From: Bacteroidota bacterium
GTDB lineage: Bacteria; Bacteroidota; Bacteroidia; B-17B0; Aurantibacillaceae
Direction of reading: 5' to 3'
NCBI GenBank assembly: GCA_017303905.1
Contig: JAFLBH010000004.1
Span: 186,001 to 250,000 of the forward strand
DNA: 64,000 nt
The position numbers were made by a program, and so were the translations under genes. A model generated the notes under the pieces. That model searched no databases. It saw only the letters and a program-made list of their open reading frames with translations, and was not told the origin of the DNA. Every line of letters starts with the position of its first letter. Position 1 is the first letter of the stretch. Below, piece after piece: positions 1 to 64,000 of the stretch.

Positions 1-67
1 GATGCAAAACATGTTGAACTTTAAAAAGGCCTTTGAGAAAGACCCTGAAGACAAAAAGAAAAAGTAA
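1..67 (+). CDS. 3' end of an unidentified upstream gene
   Basis: An open frame enters from the left edge and ends at a TAA at 65-67. The visible tail is about 21 residues, very rich in Lys, Glu and Asp (ending DPEDKKKK). The next gene starts at the last base of this stop codon (TAATG), which suggests the two are translationally coupled. The charged tail alone does not identify the protein. Confidence 0.5.
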   Translation, partial: MQNMLNFKKAFEKDPEDKKKK

Positions 68-297
68 TGAGAATCATCGATACCATCCCGCACCCCAGCA
101 TTACCATTAGCATCTTTCAAATGAACGATAAGTTTATTGTGAAATTTGAAGCCGGCCCCATGGAGCAGGCTTTTAAATTTGATAGCGCGGATATAAAAAG
201 CTTAGAAGGTGTAAAAGCCATCATTAACCCCGACTTCATTGAAACCGTTAGAAAACGTTTTAATGAAATGTATTTGCAGATGAGGGGGACGAAATAG
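67..297 (+). CDS. small conserved-looking protein of unknown function (76 aa)
   Basis: This 76-residue protein begins with ATG overlapping the stop codon of the gene before it by one base, so it is probably the last gene of an operon that comes in from the left. It has no signal peptide, membrane segment or cysteine. The sequence alternates hydrophobic strands with a helical C-terminus, as a small cytoplasmic alpha/beta domain would. I do not recognise the family. It ends four bases before the convergent RelA/SpoT gene, so the ParA/RelA cassette abuts it directly. Confidence 0.65.
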   Translation: MRIIDTIPHPSITISIFQMNDKFIVKFEAGPMEQAFKFDSADIKSLEGVKAIINPDFIETVRKRFNEMYLQMRGTK

Positions 298-301
298 AAT
301 A

Positions 302-1036
302 CTATTTTCTTTTCCTTTTCGAAATTGAATTCATTTTAGAAGAAACTTCGTGTTCATGCGTTGTAAAAATAGAATCTACAAGTCTACTACAGCTAGATGT
401 TACCCTTGCTAGTGCCTTGATCTGTTCTCTACATGAAATACTTTCAGATTTATGAGGGTAATTAATTGAATGATCAACTTCTCCCCATACCTCCTCCATT
501 AAAGTTCTAACCTGCAACTCACAAGTTATATTAGAATTATTATTCGGCTTAATAATATAATGCACGCTTGTATACATATTCGGATTATCTGAAGTTTCGA
601 CATTAATACTCCGAAAATAGCTTCTCGACTCATCATCCCATGTTCTAGCATTTGGGCCTTCAATAATTTTCCATTGCTGCTCAATAAATATCCTTTTCAA
701 TTCTTTATCAATTTTCTCAAACTGTTTTGTATGTAAATGAATAATTCTGAAACCTGCAAGATCGTTAATCTTCAAAAATAGATTTTCTTTATTAATATCA
801 AATGGTTTCCTTTTTAATTTAGAATCAAATAATTTTCTTTCTAATTTATCTCTTAAATGAGATGGATCTTTTATTCTTGATTTTTTGGAGTGAATTAGCT
901 TTTTTAAAACTGGAGAATGTTCTATATTACTATTCATACTATCTAAAACAACAGAAAACAAATGAGTTTGATTTTCAAAATGACTTACTAGTTCATTAAT
1001 CATTTTCAATTCTCTTTTACCAATTTTTGCTTTCAT
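302..1036 (-). CDS. RelA/SpoT-domain (alarmone synthetase-like) protein
   Basis: A 244-aa protein with a RelA/SpoT nucleotidyltransferase domain and no hydrolase, TGS or ACT domain, so it resembles a small alarmone synthetase or a toxSAS-type toxin rather than the housekeeping Rel. The synthetase hallmarks are visible: Asp92 in NDLAGFRI, the G-loop-like YTSVH (Tyr155, His159), Glu173 in ELQVRT and His189 in GEVDHS. Family members transfer pyrophosphate from ATP to GDP/GTP or, in some toxins, to tRNA or adenine nucleotides; the substrate cannot be read here. The N-terminal 90 residues are basic and helical and could mediate regulation. It is the last gene of a three-gene operon behind the ParA-like ATPase (10-bp gap). 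Confidence 0.85.
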   Translation of the reverse strand: MKAKIGKRELKMINELVSHFENQTHLFSVVLDSMNSNIEHSPVLKKLIHSKKSRIKDPSHLRDKLERKLFDSKLKRKPFDINKENLFLKINDLAGFRIIHLHTKQFEKIDKELKRIFIEQQWKIIEGPNARTWDDESRSYFRSINVETSDNPNMYTSVHYIIKPNNNSNITCELQVRTLMEEVWGEVDHSINYPHKSESISCREQIKALARVTSSCSRLVDSIFTTHEHEVSSKMNSISKRKRK

Positions 1037-1046
1037 GCAACCCTTT

Positions 1047-2054
1047 TTAAACTGTTAAAGAAATTACTTTATTTGCAATAGATACAAATTCTCTTTTCGC
1101 TTCTTCTTTCAAATTAGGAGCGCCACCTTCGACATCGAAAAAAGCAAGTCCTTGCGATTGTGAATATGGGACGAGACTAGCAAAATCTTTTACTTGCCCT
1201 AACTTATTTTGACTTAACGAACCCTTTGCTAAATTTTTATCTATTCTACGAAGAACTTCTGTGACATCACTATAAGAACTTTTTTCTAGTTTACTTGCAT
1301 AAGCTGCAAACTGGCTAGCGATTGCATCACCATACATTCTAAACCTTTGTAGTATATATCCTAAATAAGTTGGCTTACCTGGTAATAGCAACATATTATC
1401 TGGCGCTAACTGCGAAATAACATTCCATTCTTTAATCCAATCATGCAAAGATTTGCCAAGTGTTTTTAATGCTCGAACGGAAAATAAATCACAAGCTGCT
1501 GGGACAATAAAATAATCACAATCTAAAAGTATAACTCTATTAAGCGGTCCTATATTTGGACCAACGTCATAAAACACATAATCGATTTTTTCTTTTTTGG
1601 CAATTTCATTAACAATTTCACTAATTGCAGAAGCACCTTTAAATCCTCTAACTTTCCTTTGCAAACAATCAACCCATATTTGATTTAGCTCCTGCTCAAA
1701 CTCAGATAATTTTATGTCACCAGGTAATAAAAATACTCCTTCTTGACGTTCTTGAGGCTTGATGTATTTTACCTCGCCATAACTTTCTACAAAAGGCTTC
1801 AATGCAGACCAAATTGTATTACCTTTATCAGAATCCGAATCGTCTAGCCATCCATCTACTACATCAGAATCAACTAAATATGATGTTAAGTTACATTGAG
1901 GATCAGCATCAACTAATAAAACACGTTTACCAAGGGAAGCTAAGGCTGCTGCAATATTTACAAGCAACGTGGTTTTTCCAACACCACCTTTATGATTATA
2001 CAAAGTAATTCTTTTTGCTGTATGGCGTTTATTCATTTGATTGTTTTGCTTCAT
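1047..2054 (-). CDS. ParA-like (MinD/ParA/Soj) P-loop ATPase
   Basis: A 335-aa deviant-Walker ATPase. The Walker A motif KGGVGKTT lies at residues 22-29, the Walker A' Asp is in LLVDADPQ near residue 50, and a Walker B-like strand is seen in YVFYDVGPN. Such proteins dimerise on DNA when bound to ATP and position plasmids, chromosomes or protein clusters. No ParB is encoded nearby. The gene overlaps the preceding 194-aa gene by four bases (ATGA) and is followed after 10 bp by the RelA/SpoT gene, so the three are surely one operon. A second ATG lies six codons in. The role may be partition of a former plasmid or phage, or the sensing arm of a defence or toxin module. Confidence 0.9.
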   Translation of the reverse strand: MKQNNQMNKRHTAKRITLYNHKGGVGKTTLLVNIAAALASLGKRVLLVDADPQCNLTSYLVDSDVVDGWLDDSDSDKGNTIWSALKPFVESYGEVKYIKPQERQEGVFLLPGDIKLSEFEQELNQIWVDCLQRKVRGFKGASAISEIVNEIAKKEKIDYVFYDVGPNIGPLNRVILLDCDYFIVPAACDLFSVRALKTLGKSLHDWIKEWNVISQLAPDNMLLLPGKPTYLGYILQRFRMYGDAIASQFAAYASKLEKSSYSDVTEVLRRIDKNLAKGSLSQNKLGQVKDFASLVPYSQSQGLAFFDVEGGAPNLKEEAKREFVSIANKVISLTV

Positions 2055-2635
2055 GTGTTATCAGTTCCATTATTGTTGTTTGAATTTTTTTGGCTGTTAC
2101 GTCTGGTTTTCCGTTTTATTTTCAAATTAGCAATACTAGCTTTTGCTGCATCCCTATCAGGTAATGCTTGGACAAAAAGCTCTCCGGCAGCACTGATTTG
2201 TTTACTTCCTTTAACTGCCTGAACTAACAGCCCTGATTTGGTTGCATTGTCAACTGCAACAGTTGGATTAGATAATTTTGGTTGAGCAGCCTCAGTATTA
2301 AGTGTACTCAAATCGACTGTCTTAAAATGAGGCGTATCTCTATAATGTGTTAAATAATATGCAAGACAAGCAATTCTTTCAATGTCTGTCTTTGGTGCCT
2401 TATCCCTTAAAAAATCCTTTGGAGTAATTGATCGATTTTCAGAAAAGGAAATCTCACTTTTAGAGTTTGAATGATTGCTATGTTGCTTAACATGAGAGTT
2501 CTTTCCCTCTTCTACGATTGATATACCTAGAAAGGTGGCTACTGCTTGTAAAGTTCTTTTCTGCCTATCTTCATCTAAACCTTTCAGTGCAGTAAGAATC
2601 TGAGTTAGGGCTTCTAAATCGTTGTTATTTGCCAT
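2051..2635 (-). CDS. ParA-associated protein, putative winged-helix DNA-binding
   Basis: A 194-aa protein with a helical N-terminal half, a low-complexity Asn/Ser linker at about 50-70, and a conserved C-terminal domain (about residues 75-165). That domain contains a DIERIACLAYYLTHY helix and ends in a segment reading like a winged helix (ATKSGLL... GSKQISAAGELFVQALPDR). I recall this type of protein as a family that accompanies ParA-like genes, but I cannot name a Pfam entry. The C-terminal tail is Lys/Arg- and Asn-rich. It is first in the operon and a 28-bp perfect palindrome lies about 70 bp upstream, so a repressor or DNA-anchoring role is a reasonable inference. Confidence 0.7.
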   Translation of the reverse strand: MANNNDLEALTQILTALKGLDEDRQKRTLQAVATFLGISIVEEGKNSHVKQHSNHSNSKSEISFSENRSITPKDFLRDKAPKTDIERIACLAYYLTHYRDTPHFKTVDLSTLNTEAAQPKLSNPTVAVDNATKSGLLVQAVKGSKQISAAGELFVQALPDRDAAKASIANLKIKRKTRRNSQKNSNNNNGTDNT

Positions 2636-2703
2636 TTTATTATATTTTATAGTAAAAGTACTAAATATTTTAGTGAATTCAAAATTTATCGTATTTTCAG
2701 CTA

Positions 2704-2731
2704 AATTATTTAGACTAAAGTCTAAATAATT
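2704..2731. promoter_or_regulatory. 28-bp perfect palindrome upstream of the ParA/RelA operon
   Basis: AATTATTTAGACT, two bases, then the exact inverted complement AGTCTAAATAATT. It lies about 70 bp upstream of the first operon gene. A TACTTTTA box resembling the Bacteroidota -7 element lies between it and the start codon on the minus strand. It is a candidate operator or centromere-like site for the operon's own DNA-binding proteins. Confidence 0.6.
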
Positions 2732-2897
2732 CCCTTTATAATAGGTAAAACATCGCCATTCTCAAATTAATAAGAATGAAATAATTTCGAAAATTGTAAA
2801 ACAACAAAACATTGAAACTAGCTGTGCAAATTATTCAATTTAAACCATAAGCTATATTATTTCCCTAAATTCGTTCAAGGCAAACAACATTTTCCGG

Positions 2898-3644
2898 ATG
2901 GGGAATCTTTATCAAATACGAAAGCAAAGTGTTATCAGTTCTATTATGGGTGATTTACCCACCGATGCGGCTGTTTCTCTGCCGGTGAGCTGTCTTATCT
3001 TTGGTTTGAGTGGTACGTTTTACATCAATAGCGAGAAGGGAAAAAGCGAGGAAGGAAATTGTTTTTTTATTGCGTCGGATATTACCTATAAAGTCATGCC
3101 GCTCACCTGCAAAGGTTATGTGATTTTATTTTTTGACGCGGTGAGTCCTGAACATTATTTCCTGCACTCTACTTACAGCGCTTCCAACATTTTAAAACTA
3201 GAGTGGCGCGGCGACAATACCATACTTCAAAAAACATTTTCAAAACTAAATGAAGCGGAGAGTGATGCTTTTTTAGATACGGTGTTTCAAACGCTCTTCA
3301 ACCTAGAAAGAAAAAACATCTCACATGAATTTGATAATCGCATTACACAGGTAGATGAATACATTCGTAAAAACATCCGCGAAAAATTCACCAATCGTGA
3401 GCTGGCCGAACACATTCATTTGAGTGAAAGTCGATTTTACCATTTCTTTAAAGAACAAACCGGCGTGAATGTGAGTCGCTATGTATTATGGCTGCGCTTA
3501 AAAACTATTTTTGAGCGTTATTTTAAGAGTGAGTTTAAATTAAACGCCTTAATTGATATTACCAACTTCACCGACCTTTCGCATTTTATTAAGTCCTTCA
3601 AATCCTTTTTTGGGGAAACACCCAAACGATTGCTCAACAAATAA
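2898..3644 (+). CDS. AraC-family transcriptional regulator
   Basis: A 248-aa protein with a cupin-like N-terminal sensing region and a C-terminal AraC/XylS double helix-turn-helix (about residues 150-245). The first HTH reads FTNRELAEHIHLSESRFYHFFKEQTG and the second region ends in the typical FKSFFGETPKRLL. The N-terminal part has no signal peptide, so it is cytoplasmic. The start is the ATG at 2898. It is transcribed toward the secreted hydrolase gene at 3804, but the 160-bp gap and a candidate promoter there leave co-regulation open. The effector is unknown. Confidence 0.9.
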   Translation: MGNLYQIRKQSVISSIMGDLPTDAAVSLPVSCLIFGLSGTFYINSEKGKSEEGNCFFIASDITYKVMPLTCKGYVILFFDAVSPEHYFLHSTYSASNILKLEWRGDNTILQKTFSKLNEAESDAFLDTVFQTLFNLERKNISHEFDNRITQVDEYIRKNIREKFTNRELAEHIHLSESRFYHFFKEQTGVNVSRYVLWLRLKTIFERYFKSEFKLNALIDITNFTDLSHFIKSFKSFFGETPKRLLNK

Positions 3645-3803
3645 TTTATTCAAACATCTGTTAAAAAACGCCGTTTAAACTTTTAAAGGTTTGGCTTGTT
3701 TAACATCTGTAACGCTTTAGAAATTTTGCGCCGATTAGATTAGCTGTTTTCTACCATAAATTTATTTTATCGTGGTCTATCTTGTCGGCATAATTTTTAA
3801 ACC

Positions 3804-5063
3804 ATGAAAACTAACACCATGATATCACACTCTAAAAAAGCAGCGCAGTTTTTCTTTTTGTCGCTCGCCCTTTTATTTGTTGGCCTTTTAAAAGCGCAAA
3901 CATTTCCGATTGGTCATATGAGCATCAATTTTAAAGATGCGTCAAGAACCGGAGGGTATGCTATTTCCGGCGGCATTAATATAACAGGTTCGGGAAGAGA
4001 TGTGGGAGCCGAAGTCTATTATCCGGCAACAGTGGCTGGTAACAATCAACCTGTAGCCAACGGTGTTTTTCCGGTGGTGGTTATTGGCCATGGTTTTGTG
4101 ATGGACTGGAGTTCGTACGATAATATTTATAATAAATTAGCTTCAACAGGGTATATCGTTTTATTACCAAGAACCGAAGGAAGTTTTTCGCCTTCGCACG
4201 GCGACTTTGGAAATGATTTAAAATTTTTGGTGAATGCCGCGCAGAGTTTAAATACCATTAGCACACCAAGTGCATTAGTTACGTTTAACGGAAAAGTATC
4301 GCCTAAAGCAGCCATTGGCGGACATTCGATGGGAGGCGGCAGTTCATTCTTAGCTTCGGCGAGCAATACATCGGTGACCTGTTTATTTAATTTCGCGGCA
4401 GCAACAACCAATCCGTCTTCGATTGCATCGGCTTCTTTAATTAATGTACCGGCTTTAGTGATTTCGGGCGCGATAGATTGTGTGGCTGATACCACGGTGC
4501 AGAACAGTCATTATGCCGCTTTAGCATCCACAAAAAAGTTTCATGTGATTTTAAAACAAATTACCCATTGCGATTTTGGAAACGGTACTAATTTTAATTG
4601 CACTTTTGGTCAGAGTACAACAGGCTGCGGTAATGTTGTATCAAACGCTTTAGCATTTCCGCGTTATATGAATTATGTACAAAACTTTTTAGATAACCAA
4701 TTAAAAAACGATTGCGCGGCGGGACAACGCTTCATGGATTCGGTGAATACCAATTCATCTTTGCGTTCTGGATTAAAAAAACTTGGAAGCATAGCTTGTG
4801 CGGCGGCATCGGTTAACAGTCTTAATAAAACAGTAGAAGCCCGTCTTTATCCGAATCCTGCGCATTCCAGCTTTTTCATTGAAACAGCCATCAAAAATTT
4901 CAATTTAAAGTTATACGATGCCTATGGTAAATTGATTGTAGAAAAAGTGTATGCAGACGCGAATACAGTTGAAATAGACTTACAAGAAATGAACGCGGGT
5001 ATTTACTTCGTTGAATTAGAAGCTGAAGGTGGAAGAAGTTATTTTAAACTGGTGAAGGAATAG
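3804..5063 (+). CDS. secreted alpha/beta hydrolase (dienelactone hydrolase/chlorophyllase-like) with T9SS sorting domain
   Basis: A 419-aa exported protein. A signal peptide ends near KAQ (residues 1-32) and an alpha/beta-hydrolase domain spans about 60-300. The nucleophile elbow GHSMGG is at about 173-178, the acid is the Asp of SGAIDC (about 224) and the base is the His of ITHCDFG (about 254). An oxyanion-hole GHGF lies near 95. The fold matches the chlorophyllase, PAF-acetylhydrolase and polyester-hydrolase group of serine esterases; the substrate is not readable. The last 75 residues are a T9SS type A sorting domain beginning LYPNPA, so the enzyme is secreted or surface-anchored. This sorting domain is nearly identical in DNA to the one at 15441-15665. 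Confidence 0.88.
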   Translation: MKTNTMISHSKKAAQFFFLSLALLFVGLLKAQTFPIGHMSINFKDASRTGGYAISGGINITGSGRDVGAEVYYPATVAGNNQPVANGVFPVVVIGHGFVMDWSSYDNIYNKLASTGYIVLLPRTEGSFSPSHGDFGNDLKFLVNAAQSLNTISTPSALVTFNGKVSPKAAIGGHSMGGGSSFLASASNTSVTCLFNFAAATTNPSSIASASLINVPALVISGAIDCVADTTVQNSHYAALASTKKFHVILKQITHCDFGNGTNFNCTFGQSTTGCGNVVSNALAFPRYMNYVQNFLDNQLKNDCAAGQRFMDSVNTNSSLRSGLKKLGSIACAAASVNSLNKTVEARLYPNPAHSSFFIETAIKNFNLKLYDAYGKLIVEKVYADANTVEIDLQEMNAGIYFVELEAEGGRSYFKLVKE

Positions 5064-5070
5064 GTTTTAA
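4846..5070 (+). repeat. 225-bp repeat copy 1 (T9SS sorting domain plus stop codon)
   Basis: This segment matches 15441-15665 with no gaps and about nine mismatches by eye (about 96 percent). It covers the C-terminal sorting domain of the hydrolase, its stop codon and seven bases of 3' flank. The two host proteins are otherwise unrelated, which points to gene conversion or module transfer. Confidence 0.9.
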
Positions 5071-5083
5071 GAAGATTAAAAAT

Positions 5084-5120
5084 AAAAACTCTCTGTCGGT
5101 TTGGTAGGGAGTTTTTTGTT
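5084..5120 (+). terminator. rho-independent terminator after the hydrolase gene
   Basis: AAAAACTCTCT pairs (one G-U) with AGGGAGTTTTT across an 11-base loop and is followed by a T run. It lies 20 bp after the stop codon at 5063. Confidence 0.8.
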
Positions 5121-5170
5121 TTATAAATATAGCATACAATTAATTATCATTTATTCGATTTAATTTGCCA

Positions 5171-5219
5171 AATCCTTTGTGAATGGTAGTTTACAAAAAA
5201 AGCCACTGCCGTACTTTTG
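5171..5219 (+). promoter_or_regulatory. candidate LytTR-type site and -7 box upstream of the 173-aa gene
   Basis: CCTTTGTGAATGGTAG (GAATGGTAG at 5181-5189) is followed 31 bases later by TACTTTTG (5212-5219), a good Bacteroidota -7 box. The same arrangement occurs at 8751-8798 and 10771-10817. No TTG -33 box is evident, so the promoter may need an activator. Confidence 0.55.
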
Positions 5220-5278
5220 CTTATAAGCGGAAACCGAAAAGCTTTTAAAAGAGTAGGTCAATTTAAAAATTTATAACA

Positions 5279-5800
5279 ATGAAAAAAACATTATTTCTTT
5301 TATTAATTGTATTTGGAATTACAGCAATTTCAAGAGCGACTGAAGCTCCTAGTGTAAAGCTAGGTGAAGTAAAAAATGGCAAAAACATTATTACGTACGA
5401 TAAAGATAAATTACATATGGCACTTAGTCATATTTTAGAGAATCAATTTTTAGAAATCGATAGTACAGTTGTTTTCTTTGAAGAAGGAGAATATTATCTC
5501 TGGGCCTTGATAAAAGACAAAACTACTCAAAAGGCAACAGGTAAATTGGTTTTCTCACTAGAAAAAACAGAGAAAAACGACCTTATCATTGCGGCGGCAC
5601 CAAAATATATTCTACAATGTTTATTAGATACGGGAAACTGCTCGGTATGTATAGTTCAAAATTCTATCTGCAGTTGCTATATCGGTGATGGCACTTGCGT
5701 ATGGAAAAAAATACCAATTAGTGGCGGTGCGGCACGTGTAAGTTATGGTAAAACATTTGAAGATCTTCTAAAAGGTCAAAGTAGTAAGTCCACAAATTAA
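5279..5800 (+). CDS. exported protein of unknown function with Cys-rich C-terminus
   Basis: A 173-aa protein with a signal peptide (residues 1-20, ending SRA). The mature part is alpha/beta-looking, and a cysteine cluster near residues 118-141 (C...C..C..C.C...C) may bind metal or form disulfides. I do not recognise the family. Its promoter shares the repeated GTGAATGGTAG motif with the genes at 8823 and 10893, so it probably belongs to the regulon of the adjacent two-component system. It is followed directly by a 42-bp palindromic terminator. Confidence 0.7.
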   Translation: MKKTLFLLLIVFGITAISRATEAPSVKLGEVKNGKNIITYDKDKLHMALSHILENQFLEIDSTVVFFEEGEYYLWALIKDKTTQKATGKLVFSLEKTEKNDLIIAAAPKYILQCLLDTGNCSVCIVQNSICSCYIGDGTCVWKKIPISGGAARVSYGKTFEDLLKGQSSKSTN

Positions 5801-5808
5801 TTACACAC

Positions 5809-5850
5809 CTTAATAATAAAAGCCGGATTAATCCGGCTTTTATTATTAAG
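5809..5850. terminator. 42-bp perfect palindrome, bidirectional terminator
   Basis: A GC core AGCCGGATTAATCCGGCT is extended by A/T arms to a perfect 42-bp palindrome. Each arm ends in T-rich sequence, so it can stop transcripts from either strand. It sits 9 bp after the 173-aa gene and faces the convergent response-regulator gene. Confidence 0.85.
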
Positions 5851-5954
5851 AAGTTATGATAACAAATATTAAAGTACTATCATTTCACTTAATAAACAAC
5901 AATAACCCTATAAAATACTTACTGATTAAATTAAATTAGATAACCACTATACTT

Positions 5955-6716
5955 TTAATAAGCTTTCAGTCTTTCCAATATTTCGGCCTTTTTACGACGA
6001 GGAATTTCAAAACTCTTACCGTCTAGCATTTCTATAATGCAGGGTTCGCCTTTGCTATACTGCTTTACGTGATTGGCATTTATTAAACAACTTCTGCTCA
6101 ATCTTACAAAACTTGAGCTGTCGCCAAAATACTCTTCAAAGTCTTTCAGATTGCGTGCTGTTACAAACCTTTCTTTTTGTTCGGTAGTTATGATAGAATA
6201 ACTGCCATCGGCTTCCATGTACAGAATATCCTTCTCGTTAATAAACTTTACCAAATCACCGTTATGCACCGCAACTTTATGATCGTTGTTGCCGGCATTT
6301 AAATTGTGGAGCAAATTAATTACTTGAGTACCGTTATTGCTTTTATCTGTGATTCTTTTCACTGCTTTACCAATGGCTCTTGTCAAATCTTCGGTTTCAA
6401 TTGGTTTTAATAAATAATCGAGCGCGCTAAACTTAATGGCATTTAACGCGTATTTATCATAACTGGTTACAAAAATTACTTCAAACGGTAAAATATCGAA
6501 TTTCTTTAAGAGAGCAAATCCATTGGCTTTAGGCATTTGTATATCCAGAAAAACAAGATGTGGCTTTTTCTCTTTAACCAAGGTAAAAGCATCCTCCACA
6601 TTACCGGCTTCACCAATAACTTCAATTTCATCCGTGAATTTCTCAAGTAGATTTTTTAATACGAAACGGCTATTGCTCTCATCATCGACTACTATGGCAG
6701 TAATTAAATTGGGCAT
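5955..6716 (-). CDS. LytTR-family response regulator
   Basis: A 253-aa response regulator. The receiver domain (about 5-125) has acidic-pocket Asp11/Asp12, phospho-acceptor Asp58 in LVFLDIQMPKANG and the conserved Lys104 in LLKPI. A LytTR DNA-binding domain fills about 150-250, with the typical FVRLSRSCLINANHV motif and a final PRRKKAEILERL. LytTR proteins bind short imperfect direct repeats upstream of activated promoters. The gene lies 15 bp after the histidine kinase gene and is co-transcribed with it. Three nearby promoters with a shared motif are its most obvious candidate targets. Confidence 0.95.
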   Translation of the reverse strand: MPNLITAIVVDDESNSRFVLKNLLEKFTDEIEVIGEAGNVEDAFTLVKEKKPHLVFLDIQMPKANGFALLKKFDILPFEVIFVTSYDKYALNAIKFSALDYLLKPIETEDLTRAIGKAVKRITDKSNNGTQVINLLHNLNAGNNDHKVAVHNGDLVKFINEKDILYMEADGSYSIITTEQKERFVTARNLKDFEEYFGDSSSFVRLSRSCLINANHVKQYSKGEPCIIEMLDGKSFEIPRRKKAEILERLKAY

Positions 6717-6731
6717 TTGTGATTTTTATTT

Positions 6732-8663
6732 TTAATCCAATATATTTAAAGGTAATATTATTTCCACTCTTGTTCCTATGGCTATACCCTTCTCATCGTG
6801 CAAATCAATAACTTTTACTTTTGCGTTCTCATAATTTTGCATTTTATTTATCATTTGAATACGTTGCTCACTGAGCTTCATGCCCATTGACTTTTCACCA
6901 TCCTCCGCTTTGTAGCTTTGGGCTAGTTTTCTCCCAATACCATTATCCTCAATTGCAATCAATAAATTTTCATCTTTCGCCTTTAATTCGATAATTAATT
7001 TACCCCTTTTACTTTTATCAAGGTTCATGAGTCCATGCCAAATAGCATTTTCAACATATGGCTGAATTAATAAACACGGTACACGAAGTGTTTCTTCATC
7101 AAGATCATCAGGCATTTTGATTGTAAACTCAAATTTATTGTCAAAACGCAGTTGCTCTAATTCAACATACAGCCGAATAAGATCCAATTCTTGTTTTATC
7201 GTCAATATTCTTTCTTGACTATTATTTAAAACCAAGCGGATTAGTTTACTAAACTTAGCTAAATAATCGTAAGCGGTTTGTTGATCCTTTTGTAGAATAT
7301 ACCGCTGAATGCTATTGATAGAATTAAATATAAAATGCGGATTCATTTGAGAACGTAAAAGCTGCTGCTCCAATTGCAGATAATTTTGTTTTGCTTTAAT
7401 TTTATTTTGCTTAAACAACAAATACGCAATTATGATTGTAACAATGAATAGGGCAATAAGAGAAGCTAATATGACTCTGTTCCTACTTACTTGCATTTCC
7501 TTTAATTGTAATTGACCTAAAATAACAGCTTCTCTTTTTTCTTGTTGAGCCTTTTGCTGCAATTCTCTTTTCTCAAACTCATAGTTTAAAACTATACGCT
7601 CCGTTTCTTTTATGTTATCGATATTTATTAATTTTTCTTTAGCAGAAATGAATTCCTTATAGTAAAACAATGCTTTTTCAACTTGCTTTTTCTTTTCAAA
7701 TAATTCATGAAGGTTTTTAGCCGCTTCCATTTTGCTATCCAAATCATCAATTTTACCGGATAAATTAAACGCATTCATTAGATAGGTTTCAGATTGATTT
7801 AAATTGTTAGTGCTTAAATACAATGCGCCAATGTTTATTAATGAAGCTAAAATCGCGCTTTGGTTGCCGATTTCTTCCTTTAACTTTAATGCTTCCAATT
7901 GATATTTTAATGCATTATCATAATCGGATTGAGTGGCATAAATAAGTCCGATATTGGAAATGGAAGATGCCATATCTTGCTTATTATTGAATTTTTTTTC
8001 AATCTCCAATCCCAAGCTTTGATAATGTAAAGCTTCGCTATATTTTTTTTGTTCCAAATAAACACCCGCTAAATTTCCATAACATGGCGCCAAGCCTTCT
8101 TCGTCGCCAATTGCTTTTCGGATGGCGATTGCCTGAAGGTGCTTTTCTATTGCTTTTTCGAAATTATGTTGCTCGTCATAAACACTGCCTATGTTCGTCA
8201 ATGAACTCGCTATACCCATAGAGTCATGAATACTTTCTCTTATTTTTAACGAATTATAAAGACAAGATAAAGCTTCGGTATAAAGTCCTTGTTTCCTGAA
8301 AATTTGTCCTTTCCCATTATTATACAGTGCTATTTTCTTTTTATTACCTATTTTTTGAGCAATGTCTATTGCAAGGTCAATATAGTTGAGAGCAGCTTTG
8401 TAATTTCCAATATCACGGTTAGTTAATCCTAAATGATAAAGTGCTTCTCCACTTCCTTCTAAAAAATCCGCTTTTTTTGATTGCTCATTCGCTTTTTCCA
8501 GATAAACTAATGCCGAATCGAGTTTTCCGCTCTTTCTTAATTTCTGTCCAATTGCTATATACTCTTTTATCAAAGTTGTGTCAGCAACATTCATGGCATT
8601 ACCATTGCTATTAAATAAAAGAAAGCAAAGAGAAAGTAATATTATAAAAGCGCGTTTCTTCAT
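6732..8663 (-). CDS. TPR-containing LytS-type sensor histidine kinase
   Basis: A 643-aa kinase. It has a signal peptide (1-24) and about seven tetratricopeptide repeats in the periplasmic part (about 30-340; units such as ALNYIDLAIDIAQKIGNKKKIALYNNGKGQI). A coiled coil follows, then one membrane helix near 395-417, and a cytoplasmic His_kinase domain with the phospho-acceptor His443 in MNPHFIFNS. The HATPase region carries the N box (NAIWHGL) and a DNGIGRK box. This architecture is common in Bacteroidota and pairs with LytTR regulators, as here. The signal is unknown; TPRs suggest a protein or peptide partner. Divergent transcription from 8823 leaves a 159-bp shared upstream region. Confidence 0.93.
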   Translation of the reverse strand: MKKRAFIILLSLCFLLFNSNGNAMNVADTTLIKEYIAIGQKLRKSGKLDSALVYLEKANEQSKKADFLEGSGEALYHLGLTNRDIGNYKAALNYIDLAIDIAQKIGNKKKIALYNNGKGQIFRKQGLYTEALSCLYNSLKIRESIHDSMGIASSLTNIGSVYDEQHNFEKAIEKHLQAIAIRKAIGDEEGLAPCYGNLAGVYLEQKKYSEALHYQSLGLEIEKKFNNKQDMASSISNIGLIYATQSDYDNALKYQLEALKLKEEIGNQSAILASLINIGALYLSTNNLNQSETYLMNAFNLSGKIDDLDSKMEAAKNLHELFEKKKQVEKALFYYKEFISAKEKLINIDNIKETERIVLNYEFEKRELQQKAQQEKREAVILGQLQLKEMQVSRNRVILASLIALFIVTIIIAYLLFKQNKIKAKQNYLQLEQQLLRSQMNPHFIFNSINSIQRYILQKDQQTAYDYLAKFSKLIRLVLNNSQERILTIKQELDLIRLYVELEQLRFDNKFEFTIKMPDDLDEETLRVPCLLIQPYVENAIWHGLMNLDKSKRGKLIIELKAKDENLLIAIEDNGIGRKLAQSYKAEDGEKSMGMKLSEQRIQMINKMQNYENAKVKVIDLHDEKGIAIGTRVEIILPLNILD

Positions 8664-8750
8664 TTATGCAATTAGGCATCGAATCATTTCATTCAATTAT
8701 CCATCTATCAAAAATAATCAATATAGATTAAAGAAATAGTTAGGTGCTTA

Positions 8751-8798
8751 AAACTTTGTGAGTGGTAGCCCTTGGTTATACAACCCCACTTATCTTAG
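8751..8798 (+). promoter_or_regulatory. candidate LytTR-type site and -7 box upstream of the 8823 operon
   Basis: AAACTTTGTGAGTGGTAG (GAGTGGTAG at 8760-8768), then TATCTTAG (8791-8798) exactly 31 bases downstream of the motif start, as at 5181/5212. The preceding GTGCTTAAAACTTT is also shared with the site at 10771. It lies in the intergenic region divergent from the kinase gene. Confidence 0.55.
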
Positions 8799-8822
8799 TA
8801 TCATATAACAAGTCGAAATTCC

Positions 8823-9545
8823 ATGAAAGCTAAAAAAATAACTCTTATTTCTTCATTTGTCCTTGCATTATTCTTCTGTATAACGTCTTTTACTAATTCT
8901 TCATCCAAAGCACAAGATGATCCGAATGTTGGGTTTTACGTTGATGGAGTAAAAATGGACACAATAAATTGTTATGAGTTTCAGGATTTAAAAATTGTGT
9001 TTCTCTGGAATGATGAATGGTCTACCTATGATTATTTAAAAATTAGCCTTCAAGTCGGAGATCCTAGAGCGGTAAAAAAAGGGCTAGGTAGAATTGTTGA
9101 AAAAGCTATTCCCATTCGTTCAATAATCAATTATAAAAAAGGTAATTACGTAGTGTATTCAATTTACGGAAAGGATAAAGCGCCCATTGATATGTGCATA
9201 AAACCAAATCAACCGTATTTACTTCCAGCTGATCAAGCAAATTCACCAACCAAAGGCGATTTACAATATGATGGTGCTGTGAAAAAAGGCAAACCCAGCG
9301 ACAATGCCGTGCTGAACATCTACCTTACTGGACTTACATTTCAAGGAGAAATAGAAGAATTTAATCCATCCTGCAATTGCCTACAGAAGTATAAGAAATA
9401 CAACCCTATTGATTTGAAGAATGAGTACATGCTTGTTTTAACGAATCGCCTTACCGGAGGAAACAAAGAAAGATGGAAAGAGACGGATCTTTCTAACCCT
9501 TGCACTTATTCAGGCACCAAAGTAGATTTTAGTAACCTTAAATAA
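8823..9545 (+). CDS. exported protein of unknown function, paralogue of the next gene
   Basis: A 240-aa protein with an N-terminal signal peptide (hydrophobic 7-25). Near residues 38-60 it reads VGFYVDGVKMDTINCYEFQDL, which closely matches the N-terminus of the next gene product. Both also end their shared region in GTKVDFNNL/GTKVDFSNL, so the two are tandem paralogues. Several cysteines occur in pairs (CNCLQ). I do not recognise the family. Gap to the next gene is 5 bp, so they form an operon under the motif-bearing promoter at 8751. Confidence 0.7.
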   Translation: MKAKKITLISSFVLALFFCITSFTNSSSKAQDDPNVGFYVDGVKMDTINCYEFQDLKIVFLWNDEWSTYDYLKISLQVGDPRAVKKGLGRIVEKAIPIRSIINYKKGNYVVYSIYGKDKAPIDMCIKPNQPYLLPADQANSPTKGDLQYDGAVKKGKPSDNAVLNIYLTGLTFQGEIEEFNPSCNCLQKYKKYNPIDLKNEYMLVLTNRLTGGNKERWKETDLSNPCTYSGTKVDFSNLK

Positions 9546-9550
9546 GCAAT

Positions 9551-10681
9551 ATGAAACCCCTTAAACTATTTTTTCTAACTGTTATAATCCATTTTACTTT
9601 AACCATCAAAGCGCAGGATGAAAACTGTCCCGAATGCGGGTTTTACGCTGATGGTATAAAAGTTGAAACCATAAATTGTTACAATTTCGATAAATTAACT
9701 TTGGTTCTTCCATACAATAAAGGAATGAAAGGATATGACTTAGTTAATGTGTGGGTACTAAAAGCATCGGACAAGAAAGAAGGTATGTTTGCTGGTATTG
9801 CTTCAGCTGGAACTAATGCAGGAGTAAAATCCGTGCCAGGCAGTGCTGTTTCAACAATAATCAAAGGCAATTATATTGTTATTACAGTTTTCTCAAATGC
9901 AACTGGCGACAAGGCTTTTCTTGATAGAGATTATAAGGGATATGATAAAGATTATAGATGTGAGGTGACAAAAAGCTGGTTGTCTGAAACCCGTAAAGAA
10001 AAAAAAGGAAAAATAGAACAATGGGGATTGAATGCTTTTGTACAAGGAGCAAAGATTACTGGTTACGAGGAGACTTATGAGCAGTCGAAAAACGCAATCG
10101 TAAAAACTCCTGTGTACTCTGCAGAGAAAATTACAAAAACTTATTCTTTAAAATGCGAAAATCAAGTTGAGGGAAATAGTTGTAGCATTAAAGGCACCAA
10201 AGTAGATTTTAATAACCTTGGTAAAAGCGGAAGTTCCTCAAACACTTCAAGCAATTCCAATACAACAAACAACCCTGCGGCTAAAGCCGAATCTTCTGCA
10301 AAAACAGCCGTTGCAATCGGTAAAACAATTATTACAACGGTAGCCCCAACATCAGCAGTAGCCGTTAAACCACTGGATAAAACCAAGCCCGGTTATTTTG
10401 AAGAGAAATCGGAAGATAAAAAATTCATGTATCGCAATGGATATCAAAAAAGCGAAGGAGTTTATCATGGTGAAGTGCGTGAATACGAAAATAATCAATT
10501 AGAAAAGATCATTGTGTTTACTGATGGTATTGAAGATGGATTGTATGTGACTTTTTCTGATGGCAAAGTTGAATGGCAGGGAACATATAAAAATGGGAAA
10601 AAAGATGGCGTCTGGAAACATTTCAGTAACGGTCAACTTCAGGAAACGGAAAAATATATTAACGGGGATAAACAAGATTGA
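9551..10681 (+). CDS. exported paralogue with C-terminal MORN-like repeats
   Basis: A 376-aa protein with a signal peptide (1-21, ending KAQ). Its N-terminal domain (about 25-225) is homologous to the 240-aa product upstream (CGFYADGIKVETINCYNF). A Ser/Asn/Thr/Ala linker (about 225-275) is followed by a C-terminal domain with MORN-type units near 310-376 (GVYHGEVREY, GLYVTFSDG, GTYKNGKKDGVWKHF, GQLQETEKYINGD). MORN_2 repeats of this kind also appear in YwqK-type proteins, but nothing here shows an antitoxin role. Probably periplasmic or outer-membrane-associated; function unknown. Confidence 0.75.
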   Translation: MKPLKLFFLTVIIHFTLTIKAQDENCPECGFYADGIKVETINCYNFDKLTLVLPYNKGMKGYDLVNVWVLKASDKKEGMFAGIASAGTNAGVKSVPGSAVSTIIKGNYIVITVFSNATGDKAFLDRDYKGYDKDYRCEVTKSWLSETRKEKKGKIEQWGLNAFVQGAKITGYEETYEQSKNAIVKTPVYSAEKITKTYSLKCENQVEGNSCSIKGTKVDFNNLGKSGSSSNTSSNSNTTNNPAAKAESSAKTAVAIGKTIITTVAPTSAVAVKPLDKTKPGYFEEKSEDKKFMYRNGYQKSEGVYHGEVREYENNQLEKIIVFTDGIEDGLYVTFSDGKVEWQGTYKNGKKDGVWKHFSNGQLQETEKYINGDKQD

Positions 10682-10770
10682 TTATGAAATTAAAAGTATT
10701 TTCCTCTTTGTTTTAGATTATGTCAATCTGTTTTTATATTACTTAAAAGAGCAAATCATTGTCGTGCTTA

Positions 10771-10817
10771 AAACTTTATGAATGGTAAGCCTTAATGGTA
10801 AAGCTTTGGTACTTTTA
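10771..10817 (+). promoter_or_regulatory. candidate LytTR-type direct repeat and -7-like box upstream of the 782-aa gene
   Basis: GAATGGTAA (10780-10788) is repeated 13 bases later as TAATGGTAA (10793-10801), followed by TACTTTTA at 10810-10817, 30 bases from the first motif. This is the clearest two-half-site version of the motif seen at 5181 and 8760. Confidence 0.55.
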
Positions 10818-10892
10818 ACTAGAGCAAATTCCGGTTTATAAACCGTATTTAAATTTTGATAACCTTAATGCAGATAATTAAATAGAATCACC

Positions 10893-13241
10893 ATGAAAAA
10901 ATTAATGACACTTATTTTGATTTCGTTGCTTTATAACCTAAAAGCGCAATTCCCCAATTATCAATGGGCTCACAACCTTACGTCTCAATATGTGATGTCA
11001 AGCGCAGAAGATTCAAACGGTAATGTGTATGTGGTTGGAAGGTTTTCCGGCACCATTGATTTTGATCCGGGACCGGGTACAACCACCATAACTTCCATTG
11101 GTCAGTGGGGCTATATTGCGAAGTTTAGTTCAACAGGCAGTTTTATTTGGGTAAAAACCATTTCTCACTCCAACACTTCAGGACAAGTTTGGATCCGAAA
11201 AATAAAAACAGACAGTAATAACAACATCTATGTGGTTGGTGATTTATATACAAGTGGTGTAGATTTTGATCCTGGAGCAGGTACTGCCAACTTACCATGT
11301 CCAACCGCCGGCTTATCCAATTCGGATGCCTTTGTTGCCAAATACGACGCGAATGGAAATTATCAATGGGCGCAAACCATCTATAACACATCGGCAGCAA
11401 ACACAACTGAAATTGCGATCGATATAGTAATTGATGAGACAAATAATAAAGTTCGTGTTTCATCGCAAACCACCACAACCTCCGGTGGTAATACTATCCG
11501 ATACGCTACCGATGCGCCATGTTTTTTTAGTGTGCCCGGAAATCTATCATTTATTACTTATGGAGCAGTATTAACATACAGTGCCAGCAATGGCGCGGGA
11601 ATTGCACCGGGTAATGAATCTTCGCTTAATTATGGCAATCAGCCTCCTTACCTTGATATTGATAATTTGGGCAATTACTATACGGCAGGATGGTACAGTT
11701 CTACGCCACAGACCTTACAAATCATTAAAACATCTCCTACAGGAACCGTTGTATGGTCGCGTAGCATTTCAAACGGATCATCAAATAATATTCAACCCGC
11801 AGATATTGCTCTCGACCCTAGCAACAATGTTTATGTTTACGGCCGCTTCAGTGGAACTATGGATTTCGATGCGTCAGCCAGTAATACATTAGTTACTTCT
11901 AACACTAATTCCTATGATGCGTTTCTTCTGGAATATTCTAATAGCGGCAATTACATGTGGGTGGGGACTTTCGGCAGTAACCAACCTGAAACGCCAAAAT
12001 CGATGGATATTTTTAAAGGTAGCGGAAATATTTACTTAACCGGAGATTTTACAGGTTCTATTGATGTCGATTTCAATGCAAGTGTTGCTACCTTAACTGC
12101 AAGCGCTGTTATTACAAACTTAGTAAAATACGATGTAAACAGAAATCATATTTGGTCAACTACAATGCCCAATGCTACAACCATATGGGAAATTTACACA
12201 TCCAAGCTTGATAATTTATTTCTTACCGGCTTCAATGTGGGCAGCCTTGATATGAACTTTTCTCCGTCCACTAATAACATTAGTACCGGAGGCTTTATTT
12301 CTAAGTACAACAACTGTTCTTCAGCTCCTGCACTTCCGGGCGCAATAGCAGGTTTAAGTACAATGTGTGCAGGCTCGGGTGCTACTAGTTATAGCATAGC
12401 AACCGTGTCAAGCGCTACATCATATTCCTGGAATTTACCCGGCGGATGGAGCGGCACAAGTTCAACCAATACAATTTCTGCTACTCCCGGAACACCAGGT
12501 ATTTTTTCTGTAACTGCTAATAATGCCTGTGGTGCAAGTCCGCAACAAACATTAGCCGTTACAGTTAATCCATTACCAACAGTTAGCATAAACAGTGGTT
12601 CCATTTGTATAGGTCAGTCCTTTACCTTATCTCCAAGTGGTGCTGCAACATATACTATTCAAGGAGGTAATGCTGTTGTGTCTCCAACATCAAGCACCAC
12701 TTATTCAGTTATTGGAACAAGTGCAGCCGGATGTATTTCTTCGTCCCCTGCAAATTCATCTGTTACAGTAAATCCTTTACCAATTATTAATGCTTTAACA
12801 AGTAATACGTTAATCTGTACGGGACAAACAGCAACCCTCACCGCAAGTGGCGCTTTCACTTATACCTGGAATCCGGGAGGTGCAGGCGCAAGTATTGTAG
12901 TTTCACCAACTATAACTTCCAACTACACAATAACAGGTACAAGCGCACAAGGCTGCAATAACTCATCAGTATTTACGCAATCCGTTTCAACTTGTGCGGG
13001 TATAAATCAACTTTCAAATTCAGTTACTGAAATAAATGTTTACCCTAATCCATTCATCGATAAAATAATCATAGTTACAAATGGAACAAAACAAGCGGTG
13101 CAAATTTTCAACTCGCTCGGTTCTTTGATTTACAAAACCGAAATAGAAAGTGATAAGATTGAAATAGATTTAGGGAAAGAAAATTCCGGAATTTATTTTA
13201 TAAAAATAGGAATAGAGATTAAAAAAATAATTAAGGAATAA
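10893..13241 (+). CDS. T9SS-secreted protein with SBBP-type beta-propeller and Ig-like modules
   Basis: A 782-aa secreted protein. Signal peptide ends near KAQ (residue 19). Residues about 25-480 hold repeats of the form DSNGNVYVVGRFSGTIDFDPGPGT followed by an aromatic strand, the SBBP/beta-propeller type. About 490-700 holds Ig/PKD-like modules (PGAIAGLSTMCAGSG..., NPLPTVSI). The last 75 residues are a T9SS sorting domain (VYPNPF). It probably sits on the surface as an adhesin or binding protein; no catalytic motif is visible. A motif-bearing promoter lies 80-120 bp upstream. It shares a long near-identical segment with the next gene. Confidence 0.85.
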   Translation: MKKLMTLILISLLYNLKAQFPNYQWAHNLTSQYVMSSAEDSNGNVYVVGRFSGTIDFDPGPGTTTITSIGQWGYIAKFSSTGSFIWVKTISHSNTSGQVWIRKIKTDSNNNIYVVGDLYTSGVDFDPGAGTANLPCPTAGLSNSDAFVAKYDANGNYQWAQTIYNTSAANTTEIAIDIVIDETNNKVRVSSQTTTTSGGNTIRYATDAPCFFSVPGNLSFITYGAVLTYSASNGAGIAPGNESSLNYGNQPPYLDIDNLGNYYTAGWYSSTPQTLQIIKTSPTGTVVWSRSISNGSSNNIQPADIALDPSNNVYVYGRFSGTMDFDASASNTLVTSNTNSYDAFLLEYSNSGNYMWVGTFGSNQPETPKSMDIFKGSGNIYLTGDFTGSIDVDFNASVATLTASAVITNLVKYDVNRNHIWSTTMPNATTIWEIYTSKLDNLFLTGFNVGSLDMNFSPSTNNISTGGFISKYNNCSSAPALPGAIAGLSTMCAGSGATSYSIATVSSATSYSWNLPGGWSGTSSTNTISATPGTPGIFSVTANNACGASPQQTLAVTVNPLPTVSINSGSICIGQSFTLSPSGAATYTIQGGNAVVSPTSSTTYSVIGTSAAGCISSSPANSSVTVNPLPIINALTSNTLICTGQTATLTASGAFTYTWNPGGAGASIVVSPTITSNYTITGTSAQGCNNSSVFTQSVSTCAGINQLSNSVTEINVYPNPFIDKIIIVTNGTKQAVQIFNSLGSLIYKTEIESDKIEIDLGKENSGIYFIKIGIEIKKIIKE
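12351..12884 (+). repeat. about 530-bp repeat copy 1 (Ig-like modules)
   Basis: Matches 14756-15289 at a constant offset of 2405 bases without indels that I can see, with scattered third-position changes. It encodes the TSYSIATVSSATSYSWNLPGG module and the following Ig-like units. The surrounding propeller regions of the two genes are far less similar in DNA. Confidence 0.85.
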
Positions 13242-13291
13242 AAACAAACCCCATGAACCATGTCCTGCATATCAATATTAAAATTAAAATC

Positions 13292-15658
13292 ATGAAAAAA
13301 CTATTTACCATAATCGCGTTATGTTTACTTACATTTATTAAGGCTCAAACTCCAACCTTTAATTGGGCAAAAAAGATGGGAGGCTTATCTAATGAATCCG
13401 GTTATGCTATTGCTCTTGACGCATCAGGAAATGTTTATACCACAGGCTATTTTGAAGGAACTGTGGATTTTGATCCAGGCGCTGGCGTTTTTAATTTAGT
13501 CTCCTCAGGATTATCTGATATTTTTATTCAAAAATTGGACGCTGCCGGTAATTTTGTTTGGGCGAAGAAGATGGGAGGCACAGGCGGAGATGAAGGTCGT
13601 GGCATCACAATAGATGCCTCCGGCAATATTGTTACAGTAGGTTCTTTTAGCGGTACTGTAGATTTTGATCCTGGTGCAGGATTTTTTAATCTTATATCAG
13701 GAGGAGGTTTCGATATTTTTGTACACAAACTAGATGCTTCAGGTAATTTTGTTTGGGCTAAATTAATGGGAAGCGGCTCAACCGATTTTGGTTTTTCAAT
13801 CAAAACCGATATTTCAGGAAATGTTTATTCGACTGGTTCCTTTCAGGGAACTGTTGATTTTGACCCGGGCGCAGGTGTTTTAAACCTAACATCATCATCA
13901 GGAAGTAGCGATATTTTCGTACAGAAACTAGACGCATCTGGTAATTTTGTTTGGGCAAAATCAATGGGGAGTACGTCTAGTGATGTTGGCTATGGTACTA
14001 CATTAGATGGTTTAGGAAACGTTTACACAACCGGGTATTATGTTGGAACTGTTGATTTTGATCCGAGTGTAGGTGTTTTTAATTTAACTGCTACAGGCGG
14101 AGGTTCTGATATTTTTATTCAGAAACTTGACGCAAATGGTAATTTTATATGGGCAAAATCAGTAGGCAATACTTCTAATGATATAGGTTATGCAATAACA
14201 ATAGACGGATTAGGGAACATTTATTCAACTGGATATTTCCAAGGAACCGTTGATTTTAATCCAGGTCCGGGAGTATCTAATTTTTCCTCTTCCGGTTCAA
14301 CCGACATCTACGTTTTAAAGCTTGACGCAAATGGTAATTATTTATGGTCTCAATCAATCGGAGGATCCGGTCAAGACGTTGGTCAGGGTATTACTACTGA
14401 TGGTTCAGGAAATGTTTACACCACCGGATATTTTAATAATACTGTTGACTTAGATCCGGGTGCGGGGGTTACTAATCAAACATCATTAGGTTTTTCGGAA
14501 ATTTTCATTCAAAAGCTTGATGCCACTGGTAATTTTGCTTGGGGAGTAGCAATGGGGAACTCCGGATATGATTACGGCCTTTCCTTAGCTTCAACTAGTT
14601 CTGGGCTTGTTTATACAACCGGTAGCTTTCAAGGAAATGTTGATTTTGACTCTAGCGCAGGTGTATTCAATTTAGCATCTTCTGGTGGCTTCGATATTTT
14701 TGTACACAAACTAGCTCCCTGCGCATCAGCTCCTTCTCAACCAGGCTCTATTTCTGGTTTAAACTCAATGTGTGCAGGTTCGGGTGCAACTAGTTATAGC
14801 ATAGCAACCGTATCAAGTGCTACATCATATTCCTGGAATTTACCCGGCGGATGGAGCGGCACAAGTTCTACCAATACAATTTCCGCTACTCCCGGAACAT
14901 CAGGTGTTTTTTCTGTAACTGCTAATAATGCCTGTGGAGCAAGTCCGCAACAAACATTAGCCGTTACTGTTAATCCTTTACCAACAGTTAGCGTAAACAG
15001 TGGTTCCATTTGTATAGGTCAGTCCTTCACCATATCTCCAAGCGGTGCTGCAACATATACTATTCAAGGAGGTAATGCTGTAGTGTCTCCAACATCAAGC
15101 AGCACTTATTCGGTTATTGGTACGAGTGCATCCGGATGCATTTCTTCAGCCCCTGCAAGTTCATCGGTTACAGTGAATCCTTTACCTGCAATTAATGCAT
15201 CAACAAGTAATACCTTAATCTGTGCGGGACAAACAGCAACCCTCACCGCAAGTGGCGCTTTCACTTATACCTGGAATCCTGGAGGCGTAGGTACGAGCAT
15301 TGCTGTTTCACCTAGCCTTACAACAACATATACAATTAGCGGAACAAGTTCTGCAGGTTGTAATAATGTAAGTACAATTACACAAAGTGTTTCTGCATGT
15401 ACGTCTATTAATGAAACAGCCATTCCAGTAATGATTAGAATTTATCCGAATCCTGCGCATTCCAGCTTTTTCATTGAAACAGCCATCAATAATTTCAATT
15501 TAAAATTATACGATGCCTATGGTAAATTGATTGTCGAAAAAATTTATGCAGACGCGAATACAGTTGAAATAAACTTACAGGAAATGAACGCGGGTATTTA
15601 CTTCGTTGAATTAGAAGCTGAAGGTAGAAGAAGTTATTTTAAATTGGTGAAGGAATAG
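13292..15658 (+). CDS. T9SS-secreted SBBP-repeat protein, paralogue of the preceding gene
   Basis: A 788-aa product if started at ATG 13292, which is followed at once by a proper signal peptide (MKKLFTIIALCLLTFIKAQ); an ATG 39 bases earlier would add an implausible leader. Residues about 25-480 are seven or more propeller repeats of about 65 residues, each reading like GNVYTTGYFEGTVDFDPGAGVFNL followed by DIFIQKLDAAGNFVWAKKMG. About 490-710 are Ig-like modules nearly identical to those of the upstream gene. The C-terminal sorting domain (IYPNPA) matches the hydrolase at 3804 rather than its neighbour. It is 50 bp behind the 782-aa gene and likely co-transcribed. Confidence 0.85.
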   Translation: MKKLFTIIALCLLTFIKAQTPTFNWAKKMGGLSNESGYAIALDASGNVYTTGYFEGTVDFDPGAGVFNLVSSGLSDIFIQKLDAAGNFVWAKKMGGTGGDEGRGITIDASGNIVTVGSFSGTVDFDPGAGFFNLISGGGFDIFVHKLDASGNFVWAKLMGSGSTDFGFSIKTDISGNVYSTGSFQGTVDFDPGAGVLNLTSSSGSSDIFVQKLDASGNFVWAKSMGSTSSDVGYGTTLDGLGNVYTTGYYVGTVDFDPSVGVFNLTATGGGSDIFIQKLDANGNFIWAKSVGNTSNDIGYAITIDGLGNIYSTGYFQGTVDFNPGPGVSNFSSSGSTDIYVLKLDANGNYLWSQSIGGSGQDVGQGITTDGSGNVYTTGYFNNTVDLDPGAGVTNQTSLGFSEIFIQKLDATGNFAWGVAMGNSGYDYGLSLASTSSGLVYTTGSFQGNVDFDSSAGVFNLASSGGFDIFVHKLAPCASAPSQPGSISGLNSMCAGSGATSYSIATVSSATSYSWNLPGGWSGTSSTNTISATPGTSGVFSVTANNACGASPQQTLAVTVNPLPTVSVNSGSICIGQSFTISPSGAATYTIQGGNAVVSPTSSSTYSVIGTSASGCISSAPASSSVTVNPLPAINASTSNTLICAGQTATLTASGAFTYTWNPGGVGTSIAVSPSLTTTYTISGTSSAGCNNVSTITQSVSACTSINETAIPVMIRIYPNPAHSSFFIETAINNFNLKLYDAYGKLIVEKIYADANTVEINLQEMNAGIYFVELEAEGRRSYFKLVKE
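14756..15289 (+). repeat. about 530-bp repeat copy 2 (Ig-like modules)
   Basis: Second copy of the segment at 12351-12884, same length, in the downstream paralogue. High DNA identity in only this part of the genes suggests recent duplication or conversion. Confidence 0.85.
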
Positions 15659-15665
15659 GTTTTAA
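15441..15665 (+). repeat. 225-bp repeat copy 2 (T9SS sorting domain plus stop codon)
   Basis: Second copy of the segment at 4846-5070. Identity continues through the TAG stop into the shared GTTTTAA flank. Confidence 0.9.
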
Positions 15666-15670
15666 TAGTT

Positions 15671-15726
15671 ATGAGTGATGAATTATGAGTGATGAGTTAT
15701 AAGTGATGAGTTATAAGTGATGGATT
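15671..15726 (+). repeat. four tandem copies of a 14-bp unit
   Basis: ATGAGTGATGAATT, ATGAGTGATGAGTT, ATAAGTGATGAGTT, ATAAGTGATGGATT in direct succession in the non-coding gap between the convergent genes ending at 15658 and 15849. The units differ at one to three positions. Confidence 0.85.
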
Positions 15727-15790
15727 ATGAATTTGGTAGTAACAAACAATAAACCAAGGACAAAAACAATTTAAATAACAAACACAAAAT

Positions 15791-15828
15791 GGCGAGGTAA
15801 ACTCGCCACCGCGAGCAAAGCCTCGCGG
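15791..15828. other. two adjacent GC-rich hairpins in an intergenic gap
   Basis: GGCGAG-gtaaa-CTCGCC (15791-15807) is followed by CCGCGAG-caaagc-CTCGCGG (15809-15828). Both stems are perfect and far more GC-rich than the surroundings. There is no T run, so they are not classical terminators; they may be a small extragenic repeat. Confidence 0.6.
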
Positions 15829-15848
15829 CATTAAACATCAAACATCCA

Positions 15849-16691
15849 TCAATACTGCCACCAATCCTGTTCCATTTTAAAAATTTCATATTTGATGCGG
15901 TCGGATTCCAATAAGGCGTCAATGCCATTACAGTATTCGCTGATGGAACGGTCGTACACATTATTTTCTTTCACAATTAAGCTGGAAAATTCACGGCGCA
16001 AGAATAAATCATCGAAAGAGGAATAATCGCCATTGTTCTTGCCGTTAAACACGCGATATTTACTTAATTGCTTCCGTAAGGCAGGAAAATACACCCAGAA
16101 TAATTCCTTATACGCGTCTTTATCCGGAAGGAATTCATAAAAGCCCATGGCCACAATGCGCACTTCCAGATTTGAATTTTGTTTATTCATGTACCAATCT
16201 TCCAATATTCTTACTTTGGTAACACGATTGAGAAAAGAAACGGAATCCGTCACCGCGCGCGCTGTTTCGTGTTGATTCCCTTCTTCATCGTAGGTGATTT
16301 CACTTATTTCTCCCGTCTCACGAATTTTATTTCTCACCGAAGAAATTTCGAGTGGTTTATAAAAACTCTCATCTTCAAAAGCGATGAGTTCACCGTTCAA
16401 CACATGTTTACTCACAATTTGTATTAAAGAAAGTCGACAAGGCAAATACTCGGTTGGATAATACAAAGAGAAATTTTGTCTTTCTTTTAAATCCAAATCA
16501 CGCCACACACGTTTTTCCCAGGCAACATCACTCTCACGAAGGTATTGTCGCGGTACGGCACGTTTATTGATTAATAGAGAACTGTTTTCGTTACCGCATG
16601 GATCTGCATTTTCATAATCTCCGTCATTAAAAAGGCCCTGAGCATTAACAATAATCGTAAAAAGAAAGAATATGAAAGTTAGGTTTCGCAT
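15849..16691 (-). CDS. gldN: GldN/PorN-family T9SS protein (isolated paralogue)
   Basis: A 280-aa exported protein (signal peptide 1-18, ending VNAQ). The body matches the GldN/PorN family, a periplasmic part of the T9SS ring complex: ESDVAWEKRVWRDLDLKERQN, the LYYPTEYLPCRLSLIQI segment, VRILEDWYMNKQ and FWVYFPALRKQL. Length is near the family norm of about 300. gldN normally closes a gldKLMN cluster, but here it stands alone and convergent to a secreted-protein gene, so it is probably a second copy. The C-terminus is Tyr/Trp-rich (EQDWWQY). Confidence 0.85.
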   Translation of the reverse strand: MRNLTFIFFLFTIIVNAQGLFNDGDYENADPCGNENSSLLINKRAVPRQYLRESDVAWEKRVWRDLDLKERQNFSLYYPTEYLPCRLSLIQIVSKHVLNGELIAFEDESFYKPLEISSVRNKIRETGEISEITYDEEGNQHETARAVTDSVSFLNRVTKVRILEDWYMNKQNSNLEVRIVAMGFYEFLPDKDAYKELFWVYFPALRKQLSKYRVFNGKNNGDYSSFDDLFLRREFSSLIVKENNVYDRSISEYCNGIDALLESDRIKYEIFKMEQDWWQY

Positions 16692-16883
16692 TTCAATTTA
16701 TAATTTCTACGACACGAAAAAGTTACAAGAGTATGAACAAAGCTATACTTAGCATTCCTGTTTTAATATCAAAATGTTGAAGAAATGTGCACTAATTTGG
16801 CTTTTTAGACCCCCTCTGTTAAAACGTTTTAGTTATATTTGAATATCCCCAATTTTATAAACTATAATTATCATAAAAAAAGA

Positions 16884-19800
16884 ATGAAAAAATTATTGAT
16901 TACTCTTTTGCTTTTAACTGAACTTGCAACCTTCCCGCAATCTGTTGGCGATACAATTGTGGTGAAAGCTTTCAAATACGGAAGTGCAACGCGTGACACC
17001 GCGATTAATTTCCCGAACAACAGTCTCACTTACGAAAAAATCATCATGAAGTACAATATGCGTTGCAAAAACGGATTGGTGTCGACTTCTTCAAATCGTA
17101 ATTTGGGGTGTGGTGAGTGGGATTATTCTTGTAATACTTTCATTGCCGATTCTTCGCGTACCGAAAACGCGGCGCAAACACATCCGAGTCATATTATTTC
17201 TAATTTTTCGGGAAGCACTTATTACTACACTAACTTTCCTTTGTATGATTATTATTTATACAATCAGATTAATGTAACACTTAATAGTATCAGTTCAGAA
17301 ACTTCATTTGTTATTCCTACTGGAATGATTTCTATTCCTGAAGTTTTAAAAACAAATGAAAAATCAGGACGTACGCAAATTCTTTATACAGCCGCAGAAC
17401 TTTCCGGCATTGGTATGACAGCAGGTAATATAGATGCATTATTATTGAATGTAATTGGTTCAGGAGGTACTGCCAATTTCTTTAATATGAATATTAAACA
17501 CACTACAGCCAATTCATTAAGTGCCGCTACTCCAAACTTAAGCGGATTCACTAATGTATTTAATTCTAATTTCACTTTTATAGGTGGACCGAACAGAATA
17601 CAATTTCACACACCATTTGTGTGGAATGGTACAGATAATCTTTTAATCGACTTCTCTTTTACTAATGCATCCCCTTCTACTCCTATTGTGCTTTTAGGGA
17701 AAAATACTTCCTCTGTTGAAGCGATTTATGCTAACAACAATTACGCGCTCAACTTAAGCGCGCAAGGCCATGTGAACATGAATACAACTTCTTTAAGCTC
17801 TATCAATAATCAAATGACAGTTTCTTTTTGGGCTTATGGTAACAGCAGCATGATGCCAACCAATACTTCTATTCTTTACGCAACTAGTGCCAATCCAAAT
17901 GAGCGTCAGCTTAACATTCACTTACCTTGGAGCAACAGCAACATTTATTTTGATTGCGGTTACAGTGCCGGAGGTTATGATCGCATCAGCAAAATTTCTA
18001 CAGCGGCTAATAATGGCGGACAATGGAATCACTGGGCGTTTACAAAAAACACCGCTACAGGTTGGATGCGCATCTATTTAAACGGTGCTATTTGGGCAGT
18101 AGGAAATGGTAAATCAAAACCAATCTCTATCATGAATATGATTTTAGGGAAAGACAATACACTTAACAATAACTACAAAGGAAAAATTAATCAACTTTCT
18201 TTCTGGGATAAGGAATTACCGCAAACAGAAATTCAAGCTATTATGAATTCCAGCATCACCGCGACTCATCCATCCTACTCTAACTTAAAAGCCTATTACC
18301 CTATGATGGAAGGAAGCGGCTTAACGATTAATGATATTAAATCATTAGCCACCTCAACAGGCACCAATGTGAATTGGGCTTTTGATCGTGGTAATAAATT
18401 AAACCGCATGTTTAATGAATTGAATGTTAAACCTAACATTACATTCTTACGCGGTTCTTATTCGATTAGCACAACAACCGTTACTGTAAAAGATTCTATT
18501 GCCCGTGACCCTAACGTAGTGCAGTCCTACTCCATTACTTCTAATGCTTCAGTTACACCTATGAAGCATGACAGCGTTACTTTAGTATCAACAAATAATA
18601 ATATGTATAATGCTTCGCCATTAAACGTATACGATGGCGACAGTGGGACTTTAACCGGAACTATAGCGGTTACACCTACCGGAACTATCAACATTACGAA
18701 TTTAAATTATTTCACTCGTCATCCTTATTACATTGAGTTAATGTCGTTTGTTACACCTTACGGAATTGGTCTCGATTTTGGTATGCAGGGCAAAACCTGG
18801 TACTTCGACATGAGTGATTACGCACCATTATTAAAAGGAAGAAAACGCTTGTTAATGACTATGGGTGGTGAATGGCAAGAACAAATGGATATCGATTTTT
18901 ATTTTATTGTCGGAACTCCGCCTCGCACTGTTTTAGATTGTCATCAATTATGGCAAGGCGGTGCGCGTTTAGGCGGTGTTGGGATTGGCAGCATCACCAA
19001 CGATACACGTTTTGAAACACAAACGCTCACCATGAATAATTCGGCTTCTTCATTTAAAATGCGTTCTACAATTACAGGTCATGGTGCTGAGGGAGAATTT
19101 CATCAGAATGGCGGTTTGATTAATCATTACTTCAACATTAATGGTGGCGCCAATGAATTTAACTGGCAAATTACGCGTCCGTGTGCGGGTAATCCTGTTT
19201 ATCCTCAGGGAGGAACTTGGGTGTACGACCGACAAGGCTGGTGTCCGGGTGAATATTCATTATTAAAAGAGTATTACATTACTCCTTATGTAACGCCGGG
19301 CTCAACAGTTACTTTAGATTATAATACTTCTAATCCACCGGTGTCGGGGGGTGATTACCGTTATATTGCCGCGCATCAGTTAATAAGCTACAGCGGACCG
19401 AACCATAATTTAGATGCGGCCATGATTAATGTACGTAAACCCGGAAATTATGTAGAGTATTCAAGAGAGAATCCAATGTGCGCGAATCCGGTCATCATTG
19501 TAAGAAATACAGGCTCCGTAAATATATCCTCTTTAGATATTGAATATTGGATTAATAATACACCAACAAAAGAAACATTTACCTGGAATGGCAATTTAGC
19601 TTTCATGGACACTGCAAGCATTACATTACCGATTGGAGCTTTATGGCAAAACGCGCAAATGAACAGCGGTAAAAATTATTTTAATGTAGAATTAAAGAAA
19701 GCGAATAATGCCGCTGATAATTATTCTTACAACAATAAAATGGCCATTGATTTTAATTTACCGGATGTTATTACAGATACATTAACCGTTGAATTTAAAA

Positions 19801-20360
19801 CCAACAATAATCCATTTGAGAATTCGTATAAATTAATTGACGCGGCCGGAAATGTTGTTCCGGGTGCAAGCACTTTAAATACACCAAATACAACGTTTAC
19901 GGATAACTATATATTAAATGGTTGCTACCGTTTAGTCGTAGAAGATTCAGGCGAAGACGGATTACAATGGTGGGCGAGCACAGCACAAGGTGCAGGATAT
20001 GTACGATTCAAAAACGCGCAAGGAACAATTATCAAAACCTTCCAAACTGATTTTGGAAAAGGATTTGAATATAGCTTCAGCACAAAACCATTCGCGTATG
20101 TTGGCATCAAAGAAAATGATTTGAATTACAATGTTAGATTATATCCGAATCCGGCGAGAAATCAATTTGTGTTAAGCATGTTGAGTACACAGGAAAGCAA
20201 AGTACAAATCACAGATATGTTAGGAAGAAATATTGAATTACCAGTTGTGTTGGAAAAAGAGAGTTACACCTTTAATACCACTTCATTAAAAGCAGGTGTG
20301 TACTTAGTGAAGATTACACAAAATGAGAAAACCTGTACCAAGAAATTAGTGATTGAATAA
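16884..20360 (+). CDS. large T9SS-secreted protein with LamG domain in a PNGase F-like framework
   Basis: A 1158-aa product from ATG 16884, chosen because a signal peptide (MKKLLITLLLLTELATFPQ) begins there; the ATG 45 bases earlier adds a poor leader. The N-terminal region has cysteine-bearing CGEWDYSCN and a jelly-roll-like segment. About 285-455 is a LamG/concanavalin-like domain (MTVSFWAYGN...WNHWAFTKN...GKINQLSFWDKEL). The following part (about 600-800: YYIELMSFVTPYGIGLDFG, DMSDYAPLLKGRKRLLMTMGGEWQEQ) resembles peptide-N-glycosidase F-related proteins; I am moderately sure of this and cannot confirm catalysis. A T9SS sorting domain (LYPNPA) ends it. Probably acts on or binds glycoproteins outside the cell. 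Confidence 0.75.
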   Translation: MKKLLITLLLLTELATFPQSVGDTIVVKAFKYGSATRDTAINFPNNSLTYEKIIMKYNMRCKNGLVSTSSNRNLGCGEWDYSCNTFIADSSRTENAAQTHPSHIISNFSGSTYYYTNFPLYDYYLYNQINVTLNSISSETSFVIPTGMISIPEVLKTNEKSGRTQILYTAAELSGIGMTAGNIDALLLNVIGSGGTANFFNMNIKHTTANSLSAATPNLSGFTNVFNSNFTFIGGPNRIQFHTPFVWNGTDNLLIDFSFTNASPSTPIVLLGKNTSSVEAIYANNNYALNLSAQGHVNMNTTSLSSINNQMTVSFWAYGNSSMMPTNTSILYATSANPNERQLNIHLPWSNSNIYFDCGYSAGGYDRISKISTAANNGGQWNHWAFTKNTATGWMRIYLNGAIWAVGNGKSKPISIMNMILGKDNTLNNNYKGKINQLSFWDKELPQTEIQAIMNSSITATHPSYSNLKAYYPMMEGSGLTINDIKSLATSTGTNVNWAFDRGNKLNRMFNELNVKPNITFLRGSYSISTTTVTVKDSIARDPNVVQSYSITSNASVTPMKHDSVTLVSTNNNMYNASPLNVYDGDSGTLTGTIAVTPTGTINITNLNYFTRHPYYIELMSFVTPYGIGLDFGMQGKTWYFDMSDYAPLLKGRKRLLMTMGGEWQEQMDIDFYFIVGTPPRTVLDCHQLWQGGARLGGVGIGSITNDTRFETQTLTMNNSASSFKMRSTITGHGAEGEFHQNGGLINHYFNINGGANEFNWQITRPCAGNPVYPQGGTWVYDRQGWCPGEYSLLKEYYITPYVTPGSTVTLDYNTSNPPVSGGDYRYIAAHQLISYSGPNHNLDAAMINVRKPGNYVEYSRENPMCANPVIIVRNTGSVNISSLDIEYWINNTPTKETFTWNGNLAFMDTASITLPIGALWQNAQMNSGKNYFNVELKKANNAADNYSYNNKMAIDFNLPDVITDTLTVEFKTNNNPFENSYKLIDAAGNVVPGASTLNTPNTTFTDNYILNGCYRLVVEDSGEDGLQWWASTAQGAGYVRFKNAQGTIIKTFQTDFGKGFEYSFSTKPFAYVGIKENDLNYNVRLYPNPARNQFVLSMLSTQESKVQITDMLGRNIELPVVLEKESYTFNTTSLKAGVYLVKITQNEKTCTKKLVIE

Positions 20361-20376
20361 TCAAATGAACTAAAAC

Positions 20377-20408
20377 AAAAAGCCCCGTTAGTTTAACCGG
20401 GCTTTTTT
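20377..20408. terminator. bidirectional terminator between the secreted protein and accD
   Basis: AAAAGCCCCGTTA pairs with TAACCGGGCTTTT (one mismatch), flanked by an A run on one side and a T run on the other. It serves both convergent genes. Confidence 0.85.
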
Positions 20409-20424
20409 ATTTTTATAAACTAAA

Positions 20425-21270
20425 TTAATTCTTTAGCATTTTTAAAAGTGTACCTAACTTTTCTTTTAATTCGGTACGCGGAACAATTTTGTCGAGGAAA
20501 CCATGTTCCAACACGAACTCTGCTGTTTGAAATCCTTTTGGTAAATCTTTACCAATGGTTTCTTTTACAACGCGTGGTCCGGCAAATCCGATTAATGAAC
20601 CCGGCTCAGCAATGTTCATATCACCAAGCATCGCATAACTTGCGGTTACACCACCGGTAGTTGGATCGGTTAATAAAGAGATATAAGGAATTTTATTTTG
20701 AGCCAACTGAGAAAGCTTAGCCGACGTTTTCGCCATTTGCATTAATGAAAATGCTGCTTCCATCATACGTGCCCCACCCGACTTAGAAATAATCAATAAA
20801 GGTGTTTTTGTTTTAATACAAAAATCAATGGAACGTGCGATTTTTTCTCCAACCACAGACCCCATGGATCCGCCGATGAATCCGAAATCCATACAACACA
20901 CTACTAAATCCTGATCGTTCACTTTACCATACGCGCTGCGTAAAGCATCTTTCAATCCCGATTTTTTAATTGACTCCGTTAAACGTGAGGTGTACTTTTT
21001 GGTATCCTCAAATTCTAAAGGGTCGCCACTCACCAAATTCTCGTGTAATTCAGTAAACTGGTTATTATCAAAAATAATTTCGAAATACTCTTTACTTCCG
21101 ATTCGCTCGTGATAATTGCAATCTAAACACACATGTTTATTTGCATGGTGATCTTGCGCCGTATGTATTTTTTTACAAGAAGGACATTTATACCATAAGC
21201 CTTCCGGAGTTTCTTTCTTATCCGTGGTGCTTGTTGTAATACCTTCTTTTAATCGTTTAAACCAACCCAT
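20425..21270 (-). CDS. accD: acetyl-CoA carboxylase carboxyltransferase subunit beta
   Basis: A 281-aa AccD. It carries the N-terminal C4 zinc finger (Cys29, Cys32, Cys48, Cys51) and the crotonase-like carboxyltransferase fold with [31 protein letters not shown] and the [14 protein letters not shown] motif. With AccA it moves the carboxyl group from biotin to acetyl-CoA to make malonyl-CoA, the first step of fatty-acid synthesis, in the cytoplasm. Length and motifs are normal. It follows the aldolase gene on the same strand after 56 bp. Confidence 0.97.
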
Positions 21271-21326
21271 GTTTTAATTTTTTAATTTAAGAATCAAATT
21301 CATTAAAGAATTATTCATCTTAATTA

Positions 21327-22382
21327 TTAAGCGATTGTAATTGTCTTATCTAAATAAACATCCTGAATAGCGTTCAATAAAGCTACTCCTTCCTTCATTG
21401 GCTTTTGGAATGCTTTACGTCCTGAAATTAAGCCTTGTCCACCCGCGCGCTTATTAATAACCGCTGTTGTTACTGCTTCAGCTAAATCGGAAGCACCTTT
21501 ACTTTCTCCACCACTATTGATTAAGCCCATACGTCCCATGTAACAATTAGCTACTTGGTAACGGCATAAATCAATTGGGTTATCGGTTGTTAATTCTGAA
21601 TATACTTTAGGATGTGTTTTACCGTGACCGGTTGCTAAGTAACCACCGTTTTTATCCGATAATTTTTGTTTAATGATGTCGGCCTGAATAGTTACGCCTA
21701 AGTGATTAGCTTGAGACGATAAATCAGCTGCGGTATGATAATCTACACCATCTTTTTTAAATGCAGAGTTACGTGTATAGCACCATAAAATGGTAGCCAT
21801 ACCTAATTGATGCGCGCGTTCAAAAGCCTGAGCGACTTCGATAATTTGGCGTCCTGATTCAGCAGAACCAAAGTAAATAGTAGCACCAACTGCTACAGCT
21901 CCCATATTCCAGGCATCTTCTACCGTACCAAACATAATTTGGTCAAATTTGTTAGGGTAAGAGATGAATTCGTTATGATTAATTTTTACTATAAACGGGA
22001 TTTTATGCGCATACTTACGTGCAACGGAACCCAGAACACCATATGTAGAAGCAACAGCGTTGCAACCACCTTCAATGGCTAATTTCACAATGTTTTCGCT
22101 ATCGAAATAAATAGGATTTGGCGCAAAAGAAGCACCGGCACTATGTTCAATTCCTTGGTCAACAGGCAGGATACTCATGTAACCTGTATTACCTAAACGT
22201 CCGGTTCCGTAAAGCTGCTGTAAGCTTCTTAAAACCTGAGGATTACGATTGCTTTGTTGAAAGATACGATCAACAAAATCGGCACCTGGAAGGTGAATAT
22301 CTTCTTTACTGATAGTTTTGCAGGTATGGTTTAATAAAGTATCGGCTTGTGCGCCTAAAAGTTCTTTAATATTAACTGACAT
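21327..22382 (-). CDS. fbaB: class I fructose-bisphosphate aldolase (DhnA/FbaB type)
   Basis: A 351-aa aldolase of the DhnA/FbaB family, which cleaves fructose-1,6-bisphosphate through a Schiff base in glycolysis and gluconeogenesis. Recognisable segments are [29 protein letters not shown] and [10 protein letters not shown]; Lys238 in the last is at the position expected for the Schiff-base lysine of E. coli FbaB. The C-terminal phosphate-binding part ([12 protein letters not shown]...[14 protein letters not shown]) is complete. Single gene upstream of accD with a modest gap. Confidence 0.95.
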
Positions 22383-22444
22383 AGCTTAATTTTTTAAGTG
22401 GGCAAATTTACTAAAATTGCCCTTAATAAGGTTGTTTTATGAAT

Positions 22445-22475
22445 AAAAAACCCCGAAAAATTGGATTTTCGGGGT
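22445..22475 (-). terminator. terminator of the siaC-siaB-phosphatase operon
   Basis: CCCCGAAAA and TTTTCGGGG form a perfect 9-bp stem with a six-base loop. Read on the minus strand it is followed by six T residues. It lies 22 bp past the stop of the SiaC-like gene. Confidence 0.9.
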
Positions 22476-22496
22476 AATATTTAAAGGGAATTAAAA

Positions 22497-22877
22497 TTAT
22501 TCGCTAACCTGTACCATTTTGAAAGGTACATTGATGATGGCTTGGTAATCTTCACCTGCTTCCAACATATCCTCATCATCTTCTTCATAATGCCAGTTAA
22601 TAGTAACAGCGCTTCCACCTTTATTAATGTTTTCTAATTTTTTGAAAACGTCTAAGATACATTTAGAAGAACTTGTATTGAAATATTCTAACTGAATATT
22701 CACATTAGTGGCCGGTTTTGGAGAACCTGCATACTTATCTAAAGCATCTACCAAAGGCTTATAAAACTCGATTGAGTTTTCAGGAATAGAACGTCCTTTA
22801 ATTTCCAATACACCTGATCCTAAATCGAAGCTGATGGTTGGGGTTTTTGGTGTGCCGTCAATTGAGTATTTTTCCAT
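22497..22877 (-). CDS. SiaC-family (DUF1987) regulatory phosphoprotein
   Basis: A 126-aa SiaC/DUF1987 protein: TPKTPTISFDLGSGVLEIKGRSIPENSIEFYKPL, then a Ser-rich stretch (FNTSSSKCILDVFKKLE) that matches the region phosphorylated in SiaC, and INWHYEEDDEDM. In Pseudomonas, SiaC is phosphorylated by the kinase SiaB and dephosphorylated by the PP2C phosphatase SiaA, and it activates the diguanylate cyclase SiaD. Here the kinase-like and phosphatase-like genes lie directly upstream, but no cyclase does, so the output partner is elsewhere or different. Confidence 0.88.
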   Translation of the reverse strand: MEKYSIDGTPKTPTISFDLGSGVLEIKGRSIPENSIEFYKPLVDALDKYAGSPKPATNVNIQLEYFNTSSSKCILDVFKKLENINKGGSAVTINWHYEEDDEDMLEAGEDYQAIINVPFKMVQVSE

Positions 22878-22898
22878 AGTATTTATTGTTTGTTATTC

Positions 22899-23480
22899 TT
22901 ATTGTTGTAATTGAATTTGGCTGACTTTAATATTTAGCGTAAAGAAAGAAACTTTATTGTCAATTTCCAAAAAATTATAATCTAATTTTTCACCTGTTTT
23001 TCTGGCTATATCTATCATCCCCAGACCCCCTCCGCCTTTAAGCGACATTTCGCCATTATTGAGTACTTTTTTGTAATATTCCTTTAATTCTTCTTTGTTT
23101 AAGGCATTTACCTCGTCTAAACGGTTTTTTAGTCCGTGAATATTTTCGTTTAGAATATAATTTCCGGTGGTGATGGTGTAAGAATTATTGGTTTTACCTA
23201 TCATGAAAATGGCGGAACGATTGATATCACCAACAGTATCAGCCACATCATCCATATGATGATATAGATTCTGTAAGCATTCAACCAAAACATTATACAC
23301 CTTTTTCTTCATTTTGGGCTCTTCCTGCATATTATCCATCTTATTCTCCATTATCAGGAGAATTGAGGTAAGTAGTTCAGATGTAATATCTCCTTTGAAT
23401 GACAGAAGAATATTATTCTTCTCCATCTTATCGTAGATATTAAACGCGTCTACCATTATGCCTGATGAAACCACTGACAT
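22899..23480 (-). CDS. SiaB-family (DUF6272) protein kinase
   Basis: A 193-aa GHKL-fold protein of the SiaB/DUF6272 type. Visible are the helix VYNVLVECLQNLYHHMDD, equivalent to the N box, and the glycine-rich LKGGGGLGMIDIARKTG, equivalent to an ATP-lid. Family members phosphorylate the SiaC partner. It lies 21 bp before the SiaC-like gene and 3 bp after the lipoprotein gene, which fits one operon. Function inferred from family and neighbourhood. Confidence 0.85.
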   Translation of the reverse strand: MSVVSSGIMVDAFNIYDKMEKNNILLSFKGDITSELLTSILLIMENKMDNMQEEPKMKKKVYNVLVECLQNLYHHMDDVADTVGDINRSAIFMIGKTNNSYTITTGNYILNENIHGLKNRLDEVNALNKEELKEYYKKVLNNGEMSLKGGGGLGMIDIARKTGEKLDYNFLEIDNKVSFFTLNIKVSQIQLQQ

Positions 23481-23483
23481 TCT

Positions 23484-24347
23484 TTACTTCAATTTAAATG
23501 CGATTGTTTGTCCGTTTACTGTATAAATTGCGTCGTCATCACAATTACCTTCACCATAATTTACAGTTCTCTTACTTAATCCTTCAGGTGTTAAATCCAA
23601 TGAACCGGATGTAATGTATTTACAATTTAAAGGCTTAACAATATCATTAATCGCTACCGAGAAATTACGGCCTTCGCGATTCGTTCCATTAGAAGTTCCG
23701 GCAACTGTCGTAAAGTCATCCGCAAAAACAAGAGGTGTACCATTATTATTCATGGTAATGGTTTTGTTGGAGCTGTATTTAATAGTCCAACCACCGCTAC
23801 CTGTACAAACACCATTAATGATTTCCACTTGGAAACCTTTTGTATTTGCAGTTGCAGGTTGTGTAGTTACAACAATACTATCACATGTATAAGTAATATT
23901 GTTATTTACCTTATAGTTGAGCATTTTGATGATGGATTTTGAACCTGTGTTCTTAGGTTTTCCTAAAAAGGTAACCAAAATGGTACCTGTACGAACAACA
24001 CCATCATGATTAGCCGCAGAACAACTAGTAAAACTGAACTGCCATTTTGGAGGATTGCTCAAGTTGGTGTAAGTAGTATCACCACTTAAATAAACCAAGG
24101 TATCGCATGACGCTAATAAAGATGAATTAGCCGTTACTTTTTTTGCGCCTGTACCCTTTGTATTAATTGAAAGATTGTTTGTGGTAGGTTGAATTTGCAT
24201 GAACTCCTGCTCGCAAATTGAATTATCCACTACCGATTGAGTTTCCGTATCTACTTCATTATCCTTTTTCTTACATGAGTTTAAAAAAAATAACGACAGA
24301 CATAAACTTGCAATCGATAAAAACTTTGTAGTTGTATTGATTTTCAT
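23484..24347 (-). CDS. lipoprotein of unknown function inside the sia-like operon
   Basis: About 287 aa from ATG 24347; an upstream in-frame TTG at 24356 is less likely. The N-terminus is a lipoprotein signal with lipobox LNSC (followed by KKKDNE), so the protein is anchored to a membrane, likely facing the periplasm or surface. The body is rich in Thr, Asn and Ser, with strands and several cysteines; no family recognised. A TAAATTTG -7-like box lies just upstream (minus strand, 24354-24361), so it may have an own promoter, yet it is packed between the phosphatase (26 bp) and SiaB-like (3 bp) genes. Confidence 0.7.
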   Translation of the reverse strand: MKINTTTKFLSIASLCLSLFFLNSCKKKDNEVDTETQSVVDNSICEQEFMQIQPTTNNLSINTKGTGAKKVTANSSLLASCDTLVYLSGDTTYTNLSNPPKWQFSFTSCSAANHDGVVRTGTILVTFLGKPKNTGSKSIIKMLNYKVNNNITYTCDSIVVTTQPATANTKGFQVEIINGVCTGSGGWTIKYSSNKTITMNNNGTPLVFADDFTTVAGTSNGTNREGRNFSVAINDIVKPLNCKYITSGSLDLTPEGLSKRTVNYGEGNCDDDAIYTVNGQTIAFKLK

Positions 24348-24373
24348 GTATAGCAAATTTATAAAATAATTAA

Positions 24374-27300
24374 TTAAAAACGAATACCAGCCACTAAAAC
24401 ATCGTCAATCTGTTCTCTGTTACCCTTCCATGTTTCAAAAATCCTATCCAATTCACTCATTTGTTCGTTCATTGGTAATTTATGAATCAAACATAACTCA
24501 TCCTGGAAGCGTTTTAACATTAACTTCTTTCCATGATCACCGCCAAACTGATCCGCATAACCGTCTGAAAACAAATAAATTGTATCTCCTTTGGCCATCG
24601 AAACCGTATGTGTAGTGAATACTCTGTTTTCATCTAATTGCGCGCCACCAACCGAATAACGATTTCCGCTTAACTTCTCTAATTCACCATTATTCCTAAT
24701 AATTATTGCCGGCCTGAATGCGGATGCCCATAATATTTCGCCATTAGTTTCATTTACGGAAAGTATAGATAAATCCATTCCGTCAGCCGTATCTATTTCA
24801 TTCTGTCCTTGCTTTAAAGCATCCTGAACACCCGTATGTAATTTATTTAGAATTTGGCCCGGATCTGTAATGGCCTTTTCCATCACCACCTGATTCAAGA
24901 TATTATGACCTATCATACTCATGAATGCACCCGGCACGCCATGCCCTGTGCAATCCACTACTGCAAATATTTTACAATTGTTCTTATAACCGAACCAGTA
25001 AAAATCTCCACTCACAATATCCTTTGGTTTATACAAAATAAAGGCTTCAGGAAACTTCGCGAAAATATCACTCTTAGAAGGAAGAATAGCTTCCTGAATT
25101 CGATTGGCATACTCTATGCTCGCGGTGATGTCGGCATTTTTTTCTGCTAACTCTTTGGTACGCTCCGCCACCTTGGATTCGAGAATTTTATTCTCTTTTT
25201 TAATGGCTCTTGTTCTTAATTGCGTAAAGACTATAACACCCGCTAATCCCAATACCGAAACTAATATGTAGAACCAGGTTGTCTTCCAGAATGGCGGAAC
25301 GACTGTGATGTAAATTGAATACGGTTCTTCATTCCAAACACCATCATTGTTTGCTGCCTTCACCTTAAAAACATAATCGCCACCCGGTAATTCGGTATAA
25401 GAAATGTAACGAATATTGGTAGGTGCCGACCATTCTTTATCGTAACCTTCCAACTTGTACATGTATTTGTTTTTAAGAGGTGAGTTGTAATCTAATGCCG
25501 CCAACTCAAACTGAAAATAATTTTCACGCCAACTCAACTTTAAATATTTTTTGTAAACCAACGAGGTATCTGTTGTCACATCCTCACCTGAACGCTTGTA
25601 ACTTACAATGTAAACCGGTGGCACGTGAAAGTTATCGGTGATTTTTTTTGGATTGAAAATATTAATGCCATTTACACCACCGAATACCATTTCACGACTC
25701 GATAATTTGGCATACGCTCCCTGTGTAAATTCAATATTCAATAATCCATCTTTCTGATCGTAATTTCGAATAGCCGAACCGTTAATGTTTGCTGCTTGCG
25801 GATTGAATTTAGAAATCCCTTTGTTGGTACTCATCCATAAATTATCCAGACTATCGGTTAAAACTGAAAAAATAAAATTATTGGATAAACCATCTTTTTC
25901 TGTGTATGAGGTGAATGTACCGCTGCGCTGATTATATCTGCATAAGCCGGAATTGGTTGCCATCCAAATCATCCCTTCTTTGTCTTCCAGCAATGAAAAA
26001 ACACTGTTAGAACTAATGCTATTTGCAGTATCATAATGTAAAAACACTTTAATGGATTTAGGATCATCAAGATTTCCTCCTTTGATAAAACACACGCCTC
26101 CTCCATCAGTACCCAACCACATGTTATTTTTGGAATCGAATAAAACGGAGGTAATGTTGTCATTGCTTAATCCATTTTCAGAAGTATAATGTTTAATCTG
26201 TTCGTTTCTATCAACTACAAATAAACCATCTCCATACGATCCGGCAAATAATCGTCCCTTCTTATCAAAATTCATCGTCATGATGGTTCCACCCAAATCA
26301 GAATCTAATAAATGACTTTTTTTGCGGGTTGCTTTATTGTATTTAAACAAACCCATTCCCCATGTACCAATCCAAATATTTTCATTATCACCCTTTAGCG
26401 ACAAAACATAATTCAAAGATTCAATAAGATAACTGTAATCGGTAATTTGTCCTGAGTTACGGTTATACAAGCGCAAATAGCCTTCTCCTCCTACCCATAA
26501 TGAACCATCTGTATCTTCATGAATGGAAAACGCATTCTTTAATTGCGAGGAAATGCTTTCTTTTAAATTAGGGAATTTTTGTGTTTGCGAAAATGCCACA
26601 TTCACCCCACCTGTAAATGTTCCTAACCAAATGTTTTTTTGTCCGTCGATAAAAATGGTTTTAATATAATTGTCGTTTATACTGTAATCATCTTTATCAT
26701 CCTTTTTCAATAAAGTAGGAGTAACATCCTTAATTAAATTAAAAACAACAAAACCATCGCGTGTAACTGCATATAAAACATTATCTCTTACCTCTACATC
26801 TTCAATATAGTTTGCATTACGATCTTCATCAAAAGGCTTAACTACTTTTACAATTTCAAACGTCTCAACATCTAAAACCGCTACTCCGTTTCCATAGGTA
26901 GCCACATAAAAATTTCCGGCATACTCAGCAATGGCTTTAATGGTTTTAAACTGCTTACTGTTTATTTTTGCATTGGAAATGTTTTCGGGATTAATGCGAT
27001 TTAACTGTCCATTTTGATTGATTAACCACAAGCCTTCATCTTTGGTTCCAACCAAAACACCTTTATCATACGAATACAAACAATTTACTTCAACCTCTTT
27101 TCCCTCTTCTATTGCCACATGTTTGATAGATTTTGTTTTTATATCATACAAATTCAAACCGGTAGCCGTTCCGATCCATAATTTATCCTGACCTGCGCCA
27201 ACAATGGCATTAACCTTTGAATCGGATAGAATTTTATCAGCAGCGCCTTTTACAGGAACCCTTTCGAATGTGTTAAGAAACGGATTGAAAATGCTCAAGC

Positions 27301-27607
27301 CCTCATCGAGCGTACCGATGTATATTTTTTTGTCGGTGTGCTGATAAATAGTCGAAATATCAGAAGATGAAAGTGTACTTGGCCGACCCACATCACTTTT
27401 ATAAACTGTGATTTGATAACCGTCATAACGACACAAACCTTCCTGAGTTCCAAACCACATGAAGCCTTTATCATCTTGAATAATAGCAGTAACGTAATTG
27501 GTAGAAAGACCCTCTTCGCTTGTGATATGTTTAAATCGGATGGATTGCGCGCTTAATTTTACGCAGCATACTAACAACAAGAATATAACTAACCTTTTGA
27601 GCATCAA
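24374..27607 (-). CDS. propeller-type membrane sensor with SpoIIE/PP2C phosphatase output
   Basis: A 1077-aa protein. It has a signal peptide (1-20) and two seven-bladed two-component-regulator propellers (about 20-690; repeated DDKGFMWFGTQEGLCRYDG-type blades). A Y_Y_Y domain (about 700-775), one membrane helix near 780-800 and a coiled linker follow. The C-terminal SpoIIE/PP2C phosphatase (about 840-1077) keeps metal-binding acids in SGDFYWF, VDCTGHGVPGAF, FSDGYADQFGG and the final DDVLVAG. The periplasmic half is that of hybrid two-component sensors, but the output is a serine phosphatase, fitting a SiaA-like role on the SiaC protein encoded downstream. It is the first gene of the operon. 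Confidence 0.9.
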   Translation of the reverse strand: MMLKRLVIFLLLVCCVKLSAQSIRFKHITSEEGLSTNYVTAIIQDDKGFMWFGTQEGLCRYDGYQITVYKSDVGRPSTLSSSDISTIYQHTDKKIYIGTLDEGLSIFNPFLNTFERVPVKGAADKILSDSKVNAIVGAGQDKLWIGTATGLNLYDIKTKSIKHVAIEEGKEVEVNCLYSYDKGVLVGTKDEGLWLINQNGQLNRINPENISNAKINSKQFKTIKAIAEYAGNFYVATYGNGVAVLDVETFEIVKVVKPFDEDRNANYIEDVEVRDNVLYAVTRDGFVVFNLIKDVTPTLLKKDDKDDYSINDNYIKTIFIDGQKNIWLGTFTGGVNVAFSQTQKFPNLKESISSQLKNAFSIHEDTDGSLWVGGEGYLRLYNRNSGQITDYSYLIESLNYVLSLKGDNENIWIGTWGMGLFKYNKATRKKSHLLDSDLGGTIMTMNFDKKGRLFAGSYGDGLFVVDRNEQIKHYTSENGLSNDNITSVLFDSKNNMWLGTDGGGVCFIKGGNLDDPKSIKVFLHYDTANSISSNSVFSLLEDKEGMIWMATNSGLCRYNQRSGTFTSYTEKDGLSNNFIFSVLTDSLDNLWMSTNKGISKFNPQAANINGSAIRNYDQKDGLLNIEFTQGAYAKLSSREMVFGGVNGINIFNPKKITDNFHVPPVYIVSYKRSGEDVTTDTSLVYKKYLKLSWRENYFQFELAALDYNSPLKNKYMYKLEGYDKEWSAPTNIRYISYTELPGGDYVFKVKAANNDGVWNEEPYSIYITVVPPFWKTTWFYILVSVLGLAGVIVFTQLRTRAIKKENKILESKVAERTKELAEKNADITASIEYANRIQEAILPSKSDIFAKFPEAFILYKPKDIVSGDFYWFGYKNNCKIFAVVDCTGHGVPGAFMSMIGHNILNQVVMEKAITDPGQILNKLHTGVQDALKQGQNEIDTADGMDLSILSVNETNGEILWASAFRPAIIIRNNGELEKLSGNRYSVGGAQLDENRVFTTHTVSMAKGDTIYLFSDGYADQFGGDHGKKLMLKRFQDELCLIHKLPMNEQMSELDRIFETWKGNREQIDDVLVAGIRF

Positions 27608-27663
27608 ACAGACTTTAAAGATAATTAATTTTTTATGAGTAAATAGTATATTTTTACACCAAC

Positions 27664-29508
27664 ATGTGTGGCATAGCAGGCATCTATTTTTTAAAAGATA
27701 ACCAATCGGTTAAAGCTGATACAGTTCAAAAAACTTTATCTGCACTGCAACACCGCGGGCCCGATTACCAAAGTCACTTTTCCTTTGATAAATGCACCTT
27801 GTTTCATGCACGATTAAGCATTCTCGACCTTTCATCGGCGAGCAATCAACCTTTTTTAAACGAACAAAAGCAAAAAGGTTTAGTTTTTAATGGTGAAATT
27901 TTCAATTACCGCGACCTGAAACAAAATTTAAACGAATTAAAGACTTCAGGAGATGCAGAAGTACTGTTTAATTTGTTTGATAAGGAAAACACAAATTGTT
28001 TAAATCGTTTAAATGGTTTTTTTTCTTTCGCGTTTTTCAATTCCATAAATGACGAATTGCATGTAGTACGTGATCGCTTTGGCGTAAAACCTTTATACTA
28101 TTATAAAGACGAGGAAAAAATTGCTTTTGCTTCCGAACTAAAACCTTTATTGCATTTAATCGGAAAGCAAGCCTTAAACCATAACGCGCTTAATACTTAT
28201 TTACGATTAAATTATATTAGCGGAAAAGAAACCATTTTCCAGAATGTTTTTCGTTTACTTCCCGGCGAACTCATTGAAGTAAAAAACAAACAAATAAACA
28301 TTCGTCGCTGGTATAACATTCCGCAACAGAAAACCGAAAGTTCCATTCAGGATGTTTTGTCAGATGCGGTTAAAATTCGTTTGAATGCCGATGTTCCGGT
28401 TGGTAGTTTTTTAAGTGGCGGCATTGATTCGTCTATCATCTCAGCCATAGCTAAACAGCATCATACCAACATTCATACTTTTAGTATTGGATTTGCCGAT
28501 GAACCTTATTTCGATGAAACACGCTATGCCGAAATGGTGGCAAAACACATTAACAGTAATCACCACGTCTTTAAATTACAGAATACTGATTTTCTAAATA
28601 ACATTCATCCATTTTTAAACAGTATTGACGAACCGTTTGCTGATTCATCTGCCTTGAATGTTTATATTCTCAGTAAATACACCAAACAACATGTGAAAGT
28701 GGCTTTATCGGGTGATGGTGCCGATGAGTTATTCATGGGGTACAATAAACACCGCGCCGAATATTTAAGTAATAAATTCGTTTACAAAAATCTGGTGCCC
28801 GCATTTTCTCCGGTGTATGATTTAGTTCAGGGATCTCGTAATTCTAAATTCGGAAATAAAATTCGTCAGCTTAAACGTTTTGCAGAAGCTGTTAAATTAA
28901 ATCCGCAAGAACGTTTCATGAGTTGGGCTTGCATCAGCAGTCAAAGTGAAGTGGATGCGCTTTTAAAACTATCAGGGAAATCAGAATTTGATTCGATATT
29001 CCATGAATCATTTTCGCAGCAAGGATTTAATCCGGTGAATTATGCCGATTTAAAAATTGTATTAGCCGATGACATGTTAGTAAAGGCTGATCGGATGAGT
29101 ATGCAACACGGACTTGAAATCCGAAATCCGTTTTTGGATTACCGAATCGTTGAAATGGCAATGAATTTACCTATGCATCAAAAGATAAATGGCAATCATC
29201 AGAAAGTCATTTTAAGAAATAATTTTAAGCATCTTTTACCGGAAACAATTTTTACACGCAGTAAAAAGGGCTTCGAATTACCATTATGGAAATGGTTAAA
29301 AAAAGAATTGAACTCAGAAATGAATAACAATTGGCTGAGCGAACAAAAGATTAAAGAACAGGGTGTATTCAATTACGAAATCGTTCAGCAACTAAAAAAC
29401 AAACTTCAAACAAATAATCCCGGCGATGCGCCTGCACAAATCTGGGCTCTTATTGTTTTTAACAGTTGGTTGGATAATTATAAGGGGTTTATTAATCATA
29501 ATCCTTAA
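27664..29508 (+). CDS. asnB: asparagine synthase (glutamine-hydrolysing)
   Basis: A 614-aa class-II glutamine-dependent asparagine synthetase. Cys2 after the initiator Met is the glutaminase nucleophile (MCGIAG). The N-terminal amidotransferase domain covers about 1-200, with FNGEIFNYRDL. The synthase domain shows the PP-loop SGGIDSS and the ALSGDGADELFMGY motif. It makes asparagine from aspartate, or amidates a sugar or peptide as in many polysaccharide clusters. The downstream glycosyltransferase starts 20 bp later, hinting at the second role, but either fits. Confidence 0.93.
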   Translation: MCGIAGIYFLKDNQSVKADTVQKTLSALQHRGPDYQSHFSFDKCTLFHARLSILDLSSASNQPFLNEQKQKGLVFNGEIFNYRDLKQNLNELKTSGDAEVLFNLFDKENTNCLNRLNGFFSFAFFNSINDELHVVRDRFGVKPLYYYKDEEKIAFASELKPLLHLIGKQALNHNALNTYLRLNYISGKETIFQNVFRLLPGELIEVKNKQINIRRWYNIPQQKTESSIQDVLSDAVKIRLNADVPVGSFLSGGIDSSIISAIAKQHHTNIHTFSIGFADEPYFDETRYAEMVAKHINSNHHVFKLQNTDFLNNIHPFLNSIDEPFADSSALNVYILSKYTKQHVKVALSGDGADELFMGYNKHRAEYLSNKFVYKNLVPAFSPVYDLVQGSRNSKFGNKIRQLKRFAEAVKLNPQERFMSWACISSQSEVDALLKLSGKSEFDSIFHESFSQQGFNPVNYADLKIVLADDMLVKADRMSMQHGLEIRNPFLDYRIVEMAMNLPMHQKINGNHQKVILRNNFKHLLPETIFTRSKKGFELPLWKWLKKELNSEMNNNWLSEQKIKEQGVFNYEIVQQLKNKLQTNNPGDAPAQIWALIVFNSWLDNYKGFINHNP

Positions 29509-29528
29509 TCGTTTGTATATTCGTATCA

Positions 29529-30719
29529 ATGATAAAAGTACTCCGTATTATCAATCGTTTTAATTTAGGTGGAATAACCTATAACGTTTCGTATTTGAGT
29601 CGGTATATGTCTGCCGATTTTGAAACGCTTTTGATTGGTGGTGCAGAAGAAAAAGGTGAAGAAAGTTCATTACACATTACAGAACAGCTGGGATTAAAAC
29701 CTCAAATCATTCCTGAATTGCAGCGTGCTGTTAGTTTTAAAAGTGATGTGGCTGCCTACAAGAGAATCAAAGAAATCATTCGCGAATTTAAGCCCGATAT
29801 TGTACATACGCATGCTTCTAAAGCCGGTGCGGTTGGTCGATTAGCAGCTATTCACTGCAAAGTACCTGTTATAGTGCATACATTTCACGGACATGTTTTT
29901 CATTCTTATTTTGGAAAAGGGAAAACGTTTTTTTTCAAGAGTGTGGAGCGATATTTAGCACAGCGTTCCAGTGCTATTATTACAATTAGCGACATACAAA
30001 AGAAGGAACTTACCGAAGTATTTAACATCACTGATCCCAAAAAAACACATGTCGTACCATTGGGTTTCGATTTAGAGCGATTCACGAAAAACACGGAACA
30101 AAAACGAAAAGAGTTCAGAGAAAAATATAAACTTGTAGACGATGAATTGGCCATAGGCATTATTGGTCGTCTCGCTCCAATCAAAAATCACGAGTTGTTT
30201 ATTGACGCGATTGAGTTTGTCAAGAATAAAACAAATAAAAAAATCCGCGCTTTCATTATTGGTGGTGGCGAAACCCAGCAACAATTGGAAAATTATTTAC
30301 AATCAAAAAAATTACCATTTACTAAACTCGCAGAATCGCCTTCTCTATTCTGCTTTACCTCGTGGATTAAGAATGTTGATTGGGCCTTATCAGGATTGGA
30401 TATCGTTGCGCTGACTTCTAAAAATGAAGGTACCCCTGTAAGTTTAATTGAAGCGCAAGCAGCCGGAAAATTAATTGTGGCTACTAAAGTGGGCGGAACA
30501 GCCGATGTGGTTGGTGCCGACAGTGGTTTTTTAACCAATCCAGCTAATCCTCAAGAATACAAAGAAAAATTATTAGAGGCTGTGAATGATTTTGAAAAGT
30601 TACAGAGCAAAGTGGCGAATAATCGTGCAGAAGTTTTGAAGCGTTTCTCTTACACGCGCCTTGTCAGCGATGTTGAAAATCTTTATAAAAAATTACTCCA
30701 AGAAAAAGGTCTGCTTTAA
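29529..30719 (+). CDS. glycosyltransferase family 4
   Basis: A 396-aa GT4-type (GT-B fold) transferase. The N-terminal half has the NRFNLGGITYNVSYL and THASKAGAVGRLAA segments. The C-terminal half has IGIIGRLAPIKNH and the donor-site EX7E-like region around TSKNEGTPVSLIEAQAAG. It moves an activated sugar onto a glycan or lipid acceptor at the cytoplasmic face. It follows the asparagine synthase gene closely. Donor and acceptor cannot be read. Confidence 0.92.
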   Translation: MIKVLRIINRFNLGGITYNVSYLSRYMSADFETLLIGGAEEKGEESSLHITEQLGLKPQIIPELQRAVSFKSDVAAYKRIKEIIREFKPDIVHTHASKAGAVGRLAAIHCKVPVIVHTFHGHVFHSYFGKGKTFFFKSVERYLAQRSSAIITISDIQKKELTEVFNITDPKKTHVVPLGFDLERFTKNTEQKRKEFREKYKLVDDELAIGIIGRLAPIKNHELFIDAIEFVKNKTNKKIRAFIIGGGETQQQLENYLQSKKLPFTKLAESPSLFCFTSWIKNVDWALSGLDIVALTSKNEGTPVSLIEAQAAGKLIVATKVGGTADVVGADSGFLTNPANPQEYKEKLLEAVNDFEKLQSKVANNRAEVLKRFSYTRLVSDVENLYKKLLQEKGLL

Positions 30720-30777
30720 AATAGGTTTTTTATTCTGAAGAAGGTTTAGTATCTTTAATTCACTAAATTAAAATCAC

Positions 30778-31689
30778 ATGAAAAAAATTTTACTTGTATT
30801 TTCAATACTATTAACACAGCTGGGGTTCTCACAAATTATCATAGATACCTTAGCCATGCAAAACTTTGATTCCATTGCGTATACGCCTAACTGGCCATTT
30901 ACGGGGCCTGTGGTTTACAATACAATGGGTGTATCTGGAGCTAGTGCTGCTCCGGCTAATAGTCCTACCGGTATTGGTAATTCTCGCTCATGGGAATCAA
31001 CCACACAAAGTGGCGGATTAGTTTTAACTTTTAGTACCGTAGCCATTCCGGCGGGCTATGATAGCATCCGTGCACGTTTTAGCTTAGCGGCCATGAATTT
31101 AATTTCTACAGGTGGTGGGCCTGATAATTTAGATTACGTTTTAACAGAAGTAAGTGTAAACGGAGGAACTTATTACAGCCGTTTAAGAATTCGTGGAGCT
31201 GTAGCGAATAATAGTTATTGGCCATTCAGCGCCACAGGTAAGGCAAATGTATACTATCAACCACAGACTGAAGCAGTTTTTGCTCCAACAAATAGCGGAT
31301 TACAAACTACAGAAGGCTATAGCTATTGCGAAATCGTTTTTCCGGGAAGCGTTACCAGTGTGAGTATTCGAATGACAGGGCGTTCCAGCTCTTCAACCGA
31401 TTCTTGGTTAGTGGATAATGTTATTTTAACGGCTGAAAAATTAGCTACGGGTATCAACGCTATTTCCAACACTGTATTAAAAGTGTACCCAAATCCGGCG
31501 AATGAAACACTTTATATTAATCGTTCTACTGCAACACCGGAAACGATCGGCATCTATAATTCTTTAGGTGAATTAGTGATTAGCAAGGAATTAAATCAAC
31601 TCAACGAAAGTATTAGCTTGGCCGGATTAAGTCAGGGGATTTACATTGTTAAATCGGGAAGCTTTACTAAAAAAATAATTAAGCAATAA
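30778..31689 (+). CDS. T9SS-secreted protein of unknown function
   Basis: A 303-aa protein. The signal peptide ends near GFSQ (residue 19). The central region (about 25-215) is beta-rich with many Ser/Gly/Asn and reads like a jelly-roll carbohydrate-binding or MAM-like domain (SVSIRMTGRSSSSTDSWLVDNVIL), without catalytic motifs. The last 75 residues are a type A T9SS sorting domain (VYPNPANETLYI...GIYIVKSG), so it is exported to the surface by the same system as PorQ, encoded next. Confidence 0.8.
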   Translation: MKKILLVFSILLTQLGFSQIIIDTLAMQNFDSIAYTPNWPFTGPVVYNTMGVSGASAAPANSPTGIGNSRSWESTTQSGGLVLTFSTVAIPAGYDSIRARFSLAAMNLISTGGGPDNLDYVLTEVSVNGGTYYSRLRIRGAVANNSYWPFSATGKANVYYQPQTEAVFAPTNSGLQTTEGYSYCEIVFPGSVTSVSIRMTGRSSSSTDSWLVDNVILTAEKLATGINAISNTVLKVYPNPANETLYINRSTATPETIGIYNSLGELVISKELNQLNESISLAGLSQGIYIVKSGSFTKKIIKQ

Positions 31690-31694
31690 CATAC

Positions 31695-31702
31695 TATATT
31701 TG
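31695..31702 (+). promoter_or_regulatory. Bacteroidota -7 box for porQ
   Basis: TATATTTG matches TAnnTTTG and lies 23 bp upstream of the TTG start of porQ, which leaves a short leader. Confidence 0.5.
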
Positions 31703-31725
31703 CTTTTTATTCGTTAGTTACTCAG

Positions 31726-32835
31726 TTGAAACGCATTTTTCTCATATTTTCTCTTATTATTTCCATTGGTGCTACGGCACAAGTAGGTGGACCCACCACT
31801 TATCGTTTCCTGGATATTCCGATGCCGGCACGTGCTGCCGCTTTAGGGGGAACCAGTATGAGTATATGGGGAGATGATATTAATTTATATTATAGCAATC
31901 CTGCTCTTTTAAATGCGGGATGTGTAAAGCAATTGGCACTTAACTATTGTAATTATGTGGCCGATATGAATTTTGGGAATGTGGCCTATGCTTATCATGT
32001 AAAGAATATTGGAACCTTTGCTGCAGGGATTCAGTTTTTTGATTACGGAAAGTTTGAACGCCGCGATGAGTTTGACGTGAAGGATGGCAACTTTAATGCC
32101 TCTGATTATTCTCTAAATCTAAGCTGGGCACGACGATTAAAAGACACTACATTTAGCTTTGGGATTACCTTAAAAACCTTGTATTCGCATTACGACACTT
32201 ACTATTCTGTAGGCTCCGCTGCGGATATTGGCGTAACCTGGGCGCATAAAAGCGGCTTTACAGCTTCTGCGCTTTTAAAAAATGTGGGGTATATCTGGAA
32301 ACCGTATGACAAATTTAACGACACCTTACAATTACCGGTAGGCTCACAAATTGGTATTAGTTACAAAGTAAAGAAAGCTCCATTCCGGTTAATACTTGTT
32401 TATGACAATTTGCGTACCTGGGATTTGACTTATACCAGTCCGATTGCGGAACCCGAAAACACCAATTTATTTGGCGAAGAGGAAGTAAAAGAGAAAACGA
32501 AATGGCAAAACTTTTCTGAGAAAACACGAAGCTTTGGTGATAAGCTCGGGCGTCATATGATCTTTGCTACGGAAGTATTGATTACTAAAAACTTTAATTT
32601 ACGCGTGGGTTACAATTACCGCATGCATAAAGAAATGATGTTGCCTGACAAACGTACTGCCAGTGGCTTAAGTTTAGGCTTTGGATTTCAGGTGTATCGA
32701 TTTAAAATTAATTATGCTTTTACGAAGTATAACTTAATAGGCAACTCCAGTATCTTCAGCGTAACCACTAACCTCGGCACTTACGTTAAAAAAGAAAAGA
32801 AGCAACCTGCTTCCGAAACGAGTGCCGCGAATTAA
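31726..32835 (+). CDS. porQ: type IX secretion system protein PorQ
   Basis: A 369-aa outer-membrane beta-barrel-like protein with an N-terminal signal peptide (ending TAQ, about residue 19). The family opening PMPARAAALGGTSMSIWGDD and LYYSNPALL is clear, followed by alternating amphipathic strands. PorQ works with PorU/V/Z on the cell surface to process and attach T9SS cargo. No ATG fits; the frame starts at TTG 31726, just after a good -7 box. The C-terminus is lysine-rich and polar (KKEKKQPASETSAAN). Confidence 0.88.
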   Translation: MKRIFLIFSLIISIGATAQVGGPTTYRFLDIPMPARAAALGGTSMSIWGDDINLYYSNPALLNAGCVKQLALNYCNYVADMNFGNVAYAYHVKNIGTFAAGIQFFDYGKFERRDEFDVKDGNFNASDYSLNLSWARRLKDTTFSFGITLKTLYSHYDTYYSVGSAADIGVTWAHKSGFTASALLKNVGYIWKPYDKFNDTLQLPVGSQIGISYKVKKAPFRLILVYDNLRTWDLTYTSPIAEPENTNLFGEEEVKEKTKWQNFSEKTRSFGDKLGRHMIFATEVLITKNFNLRVGYNYRMHKEMMLPDKRTASGLSLGFGFQVYRFKINYAFTKYNLIGNSSIFSVTTNLGTYVKKEKKQPASETSAAN

Positions 32836-32933
32836 TTCAGAAGGATTCCAAAAAAAGTTAAAAGCCATTTTACAAAGTGTTAATTAACATTTTTCAAATC
32901 TGTATTCATTTACCTTCGTTAAAAATCAATCTC

Positions 32934-33650
32934 ATGAAAAAAGGAATTATTACTGCGGCGGTTTTAGCATTTACTTTAAATGCATTTTCTCAAAATCTTC
33001 ACTTCAATATTCATAAAACCAAATCGCACTCTATTAAAAAAGAAACAGTGAATGCTGCCAATAAAATGAGTGACGTAATTCCATTTTATCCTTCCGATTG
33101 GGTGTCCGATTATGTATCAGTTGAATTGGTTTATATTAAAGATGGCGTTTCTAAAACTTTTACTGGAAAGAATGAAACTTTAACGCCTGAACAAAAAAGT
33201 GTTTTGAAAACTGCGACCATTGGCGATGATATTGCGATTAATATTAAATATAAAACCAAAAACGCCGTGAATGGTAAAAACGAAATAAGTACCATGCACT
33301 ATGAAACACAAATTACACCTGACGTAGAAGCTCAGTTCGAAACGAAAACAAATGCTAAACATGACGAGAGTGATGGAAGAACAGCGCAATACGTAAAAGA
33401 GAACATCATTAATAAAATACCTGAAGCGGCTAAAAAAGAAATCAAAGAAACTTTAATTCGATTTACTGTAAATGAGGAAGGTGTAGTAACATCAACAAAG
33501 GTTTATAAAAGTTGTGGCAATAAAAGCATTGATGATTTGATTTTAAACGCTATCAGCAAAATGCCTAAATGGATACCGGCAAAAGATGCCAATGGTAATC
33601 ACGTAAAACAAAACTTTGAATTTACTTTCGGAGTGCCTCAGGGTTGTTAA
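32934..33650 (+). CDS. exported TonB C-terminal-domain protein
   Basis: About 238 aa from ATG 32934, chosen because a signal peptide (MKKGIITAAVLAFTLNAFSQ) starts there; the in-frame ATG 57 bases upstream adds a poor leader. The C-terminal 90 residues have the TonB_C pattern (IRFTVNEEGVVTSTKVYKSCGNKSIDDLILNAISKMPKWIPAK). There is a cleavable signal rather than a membrane anchor, and no ExbB/ExbD genes nearby, so it is probably not a true energy transducer but one of the many Bacteroidota exported proteins with this domain. Confidence 0.78.
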   Translation: MKKGIITAAVLAFTLNAFSQNLHFNIHKTKSHSIKKETVNAANKMSDVIPFYPSDWVSDYVSVELVYIKDGVSKTFTGKNETLTPEQKSVLKTATIGDDIAINIKYKTKNAVNGKNEISTMHYETQITPDVEAQFETKTNAKHDESDGRTAQYVKENIINKIPEAAKKEIKETLIRFTVNEEGVVTSTKVYKSCGNKSIDDLILNAISKMPKWIPAKDANGNHVKQNFEFTFGVPQGC

Positions 33651-33670
33651 TCCTTAGAGTTGGATGATTT

Positions 33671-33705
33671 AAAAAAAGCAGAAGCCTTTAGGTCTTCTGC
33701 TTTTT
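33671..33705. terminator. bidirectional terminator overlapping the end of the 423-aa gene
   Basis: AAAAAGCAGAAG pairs with CTTCTGCTTTTT across a nine-base loop, with A and T runs outside. It ends the TonB-C gene and overlaps the last codons of the convergent minus-strand gene (stop at 33688). Confidence 0.85.
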
Positions 33706-34959
33706 CTTTTTCGCTGCGGGGAATAAAATATTATTCAGAATTAAGCGGTATCCCGGTGAATTCGGATGCAAACTTAAATCGGTTGGAGGCTCCTCTACTC
33801 TATGCTGATAATCCTCCGGATCATGTCCGCCGTAGAATGTCCAGGTTCCTTTACCATGCTCACCATGTATGTAACGTACTTCATTAAATGCTTTTGATTC
33901 GCCCATCACCAACACATTTTTCTTTACGTAATTTTTATTGTAAGCTACTGTTTGTCCCCAAAAACCCTGAATAGTTTGTGTATGATTCTGACACAACATT
34001 GTTGGAACCGGATCCCATTTAGCGGAGAAATCAAATAAGGTAAATTGATCCGTCGCTTTTGTCATACCATAATTACTTCGCGTGAAATAGGTGTCGATGG
34101 TAGAAAATTCATACTCTTTTGGATCGAGTTTCAACTTATAATTTTCGAAGGCATACCCTTTACTGTAATCCAATTTTTCATTCATTAGCGGATCCGCCGA
34201 ATCATAATCATAAATACTGGCGCATATATCCACACCTTCCGCCGCAAGTGCAATATCATAACTGTCGGTAGCGCTACACATGGCAAATAAAAACCCACCG
34301 CCAAAAACATACTCATTAATTTTTTTAGCCACTGCTAACTTCAACTGAGATACTTTTGTAAATCCATATTTACGGGCTATGGTTTCGTTTTCCTTCACTT
34401 CCGCCTGATACCAGGCCGCATTATGAAACTGCGCGTAAAAACGTCCGTATTGTCCTGTAAAATCTTCATGATGCAAATGCAGCCAATCGTATTCGCTGAG
34501 TTTGCCATTGAGCAATTCCTCGTCATAGACTACATCATAAGGAATTTCGGCGTAAGTCAACACCAAAGTAACTGCATCATCCCAGGGCTGTTTGGTTTTT
34601 GGCGAATACACCGCAATACGTGGTGCCTTTTCTAACTTAACGGCATCCATATTCACTTCCGGATTCGCAATTTCGGCAAGTATTGCATTCGATTGCGCGT
34701 CGGAAATGACTTCATAATTTACACCGCGGATTAAACATTCGTTACTTACCGGTTTAGCATTCGGAATCATGAAACTTCCTCCCCGGTAATTGAGCAGCCA
34801 CTGAATCTCCAACTCACCTTTCAACGCCCAATAAGCAATGCCATACGCTTTCAAATGGTTCTTTTGTGTCTCATCCATTGGAATGAGAATATAAGACGCA
34901 AACAATCTGCCTCCGAACAACGCTGTAAGTATTAATATAATTGCTACTCGTTTAATCAC
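33688..34959 (-). CDS. exported Bacteroidota protein with amidotransferase-like fold (often labelled asparagine synthetase B)
   Basis: A 423-aa protein with a signal peptide (1-22). I recall homologues in Bacteroidota carrying the label asparagine synthetase B, but no PP-loop SGGxDS or N-terminal Cys is present, so that name is not supported. What is visible is a class I glutamine-amidotransferase/ThuA-like core. There is a Rossmann-type start APRIAVYSPKTKQPWDDAV, a GGFLFAMCSATDSYD segment at the nucleophile-elbow position, and a late YGGHDPEDYQHRVEE. The C-terminus (AAKKKKQKT) is lysine-rich. Probably periplasmic; function unknown. The last codons form part of a terminator stem. Confidence 0.7.
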   Translation of the reverse strand: MIKRVAIILILTALFGGRLFASYILIPMDETQKNHLKAYGIAYWALKGELEIQWLLNYRGGSFMIPNAKPVSNECLIRGVNYEVISDAQSNAILAEIANPEVNMDAVKLEKAPRIAVYSPKTKQPWDDAVTLVLTYAEIPYDVVYDEELLNGKLSEYDWLHLHHEDFTGQYGRFYAQFHNAAWYQAEVKENETIARKYGFTKVSQLKLAVAKKINEYVFGGGFLFAMCSATDSYDIALAAEGVDICASIYDYDSADPLMNEKLDYSKGYAFENYKLKLDPKEYEFSTIDTYFTRSNYGMTKATDQFTLFDFSAKWDPVPTMLCQNHTQTIQGFWGQTVAYNKNYVKKNVLVMGESKAFNEVRYIHGEHGKGTWTFYGGHDPEDYQHRVEEPPTDLSLHPNSPGYRLILNNILFPAAKKKKQKT

Positions 34960-35030
34960 GTACTAAATTTAAGAAACTTAGTGCAGTTTTGTAACTAAGC
35001 TCCATTAATTTCATTATTTTTAACTAAGAA

Positions 35031-35165
35031 ATGAAACGCTATTTTAAATTATCGGTGGTTTTGATTATTCTTTCGGCCATTTTATGTACCGAATGCAAAA
35101 CCCGTAAAGATTGCGGCGGTCGCCGTAAGAAAAAAATAATGACCCAAATGGGTGGTTATATGTAA
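35031..35165 (+). CDS. small lipoprotein-like peptide (44 aa)
   Basis: A short frame from ATG 35031 to TAA 35163-35165. Residues 1-19 are a hydrophobic signal with Cys19 and Cys22 near its end (LCTEC), then a basic stretch KTRKDCGGRRKKK and a final MGGYM. A Cys-rich, Lys/Arg-rich, methionine-glycine ending is a layout I associate with small conserved Bacteroidota lipoproteins. It has its own reading direction between two minus-strand genes. Function unknown. Confidence 0.6.
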   Translation: MKRYFKLSVVLIILSAILCTECKTRKDCGGRRKKKIMTQMGGYM

Positions 35166-35168
35166 GCT

Positions 35169-35516
35169 TTAATTTTCCGGATAGGAATTTTCAGCCCAGC
35201 AAGTAATTTTACTTAACTCATCATCACTTAACTTGGCTGCTCCTTTAGGCATGGATTGCTTATCTAAAACTTCACTTTTGAATTTACCATTATCCAAAAA
35301 AGGTTTTAATCCGGCATAAGTTGTAAAATCACCATTCCCTGAACCTGTGCCATGACATCCGGAACCTGTACAATTGGCACTGATAATAGGCTTAATATTC
35401 CCATTATATGTTGAGTTAGTGCCGTCACATTTTATATTCTTACTTTTCTTACACGAAGAAACTATAATAATGTTTGCACAAACAATTGCTCCAATAACTA
35501 ATACAATTTTCTTCAT
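35169..35516 (-). CDS. small c-type cytochrome-like lipoprotein
   Basis: About 115 aa from ATG 35516 (an in-frame TTG 6 bases upstream is less likely). The N-terminal lipoprotein signal has Cys near residue 22 (IVSSCKK). The body contains ISANCTGSGCHG, a CX4CH heme-type motif, followed by FTTYAGLKPFLDNGKF, a QSMPKG segment whose Met could be the distal heme ligand, and CWAENSYPEN. Family members are short periplasmic domains often fused to larger enzymes; here it stands alone. It lies 4 bp from the convergent small gene. Confidence 0.7.
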   Translation of the reverse strand: MKKIVLVIGAIVCANIIIVSSCKKSKNIKCDGTNSTYNGNIKPIISANCTGSGCHGTGSGNGDFTTYAGLKPFLDNGKFKSEVLDKQSMPKGAAKLSDDELSKITCWAENSYPEN

Positions 35517-35547
35517 AATCAAATAATTTAAATTTTAATTCTATATT

Positions 35548-36240
35548 TTATCCCCATGTTTCTTCATTTGTGTTCGTTTTAACTGAGGCTTTATTTTCAA
35601 ACACTTTAATTCTATTACTCACCATCATATAAATAACTACGCTGATGATTGCTGCAAAAAAACACCAGACAGAAATAACATAGTTATAAAAAAACAACTT
35701 TGCCAACACGTACGACAAAAAAATTATGCCACCCAAAACCGGAACTCGCTTAACGCTCGAAATTAATAGTGGTAAAACTGTAGCGATAATGTATAGGATC
35801 GGAACGAAAAAATTATCTCTGAAAGGAAAATCCAATTTATACAAAATATGATAATTGCTTATTTGCGCTGTCATTGGATATTCTGTCATATAATAACCGG
35901 CGAAAGACGCGAATACAATTCCGCATAATAAGCAAAAATAAAGTAAGTATTTTCTTGTTTTCTCTTTCTCCAATGGAAGCATTGCAACACTCACCCATAC
36001 TGGCCAAATAACCAATGCAAATAAGAGAAAGCCAGCTATCATTCCGTCCTTCCATCCTGGTGGTTCGGCAGTAGATAATGCCAACCACACAAAACCCTCT
36101 ACAAATTGTTGAATAGAAAACCAAAGGGGTATGGAAGCAAATAAGCGCTGTGAATGCTCTTTTGCCTCTTTCATGGAGGCTACACCAACAGCGCCCAAAA
36201 GTGTACCAGCTGCAAAACTGGCTGTGGCCGAAAAACACAT
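35548..36240 (-). CDS. DUF6629-family integral membrane protein
   Basis: A 230-aa protein with about seven hydrophobic helices. It starts MCFSATASFAAGTLLGAVGVASMKEA, which is the hallmark opening of this family, and continues with IPLWFSIQQFVEGFVWLAL. The function of the family is not known; it sits in the inner membrane. The C-terminus is cytoplasmic-looking and charged. It is 29 bp from the end of the phosphoribosyltransferase frame on the same strand, which may be in the same transcription unit. Confidence 0.82.
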   Translation of the reverse strand: MCFSATASFAAGTLLGAVGVASMKEAKEHSQRLFASIPLWFSIQQFVEGFVWLALSTAEPPGWKDGMIAGFLLFALVIWPVWVSVAMLPLEKEKTRKYLLYFCLLCGIVFASFAGYYMTEYPMTAQISNYHILYKLDFPFRDNFFVPILYIIATVLPLLISSVKRVPVLGGIIFLSYVLAKLFFYNYVISVWCFFAAIISVVIYMMVSNRIKVFENKASVKTNTNEETWG

Positions 36241-36268
36241 GATGATTTATTTATCCTAAGTTAAGCAA

Positions 36269-36889
36269 TTATTTCGCCTTTTCTAAAATACGAACCACGT
36301 CTTCGTCCTCCACCTGAGTAAAATCATCATAAAACGCGCCAACTCCCTCAAAATACTCTGGCGCGTGCAAATAAACGAACTCATCACATGAACGCTCAAT
36401 TACATTTACTCTATCCGAAGGAACAACCGGACTGGCAATTACAATTTTTGATACACCTGCTTGACGCATCATTTGTACTAAAATCAAAAGTGTATTTCCG
36501 GTAGCAATTCCATCATCAACCAGGATGATGGTTTTATTTTTAAAAATTAAAGGTGGTTTATGTTTTCTGAATAATTGATTTCTAACCGCTAATTGCTTTC
36601 GAATACGCTGTGTTTCCGATTGGATATAATCTTCATCAACATCTGCCCCCTTTTCCACAAAAATCAAATTCTCGGTAACAGCACCTATGGCGAATTCTTT
36701 ATTAAACGGATGCCCTATTTTTTTCGAAAGAATAACATCCAGGGGCAGATTTAATTGCTGAGCAACGCAGTCAGCCACCGGCACACCTCCGCGCGGAACT
36801 CCTAACACAATTGTATTTACAGCATTATTGTACTTTGCCAACTTATCGGCAAGTAACATGCCTGCTTCATTTCTATTAGCAAACACCAT
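36269..36889 (-). CDS. phosphoribosyltransferase-family protein
   Basis: A 206-aa type I phosphoribosyltransferase. The PRPP-binding loop IILVDDGIATGNTL is intact, and the family N-terminus FANRNEAGMLLADKLAKY and VLGVPRGGVPVA are present. Proteins of this kind are frequently fused to, or encoded next to, a dienelactone-hydrolase-like protein, and the gene here starts 2 bp after that gene ends. The substrate is unknown; nucleobase salvage is possible but unproven. Confidence 0.9.
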   Translation of the reverse strand: MVFANRNEAGMLLADKLAKYNNAVNTIVLGVPRGGVPVADCVAQQLNLPLDVILSKKIGHPFNKEFAIGAVTENLIFVEKGADVDEDYIQSETQRIRKQLAVRNQLFRKHKPPLIFKNKTIILVDDGIATGNTLLILVQMMRQAGVSKIVIASPVVPSDRVNVIERSCDEFVYLHAPEYFEGVGAFYDDFTQVEDEDVVRILEKAK

Positions 36890-36891
36890 AC

Positions 36892-37530
36892 TTATTTTAA
36901 ATGTAATTTAAACCAATGAACTGCGCTCTGTGCTGCTTTCTCTAATGTTCCGGGTTCCTCAAAAAGATGTGTCGCACCTTCTATAAGCTTGATTTCTTTA
37001 ACACCGCCCAATTTATTATAGGCCGATTTATTCAATTCAATAACCTCGTCATCGTAAGCTCCAACAATTAACAATACCGGTGTATTTATTTTTTCTAATA
37101 CCTGTAAAGCTAAATCAGGTCTTCCTCCCCTCGAAACAACTGCCTTAATTTTATTTTGTAAAACGGCACAGGCAAATAAAGCGGAAGCGGCCCCTGTGCT
37201 CGCACCAAAAAAACCAATAGGTAAATGTTTTAAACCATCATCATTCAGCGCCCAGATTGCAACATGCGTTAATCGTCCGCTTAATAACTCAATATTGAAA
37301 CGATTTTCATATACCTCATCCTCTTCCGGCGTAAGCAAATCAAACAACAAAGTTGCATATCCGTTCTTATTGAGTATTTCAGCCACAAATTGGTTACGCG
37401 GACTTTTGCGACTGCTTCCACTTCCGTGTGAGAATATAACTAATCCTTTCGCGTTATCCGGAATACATAAATCACCGAGCGTATTAGCACCTTCTAAATT
37501 TATGATGATGCTATGTCTCGTTACTTTCAT
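36892..37530 (-). CDS. alpha/beta hydrolase, dienelactone hydrolase-like
   Basis: A 212-aa cytoplasmic alpha/beta hydrolase without a signal peptide. It shows FSHGSGSSRKSPRN (oxyanion region), a GFFGASTGAASAL nucleophile elbow, an Asp in IVGAYDDEVI and a His in EGATHLFEEPG, giving a complete Ser-Asp-His triad. It is encoded just upstream of the phosphoribosyltransferase gene with a 2-bp gap, and the pair recurs as a fusion in other bacteria. Substrate unknown. It lies 7 bp downstream of recR. Confidence 0.88.
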   Translation of the reverse strand: MKVTRHSIIINLEGANTLGDLCIPDNAKGLVIFSHGSGSSRKSPRNQFVAEILNKNGYATLLFDLLTPEEDEVYENRFNIELLSGRLTHVAIWALNDDGLKHLPIGFFGASTGAASALFACAVLQNKIKAVVSRGGRPDLALQVLEKINTPVLLIVGAYDDEVIELNKSAYNKLGGVKEIKLIEGATHLFEEPGTLEKAAQSAVHWFKLHLK

Positions 37531-37537
37531 GATTATA

Positions 37538-38158
37538 CTATTTTACTGTAAAGAATGTGCTAAACGGCATTCGGTTGGTGATGGATTTTCCGAGTGTGGC
37601 TTCATCCGCATATTCGAGTTCGTCACCCACGGCAATACCTCTGGCAATAGCGGATAAGTCAACGTTTAATGGTGCCAGTTTTCTATAAATGTAAAATGAT
37701 GTGGTTTCGCCTTCCATGGTGGCATTCAAAGCTAAAATAACCTCTTTTACCTCGCCTGCTCCTGCTCTGTTTACCAACGTTTCAATGTTTAACTGTCCGG
37801 GACCAATTCCCTCCATCGGTGAAATTAATCCGCCTAATACGTGATATTGTCCGCGAAATAAACCTGTACTTTCAATCGCCATCACATCACGATAATCCTG
37901 TACCACGCAAATGATACTTTTGTCGCGACTGCTATTTGAACAAACTTCACAGGTTTCGTCCTCACAAATATTGTGACAACTTACACAAAATTTCAAATCG
38001 GTTTTTAATAATTGAATAATATTGGATAACTGCGAGGCGTCATCCGAATTTTGCTTAATCAAATGCAACACATAACGAAGGGCGGTCTTTTTTCCGACAC
38101 CCGGTAATTGTGTAAAAGCATCAACGGCCTGTTCTATAATTTTTGAGCTGTATTGCAC
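37538..38158 (-). CDS. recR: recombination protein RecR
   Basis: A 206-aa RecR. It has an N-terminal helix-hairpin-helix (residues about 10-30, QLPGVGKKTALRYVLHL), a C4 zinc finger (Cys58, Cys61, Cys70, Cys73) and a Toprim domain (ICVVQDYRDVMAIE...LALNATMEGETT). With RecO (and RecF) it loads RecA on gapped DNA. Length and motifs are normal. It heads a likely operon with the hydrolase and phosphoribosyltransferase genes. Confidence 0.97.
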   Translation of the reverse strand: MQYSSKIIEQAVDAFTQLPGVGKKTALRYVLHLIKQNSDDASQLSNIIQLLKTDLKFCVSCHNICEDETCEVCSNSSRDKSIICVVQDYRDVMAIESTGLFRGQYHVLGGLISPMEGIGPGQLNIETLVNRAGAGEVKEVILALNATMEGETTSFYIYRKLAPLNVDLSAIARGIAVGDELEYADEATLGKSITNRMPFSTFFTVK

Positions 38159-38333
38159 CTTACAAATTTACATTTAAAGCCCAACCGATTTCGTGAAACT
38201 ATTAACAATTTTGAGACTTCTAATGTGAAGAACCTTTGTTTATTACAAGCTTTCAATTTGTTAAATAGCAGAATGATTGAGTGAAGGATTAGGCTAAGTA
38301 GGTCTGCTTTTTTAAATTAGTAAAAACGATTTT

Positions 38334-40415
38334 ATGAAACGTATATCAAAAATATCTGGTTTAAAGAAATGGTGCACAATAATACTCATAAACATCTCAT
38401 TTATACTTAATGGGCAAACAAACAATATCCTCATGTTTGTTTCTCATGAAGACACTTATTATTCTGAATACATTGTCATGTTAAGAGCTTTACAAGCCGC
38501 CGGTTATACGGTTGATGTGAGAAGTGCATCTACGATGTCGTTCTCAACATACATGTTACCTAGCGGAACTGATATTGTTGCTACAGCCAACACACTACCC
38601 GGAAGCAGTTACTCGCAATTCACCTCACAGTTTCAAAATTTATTCGGAAGCGTGTGGAATACCTCCTGGGATCCAACACCAACTAATTACATTGGTACAA
38701 ATGGTCGTATTCAAGATGTTGTTGACATGAGTAATTATGATGCTTTGGTGGTAGCCGGCGGAACCGGTATACTTGAATACAGATTAGATGGCACTTATAA
38801 CTCGCAAGGTGCGGGTCCGAGATTAATTTCTTCCGCGACTGTGCAGGCGGCAGCTCAAAAACTTAATGATTTAGCGGTTAATGCACTCATCAATGGAAAA
38901 CCTGTATTAGGACAATGTCATGGCGCGAGTTTACCAGTATTCTGGAGAGTCCCGGCTACTTCCGGACCGGGTGCCGAAAGTTTAGGTTTCAGTATTTTAA
39001 AGAACACACTAGCTGCGGGTTATCCCGATGCAGCAACCGCTCCTGCCTATGCCACCTTAAGCGTTATACTCAGACCCGACGACAAGGTAACGGTTGCCAC
39101 CCCTCATACATCTTTACCACATAATGGTAATGGTGATTTTAAAATCATCACTTCCCGCGATTGGTATCCTCAAACAGTTGCTCATGCAGCTCGTACCTTA
39201 CTAAATATATTACAAAGCTATCCCAACAAAACGCAACGCGAACAGAATTTGAATGTATTAATTCTGCATGGTGGCGCATTAGACTCATTAAACTGCTCAC
39301 CTGGTAATCTCGCTAATGACATTCCATGTAATTACGGGAGTACACCTAATTTTCCTGCTGATTATACCTTTATTCAGAATTTATTTAACGGTAATTCAGC
39401 TTACGATAATTACTCTTTAACAGTGAATCAGCTTAATTTAACTGGAACACTACCATACACTCCAACCAGTAGTGTATCTATCTATAATTACTTAAATCAA
39501 TATGATGTAGTAGTTTTTTATAAACATTGGTCCACAGGTATAAGTAATGAATTGCAAAATGCACTACGTACATATGCTGATAATGGTGGAGGAATACTTG
39601 CATTACATCACGGATTATATAATCATATTAATGGCGCTAATAACAAAAACATTTTGGTTAATCAGATTTTTGGAGTTGAGTCTGCTATGGCAACATGGTC
39701 GGGTGCATTAGCGAATTACAATTTATTTTCTACCAATTACGGACATTTTATTTCGACTTACGGCATTGATTACAACACGCCCCTTTTAGCGCCAAGTGCA
39801 TGGACTACTAACACCTTGTTTCCGGTTGCCAATAATACATTTTCATACTTACAGCGTTTTGGTGTTTATGATGAAATTTATAATAATATGAGTTTTGTAA
39901 GTGGACAAACATTTGGACGTGGCGTGAATCAAATTAATCCCATTTTTTCAAATGATGCAGTACCGGCCTCACAATGCCATACTTCAGGGTTTGTAAAATT
40001 ATTTAATCCAACAGCTGATGCATCGGTAGGTCGTGTTGCCTTTTTTCAAACCGGTGAAAGGCGTGAGAATTTCATGTTAAACACCCGATTTGGACAAGTA
40101 GTACGAAATGCCATCGTGTGGTTAGCTAATGGAACAGGTAATGTATCAACCGGCATAGAGTCGATGTCATCTAACAATTTGCCAATTTTGTTATATCCTA
40201 ACCCGGCGAAGGAAACAATAACTATTGAATCTGAAAACCTAACACCCGACATGGTTATAAAAGTATATAACACCACAGGGGTATTAGTTTCTGAACAAAA
40301 TATAGAACTTTCTAATAAAATCATAAATATTAAGACATTACCCCAAGCTGTTTATTTTCTTACTATTGAAAAAAACAAGACCACTGTTTACAGAACCAAA
40401 TTCATAAAGGAATAA
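38334..40415 (+). CDS. T9SS-secreted protein with DJ-1/PfpI-like and ThuA-like domains
   Basis: A 693-aa secreted protein. Signal region ends near LNGQ (residue 27). The first half (about 30-300) reads as a DJ-1/PfpI-type glutamine-amidotransferase fold, with ALVVAGGTGILEYRL and GQCHGASLPVFW, the latter placing a Cys at the nucleophile elbow. The second half (about 305-600) is ThuA-like (LNVLILHGGALDS, VVFYKHWSTG, GGILALHHGLYNH). A T9SS sorting domain (LYPNPAKETI) ends it. Substrate unknown; extracellular carbohydrate-related chemistry is the usual guess for ThuA. Confidence 0.8.
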   Translation: MKRISKISGLKKWCTIILINISFILNGQTNNILMFVSHEDTYYSEYIVMLRALQAAGYTVDVRSASTMSFSTYMLPSGTDIVATANTLPGSSYSQFTSQFQNLFGSVWNTSWDPTPTNYIGTNGRIQDVVDMSNYDALVVAGGTGILEYRLDGTYNSQGAGPRLISSATVQAAAQKLNDLAVNALINGKPVLGQCHGASLPVFWRVPATSGPGAESLGFSILKNTLAAGYPDAATAPAYATLSVILRPDDKVTVATPHTSLPHNGNGDFKIITSRDWYPQTVAHAARTLLNILQSYPNKTQREQNLNVLILHGGALDSLNCSPGNLANDIPCNYGSTPNFPADYTFIQNLFNGNSAYDNYSLTVNQLNLTGTLPYTPTSSVSIYNYLNQYDVVVFYKHWSTGISNELQNALRTYADNGGGILALHHGLYNHINGANNKNILVNQIFGVESAMATWSGALANYNLFSTNYGHFISTYGIDYNTPLLAPSAWTTNTLFPVANNTFSYLQRFGVYDEIYNNMSFVSGQTFGRGVNQINPIFSNDAVPASQCHTSGFVKLFNPTADASVGRVAFFQTGERRENFMLNTRFGQVVRNAIVWLANGTGNVSTGIESMSSNNLPILLYPNPAKETITIESENLTPDMVIKVYNTTGVLVSEQNIELSNKIINIKTLPQAVYFLTIEKNKTTVYRTKFIKE

Positions 40416-40515
40416 AAGCGAATTATTAGAATTTAATTGTGAAGAACTTGTTATTTACCACTGAAATTCATAAGGGATTTTTTGGATTTTTATAATTCAA
40501 AACTTCATTACTTGA

Positions 40516-42000
40516 ATGTCACCAATCCTTATCATATCCTTTATTGTTTTTTACTTTCTGTTTTTAATGGGTATTGCCTGGTACACCTCACGTAAAAGTA
40601 CCGCCGATGCTTATTTTTTAGGCAACAAAGCTTCCCCTTGGTATGTGGTTGCATTTGGAATGATTGGCGATTCGCTTAGCGGAGTTACTTATATTTCTGT
40701 ACCCGGTAAAGTTGGCACCGCTCATTTCTCCTATTTGCAATTAGTGATTGGTTATTTTGTAGGTTACTTTATTATTTCGCACGTTCTGTTACCGATTTAT
40801 TACAAACTCAATCTCACTTCCATCTATGAGTATTTGAAAGAACGTTTCGGGAGATACACACAAAAAACCGGCGCTTTGTTTTTCATTTTATCGAGAATCT
40901 TAGGTGCGGCAGGTCGACTTTATTTAGCTGCCGGTGTTATTCAGCTCTTTGTTTTCGATCGGTTTGAAACGGTTCATATTCCTTTTTGGGTGAGTGTTTC
41001 TGTGATCTTAGCTTTAATGCTTTTGTATACTTATAAAGGTGGAATTAAAACGCTGGTTTGGACCGATTCCTTTCAGTCTTTCTTTTTGGTATTGGGAGTT
41101 GTTCTTTCAATAGTGGCCATTGTAAACACTTTAGATATTTCATTTGGAGAAGCTATTAGCAGAGTTGTTTCATCCGAATACACAGAAACTTTCTTCTGGG
41201 ATTGGAAAAAATCAAATTTCTTCTTTAAAGAATTTTTTGGCGGTGTTTTCATTGCGGTGGCCATGACGGGACTTGATCAAAATATGATGCAGAAAAACTT
41301 AAGCTGCAAGTCTCTAAAAGAAGCTCAAAAAAATATTTTCTGGTTTAGTATTATTATGGTGATTGTTACCGTAATATTCCTTTCATTAGGTGCGCTCCTT
41401 TACATTTATTACAAAAGTACAGGAACAGCTCTTCCAATAAATGCTGAAACAGGAAAAGTATTAAGTGATAAAGTGTTCCCTAATCTGGCTTTAAATCATT
41501 TAGGCATTTTTGCAGGATTGGTTTTCATCATCGGATTAACAGCAGCCACTTTTTCGAGTGCCGATAGTGTTTTAACCACCTTAACCACTTCTTTCTATAT
41601 CGATATTTTAGAATACGATAAAAACGAAAAGCTGAGTGAAAAACAAAAAACGAAACACCGCACTATTATTCATATTTTATTTGCAGTTACTTTATGGGCT
41701 GTTATTTTATTATTCGACGCGCTCAATCAAAAAGCGATTATTGATACTGTTTTAATGGTGGCAGGATATACATACGGTCCATTATTAGGATTGTTTGCTT
41801 TGGGATTATTCAGTAAAGTAAAACTGAATGATGTTTTTGTGCCTTTTGTTTGTATTCTCGCTCCTATACTCACTTATTTATTAAGCAATACCTACAAATC
41901 AATGTTAGGCGATTATCAAATAGGAAATGAGTTGATTTTAATTAATGCTTTTGTGACAATTGCATTATTACTGCTCGTTCAAAAACGAAGACTGGCTTAA
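40516..42000 (+). CDS. sodium:solute symporter (SSS family)
   Basis: A 494-aa integral membrane protein with about 13 hydrophobic helices. SSS-family hallmarks are visible: YFLGNKASPWYVVAFGMIGDSLSGVTYISVPGKVG in the first repeat and the ITLTAATFSSADSVLTTLTTSFYIDI-like segment (GLTAATFSSADS) near helix 8, where Na+ ligands sit. It imports a solute with sodium across the inner membrane; the solute (sugar, amino acid or organic acid) cannot be told. Its last 33 bases overlap the convergent glycosyltransferase gene. Confidence 0.93.
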   Translation: MSPILIISFIVFYFLFLMGIAWYTSRKSTADAYFLGNKASPWYVVAFGMIGDSLSGVTYISVPGKVGTAHFSYLQLVIGYFVGYFIISHVLLPIYYKLNLTSIYEYLKERFGRYTQKTGALFFILSRILGAAGRLYLAAGVIQLFVFDRFETVHIPFWVSVSVILALMLLYTYKGGIKTLVWTDSFQSFFLVLGVVLSIVAIVNTLDISFGEAISRVVSSEYTETFFWDWKKSNFFFKEFFGGVFIAVAMTGLDQNMMQKNLSCKSLKEAQKNIFWFSIIMVIVTVIFLSLGALLYIYYKSTGTALPINAETGKVLSDKVFPNLALNHLGIFAGLVFIIGLTAATFSSADSVLTTLTTSFYIDILEYDKNEKLSEKQKTKHRTIIHILFAVTLWAVILLFDALNQKAIIDTVLMVAGYTYGPLLGLFALGLFSKVKLNDVFVPFVCILAPILTYLLSNTYKSMLGDYQIGNELILINAFVTIALLLLVQKRRLA

Positions 42001-43011
42001 ATCAGAATAGTTTTTCTTTTTTCTTACAAAGAACTCCATCACCACATTACGCGTATAAATGTGATTTAAGTTAAAATGAAACTTAGGATGTGTTTTCATT
42101 TTCTTACGCTTGGATAATGTTTTAGGTAACCAGGCATAATACGAAAAATGCGCTTTTAATACCGCTAATAAATGTCCGGGCTGTCCGTCACTTAAAAATT
42201 TTATCGCCGCTATTCCGTCCAATTTTAATCGAAATAAAACTTTGAAAAACAAAAATGGTCCCGGATAATTTTTAGTTAAGGTGGTAAGGTTATTACGGAA
42301 ATTTAAATAGGTTTTATGCGGACTAACCTCCAGCGTACCTCCTCCAACATGATAAACTGTGCTTAATGGATGAACATAGATTTTATAACCAATGTTTTTT
42401 AATCGCCAGCATAAATCAATTTCCTCCATATGTGCGAAATAATCACCGTCAAAACCACCAACTTCCCAATAGGCATCGGCACGAACAAACATACAAGCGC
42501 CGGTAGCCCAAAACACTTCTGTTACATCATTATACTGGCCTTTATCTTCTTCCAGATGATTAAACACACGTCCGCGACAAAACGGATAACCATATTTATC
42601 TATAAATCCTCCGGCAGCACCGGCATATTCAAACTTATGCTTATTGTTATAATCTAAAATTTTGGGCTGGCAGGCTGCAATTTCAGGACGTGCATCCATC
42701 AGTGAAATAATATTTTCGATCCAACCTGCACTTACTTCTACATCTGAATTCAACAATACATAATACTCTGCCTTTACATGCTTTAATGCATCGTTGTAGC
42801 CTTGAGCAAATCCGGTGTTAATTGCATTCTTGACAATTTCAATTTCAGGATACGATTTTTTTACAAAGTCTATTGAATCATCAGAAGAATTATTATCTGC
42901 TAAAACAACATGAAAGCCTTTAGAAAATGTAGTTACAGACGGGAGAAACGTCTCAAGAAACTTCCTACCATTATAATTAAGGATAACAACTGCAACTTTC
43001 TTACTAATCAT
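41968..43011 (-). CDS. glycosyltransferase family 2
   Basis: A 347-aa GT-A fold transferase: VAVVILNYNGRKFLETFLPS at the N-terminus, ADNNSSDDS, NSDVEVSAGWIENI (DXD-type metal site) and the EEIDLCWRLKNIGY acid-base region. It resembles rhamnosyltransferase-type enzymes of polysaccharide assembly. The tail after residue 290 is basic. It lies 5 bp after the GWxTD gene on the same strand and overlaps the symporter gene end by 33 bases in the opposite direction. Confidence 0.93.
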   Translation of the reverse strand: MISKKVAVVILNYNGRKFLETFLPSVTTFSKGFHVVLADNNSSDDSIDFVKKSYPEIEIVKNAINTGFAQGYNDALKHVKAEYYVLLNSDVEVSAGWIENIISLMDARPEIAACQPKILDYNNKHKFEYAGAAGGFIDKYGYPFCRGRVFNHLEEDKGQYNDVTEVFWATGACMFVRADAYWEVGGFDGDYFAHMEEIDLCWRLKNIGYKIYVHPLSTVYHVGGGTLEVSPHKTYLNFRNNLTTLTKNYPGPFLFFKVLFRLKLDGIAAIKFLSDGQPGHLLAVLKAHFSYYAWLPKTLSKRKKMKTHPKFHFNLNHIYTRNVVMEFFVRKKKNYSDLSQSSFLNEQ

Positions 43012-43016
43012 ATCGG

Positions 43017-44486
43017 TTAACGTGGATTATTATAGAAGTCCTCCGCATTATTTCCTATCAGTGGGTCGGGCTTTGTTTTATCAATATTTGGATCGTTTCT
43101 TCTTTTAGAAATCTCAAACTGCCAGCGTGGATTGTTTATCTCGCCACGCATGTCGCTGTGCACTAACTGAAAGCAATCATCAGCAATGTTTTTATTTACG
43201 AATACAAATTTTTTATTGGTATAAAATTGTCCGTTCGATTGATCCTGAATTCTGTAATACTGCCATATTTCGTATGGATACGCATAGGGCTCGCTCGGCT
43301 GAATCACACGCTGATCAGGTTTCCCATATTGCAAATACACACGGCCTCTATCCGTATAATATCCTTTTTGCTTACCGCATTTAAACTCAGCATTAGCAAT
43401 AGTTACTTGCGTGTAATACGCCAACCAAATCTGAAGAGGATCCAGTGAGTCGCCGGCACGTTTTTGCCAGAAATCAACGATATAATTTTTCATGTAATCC
43501 GGATCCTTTTTAATCGCCTGATTAATTCCCCAATCCTTTTCGGTAGCGGAAGAAATAGGCCATAAACACTCAACAAACATTTTTAGTGTATCAACATTAT
43601 TATAATCACCAAAAAACTCATTCACACTTCGTTTGTTTTTATACTCTTGTGTGAGTTGAATAGGATTGTTACGTTGAAAATAATGACGCTTCTCAAGTTG
43701 AAGTTTATTGTTCTTGTCACGCAACTCAATAACCAGATAATAATTTCCGGATTCCAATTTTGAAATATCGATTTGGGCAAGCAGAGGATTTACTTTCGCG
43801 GTATTTTGTTTTTTAAATCCGGAACAACCCTGAGGCTTAAATAAATCTTCCTTACGCTCTACATAATAAGAATAAACGAATGGCTGATTAACACCCAAAA
43901 CAGTATCGGCATTATAAGATTCGAAATAAAATTGTAGCTTATTTAAGTTTTTAGGATAATAATTAACGCAGTATGGAATTAAATCATAACCACTTTTTGT
44001 AATGTTACCGGATTGAGTTGATTTGCTATAGGATTCCAGCATTTGAATAGATGAACATGAAAGTTCTGAAGCGGAGAAATTAACCGTAAACGTTTCCTTG
44101 GAGCTGAATGACTTTTTTGACAAATCATTATTATCACTTAAAGTAATTTCAATAGTATATATCCCGTTTGTAACCGGGTAACGTTGATTATCAATGAAAC
44201 TCGAAACCTGCACTGTATCCTTTTCAACAGGACTCATCAAATTATAGTTATTGGAGACCACAACCTGCCCAGATTTCACCAGAGAAACCTTCACATTAAC
44301 AGAGCCCTGAAAACCACCATTCGTTGGTTTAAATTTAATGGAGGAACCCACAATGGTAAGATAAGTTTCTACAAACGGTGAGCCTTTGGGAACATTAAAC
44401 AGTCCATAATTAAAATAGGCAGTAACCGAAGCACCAAGACTGGAAAACAGCATCCCTAAAACAAAAATAAATACACCTTTTTTCAT
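43017..44486 (-). CDS. GWxTD domain-containing exported protein
   Basis: A 489-aa protein with a signal peptide (1-23). The N-terminal half is beta-sandwich-like. The C-terminal half (about 290-470) has the GWxTD layout, including PISSATEKDWGINQ, DFWQKRAG, YYTDRGRVYLQYGKPDQRV and YPYEIWQYY. The domain is common in Bacteroidota and Acidobacteriota and has no settled function; an envelope role is likely. It is the first gene of a pair with the GT2 gene. Confidence 0.85.
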   Translation of the reverse strand: MKKGVFIFVLGMLFSSLGASVTAYFNYGLFNVPKGSPFVETYLTIVGSSIKFKPTNGGFQGSVNVKVSLVKSGQVVVSNNYNLMSPVEKDTVQVSSFIDNQRYPVTNGIYTIEITLSDNNDLSKKSFSSKETFTVNFSASELSCSSIQMLESYSKSTQSGNITKSGYDLIPYCVNYYPKNLNKLQFYFESYNADTVLGVNQPFVYSYYVERKEDLFKPQGCSGFKKQNTAKVNPLLAQIDISKLESGNYYLVIELRDKNNKLQLEKRHYFQRNNPIQLTQEYKNKRSVNEFFGDYNNVDTLKMFVECLWPISSATEKDWGINQAIKKDPDYMKNYIVDFWQKRAGDSLDPLQIWLAYYTQVTIANAEFKCGKQKGYYTDRGRVYLQYGKPDQRVIQPSEPYAYPYEIWQYYRIQDQSNGQFYTNKKFVFVNKNIADDCFQLVHSDMRGEINNPRWQFEISKRRNDPNIDKTKPDPLIGNNAEDFYNNPR

Positions 44487-44556
44487 GGTAATGTGATTGA
44501 ATATTAGGGAGATGTTTGAGTTTTTAAAGGTACGAAAATAATTTTTACAAAGTGAG

Positions 44557-44585
44557 TTGCGAAATTAAAAAAAATAGTACTTTTG
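44557..44585 (+). promoter_or_regulatory. Bacteroidota promoter of the tRNA-Ser gene
   Basis: TTG at 44557-44559 and TACTTTTG at 44578-44585, 18 bases apart, match the -33/-7 consensus. The mature tRNA begins four bases downstream, so the leader must be very short. Confidence 0.6.
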
Positions 44586-44588
44586 CCC

Positions 44589-44675
44589 CCGGAGAAGTGG
44601 CAGAGTGGTCGATTGCGGCAGTCTTGAAAACTGTTGAGGGTCATACCTCCGGGGGTTCGAATCCCTCCTTCTCCG
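44589..44675 (+). tRNA. tRNA-Ser (anticodon UGA)
   Basis: An 87-nt class II tRNA without encoded CCA. The acceptor stem GGAGAAG pairs with CTTCTCC, and the anticodon loop CTTGAAA (44621-44627) gives anticodon TGA. A long variable arm and a T arm GGTTCGAATCC follow. It reads UCA and, by wobble, other UCN serine codons. The serine-recombinase gene on the other strand terminates inside it, so this tRNA is the likely integration site of the island to its right. Confidence 0.97.
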
Positions 44676-46251
44676 CTGAAAGGGACTTAGGCTCAAAAAG
44701 AGAACTAAGTCCCTTTTTTATTATAGCAAAATCGCCCGTGTGTCGGGCGATTTGTGCAATTATAAAGTTGATTTCAGAGGTTCGAAATGCCCCGTTTTTC
44801 TTGTCATATACCAAACCGGACGGGAAGAGTAAATTTTGCAATCCCTCCTTTAATGCTATACCGCCATCTTGCCACAGTTGGCGCAGGTTTCGGCATAGAA
44901 TTACAGCTTCATTTATCATTTCTTTGAGGTTCGAAATGGAAATCCCACAAGTCGCCATTTCCTTTCGGATTTTATCAAATTCCTTAGTGTATTTTACCCT
45001 AAAACGGTCGTAGGTTTCCTTGGGCATCTCCTCTTTTATGAAGTGCTTCTCTTCAAGGGTTTCAATATCCTTGGTTAGTTCGACAATTCTCGCCTTAAGG
45101 ATCGCTTCCTTTTCAACGGAGTCTTTATTCAGTTCATGGTAGGTGCTTTCCAATTCAATTTTGATTGCTTCGCTCAGATCAGGCTTTACTTCATATTTCT
45201 CAAGTTCCTCTGAAAACAAACGATGCATTTCTTTTGCGCTTTTATTGCACTTACAGCCGTTTGTTCTGCATTTGTAGTAGTACAAGTTCTTCTTCTTTAC
45301 AATGTAGCCTGTAAATGGCTGATTACAATCCGAGCATTTAATGAAAACCTTAAGTGGAATATTTACATCTTCTGATTTGTGTGGTACTCCGAATTTAGTT
45401 GAAGATGAAATGACTTCATTCACTTTCATAAAGGTTTCCTTAGAGATCATTTTTTCATGCACTCCCTCAACTACTTTTCCATTCAACATTCCGTGTGATA
45501 CTAATCCGCAATAAAATGGGTTGATGAAAATCTTATGCAATTGCTGTTTGTACATTTTCACTCCGATAGCCTGAAGCTTCAAAATAATTTCTTCATTCTT
45601 CATACCCATTAGTTTCCATTCCCACGCTTTTTTAATTTTCTTACCATCCGCATTCACTACAATTTTTCTTTCTCCGTTTGTTCTCACAATATCATAACCC
45701 TGCGGTGGTTTCACAACCCAAATTCCTTTTTCAAATTTGGCTTTCATTCCTGCCATTGCCACTTGCTTTCGTTGTTCGTTATCCCAACGCCCGAATAACA
45801 ATTGCATATCATGAAACAGAACTCCGTTTGGATTAGATGTGTCGATTGGTTCTGTTACAGCTTTAATATGAACTCCATGCTTTTCTCTCAGTTCATCAGC
45901 AATGGAAATAGCTTTACCTCCTGTTCTGCTAAAGCGAGTCATTTTGTAAACCAAGATAGTGCTAATTTTCCCTTTGCTTGTATTTACAAAACTCAGCATT
46001 CGCTGAAACTCTTTCCTCGCATCCGTTTTAGCACTTTCATAAGTATCACCAAACGCTGAAACAATTGTTAGATTATTTCTCTTAGCATATTCCTCAATCG
46101 ATTTGCGTTGAGTTTCCAAAGACTCGTTTTTATCAAATTGCCCTTTGCCCGAAACCCTTGTGTACATAACTGCCAAATTGGATGTGGACTGCTTTACTTC
46201 CCTTTTACCAAAGCGCCCAAACCGGTTTGCTATTATTTGTTCTTCAGTCAT
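44641..46251 (-). CDS. large serine recombinase (integrase) of the island
   Basis: About 536 aa from ATG 46251, chosen because a strong Shine-Dalgarno (AAAGGAGG) lies 6 bp upstream; an upstream ATG at 46320 would bury it. The resolvase domain (AVMYTRVSGKGQF with catalytic Ser, then FSRTGGKAISIADEL) is followed by a recombinase domain (about 170-290), a zinc ribbon with CSDC...CRTNGCKCN (about 315-350) and a coiled coil (about 370-450). It inserts or excises DNA at att sites. The last residues (AEKEGFEPPEV) are the complement of the tRNA-Ser 3' half, so its native 3' end was probably replaced at integration. Confidence 0.92.
   Translation of the reverse strand: MTEEQIIANRFGRFGKREVKQSTSNLAVMYTRVSGKGQFDKNESLETQRKSIEEYAKRNNLTIVSAFGDTYESAKTDARKEFQRMLSFVNTSKGKISTILVYKMTRFSRTGGKAISIADELREKHGVHIKAVTEPIDTSNPNGVLFHDMQLLFGRWDNEQRKQVAMAGMKAKFEKGIWVVKPPQGYDIVRTNGERKIVVNADGKKIKKAWEWKLMGMKNEEIILKLQAIGVKMYKQQLHKIFINPFYCGLVSHGMLNGKVVEGVHEKMISKETFMKVNEVISSSTKFGVPHKSEDVNIPLKVFIKCSDCNQPFTGYIVKKKNLYYYKCRTNGCKCNKSAKEMHRLFSEELEKYEVKPDLSEAIKIELESTYHELNKDSVEKEAILKARIVELTKDIETLEEKHFIKEEMPKETYDRFRVKYTKEFDKIRKEMATCGISISNLKEMINEAVILCRNLRQLWQDGGIALKEGLQNLLFPSGLVYDKKNGAFRTSEINFIIAQIARHTGDFAIIKKGLSSLFEPKSLSAEKEGFEPPEV
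44679..44720 (+). terminator. terminator downstream of tRNA-Ser
   Basis: AAAGGGACTTAG pairs perfectly with CTAAGTCCCTTT and a T run follows. It starts three bases after the tRNA and also lies within the 3' end of the recombinase frame. Confidence 0.8.
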
Positions 46252-46282
46252 TTTTGCCTCCTTTCTTTTAGTATTAATTTTT

Positions 46283-46534
46283 TTATGCTTGTTTTCTGTA
46301 TTCAATTTCCGAAGCATCATTTTCTGTATTCAACAAAATTATTTTTGCTTCACTTGAATCATCGATCTCATGTTTCTTTTTAAATTTTGAAAGATGTTCG
46401 CATATAAGAACAGCCAGTTTTTTGATTGATAATACAATCTTGTTTGCTTGTTCATCGCTTACACTTTCATAACCTTTTATCATTCTTAGTTTTTCAACCG
46501 TTAATCCTTTGCTATTTTCGCTCACACTTTTCAT
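46283..46534 (-). CDS. small protein of unknown function upstream of the recombinase
   Basis: An 83-aa acidic and helical protein with no membrane segment. It reads like a helical bundle (LRMIKGYESVSDEQANKIVLSIKKLAVLICEHLSKF) and carries no recognised motif. Directly upstream of the recombinase (31 bp to its chosen start), it could be a recombination-directionality or regulatory factor, but nothing in the sequence proves this. Not recognised. Confidence 0.55.
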   Translation of the reverse strand: MKSVSENSKGLTVEKLRMIKGYESVSDEQANKIVLSIKKLAVLICEHLSKFKKKHEIDDSSEAKIILLNTENDASEIEYRKQA

Positions 46535-46700
46535 ACACTTTATTCTTCTTACTTTTTGGTTAAAACTATTTTAACGCCTCCCCTTTTTATGTTTCAATAT
46601 ATTGATTATCAATATAGTAGCTAATTTACATACATCTTTTGGAATAAAGAAATGCCCCTAAATCGCCTAAAACTCGCCAATTTCCTGAACTCCTTTTCAA

Positions 46701-47414
46701 CTAGTTTTTGCATACCTCCGGAAACAATTTATTAAATGGCTCTCTCTTAGTACAATCCCTTATGAGATTCAAAATCAAAACATACCTGACTATTGCCGCT
46801 TTATTCAAGGTGAATTTTATGCCTTCTTTATCTCCTTCAAGGGCTCTTGCTAAAGGAAGAAATTGATCGAACAGTTTTATAAAATCATCAATGAATGGAA
46901 AATCATTCGGCAACATTTTAATTTGCTCCGATCTAAGCATTTCTTCTAAGGCCATACTAATAGCCTTAATGGTTTTATAATGAACTTTGCTTTTATAACT
47001 GATTTGGAATAAATTCTCTATTATACAACGAAGCCTTGGGACGAAATAAGAGAAGGCGGGAAAATTATTACTCGTAATCCGACCTCCATTATTTGCATTG
47101 TTAGAAAAATAATTTTTGCCAATGTTTAACGAAATATAACCATGCTGAATTTTGTCTAAAATATCAGGTGTGATGTATTGGTATTCTGCTTCCTCCTTTA
47201 TTACATGCTGTATATTTTTTTGTTCTTCAACTTTAATTGCGATTTCGTTATTTTCAAAACATTGACTTTTAATATCGCTATCGGAAACAAGCTCTAATTT
47301 ATTAGATGAACTAAAATTTCTATTTAGGTAAGCATATTGCTTACAGGTACTACTGCAATATTTCTTAGTACTTCGTTTTCCTTCTATAGGTTTATGGCAA
47401 TGTAAACAGTTCAT
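46701..47414 (-). CDS. zinc-ribbon protein of unknown function
   Basis: A 237-aa protein. The first 30 residues form a zinc-binding knuckle pair: CLHCHKPI (Cys3, Cys6) and KKYCSSTCKQYAY, a layout seen in several small bacterial zinc ribbons. The remainder is helical and basic, with one long amphipathic segment around FSYFVPRLRCIIENLF. No catalytic motif is visible. It follows the 86-aa gene by 11 bp and likely shares its operon. A nucleic-acid-binding role is a reasonable guess for the ribbon, nothing more. Confidence 0.65.
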   Translation of the reverse strand: MNCLHCHKPIEGKRSTKKYCSSTCKQYAYLNRNFSSSNKLELVSDSDIKSQCFENNEIAIKVEEQKNIQHVIKEEAEYQYITPDILDKIQHGYISLNIGKNYFSNNANNGGRITSNNFPAFSYFVPRLRCIIENLFQISYKSKVHYKTIKAISMALEEMLRSEQIKMLPNDFPFIDDFIKLFDQFLPLARALEGDKEGIKFTLNKAAIVRYVLILNLIRDCTKREPFNKLFPEVCKN

Positions 47415-47425
47415 TTTCTTTCATA

Positions 47426-47686
47426 TTAATTAAGTGAAATTTCATCTGGATTTTCTTCTCCATAACGTTGCTCGTTCCATTCGCTTACTGACTCATAAAT
47501 ATTATGCATGGCTGATTTTTGGATTTTGTTCTCTTTAGAATAAGTTAATTCCAAAACAACTTCACCCATTACCTCGTTTGTACCGATAATCTTGTTATTT
47601 AAATTCCCGATTCGTATCATTTTGCATACGTCTAAAAATATTTCAATCGGAATTTTTACGCTTTGTTTTTCTATTGGTGCCTTCAT
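47426..47686 (-). CDS. small protein of unknown function (86 aa)
   Basis: An 86-aa soluble protein with alternating strands and a charged C-terminus (RYGEENPDEISLN). There is no signal or membrane helix. It lies 20 bp after the 136-aa membrane-protein gene and 11 bp before the zinc-ribbon gene, so these three form one minus-strand operon. I do not recognise the family. Confidence 0.55.
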   Translation of the reverse strand: MKAPIEKQSVKIPIEIFLDVCKMIRIGNLNNKIIGTNEVMGEVVLELTYSKENKIQKSAMHNIYESVSEWNEQRYGEENPDEISLN

Positions 47687-47706
47687 TTCACTTGTCTTTT
47701 TAAATT

Positions 47707-48117
47707 TTAACCCTCAAGTTTAAAATGCTTTTTTTTATTTACGCTCTTATAAACTTTTGTCTTCTTGTCCTCTTCCATTGGTATCGTATTTTCATCTTCT
47801 GTATCATCTTCCTCATCACTAATTCCAATGGGTAATGAACGCATGGCTTTAGAAGCAATGAGTTTATTTGTAAGTTCCATTTGCCGGATGAGTTTAGAAA
47901 ATTGTTGATCTCGTTCACTCATCTGTCGTTTATGTTCTTCTTTTAAAGCATCCATATCCTTATTTGCTTTAAATGTTCCAATAAAAAATCCGGCTGCTAA
48001 TCCTGCTACTCCAGTTGTAACTGGATTTTTAATAAAGTCTTGGATTAATTCTATCCAATCCTTTGTTTCATCCTTTTTTTGCTCGTTTTGTTGTTTGTTT
48101 TCTCCGTTATTGCTCAT
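47707..48117 (-). CDS. single-pass membrane protein of unknown function
   Basis: A 136-aa protein. A charged N-terminus rich in Glu, Gln, Asn and Lys leads to one glycine-rich membrane helix (PVTTGVAGLAAGFFIGTF, about 33-50), then a coiled coil (about 53-80) and an acidic tail ending KKKHFKLEG. A strong Shine-Dalgarno (AAGGAGGG) lies upstream of the ATG, unusual here. First gene of the small operon, behind the GTCAATT repeat region. Function unknown; membrane tethering of a complex is possible. Confidence 0.6.
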   Translation of the reverse strand: MSNNGENKQQNEQKKDETKDWIELIQDFIKNPVTTGVAGLAAGFFIGTFKANKDMDALKEEHKRQMSERDQQFSKLIRQMELTNKLIASKAMRSLPIGISDEEDDTEDENTIPMEEDKKTKVYKSVNKKKHFKLEG

Positions 48118-48430
48118 GTTGCCCTCCTTTTTTAGCCATTATTACGGTCAATTACCGTCTACTTTCTCTCTTTGTTTTTGCTTTTACCGTCAATTAGCGT
48201 CTAGTTTATCGTCAATAGTTTATCAATTCCTTATCGTCATTGACGGGAACAAAGTAACGATATGGGTTTGGGATTTGGCTCCTAGTTGGAGCGAAGTGGG
48301 AGATGATTTAATGTAGGAAAGACGGGGCGGAAGGGCAGGATAATGTTTTTGAGATTAACTGCCAATTTTGAGTAAAGAATTGACCAAAATAATTTTTAAA
48401 ATCCGAATAAATAATTTCATTTAAAAGAGT
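48118..48430. promoter_or_regulatory. 313-bp gene-free region with GTCAATT-type operator repeats
   Basis: Between 48145 and 48245 there are GTCAATTACCGTCTA (48147-48161), GTCAATTAGCGTCTA (48189-48203), GTCAATA (48211-48217) and the palindrome CGTCATTGACG (48235-48245). They are variants of the operator TTGACGGAAATTGACAA found at 57749 and 58696. The rest (48250-48430) shows no gene, hairpin or repeat that I can support. Confidence 0.6.
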
Positions 48431-48943
48431 CTAGGGAATTAAGGTCAGGTAATTAAAAATATTTGGTTCAAATGTTCTTATTAAATAATTTAATTTATTT
48501 GAAGGCAATGAGATACTTATACGATCAGGCAAAAGAAAATGGTGTTTTTCTTCTAAAGCACTAGAATAAATGGAAATCCCTTGTTTATTGTATTCAATTA
48601 ATGATTCATCTCTTCTGTAATCTGTATCGGGATAATTATAATCATCAGGAAGATTTGGGGTACATTGATAAAATATATTTTTTGTTGCCCCATTAAAATT
48701 CATTCTAGAAATATCGTTAAATTCATCTTTGCTAAATAGCAGATAAACTTTTTGATTTACCTCTCCATGTCTTTCTACTTCTGAACGAATAACGTGATCA
48801 AGCTCATCACCTTCATTATAATTATATTCGTCATAAAGCAATCGAAAATAAGGAAAGCGATTCCAAACACGTAGTTTTTCTGTTTTTATAATTGTAGAAA
48901 ATTCATAAATCCTCAATACAATTGGAAAAGGTTGTTTTATCAT
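48431..48943 (-). CDS. unknown protein at the end of the Wadjet-nuclease operon
   Basis: A 170-aa soluble protein without membrane segments or cysteine-rich motifs. It is aromatic-rich with an acidic middle (DELDHVIRSEVERHGEVNQ) and Tyr/Asp stretches near residues 98-110. I do not recognise it. It is the last gene of the long minus-strand operon, 11 bp behind xseB, and there is no similar gene elsewhere in the window. Position suggests an accessory role in the same system; the function cannot be read. Confidence 0.6.
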   Translation of the reverse strand: MIKQPFPIVLRIYEFSTIIKTEKLRVWNRFPYFRLLYDEYNYNEGDELDHVIRSEVERHGEVNQKVYLLFSKDEFNDISRMNFNGATKNIFYQCTPNLPDDYNYPDTDYRRDESLIEYNKQGISIYSSALEEKHHFLLPDRISISLPSNKLNYLIRTFEPNIFNYLTLIP

Positions 48944-48954
48944 CTTGTAATCAT

Positions 48955-49143
48955 TTATTTTTTAGAAAGTAATTTTTTTACTTCGCCATCGGTTTGCTTA
49001 AGTTTAGATTGACAAATTTCAATCAGCTCCTTTGCTCTCTCAAGTTTAGCATACAGATTGTCTATTGATACTTTTCCATCTTCAATATCTGAAACAATTT
49101 TTTGAAGTTCCTCTGAAGCCTTTTTATAAGTTAATGTTGCCAT
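48955..49143 (-). CDS. xseB: exodeoxyribonuclease VII small subunit
   Basis: A 62-aa helical-hairpin protein from ATG 49143 (the in-frame TTG 12 bases upstream is less likely). The XseB pattern is clear: SEELQKIVSDIEDGKVSIDNLYAKLERAKELIEICQSKL, with the typical E..L..I...L...... spacing. Several copies of XseB bind the C-terminal helices of XseA in exonuclease VII. It overlaps the end of xseA by 20 bases. Finding it in a defence-type island rather than a housekeeping locus is unusual. Confidence 0.85.
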   Translation of the reverse strand: MATLTYKKASEELQKIVSDIEDGKVSIDNLYAKLERAKELIEICQSKLKQTDGEVKKLLSKK

Positions 49144-50350
49144 TTCTTTTTTCAATTTTAGTTATGTTACTTTCAATAATGCTTGAACTAGTTATTGTTT
49201 TTATTTTGTTCCCGGATTTTAATTGTTTAGTGTCATTCAAAATGTTTCCTTCAAACGTGATTATCGCATATCCTCGAGCCAAAGTATTTTCCGGACTAAA
49301 ATTCTTAACATCTCGAATCAATTGGTTTAAGGTATCCTTTTCGTTTTGGATTAGAAGTTTAAATCCATGCTTAAGTTGCCCATCTAATTCGACTAATTCA
49401 TGTCTTTCAGAATCAATAACTTCCTTGCTTGCATTTGCAATTTGATGTCCTAATTCTACAATAGAATTTTCAAAATCTTTGTTGTGCTCAATAATGCTTT
49501 TCGCTGCCATAGCGGGAACCATAGTGAAAATATTTGCCACCATATCGACAATACTTTTATTTTGTTCGTGACCAATGCCAGTTATAATCGGTAATTTATA
49601 ATTGGCAACGGCTTTACTCAATTCATAATCATCAAAACAAATAAATCCAGTATCATCTCCACCACCACGAATAATGGCAACTGCATCATATTCTTCCCGT
49701 CGTTTATCTATTGCTTGAAGTTGATTCAACATTGATTTAGCCGCTTCATTTCCTTGCATGATAGCAGGAAAATCGGTTAAAGTAAATTTATACCCATATT
49801 TATTTTCAAGAAGAGCTGCTTTAAAATCGGAATAACCCTTTGTATTTACAGAAGAAATTAGTGCGATTCTTTGTATAACAGATGGACGATCTAATTTTTT
49901 ATTATTGGTTTCGTAAATGCCGGGCTCAATTAGTCTAATTACTTTTTCTTTTTCAAGCCTTATCAATGTTTTAAGTTTCTCATCCTGAATTTTACCGAGA
50001 GTATAATTATGATCGATAGAATTCATTATTAATGATAAACCATAAATCGGATGTAACTCAACTTTCACTTTTAATAAAACTTCAATTCCGTTTTCAAATT
50101 TAAGCCCAGTTTTTCTCTCAAATTCCGTTAGCTGATAAACACTTCCTCTAAAAATACATGTCTTTATTTCCGCAGTAATAACTCCATTCCTCCTTTCAAT
50201 TAATCGAGGATATAGATGTTTGTTGGGTTCGATTCCATTATAATTAGATATCTCACCAATAACATAAAAATATGTATTCAGATTAGCATCTAGAACCCCT
50301 TTCACCAATGAAATAAGTTCAGAGAGCCTATATTGTTTATTTTCTTCCAT
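49124..50350 (-). CDS. xseA: exodeoxyribonuclease VII large subunit
   Basis: A 408-aa XseA. The N-terminal OB-fold (about 5-120) includes YFYVIGEISNYNG. The catalytic domain has the TKGYSDFKAAL segment (Asp175), AIIRGGGDD (Arg228) and GIGHEQNKSIVDMVAN (His261). Aligned to E. coli XseA by spacing (R to H 33, H to the next site 3), the fourth conserved acid Asp241 is Asn264 here, and the rest of that motif (usually ETDFTIAD) is altered. The C-terminal helices that hold XseB are present but short. ExoVII degrades single-stranded DNA from either end. It starts 1 bp after the exonuclease gene. Confidence 0.88.
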   Translation of the reverse strand: MEENKQYRLSELISLVKGVLDANLNTYFYVIGEISNYNGIEPNKHLYPRLIERRNGVITAEIKTCIFRGSVYQLTEFERKTGLKFENGIEVLLKVKVELHPIYGLSLIMNSIDHNYTLGKIQDEKLKTLIRLEKEKVIRLIEPGIYETNNKKLDRPSVIQRIALISSVNTKGYSDFKAALLENKYGYKFTLTDFPAIMQGNEAAKSMLNQLQAIDKRREEYDAVAIIRGGGDDTGFICFDDYELSKAVANYKLPIITGIGHEQNKSIVDMVANIFTMVPAMAAKSIIEHNKDFENSIVELGHQIANASKEVIDSERHELVELDGQLKHGFKLLIQNEKDTLNQLIRDVKNFSPENTLARGYAIITFEGNILNDTKQLKSGNKIKTITSSSIIESNITKIEKRNGNINL

Positions 50351-50351
50351 A

Positions 50352-51443
50352 TTAAAAACTAACTTCTTTTAAATGTAGGTATTCAAATAATTTAAATGTT
50401 GTAATAATATCTTGTTTATTATGGTCTATGATTGGAATAACAGTACCAATATTGCCAGTTGACATGTATGCACTATAAAAAGACGGAACAAGAAATCCAG
50501 GAACATCTCCTCTTCTATGATGTCCCAATATTTCGCTTTCTAATGTTTTTAATTTGTAATCATAACAAACACCATCAAAAGCCCGTTTGCAAAAATAATA
50601 CATGTCAAAATGGGCATGATCTATTAGAAGGTCTATTCCTAAAGAATTTGCCCTTGACTTAATTAGAGGCACATCAAAAGAAGCTCCATTATAAGTAAGC
50701 AAAACGTTTTTACCTTTCAGATAATCTTTAAGGTGAAAGAAGATTGCACCTTCCTCATCTAAATCTCTAGCTAATAGTTGATCTACATTAAATTTCCCAT
50801 CTCTCATGTAACCAATTCCAATAAGAAATGCCGGGCTATTGAAACCTAATGTTTCCAAATCAATCACAATAAAATCTTCAGGATTAAAAAAACTTGAAAC
50901 TGAAAATCCGGTAGTATTGTATTTGGGGTAATCATTTCTTCGCCTTACCCATTTATGAATTGAATGCCCATCATGGTTATCTATAATTGATAAAAGCTCC
51001 TTTGCTTTAAATTGAAATTTATGATGACTCAATAAATCTTCGATCTTTTTATAACCGAAAGTTTTTAATTCTTTTTCCTTTAACTTTGCTATTCCATCAA
51101 TTAGGGTAAGCTCAGCGTACAATAAATTTTTAGCTGATTCTTTATTTACAACAGGAAAATCAATTTGTTCAGTATTTGTAATTAAATAAAATGATCCTTC
51201 TTTATTCTTGACCTCTTGGCCGAATAAATATTTTTCAAGTTTTATTCCTTTAAAATGCTTTTGGTATTTTCTTTCATCATAGCCGAATTTAGAATAGTCA
51301 ATACTTTTTAAGGTTGAAGGCGCAGGAGATTTCTTTTTAGTAATCTTCTTTACAGTAACTGTCTTTGGCTTTGCCTGACGAGGATTTTTGGCGGTTTTGC
51401 TACCAACTTTAATTACTTTTTTACCTTTGACTAACTTTCCCAT
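50352..51443 (-). CDS. YprB/RNase H-like DEDD exonuclease
   Basis: A 363-aa protein. The first 45 residues are a basic, disordered tail (Lys-rich; KVIKVGSKTAKNPRQAKPK). About 105-155 resembles a helix-hairpin-helix segment. A YprB-type RNase H-fold domain covers about 188-360. The four DEDD acids are visible: Asp195 and Glu197 in VIDLETLGF, Asp257 in YNGASFDVP and Asp345 in HNKQD. Such proteins are predicted single-strand nucleases. It starts 3 bp after jetD and ends 1 bp before xseA, so it belongs to the same operon. A DNA-trimming role after JetD cutting is an inference. Confidence 0.85.
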   Translation of the reverse strand: MGKLVKGKKVIKVGSKTAKNPRQAKPKTVTVKKITKKKSPAPSTLKSIDYSKFGYDERKYQKHFKGIKLEKYLFGQEVKNKEGSFYLITNTEQIDFPVVNKESAKNLLYAELTLIDGIAKLKEKELKTFGYKKIEDLLSHHKFQFKAKELLSIIDNHDGHSIHKWVRRRNDYPKYNTTGFSVSSFFNPEDFIVIDLETLGFNSPAFLIGIGYMRDGKFNVDQLLARDLDEEGAIFFHLKDYLKGKNVLLTYNGASFDVPLIKSRANSLGIDLLIDHAHFDMYYFCKRAFDGVCYDYKLKTLESEILGHHRRGDVPGFLVPSFYSAYMSTGNIGTVIPIIDHNKQDIITTFKLFEYLHLKEVSF

Positions 51444-51446
51444 TGC

Positions 51447-52301
51447 TTAGTTATTAATAAATATTTCCTGTTCTAATCCCTTTTTATATTTGTCAATAAG
51501 TGCAATTAACTTTATAATTTCTTTTTCTGTAATTTGTTTTTTATCAGGCCTTCTTTCTAGTTGCCTATTATATAACTCTCTATTTCCATTAGTTTTTAAT
51601 AAACTTTCGATATAATCTGGAATAAAAAATGAGGCTTTTTCATTCAAGTGCTTTTTATATTCATTAAGATAAATATTAATCCCCTCAAAGTCGAAATCTC
51701 CGAAGTGCATATATTTATTGGGAATCCGTCCTAACCACTTTACTAAGTCCTTATTTTGCGGATATCGAGACACAAACAGTGGAGAAATATTTTTGAATAA
51801 GGATTTCTGCTTTTGTATTTCTTTAAAATTTTCCGGGTTTTCAATTCCGACAATTGTTATGTTGGCCGGAACTTTTAAATGCTCATAATCATATATAAAA
51901 GTGTATGTTCCTTCTAAAGGATTAATTATAAATGACTTATCAGAAAGAAGCGCATCAATTGGTTGATAGCAATTAACTAGAAATCCTTTAAATGTCCTAA
52001 CCTGCTTTAACTTGGAATCCGAACTTATTAAAACTGATTCATTTCTTGTTCCTGTATCATTTTTTTGATACTCAATATAATTTTCTAAACTGGAAATTCC
52101 AAAGTGATTCGCAATGTATGCAGTTAAACTTTCCGGCTTATTTACATAATACATTCGTTGACTTTTACCAATATTTCTAACTTGTATTACACCATCCTCT
52201 ATTAATCCGGCTATTACAGCATGTTTGAGTTTACTTGATGGTATTTCTACCTTATCAAGCATCTGTTTTAATTTTTTCGCTATGTTCAATGGTAAAGTCA
52301 T
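51447..52301 (-). CDS. jetD: Wadjet JetD-like Toprim nuclease
   Basis: A 284-aa protein. The N-terminal part has winged-helix-type helices (KLKQMLDKVEIPSSKLKHAVI). A Toprim domain follows: Glu154 in VGIENPENF, Asp202 and Asp204 in GDFDFEG, and a C-terminal LEQE. JetD is the endonuclease subunit of Wadjet, which cuts plasmids after the JetABC motor has measured the circle. It is shorter than the roughly 400 residues I would expect, chiefly at the N-terminus. It overlaps jetC by four bases (ATGA). Confidence 0.88.
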   Translation of the reverse strand: MTLPLNIAKKLKQMLDKVEIPSSKLKHAVIAGLIEDGVIQVRNIGKSQRMYYVNKPESLTAYIANHFGISSLENYIEYQKNDTGTRNESVLISSDSKLKQVRTFKGFLVNCYQPIDALLSDKSFIINPLEGTYTFIYDYEHLKVPANITIVGIENPENFKEIQKQKSLFKNISPLFVSRYPQNKDLVKWLGRIPNKYMHFGDFDFEGINIYLNEYKKHLNEKASFFIPDYIESLLKTNGNRELYNRQLERRPDKKQITEKEIIKLIALIDKYKKGLEQEIFINN

Positions 52302-55300
52302 GCTAAAGCGTGATTTGTAATAATTCTTTTTATTTTAGAAAAGCTTTTTTCATCCTTTTCAAGTTTATAAATGTGTTTGTAATCAATTGCATTATTTTCC
52401 GTTGGAGAACCATTGACCAAAAGAATATTACGATCATTAGCAAATTTTAATATCCCTTTGATATTGTTAGGATGAAGCTTGCCTATTTCATCCATAACAC
52501 AGTGTAATCTGAAATCTTTAAACCTCTTGGATGCCCCATCTTTAAAAACATTCAAGAGCATAATATTTATCATGGCTTTAACAAGAATGTCTGTGCCATC
52601 ACTTCCTACATTTGCGAGCTTCTCAACCCATCCGGTATCGTTTTGGTTTTCCTGAATCCTGAACTTTAATTCAAAGGAATCTGAAAGCGAGATAGTTTTC
52701 TTTCCAAAAGTTGTAATTTGCTTAATTAGTTCTTTAAGCAGATCAACCGCCTTTTTGTTTTTTGCACCTTGGTCATTACCGGAAAATAAGTTTGGAGTGC
52801 CTAATTCATTTATATTTTCATCATTGAACTTTTTTATAGCGAGCAATATACTCACAACAGGGTTGCTACTATTATCCCATTGTAATTCTATTTTTTTGAT
52901 CGCCCCAACAAAATTTCTTTGTTCAAAATCCTTATTAATACTATGAATTATCTTTTGAATTTCTCCTCCTTTGGACATTAAACTTCCAGTTTCCTTGCCT
53001 ATGGACGTAATTATAGAAGCAAAGCGTTCATTTATTCTTTTTTCAAATTGTTCTATTTTTCTTTCTTCAATGAAATCATTTAGTTCATCCGCAAACTGAA
53101 CATATTCTATTGAATCAATCAAAATAATTTTAAAATTAAAAATATTCTTTTCCGAAAAATTACCTAAAAACTTATTTATTGATTCTTTCATTTCACCCAG
53201 CCGATCTTTTCGGGAATAATCTTTTTGTTCCAATTCTCGAATTAGTTCCCGACCGGGTTTATTAACGGCATTTTCCTCCTTTGGGTCTGAAAGATAAATG
53301 TTAAGGTCAGAATAGCTTTCAGAATTCCTGCTCTTAAATAAATCCAGCTCATTTAAATCTGCCCCATAATCTTCCAGAATTTTTTTTAATTCTGAAATTA
53401 CTCGTGTAAGTTCGGTGAGTTCAGTAAATAATGATCCCTTTTGTTGCGTATGTTTTTGCTGTTCATTAATAAGCTGCTCTTGTAAACTCTTCTTTTTAAT
53501 TTTGAACTCTTCCTCTTTATCAAATAATTCTCTCTTGTCTTTTTTGTATTCTACAACCTTGTCCCAATTATTTTCTATATACTCAAGTTTCGCTTTTAAC
53601 TTTTCTAATTGTTTATCAATTTCTGCGATCCTAGAGGTATTTGCACCTTTATCGGAAAGCTCCTTTTTTTGCTTCTCCTTTATTTCTAGTTCTCGTTGTG
53701 AATACTCGGCTTTTTTTGTTTTAAAAGTTGTATCGATTTCAGCCTTGGCTTCAATAGTCTTTCTTTCTTCTTCACGTATCAGGTTGTCTTTCTCCGCTTG
53801 TTTTGCCTTCTCCTCAAGAGAAATTTGCTCTTCCAATGCTTTTAGCTTCCTTCCTGCTACTATTATTTCTTCTGACAGTTGATCTATTTGTTTTTGTATT
53901 TCCTTCAATAAACTATGTTTCTCATTGGCAGCTTTTTGAGTTAGATCGTTTAGTGTGTTAGTCGCCTCTTCAGTTTTGGCGGTGTTGGTTTCAATTGTAT
54001 AATTATACTCATTAATTAAATCCTTGCTTGCTTTTATCTTAGGCTGATACTTCGTTTTTAATTTTATTATTTCAGATTCCAATGTTTCGTTGGCTGCAAG
54101 TATTTGTTTTTTTTGTAATTCTATTTGCCCATTTAGCTCCTCCTTATCTTTTTCGTAATCGGCAACTGTTTTTACTTTTTTGGTTATTTCTCTTAAATCT
54201 ATCTTTACTCCAAAAAAGTTTAATTCTTTCGAGTTTATTATTTCCGGGGAAAGTTCATTATGGAATAGTATATCATCTGTGCATACTTTTCCTATCGTGT
54301 TTTCCCAATTTGGATACTTTTCATTTAGCCAGCCATAAAATGAATCCTTGCTTTCATGATTTTTGTTTCAATCGACTTCACTTCGTTCTGTATATTTAAT
54401 ACAGAATTGTTCAATTTTTCCAATTTTAGATTATGGCTTTCTTTTTTTCCGTTTTCTTCAGTCTCCCATTGCGTTTGAAATGTTTTTATTTGTTCATTGT
54501 TGAATTTAGCTTGGCTTTCGGCATTTATCTTATCATTTTTAAATTTTTGAAGAGTTGTTTTTAATTGCTCTATTTCATTTTCATAAAACCGCTTATGATT
54601 AATTTCGGCCTTTTTTATTAGAAGTTCTTGAGATTGATCCTTCTTCTCGTTAACATGATTTCTAGCGGTGTCCAACGCCAACAAACTATTGTTCCGGATT
54701 TCTTTAATGATATCAACATATTGATTAGTTGTGTTTTCCTTAAAGGAAAGAAAATTGGATTGTAGTGTCAATTTCTGCTTTTCACAATCTGTTTCTATAC
54801 TTTTTAACTGATTTTGAAGCTCAGTTAACAACATCGAATATTTTTGAGTTATTTCTGCGTACTTAGAAGTCAATATTCCTTTTTCCTTATTAAGATTTCC
54901 TTGTTCAACCAATAAGGTGTCCTTTTTAGTAACGGCTTCAATTATAGCTTCGATGTTTATTTTTTTATATTCCTGCGCTTTTGTTTCTGCTTCCTTTATT
55001 TTATTATCAAACACACTGATATCATTCTGTATATTTTCTTTTTTGGACTCAAATTTACCATCAAGTTCAGTTAACTTGGCTTTTATTTGTACTTCCTTTA
55101 ATTCCAGGGTTTCTAATTTTTTCTTAATTTTAGGGGTGTTCTTTTCAATCGAATTTAAAGCCCAAGCCAATTGCTTGGCCAGTGTTATTTTCTCTCTTTC
55201 TAAAAATTTAATGGCAGATCTTAACTGAATAATTTTTTCAGATTGAGTTTTTACCGGTATTTCTCCGTTTTTGTTTTTCTCTGTCCATTTTCTTATATCT

Positions 55301-55980
55301 GAAAGTTGACTTTCAAATCCGGTAAGATGATGCTGATAATCCTCTAAACTTATAACAATATCTTCATCTTCTAAAGATCGGATAATCGTTTGCTTTATAA
55401 ATTCCGCCTTGAGTTCAGAGTTTAAAAGTACATTTTGAATTGTACGAGGAATATTTTGATATTGCTTGCTTTCCATTAATGCAAACTTTTTAAGTTCGCT
55501 TTTTCCTTCACTATTACCATATAATATATCCCGGTATTCTTCATAACGGTCAATCTTTCGCGAATAATATATTTTGCTTTGATTAAGCTGATTGCTTATC
55601 TGCTCCCATGATTCAAAAGCATAGTTATCTTTTATAAAATAGTCCTTGTTGTACTCACCTTCAAAAAATCTAAAGCAAACCTTACCCTGAGATTTGTAAC
55701 AGAGAATAGAATAAACTCCAGTTTCCTTAACTATTTCATATATGATATAAGAATTTTGATAGGGAAAATAGTATTCAGAAAAATTTTTTTGGCCGGGCTT
55801 TATTCCTAGCTTTTGGCTATCGGCATTATAAAAAAACAGGATGGCTCTTAAAATAGTACTCTTACCTACACCTTGTGTTCCTATTAAATGCACGTTACCG
55901 CCTGTAAATATTTCTGAATATTTAATTGTGGCGCTATTTATCAATATTATTTTATTGAGGTATCTCATTTTGTAATTCAT
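52298..55980 (-). pseudogene. jetC: Wadjet JetC-like SMC ATPase, interrupted by a one-base frameshift
   Basis: Two frames make one SMC-type protein of about 1227 residues. The first (54325-55980) has Walker A GTQGVGKST at 34-42 and a long coiled coil. The second (from about 54370 to 52298) continues with the hinge-side FYGWLNEKYPNWENTIGKV, more coiled coil, a signature-like GSDGTDILVKAMIN and Walker B CVMDEIGK. The break is a one-base loss in an A run (about 54357-54370, minus strand CAAAAAT); adding one A restores the frame. It could be a real inactivation, phase variation or an assembly error. JetC is the loop-extruding motor. Start could also be ATG 55968. Confidence 0.85.
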
Positions 55981-56521
55981 TTGGGATGTTAATACTATTA
56001 ACTAATCTTTCCATATATCCGAAAGAAGCAACAACTTTATATTGATTAGTAATTTCATTTTCAAGCTCGACAAATCCTTCTTTTACAAGTAAACCAACAA
56101 GGTTTTTTATTCGTTCTAAATAACTTCCTTCACCAGTGTATTTTCTTAATCCTTCTAACTTATCCTTGAGGTTTACATCTCTACCAATTTGCCCTGCCAT
56201 ATGGCTATAATCAAAACGAAAGTTGGAGCCGAAAGAATTGTCATACGCTTTCAAAAAGTCTAAAATATCAATCCATTTATATGCAATCTCAATTTTTCTA
56301 TCAAGTTCAGCTTTGATTTCAGATTTTGAGAAAAAGAAATACTCATCACCTCTCTCTAGGATAAAATTTATTGCATGAAAATAATCGCACAGTTTATCAA
56401 AATTATTTTCATCATTTATAATATCATATAACTTCCGCAAGTTATGGTCAGCACTATTGGAGGAAATAAACTGTCCTTTGCTAAGTATTTCAAAAATTTC
56501 ACCTGTTTGAGGAATATTCAT
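55952..56521 (-). CDS. jetB: Wadjet JetB-like (MukE-like) subunit
   Basis: A 189-aa helical protein of the MukE/KITE class. It reads LRKLYDIINDENNFDKLCDYFHAINFILERGDEYFFFSKSE, the pattern of the winged-helix JetB subunit that joins JetA to JetC. It lies 2 bp after jetA and overlaps jetC by 29 bases, consistent with translational coupling. Assigned by position and fold more than by sequence identity. Confidence 0.82.
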   Translation of the reverse strand: MNIPQTGEIFEILSKGQFISSNSADHNLRKLYDIINDENNFDKLCDYFHAINFILERGDEYFFFSKSEIKAELDRKIEIAYKWIDILDFLKAYDNSFGSNFRFDYSHMAGQIGRDVNLKDKLEGLRKYTGEGSYLERIKNLVGLLVKEGFVELENEITNQYKVVASFGYMERLVNSINIPNELQNEIPQ

Positions 56522-56523
56522 AG

Positions 56524-57714
56524 TTAATTATTTTTTGGATAAACCATTACGAACTCTATTTCATTTTTCTTATTGTATGTATCAGCAATGTTAAACTCGT
56601 TTTCGTATTGTGAGATCATCTGACAGAAAAAAGTTAACCGCTCCTCAAATGAAACATCCTTAGGGAAACGATAACTCTGAACAAAGTCATATAGATTATT
56701 ACCTGAAGCCATGAAGCCATTTTTCACTTCTTCCAAATTGATAAAAATTTCTTCTTCGGTTTCGGTTTCCAAATAAGAATCCTCTATTGCTTCTGCTAAT
56801 GCTATATTTTTGTGACCATTTGTAAACTTTTTACTTATTTTTAATATACTTTGATAGGCTTCATCTGTTTGCAAATAATCTATCGATAATTTCAGCGGAT
56901 ATGAAGATTTTGGTTCAAAAATAACAGAGTTATTGTTAGACAATACTTCCAAGAAATTGGTCTTAGACTTCAGTTCAAATTGATCTCTTAAATATTTTAT
57001 TTGTCTTATTTTCTCAATAAACTCGCTTTGATGTTTTATTTGATTTAAATAATTTATTATTTGTTTTTGGGTCTCAATTAAATTGTGTCTCCCTTCATTC
57101 AATTTTATTCTCAAGGAATTAGTAATCCGTTTTAGCTCTTCGTCCAACGCTGCTTTAAAGAAAGTAAGTTCTTCTTCCGTAACTAATTTCTCAGTTTGAT
57201 GAATGAGAAATTCTATGTCCTTTCTTTTGATATCAAAATTCTCAAGCTTTGCAATTTTTACTTTATAGGTGGGTTCTGTTTTAAATGTGTTTTCAATATT
57301 TCTATTTAGGTCAATAATACTTCTATGAGTTATCCTTCCAATTTTTTGTAATGAGGATTTAATCACTTTTAAATAAGAATACTGCTTATCCGAGCCACTC
57401 TCCTTTAGATAATAATTGATGCTTTCTTTTACATGTTGGATGTTTTCATGAATAAAGGCCGTGCTTACCTGCTCGTTCACTTCCAAAACCAACTCAAAAA
57501 ATTGGAGGTATTTTTCATCTATCTCAAGGAAAGCACCATTCCTCCGGAGAACTTCTTTTTCGATTAGTTTTTCAATTCTATCTTCCTCCAAAATTTCCAA
57601 TGCCATTTCATATTTATATGAAAAGGAATTCCGTTTCTCAAACATCTCGGATAGAAGGTCTTTCGACCAATCCAAGCTTTTGATAAGTTCTTTTATGGAG
57701 TTAAAGGTTAACAT
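56524..57714 (-). CDS. jetA: Wadjet JetA-like (MukF-like kleisin) subunit
   Basis: A 396-aa protein with an N-terminal helical/winged-helix region (about 1-100), a long helical middle (about 130-240; coiled-coil-like) and a C-terminal domain ending VMVYPKNN. It matches the kleisin-type JetA, which bridges the SMC heads. First gene of the long operon; its -7 box TAATTTTG and an operator lie directly upstream (57731-57765). JetA proteins are divergent, so the call depends mainly on the jetB-jetC-jetD neighbours. Confidence 0.8.
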   Translation of the reverse strand: MLTFNSIKELIKSLDWSKDLLSEMFEKRNSFSYKYEMALEILEEDRIEKLIEKEVLRRNGAFLEIDEKYLQFFELVLEVNEQVSTAFIHENIQHVKESINYYLKESGSDKQYSYLKVIKSSLQKIGRITHRSIIDLNRNIENTFKTEPTYKVKIAKLENFDIKRKDIEFLIHQTEKLVTEEELTFFKAALDEELKRITNSLRIKLNEGRHNLIETQKQIINYLNQIKHQSEFIEKIRQIKYLRDQFELKSKTNFLEVLSNNNSVIFEPKSSYPLKLSIDYLQTDEAYQSILKISKKFTNGHKNIALAEAIEDSYLETETEEEIFINLEEVKNGFMASGNNLYDFVQSYRFPKDVSFEERLTFFCQMISQYENEFNIADTYNKKNEIEFVMVYPKNN

Positions 57715-57730
57715 TTGTTTTTGCTAAGTT

Positions 57731-57765
57731 CAAAATTACATCAGCTGTTTGTCAATTTCCGTCAA
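57731..57765 (-). promoter_or_regulatory. operator-promoter of the jetA operon
   Basis: Minus strand: TTGACGGAAATTGACAA (57765 down to 57749), and 17 bases after the second TTG a -7 box TAATTTTG (57738 down to 57731). The operator contains two ATTGAC-type half-sites 10 bp apart and covers the -33 region. It also overlaps the stop codon of the WYL gene. The identical 17-mer and spacing occur at 58696-58730. Confidence 0.7.
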
Positions 57766-58665
57766 TTAGAATCGTTTATTCTTTATTTTACTGTTTAAGT
57801 AGTCTTTTAAGCTTTTGGGGCTTACTATCTCTACTTGATCTATCATGCCTAATACAAACCGCCCTACACCGTTAAAATCACAGACCCATCCATCAAATGT
57901 GTACTTATTATCCTTGCTTTTCATCAAAAACTTTTCAGATAGAGGGTATTCTTCTAGTAAAAGATTATAAGCCATAAGGCTTAATATGAGTTTTACCGGA
58001 ATAGTTTTCTCCCCACCAATCCTAAATACATCAATTTCATTACGTTTATGAAGCTTCTCATTCTTCCATTTTTTATCAGTTATTTTTACCTCTTTAATCC
58101 GAGCAACTTTAAAAGTTTTAGATGATTTAGCCTCGATATCGTAGCACCACACATAGTTATAATTTGACGTGAAGGCAAATGGCTCTAATAGTCGATCTCG
58201 GATGTTATCGCTATTAGATGATCTATATCCATGAAAAATTACCTGCTCCTTGTTTTTAATTGCTCCTTTTAAACTTATAACGTTCTCGGAACTCTCCTTT
58301 CTCACAATTTTATTTACCGCCTTGTCAGAATCGAAAAGGACATACAGTTTTTCATACAAATCATTCTTGAATTTACTTTCATCGTCAATTAAATGAATTG
58401 CTTTGCTTAGGACGTGTGCTTCTTCTTCCGAAAAATGAATTAGCTTACTTAGGTCTTTATAGTCCTGAGACTTTTTGTCTATTTTAAAATACCCATTGTG
58501 ATTATCTAATAGAAATCCGGCATTTTTAAAAGTTGTCAAATACCTGTATATGGTTCTTTCGGATGATTCAAAATCTTCAGCAAGTTGTTTAACACTATAT
58601 CCATAACTGCCGGATAACTTCATAAGTATTTCCAACATTCTTTGAAATTTTGCCTGATCGTTCAT
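57766..58665 (-). CDS. HTH-WYL domain transcriptional regulator
   Basis: A 299-aa regulator. An N-terminal helix-turn-helix of the DeoR/HTH_11 type (about 8-60; SVKQLAEDFESSERTIYRYL) is followed by a WYL-type ligand-binding domain (about 120-210; VIFHGYRS, LLEPFAFTSNYNYVWCYDIEAKSSKTFKVARI) and a WCX-like C-terminal part. Such proteins (BrxR/CapW kind) commonly repress defence operons. It lies 52 bp upstream of jetA and is divergent from the RteC-like gene. The operators at 57749, 58696 and 48145-48245 are its probable targets; its own gene lies between two of them. Confidence 0.88.
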   Translation of the reverse strand: MNDQAKFQRMLEILMKLSGSYGYSVKQLAEDFESSERTIYRYLTTFKNAGFLLDNHNGYFKIDKKSQDYKDLSKLIHFSEEEAHVLSKAIHLIDDESKFKNDLYEKLYVLFDSDKAVNKIVRKESSENVISLKGAIKNKEQVIFHGYRSSNSDNIRDRLLEPFAFTSNYNYVWCYDIEAKSSKTFKVARIKEVKITDKKWKNEKLHKRNEIDVFRIGGEKTIPVKLILSLMAYNLLLEEYPLSEKFLMKSKDNKYTFDGWVCDFNGVGRFVLGMIDQVEIVSPKSLKDYLNSKIKNKRF

Positions 58666-58695
58666 CTGCCTGTATTTAAAGTAAATATAAAACTT

Positions 58696-58730
58696 TTGAC
58701 GGAAATTGACAATGACCTTTTGTTATTTTG
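58696..58730 (+). promoter_or_regulatory. operator-promoter of the RteC-like gene
   Basis: TTGACGGAAATTGACAA (58696-58712) is identical to the jetA operator, and a TTATTTTG -7-like box (58723-58730) lies at the same 17-base distance from the inner TTG. It sits in the 87-bp divergent gap, so it could also control the WYL gene on the other strand. Confidence 0.7.
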
Positions 58731-58752
58731 TCCCAAACCTAAAGAATTGAAA

Positions 58753-59547
58753 ATGAAACAAACTTTTGAACATTTACTTAAACGCTACATCAGAATAGTT
58801 GAGTGCAACATTGAGAAACGCTATAATAGGGCAAAGGATAAAGAATTTGTAAGGGATGAAATCGAAAGAGAATTTGCCTTATTAAATATAATTCAAGTTG
58901 TTGGTGAGTATAAAGAGAAAATGGTTGAAACATTTAATACTTATTATAGGAGAGGTGAAGCCATCGAAGAGATCTTACCTCTACTTCAAAAAATCTATGG
59001 AGAAGACGTGAAGGATGAATTGGATATAAAAAAAATCGAGAATGGTGTAGCATTACCAATTTATATTAGCGATGAAGAAAAGCAATTAAGGGAGTTTGTT
59101 TTGGATTCAAAAAAGCTGAAACACTTTTTTATACGTTATTTGGCTAGTAACGAAGTTGCACAAAATTTAAGTACAATCTTCATTAAAAATAATATTCTTC
59201 CTACAATAACAACTGAAATTGAAACTACTATAGCTTCCGAAACATCATTAAAGAACTCAACTATAATTAAATGGACAGGAAGTAGGGACAACAAAAATGA
59301 ATTTGTTCAGCTAGTTTACGGACTACACACTTCCGGATATATCAATAATGGAAAGGGAGAGATAACGAAAATAGTTGAATTATTAGCAAATATTTTTGAT
59401 CTTGAGTTAAGTAAAAACTGGCAGAGCAATCACTCATCAAGCATTCATAAGTCAAAAAATGATTATGAGCCAAAAATTTTTACTAATCTTCAAGATGCTT
59501 ATAAAACTTATTCTACAGCATTGATAGAAGGAAAAAGAAAGAGGTAA
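58753..59547 (+). CDS. RteC-like protein
   Basis: A 264-aa protein from ATG 58753, chosen because the upstream ATG at 58642 lies inside the regulator and would override the operator. The N-terminal part is helical and charged. The C-terminal region (IKWTGSRDNKNEFVQLVYGLHTSGYINNGKGEITKIVELLANIFDLELS) matches the RteC domain, known from the Bacteroides conjugative transposon CTnDOT as an activator of excision genes. It is expressed divergently from the WYL gene. Its role here, regulation of the island or of host genes, is inferred. Confidence 0.72.
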   Translation: MKQTFEHLLKRYIRIVECNIEKRYNRAKDKEFVRDEIEREFALLNIIQVVGEYKEKMVETFNTYYRRGEAIEEILPLLQKIYGEDVKDELDIKKIENGVALPIYISDEEKQLREFVLDSKKLKHFFIRYLASNEVAQNLSTIFIKNNILPTITTEIETTIASETSLKNSTIIKWTGSRDNKNEFVQLVYGLHTSGYINNGKGEITKIVELLANIFDLELSKNWQSNHSSSIHKSKNDYEPKIFTNLQDAYKTYSTALIEGKRKR

Positions 59548-59571
59548 ATCAAAAACAAGTAGGATTGGTGT

Positions 59572-59590
59572 CTATTCTATTTGAGAATAG
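59572..59590 (+). terminator. weak hairpin after the RteC-like gene
   Basis: CTATTCT-atttg-AGAATAG, a perfect 7-bp stem, 25 bp after the stop codon, followed by a short T run further on. It may be a terminator or part of the island end. Confidence 0.35.
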
Positions 59591-59676
59591 GATGTTTTAA
59601 AATGAAAGGTAGTTAATTCGAATATGTTTGTATTTTACCTTTAAATTTTAATGATCTTTTCTACCTTTGTACCACA

Positions 59677-60261
59677 TTGAATCAACCTCAAAACATACTC
59701 AACCCTCATAACTGGACATCAACTTATGCTGATGAGCTGTTTGGCTATGCCATGAGTAAAACAGGAAAGACAGAGTTGGCGGAAGATTTAGTGCAAGAAA
59801 CATTCCTTGCCGGATTAAAAGCAATGGAGAGTTTTAAAGGGAAAAGCAGTGAGCGCACATGGTTGTTCGCCATATTGAAATTTAAAATTGCGGATCATTA
59901 TCGCAAAGCTTCAACAAAATATGAAGTAAATAACCAAAGTTTTTCTTTTGAGGATAATTCGTACATCGACAATTACTTTTCCGAGGATGGAGATTGGAAA
60001 GAAAACGCTGCTCCACACTCATGGGGAGTAGAAAACTTAAATGGTATTGAGAACAAGGAATTAGCGAGCGCTTTAAATTTTTGCATCGACAAACTTCCTG
60101 ATAATCAGAAACAACTTATCCTTTTAAAACTCGTGGAGGAAGAAGAAACAGAAAAAGTTTGTAAGGAATTAAATATTACTTCGACTAACTATTGGGTGAT
60201 CATTCACCGGGCTAAGTTACAATTAAGGGCTTGCCTCGAAAAAAACTGGTTTAAAGCATAG
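59677..60261 (+). CDS. ECF-like RNA polymerase sigma factor
   Basis: A 194-aa sigma-70 family (region 2 and 4) protein: DELFGYAMSKTGKTELAEDLVQETFLAGLKAMESFKG in region 2 and IDKLPDNQKQLILLKLVEEEETEKVCKELNITSTNYWVIIHRAKLQLR in region 4. No ATG fits; the frame starts at TTG 59677, seven bases after a TACCTTTG -7 box (59662-59669), so the transcript could be leaderless. The next gene, 4 bp later, is a small zinc-binding protein of the anti-sigma kind. The following genes may be the regulon. Confidence 0.88.
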   Translation: MNQPQNILNPHNWTSTYADELFGYAMSKTGKTELAEDLVQETFLAGLKAMESFKGKSSERTWLFAILKFKIADHYRKASTKYEVNNQSFSFEDNSYIDNYFSEDGDWKENAAPHSWGVENLNGIENKELASALNFCIDKLPDNQKQLILLKLVEEEETEKVCKELNITSTNYWVIIHRAKLQLRACLEKNWFKA

Positions 60262-60265
60262 AAAA

Positions 60266-60544
60266 ATGAAAAAGTTAATGAACATAATTATGTTATCCTG
60301 CAATAAAGCTACTCTTTTGATAGAGAAAAGTCATGCAGCACCATTATCTTTTATGGATCGTGTGAAGTTGAAAATGCATCTTGCCATGTGCGATAAATGT
60401 GCGGGTTACCAAAAACAAAGCCTTATAATTGAGAATGCCTTAAAATCTAACCGTCAATCATTCTCCAATCCTTCAAATTTGAAGTTAGCAGATACTTCTA
60501 AAACACGCATTCAGAAGGCGATAGACGATAATCTTAAAAAATAA
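60266..60544 (+). CDS. small zinc-finger anti-sigma-like protein
   Basis: A 92-aa protein. It shows a zf-HC2/ZAS-type motif: Cys12 in LSCNKAT, then HLAMCDKC (His-x3-Cys-x2-Cys) near residues 40-48. Many anti-sigma factors of ECF systems begin with this domain; here there is no membrane helix, so it is a cytoplasmic form. It lies 4 bp after the sigma gene. A role as its partner is inferred from layout. Confidence 0.75.
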   Translation: MKKLMNIIMLSCNKATLLIEKSHAAPLSFMDRVKLKMHLAMCDKCAGYQKQSLIIENALKSNRQSFSNPSNLKLADTSKTRIQKAIDDNLKK

Positions 60545-60611
60545 TTCATTTTTTGTGTAAGGTTTTAAAATGGCTTACTACTAACAAGTATAAACCATTA
60601 AAAATCTAAAA

Positions 60612-60917
60612 ATGAAAAAAATCATCTTCACCCTTGCTATCGTAGCAGGAATTTCTTTTGCAGCCAGCGCTCAAACAGCTCCAAGCAAAACTAAATCAAC
60701 TACCAAAACGGAAACAAACAAGAGTACTGCTACAAACAGTCATTCCAGTTGCGGTGAAAAAGGCCATGTTTGTACAGCGGATTGCAAAAAAGCAGAGAAC
60801 AAGGCTGCTGCTATGAAAGATCACGTTTGTACAAATGCTTGCACATCAAGCGGGCATGTATACGCTTGTGGCGAAAAAGGTCATACTTGCACTGCTGAGT
60901 GCAAGAAGATGAAATAA
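60612..60917 (+). CDS. exported Cys/His-repeat protein, possible metal binder
   Basis: A 101-aa protein with a signal peptide (ending AAS-AQ, residue 20) and a Thr/Lys-rich linker. The second half has three HxCxxxC units (HVCTADC, HVCTNAC, HTCTAEC) and two CGEKGH motifs. The repeated Cys/His spacing suggests binding of zinc, copper or a similar ion in the periplasm. No family recognised. It follows the sigma/anti-sigma pair by 67 bp. Confidence 0.65.
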   Translation: MKKIIFTLAIVAGISFAASAQTAPSKTKSTTKTETNKSTATNSHSSCGEKGHVCTADCKKAENKAAAMKDHVCTNACTSSGHVYACGEKGHTCTAECKKMK

Positions 60918-61009
60918 TCGAAGCCTTTAGGTATCTCCTAAGTCTTGTATCATGAGGTCAATTAAATAATTGCCTCATGATATACTTCTCTAACCAAAAC
61001 AAATCACTT

Positions 61010-61495
61010 ATGACTGTAGATAAAAAAAAGAAAATCAGAAAAATAGTTTTACTTACTATCCTCTTCGGAGCATTGGTAGGCGGAGCAATTGTTTTTTACT
61101 TATGGAATATGCCCCACATAGATGTGCAGGCTCAAAAGGCGGATTTCTCTGTTAGTTCAACAAGTATCGTTAATGAATACCTCAAAGATGAAAAGGCTGC
61201 AAATGCTAAATATTTGGGTGATGAGGGTGACTCAAAAATATTTGTCATAAAGGGAACGGTTAAATCAAAGGATACAGACATGAATAATCAAGTTACCATT
61301 TTGTTGCAGGAAGCCAATGACAAAGCCGGTGTTAAGTGTGTTTTTATGGCTGAGACAAATAAGAATGCTGACGTCTTACAAATAGGACAACAAACCGCAA
61401 TAAAAGGAATCATTCGATCAGGAGCAAAGTATGACGAGGATTTAGAGTTATACGAAAATGTATTACTCGAGAAATGTGATGTAGTAACAGAATAA
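61010..61495 (+). CDS. OB-fold (tRNA_anti-like) membrane-anchored protein
   Basis: About 161 aa from ATG 61010 (MTVDKKKKIRKIV); an ATG at 60977 would add eleven unlikely residues. A basic start leads to one membrane helix (about 8-32, LLTILFGALVGGAIVFYLW). The soluble part has an OB-fold-like domain of the tRNA_anti-like type (about 75-150: IFVIKGTVKSKDTDMNNQVTILLQE...IGQQTAIKGIIRSG). The ligand is unknown. It is the second of the group of envelope proteins behind the sigma factor. Confidence 0.65.
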   Translation: MTVDKKKKIRKIVLLTILFGALVGGAIVFYLWNMPHIDVQAQKADFSVSSTSIVNEYLKDEKAANAKYLGDEGDSKIFVIKGTVKSKDTDMNNQVTILLQEANDKAGVKCVFMAETNKNADVLQIGQQTAIKGIIRSGAKYDEDLELYENVLLEKCDVVTE

Positions 61496-61522
61496 CAATC
61501 AATTAATATAAAAAGAAATAGT

Positions 61523-62080
61523 ATGAAAAAAGTAGCAGTAGTTATCGCTTTAGTAATTGGAACAATTACTTTATTCAGTTTTAAACAAACTGATGATAAA
61601 TTAATCAGTAAGAAAAGTCAAATTGATATTTTCTCACACACTGATGCGGAGGATATTAGCGCAGTAAACTATGCGTCAACAGCAACATTAAGCAAGGAAT
61701 CAGGCGATGTAGTTGTATCCGTACCGATGCAAAGTTTTGAATTCAAAAAAGCCTTGATGCAAAAGCACTTTAACAGCGAAAAATTCCTTGATACAAAAGC
61801 ATTTCCAAAGGCGAAGTTCAAAGGAAAGATCACCAATTTAAAAGATATCAACTTTTCTAAAGATGGAGTTTACAACGCTACCGTTTCGGGTGAGATGACT
61901 ATTAAAGAGACGACAAATCCTGTGAATGAAAAGGGAACAGTTACCGTTAAAGGTGGACAAATTACAGTTGATACAAAACTTAAAATTGTACTGGCTGATT
62001 ATAAAATTGCATTTGAAAAAGGTAAACCTTCAAAAAACATTGCAAAGACCATTGATGTAACAATGAAAATTGAATACTAA
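61523..62080 (+). CDS. YceI-family exported protein
   Basis: A 185-aa protein with a signal peptide (1-20). The mature part is a YceI lipocalin-like barrel: SQIDIFSHTDAEDISAVNY, KFLDTKAFPKAKFKGKI, VSGEMTIKETTNPV, and a KIAFEKGKPSKNIAKTIDVTMKIEY end. YceI proteins bind isoprenoid-type lipids in the periplasm. It lies 27 bp after the OB-fold gene and directly before the CoaB gene. Confidence 0.88.
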   Translation: MKKVAVVIALVIGTITLFSFKQTDDKLISKKSQIDIFSHTDAEDISAVNYASTATLSKESGDVVVSVPMQSFEFKKALMQKHFNSEKFLDTKAFPKAKFKGKITNLKDINFSKDGVYNATVSGEMTIKETTNPVNEKGTVTVKGGQITVDTKLKIVLADYKIAFEKGKPSKNIAKTIDVTMKIEY

Positions 62081-62081
62081 A

Positions 62082-62744
62082 ATGTTAAGCGGGAAACGGA
62101 TATTAATTACAGCAGGGCCAACTAAAGAGTTTATTGATCCTGTAAGATTCATCTCAAATGCATCATCCGGAAAAATGGGTTATGCCATTGCTGAGGAGTT
62201 AAACCACAAGGGTGCAGATGTAATTCTAGTTTCCGGCCCAACAAATTTAAAATGTAACTCTTCGCAAATTAAAATTGTTCAGGTAACAACAGCTTTAGAA
62301 ATGTTACAAGCATGTCAGCACTATTTCGATAGTGTTGACATTGCTATTTTTACGGCTGCTGTAGCCGATTATAGACCTTTGATAATGGAGTCATCAAAAA
62401 TCAAAAAGAATGATGAAACCATAACCATTCAGTTAACAAAGAATCCGGATATTGCTTATGAATTCGGCAAGGTAAAACGAGCAGATCAATTTTCGATCGG
62501 CTTTGCTTTGGAAACCGATAATATTTTTGAGTATGGTAAAGGTAAAATGCAAAAAAAGAATTTGGACTTTATTGTACTGAACACCACTAATGAAAATGGG
62601 GAAGGCTTCGGATTTGACACCAATAAAATCAGCCTTCTTTTTAGAGATAACTCAATAGAACATTTTCCTTTGAAATCTAAGACGGAAGTGGCAAGTGATA
62701 TAATTGCTTCATTAGAAAAGCAATTGCAGCAATTATTTACATAA
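62082..62744 (+). CDS. coaB: stand-alone phosphopantothenate-cysteine ligase (CoaB-like)
   Basis: About 220 aa from ATG 62082, two bases after the YceI stop. The CoaB core is clear: ITAGPTKEFIDPVRFISNASSGKMG, AAVADYRPL, KIKK, LTKNPDIAYEFG and GFALETDN. It ligates cysteine to phosphopantothenate using a nucleotide. The usual bacterial protein is a CoaBC fusion of about 400 residues; this one has no CoaC flavoprotein half. It may be an extra copy or a derivative with another role. No other CoA gene is near. Confidence 0.85.
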   Translation: MLSGKRILITAGPTKEFIDPVRFISNASSGKMGYAIAEELNHKGADVILVSGPTNLKCNSSQIKIVQVTTALEMLQACQHYFDSVDIAIFTAAVADYRPLIMESSKIKKNDETITIQLTKNPDIAYEFGKVKRADQFSIGFALETDNIFEYGKGKMQKKNLDFIVLNTTNENGEGFGFDTNKISLLFRDNSIEHFPLKSKTEVASDIIASLEKQLQQLFT

Positions 62745-62885
62745 CAATTGCCACTGTATTTAACTTAAATACAATAAGTTACCTTTTCTGTTAAAATATT
62801 TCCGTTATTCCTGTAAGGAATTCAATTCATCTACTACTATCCCCTTAGAAGTAAAGCAATTATCATTTTCTAAACACTCGTGCAA

Positions 62886-63437
62886 ATGAAAAACATATTT
62901 ATTTTATTGGGAGTATTAATCATCACTGCTTCGTTTACACCCAAAGCAAACGTGAATGAGGTAAATACATATCCTAAACCGGAAGGAGTAGACAATCTTC
63001 TTTTTTATGTTCAGCGTACTATTAATGCCAATACAATTGTTTATACGCTAAATGAAGATAAGGATGGTAATCTGAATGAAAAGGAACCGATTAAAGTTTA
63101 TTGGGTGAAGTATGCACAAGGAGGAAAAATTGACCCTTTAACATACATTCAAAGAAATTACGCTTATGGTGTTCAATCTAAAATGATTGATGCAGAGAAA
63201 AAGTCATTCTCATTTGAATTTGTTTCATACCATAAAAAGCAATTCTATCTATTGAAATCCGCTACGGATAAAAAATACCATGTATATGGCTATATCAATA
63301 ACAAACTGACTATTCTAAATAATATTCTTGTAAAAATTGAAGGTGGAACTTTTTGGGTTCCGAATGTAAAATACGTTGAAGTAAAAGCCTTTGATCCATC
63401 TGCTTCGGCAGAAGTAACCGAAATCATTAAGCCATAA
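62886..63437 (+). CDS. DUF4833-family exported protein
   Basis: About 183 aa from ATG 62886 (a GTG lies two codons upstream). Signal peptide 1-18 (LIITASFTPKA). The body fits DUF4833: YPKPEGVDNLLFYVQRTINANTIVYTLN...DKDGNLNEKEPIKVYWVKYAQGG. The family has no known function and looks periplasmic. A gap of 142 bp separates it from coaB, and I see nothing else in the gap. Confidence 0.8.
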   Translation: MKNIFILLGVLIITASFTPKANVNEVNTYPKPEGVDNLLFYVQRTINANTIVYTLNEDKDGNLNEKEPIKVYWVKYAQGGKIDPLTYIQRNYAYGVQSKMIDAEKKSFSFEFVSYHKKQFYLLKSATDKKYHVYGYINNKLTILNNILVKIEGGTFWVPNVKYVEVKAFDPSASAEVTEIIKP

Positions 63438-63455
63438 CCCATTAAACATAAAATT

Positions 63456-63962
63456 ATGACCGGACACATCATCAACAACCTTGTGGAAATAAATGATCTT
63501 TTAAAGGGTTTATCACAAGAACAGTACAACCGACAACTCGAAATTTTAAGCAATGCTTCAATTGGTCAGCATGTGCGTCATATTTTAGAGTTTTACCAAT
63601 GCTTATTCAAAGGTGAGCAAAGTAAAGAAGTAAACTACGATGCTCGTCAGCGTGATTTAAAATTGGAGTCAGACGTGCATTTCGCATCAAAGACCATTGA
63701 TGATATTATCAATGCCTTACTTGACATAAAAGCCGATTTTCCGGTAACCTTTGTTGCAGATTATTCAACTGTAGAAGATCAGAAACCAACTTTAATTCAA
63801 TCATCCTTTTACAGAGAACTTGCTTATAATCTTGAGCATAGCATCCACCATCAGGCATTAATTAAAGTGGCTATCACTGAAATGCAGTTGACATCGTTAG
63901 TAAAAAACACATTCGGCTACGCACCATCAACCATCAGACATATAAAAATATGTGCACAGTAA
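63456..63962 (+). CDS. DinB-like superfamily protein
   Basis: A 168-aa four-helix-bundle protein of the DinB type. It has an N-terminal metal-ligand His in ASIGQHVRHILEFYQC and the C-terminal EHSIHHQALIK pair of His residues expected for the metal site. Members are metal-dependent, often thiol-transferase-like enzymes; the function here is unknown. It lies 18 bp after the DUF4833 gene and overlaps the next gene's start by 13 bases. Confidence 0.83.
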   Translation: MTGHIINNLVEINDLLKGLSQEQYNRQLEILSNASIGQHVRHILEFYQCLFKGEQSKEVNYDARQRDLKLESDVHFASKTIDDIINALLDIKADFPVTFVADYSTVEDQKPTLIQSSFYRELAYNLEHSIHHQALIKVAITEMQLTSLVKNTFGYAPSTIRHIKICAQ

Positions 63963-64000
63963 CATACATACCAACTCCCGCAGGATTTTATTTCACCTCA
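63950..64000 (+). CDS. 5' end of an NRDE (TANGO2-like) family protein
   Basis: An ATG at 63950 opens a frame to the window edge: MCTVTYIPTPAGFYFTS. This is the start typical of NRDE-motif proteins (the NRDE follows just after). It overlaps the DinB gene by 13 bases. Only 17 codons are visible, so the call rests on the N-terminus alone. Confidence 0.6.
   Translation, partial: MCTVTYIPTPAGFYFTS

What the first reader, a model, noticed from the sequence alone, without database searches (positions are those of the whole stretch)
48431..57714. Wadjet-type operon extended by a DEDD exonuclease and exonuclease VII
jetA-jetB-jetC-jetD is followed without a break by a YprB/RNase H-like exonuclease, xseA, xseB and a 170-aa unknown; spacing is 1-11 bp or overlapping throughout. 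Wadjet is known as a motor plus the JetD cutter. Here the cutter is followed by nucleases that act on single-stranded DNA, so the linearised plasmid might be degraded rather than merely cut. I do not know a described Wadjet type with this set. The unknown 170-aa protein could be the missing link or an immunity-like factor.
Basis: partly seen in the sequence, partly recalled or inferred. Interest (0 to 1): 0.88.

Follow-up and report, generated by a model that had tools for sequence, protein, structure and literature searches.

The report
Mobile plasmid-cutting system with built-in DNA shredders
A mobile island in a Bacteroidota genome carries a divergent Wadjet plasmid-cutting machine whose operon also encodes two exonucleases (a MrfB-like enzyme and exonuclease VII), the same three nuclease genes sit next to a different Wadjet in a relative, and this suggests that some Wadjets bring their own enzymes to destroy the plasmid after cutting it.

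Summary
The gene order is real: jetA-jetB-jetC-jetD, a MrfB/YprB-type DEDDh exonuclease, xseA, xseB and a 170-aa ORF lie on one strand, 1-11 bp apart or overlapping. Corrections: jetC is split by a single-nucleotide frameshift here (intact, 1227 aa, in two relatives), and the 170-aa gene is not part of the unit. DNA identity (about 94-95%) with two other genomes ends exactly at the xseB stop, so the conserved unit is WYL regulator-jetABCD-mrfB-xseA-xseB, on a serine-recombinase island at tRNA-Ser. All its genes show purifying selection. The Exo VII is not housekeeping: about 75 of 87 genomes of the family lack it. An independent arrangement (mrfB'-xseA'-xseB' upstream of a canonical type I Wadjet) occurs in another genus. 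The association is rare: 0 of 37 other Bacteroidota Wadjet loci have it, and a 52-63% identical relative (G084) has jetABCD alone. Best reading: the nucleases act after JetD. The MrfB-like enzyme resects double-stranded ends 3'-5' and Exo VII removes the remaining single strands. Functional coupling is inferred, not shown. The main rival is separate cargo in the same mobile element. No paper in the searched library links Wadjet and Exo VII. New variant of a known kind.

The parts
57766..58665 (-). WYL-domain regulator, first gene of the conserved unit (51 bp upstream of jetA)
   Evidence: PF13280; 98% identical in G034 and palsa MAG; also precedes type I Wadjets in G026, G035 and G015 at 82-94%
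56524..57714 (-). jetA (kleisin-like subunit, 396 aa), divergent
   Evidence: No Pfam/PADLOC hit; 63% to G084 and 26-29% to the resident condensin's first gene; position
55952..56521 (-). jetB (KITE/MksE-like, 189 aa)
   Evidence: PF21980 E 4e-36
54325..55980 (-). jetC, N-terminal part (SMC, Walker A GTQGVGKST); frame broken at its end
   Evidence: PF12128 E 2e-28; single-nucleotide deletion relative to two intact relatives
52298..54340 (-). jetC, C-terminal part in shifted frame (Walker B VMDEIGK)
   Evidence: 97% over 680 aa to intact JetC of G034; PF12128
51447..52301 (-). jetD (Toprim nuclease, 284 aa, shorter and divergent)
   Evidence: PF23947 E 6e-8; weak PADLOC JetD; E154-N and D202-x-D204 align with ENE and GDID of canonical JetD
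50352..51443 (-). MrfB/YprB-type DEDDh exonuclease (363 aa) with Lys-rich N-terminus
   Evidence: PF13482 E 1e-31; solved MrfB 8un9 E 4e-14, residues D195 E197 D257 H341 D345 aligned with the DEDDh set
49124..50350 (-). xseA, Exo VII large subunit, short form (408 aa)
   Evidence: TIGR00237 228.6 bits, cut-off 180; 8txr E 2e-19; only xseA in the genome
48955..49143 (-). xseB, Exo VII small subunit (62 aa from ATG, or 66 aa from TTG at 49155)
   Evidence: TIGR01280 51.2 bits, cut-off 35
48431..48943 (-). 170-aa ORF of unknown function; in the same transcription direction but NOT part of the conserved unit
   Evidence: No family; homology with both relatives ends at 48954
58642..59547 (+). RteC-like gene, divergent from the WYL gene; part of the mobile-element backbone
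   Evidence: PF09357 E 2e-11; 73% in G034, palsa, G026, G035
46701..48117 (-). element backbone genes (237 aa with HNH-like start, 86 aa, 136 aa)
   Evidence: 88-95% in G034/palsa, 52-69% in G026/G035 elements; PHROG HNH
44641..46320 (-). large serine recombinase of the element
   Evidence: PF00239, PF07508; 93-97% in palsa, G026, G035
44591..44676 (+). tRNA-Ser (tga); island edge
   Evidence: ARAGORN; 94% identity with same-genus G052 ends exactly at 44676

Best explanation
This is a mobile, WYL-regulated Wadjet variant with its own end-destruction module. Inferred sequence of events: JetABC (SMC motor) extrudes a small circular plasmid and JetD (Toprim) makes the double-strand cut; the MrfB-like DEDDh exonuclease then degrades the 3' strands from the new duplex ends (or from nicks), leaving 5' single strands; Exo VII (XseA/XseB), which digests single strands from either end without needing a metal, removes those. 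The cut plasmid is erased instead of being re-ligated or repaired. Shown here: the operon, its conservation and selection, the catalytic residues, the accessory nature of Exo VII, and a second independent pairing with a type I Wadjet. Inferred: activity, order of action and coupling to JetD. In this particular genome jetC carries a frameshift, so the motor is probably inactive or the base call is wrong.
For: Order and spacing with overlapping or near-overlapping genes. Same unit in G034 and palsa MAG PLYN01000009.1 with homology ending exactly at the xseB stop. dN/dS for jetA-jetB-jetD-mrfB-xseA-xseB 0.00-0.23. xseA found over cut-off in only 12 of 87 genomes of the family and only once in this genome. 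MrfB-like protein found only in G000 and G034 of 87, and its diverged form only in G041 and G048. In G048 the order WYL'-382aa-mrfB'-xseA'-xseB'-jetA-B-C-D (90 bp from xseB' to jetA), strong PADLOC type I. Three of four module carriers also have a Wadjet against 9 of 87 genomes overall, hypergeometric p about 0.003 by hand, relatedness not corrected. Full DEDDh set aligned with MrfB, and MrfB acts on linear/nicked dsDNA and ssDNA 3'-5' (PMC11194089).
Against: Association is rare: none of 37 other Bacteroidota Wadjet loci carries the trio, and G084's 52-63% identical jetABCD lacks it, so the nucleases are dispensable for Wadjet as such. All carriers are one family of mobile elements that also pick up other cargo. 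xseAB also stands behind other effectors (hsdR on a Chryseobacterium plasmid), so it is not Wadjet-specific. Canonical Wadjet blocks plasmids without added exonucleases (PMC10586767). jetC is broken in the window. No expression or activity data.
Confidence: 0.5

Rival explanations
1. Separate cargo: mrfB-xseA-xseB is an independent DNA-degrading defence or repair cassette that travels in the same family of mobile elements and happens to sit next to Wadjet in the cargo slot, sharing a promoter but no mechanism.
For: The element slot exchanges cargo: G026 and G035 carry type I Wadjet in the same RteC-WYL slot without nucleases, G034 and palsa add different genes after xseB. In G048/G041 the module has its own WYL' and 382/386-aa gene. 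xseAB also occurs behind type I R-M and a HisKin-conflict/helicase operon.
Against: In the window, G034 and palsa the trio is fused into the jet operon with 1-3 bp gaps; in two different arrangements (downstream, upstream) it abuts Wadjet each time; within the family's genomes searched it was never seen away from a Wadjet or Wadjet-type WYL gene.
Confidence: 0.27
2. Single-strand interception: the exonucleases attack plasmids at single-stranded stages (conjugal entry, rolling-circle replication), complementing JetABCD, which sees only double-stranded circles.
For: Exo VII digests ssDNA (established knowledge); MrfB is active on ssDNA (PMC11194089); Wadjet does not act on linear DNA (PMC10586767).
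Against: Free ssDNA exonucleases need an end and would also attack host intermediates; nothing in the locus targets them to incoming ssDNA; MrfB also works on duplex ends.
Confidence: 0.1
3. Self-protection: the exonucleases clean up chromosome breaks or protein-DNA adducts left by JetD or topoisomerases, limiting Wadjet autoimmunity.
For: Exo VII mutants are sensitive to agents that trap topoisomerases (from general knowledge); JetD is a topoisomerase VI-like Toprim enzyme (PMC10586767, PMC13040014); MrfB is a repair enzyme in B. subtilis.
Against: JetD lacks the covalent tyrosine (PMC10586767), so no adduct is expected; exonucleases at a chromosome break would more likely do harm.
Confidence: 0.08
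4. Chance neighbour: xseAB is the host's housekeeping Exo VII that happens to follow Wadjet.
For: It is the only xseA in this genome.
Against: Most genomes of the family have no xseA at all, the locus is a horizontally moved island shared by three genomes, and the bona fide housekeeping XseA of Bacteroidales lies in other neighbourhoods.
Confidence: 0.02

Closest known systems
Wadjet / JetABCD (MksBEFG, EptABCD), types I-III
   Same: jetA-jetB-jetC-jetD order; SMC, MksE-type KITE subunit, Toprim JetD with the E and DxD motif
   Different: No strong PADLOC match for any Jet subunit; JetD short (284 aa) and DUF7281-like instead of DUF3322+JetD_C; followed by MrfB-like exonuclease and Exo VII
Resident MksBEF-like condensin of this bacterial family
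   Same: Same-size SMC (1227-1228 aa, about 30% identity), MksE and first subunit in the same order; sister clade in the SMC tree
   Different: No jetD and no nucleases; fixed chromosomal gene in 62 of 62 near-complete genomes
MrfAB (YprAB) of Bacillus subtilis
   Same: The exonuclease is of the MrfB family with the complete DEDDh set
   Different: No MrfA helicase in the operon, no C-terminal TPR region, Lys-rich N-terminus, next to Wadjet
Exonuclease VII (XseA/XseB)
   Same: Both subunits above curated cut-offs, adjacent genes
   Different: Short XseA (384-408 aa against about 480-495 in relatives), accessory and mobile; Asn in place of the usual Asp after the GxGH motif

Membership tests
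Wadjet (JetABCD) | Four-gene jetA-B-C-D order | tested here: met
Wadjet (JetABCD) | SMC subunit JetC with Walker A and B, intact | tested here: inconclusive
   Motifs present and intact ORFs in G034/palsa; frameshifted in the window
Wadjet (JetABCD) | KITE subunit JetB | tested here: met
   PF21980 E 4e-36
Wadjet (JetABCD) | Kleisin JetA | tested here: inconclusive
   No family hit; structure model too poor (pLDDT 38.7); position and homologues only
Wadjet (JetABCD) | JetD with Toprim nuclease motif | tested here: met
   DUF7281 hit, weak PADLOC JetD, E and DxD aligned with canonical JetD; model uninformative
Wadjet type I, II or III | Recognised by the type-specific models (PADLOC) | tested here: not met
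   Best hits E 1e-4 to 1e-6 over short stretches, against 1e-60 to 0 for the G048 type I system
Wadjet (JetABCD) | Restricts circular plasmids | not testable with these tools
   Needs experiment
Exonuclease VII | XseA and XseB above curated cut-off | tested here: met
   TIGR00237, TIGR01280
Exonuclease VII | Catalytic Asp, Arg, His, Asp set (E. coli D155, R205, H238, D241, from memory) | tested here: inconclusive
   First three positions conserved by alignment to 8txr; the last is Asn in window, G034, G041 and G048
MrfB exonuclease | DEDDh residues | tested here: met
   D195, E197, D257, H341, D345
MrfAB repair pair | Partner helicase MrfA adjacent | tested here: not met
   No helicase gene in the operon

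The most novel reading that the evidence does not exclude
A further Wadjet type in which the SMC-Toprim cutter is coupled to a dedicated exonuclease relay (MrfB-like enzyme on duplex ends, then Exo VII on single strands), so that plasmid clearance is cut-and-erase; the relay is a plug-in that mobile elements have attached to two different Wadjet types on either side of the operon, and Exo VII is attached in the same way to other DNA-cutting defence effectors.
Probability: 0.33. Interest if true: 0.78.

Novelty: new variant of a known kind. Interest (0 to 1): 0.6.

Why it matters
What happens to a plasmid after Wadjet cuts it has been left to host nucleases. A Wadjet that encodes its own end-processing enzymes makes that question directly testable, shows that Exo VII, usually thought of as a repair enzyme, can be an accessory defence part, and gives a divergent jetABCD clade (sister to a chromosomal MksBEF-like condensin) not covered by current defence-finder models.

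Tried and rejected
Housekeeping Exo VII by chance: rejected by its absence from most of the family. The 170-aa protein as component: rejected by relatives. Trio as a general feature of Wadjet: 0 of 37 other loci. More carriers in a 395-genome draw of the phylum: none with the MrfB query or a four-row profile; in plasmids only one half-length hit with the window MrfB, and 38 partial hits, mostly haloarchaeal, with the G048 form (neighbourhoods not checked); none in viral contigs. AlphaFold models of JetD and JetA from three near-identical sequences had pLDDT about 38 and were not used. Profile-profile comparison with canonical Jet proteins was weak for JetA, JetB and JetD. The XseA tree does not decide whether the two Wadjet-linked XseA groups share one origin (support 59/10). 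A repeat of the tRNA-Ser end at the far island edge was not found, so the exact right boundary is unsettled. In G041 the contig ends inside the Wadjet-type WYL gene and no accessory JetC/JetD was found elsewhere in that assembly, so it counts as inconclusive.
Full report
Observation. The genes are present as described, on the minus strand of window 48431-57714, with spacings of 1-11 bp or overlaps. JetB matches MksE (PF21980), JetC matches DUF3584, JetD matches DUF7281, the next protein matches RNase_H_2, and XseA and XseB exceed the curated cut-offs. PADLOC models see only traces of JetC and JetD, so no standard finder would call this a Wadjet. JetA has no hit and is named by position.

Two corrections. 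First, jetC is not intact here: the frame breaks near 54,360 and continues in another frame to 52298. The copies in genome G034 (L005) and in the palsa MAG PLYN01000009.1 (L052) are single 1227-aa ORFs, and the alignment shows one single-nucleotide gap, not in a long homopolymer. This copy is therefore probably inactive, or the base call is wrong. Second, the 170-aa ORF is not part of the unit: DNA similarity to both relatives (about 94-95%) runs from about 59,500 to 48,954, the base after the xseB stop, and then unrelated genes follow in each genome.

Conserved unit and selection. The unit is WYL regulator, jetA, jetB, jetC, jetD, mrfB-like, xseA, xseB. Pairwise dN/dS among the three genomes is 0.02-0.09 for wyl, jetA and jetB, 0.08-0.21 for jetD, 0.16-0.23 for the exonuclease, 0.07-0.13 for xseA and 0.00-0.06 for xseB; jetC, comparable only between the two intact copies, gives 0.07. 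The nuclease genes are maintained like the jet genes.

Exo VII is accessory. The genome has one xseA, this one. Of 87 genomes of the family, 13 have any match and 12 one over the cut-off, one of these being weak fragments in G014. Bacteroidales XseA hits found by the genome scan lie in neighbourhoods without jet genes.

Mobile element. The unit lies in an island with tRNA-Ser at one side and a large serine recombinase; identity with the same-genus genome G052 stops exactly at the tRNA end. The same backbone (RteC-like gene and WYL gene, three small genes, recombinase 97% identical) in G026 and G035 holds a canonical type I Wadjet without nucleases. In G034 and palsa other cargo follows xseB. 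The element thus has a Wadjet slot whose content can change.

Second arrangement. In G048 (other genus) a type I Wadjet with strong PADLOC scores is preceded by WYL', a 382-aa protein, a MrfB-like exonuclease (26% identical to the window's), a short XseA and XseB, with 90 bp between xseB' and jetA. In G041 the same five genes precede a WYL gene 94% identical to the window's, where the contig ends. A four-gene jetABCD 52-63% identical to the window's, in G084, has no nucleases. Of 37 further Bacteroidota Wadjet loci none has MrfB, XseA or XseB nearby; some of these loci are cut by contig ends. So the association is real and arose in at least two arrangements, but it is rare and optional.

Relation to the resident condensin. 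A 1228-aa homologue of this JetC (about 30% identical), in an operon with homologues of jetA and jetB but without jetD, is present in all 62 near-complete genomes of the family, including this one. In the SMC tree the accessory and resident proteins are two well-supported sister groups. ScpA was not found in the own genome; the Bacteroides control was negative too, so this is weak evidence about the condensin repertoire.

Mechanism. The exonuclease is of the MrfB family (8un9, E 4e-14) with all five DEDDh residues. MrfB degrades linear and nicked double-stranded DNA, and single strands, 3' to 5' (PMC11194089). Exo VII digests single strands from both ends (established knowledge). JetD cleavage yields a linear duplex (PMC10586767). 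The three activities can be chained without a helicase: cut, 3'-strand removal, removal of the remaining 5' strand. The JetD motif residues (E154; D202, D204) align with those of canonical JetD. Every step after gene content is inference. The most serious rival is that the trio is separate cargo of the element. It is supported by the element's cargo exchange and by Exo VII genes behind other effectors (hsdR on NZ_CP041688.1; a HisKin-conflict operon in G080), although the latter also fits a general role of Exo VII behind DNA-cutting defence.

Novelty. Searches of the held papers for Wadjet or JetABCD with Exo VII, xseA or exonuclease found no such system; subscription papers are mostly missing from that library. 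I rate it a new variant of a known kind.

Noticed in passing
own genome G000:C2:121780-125418 (L045) and 83 of 87 family genomes: A resident three-gene MksBEF-like condensin without jetD is fixed in the whole family; the mobile jetABC of the window is its sister group. ScpA was not found in the own genome.
   Followed up: partly
NZ_CP041688.1 45585-47205 (L152): xseA-xseB follows hsdR of a type I restriction system by 32 bp on a Chryseobacterium plasmid: Exo VII attached to another DNA-cutting defence.
   Followed up: no
L014 (G080) 9386-16095: xseA-xseB behind a UvrD/Pif1-like helicase, a response regulator and a HisKin-conflict kinase, possibly another defence operon with Exo VII.
   Followed up: no
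L044 (G437) 9753-15246: A 37-43% identical jetABC without jetD lies next to thiamine biosynthesis genes in another family of the class.
   Followed up: no
family f19, genus g69: Canonical JetD_C is found in some 40 sampled genomes of one distant family, often several copies per genome, far above the rest of the phylum.
   Followed up: no
L005 (G034) 12419-19681 and L052 11445-17982: Cargo after xseB differs: 402-, 526-, 884- (PLD/Tyr-DNA phosphodiesterase-like) and 577-aa genes in G034; 388-, 367- and 531-aa genes of unknown family and an interrupted copy of the 577-aa gene in palsa.
   Followed up: partly
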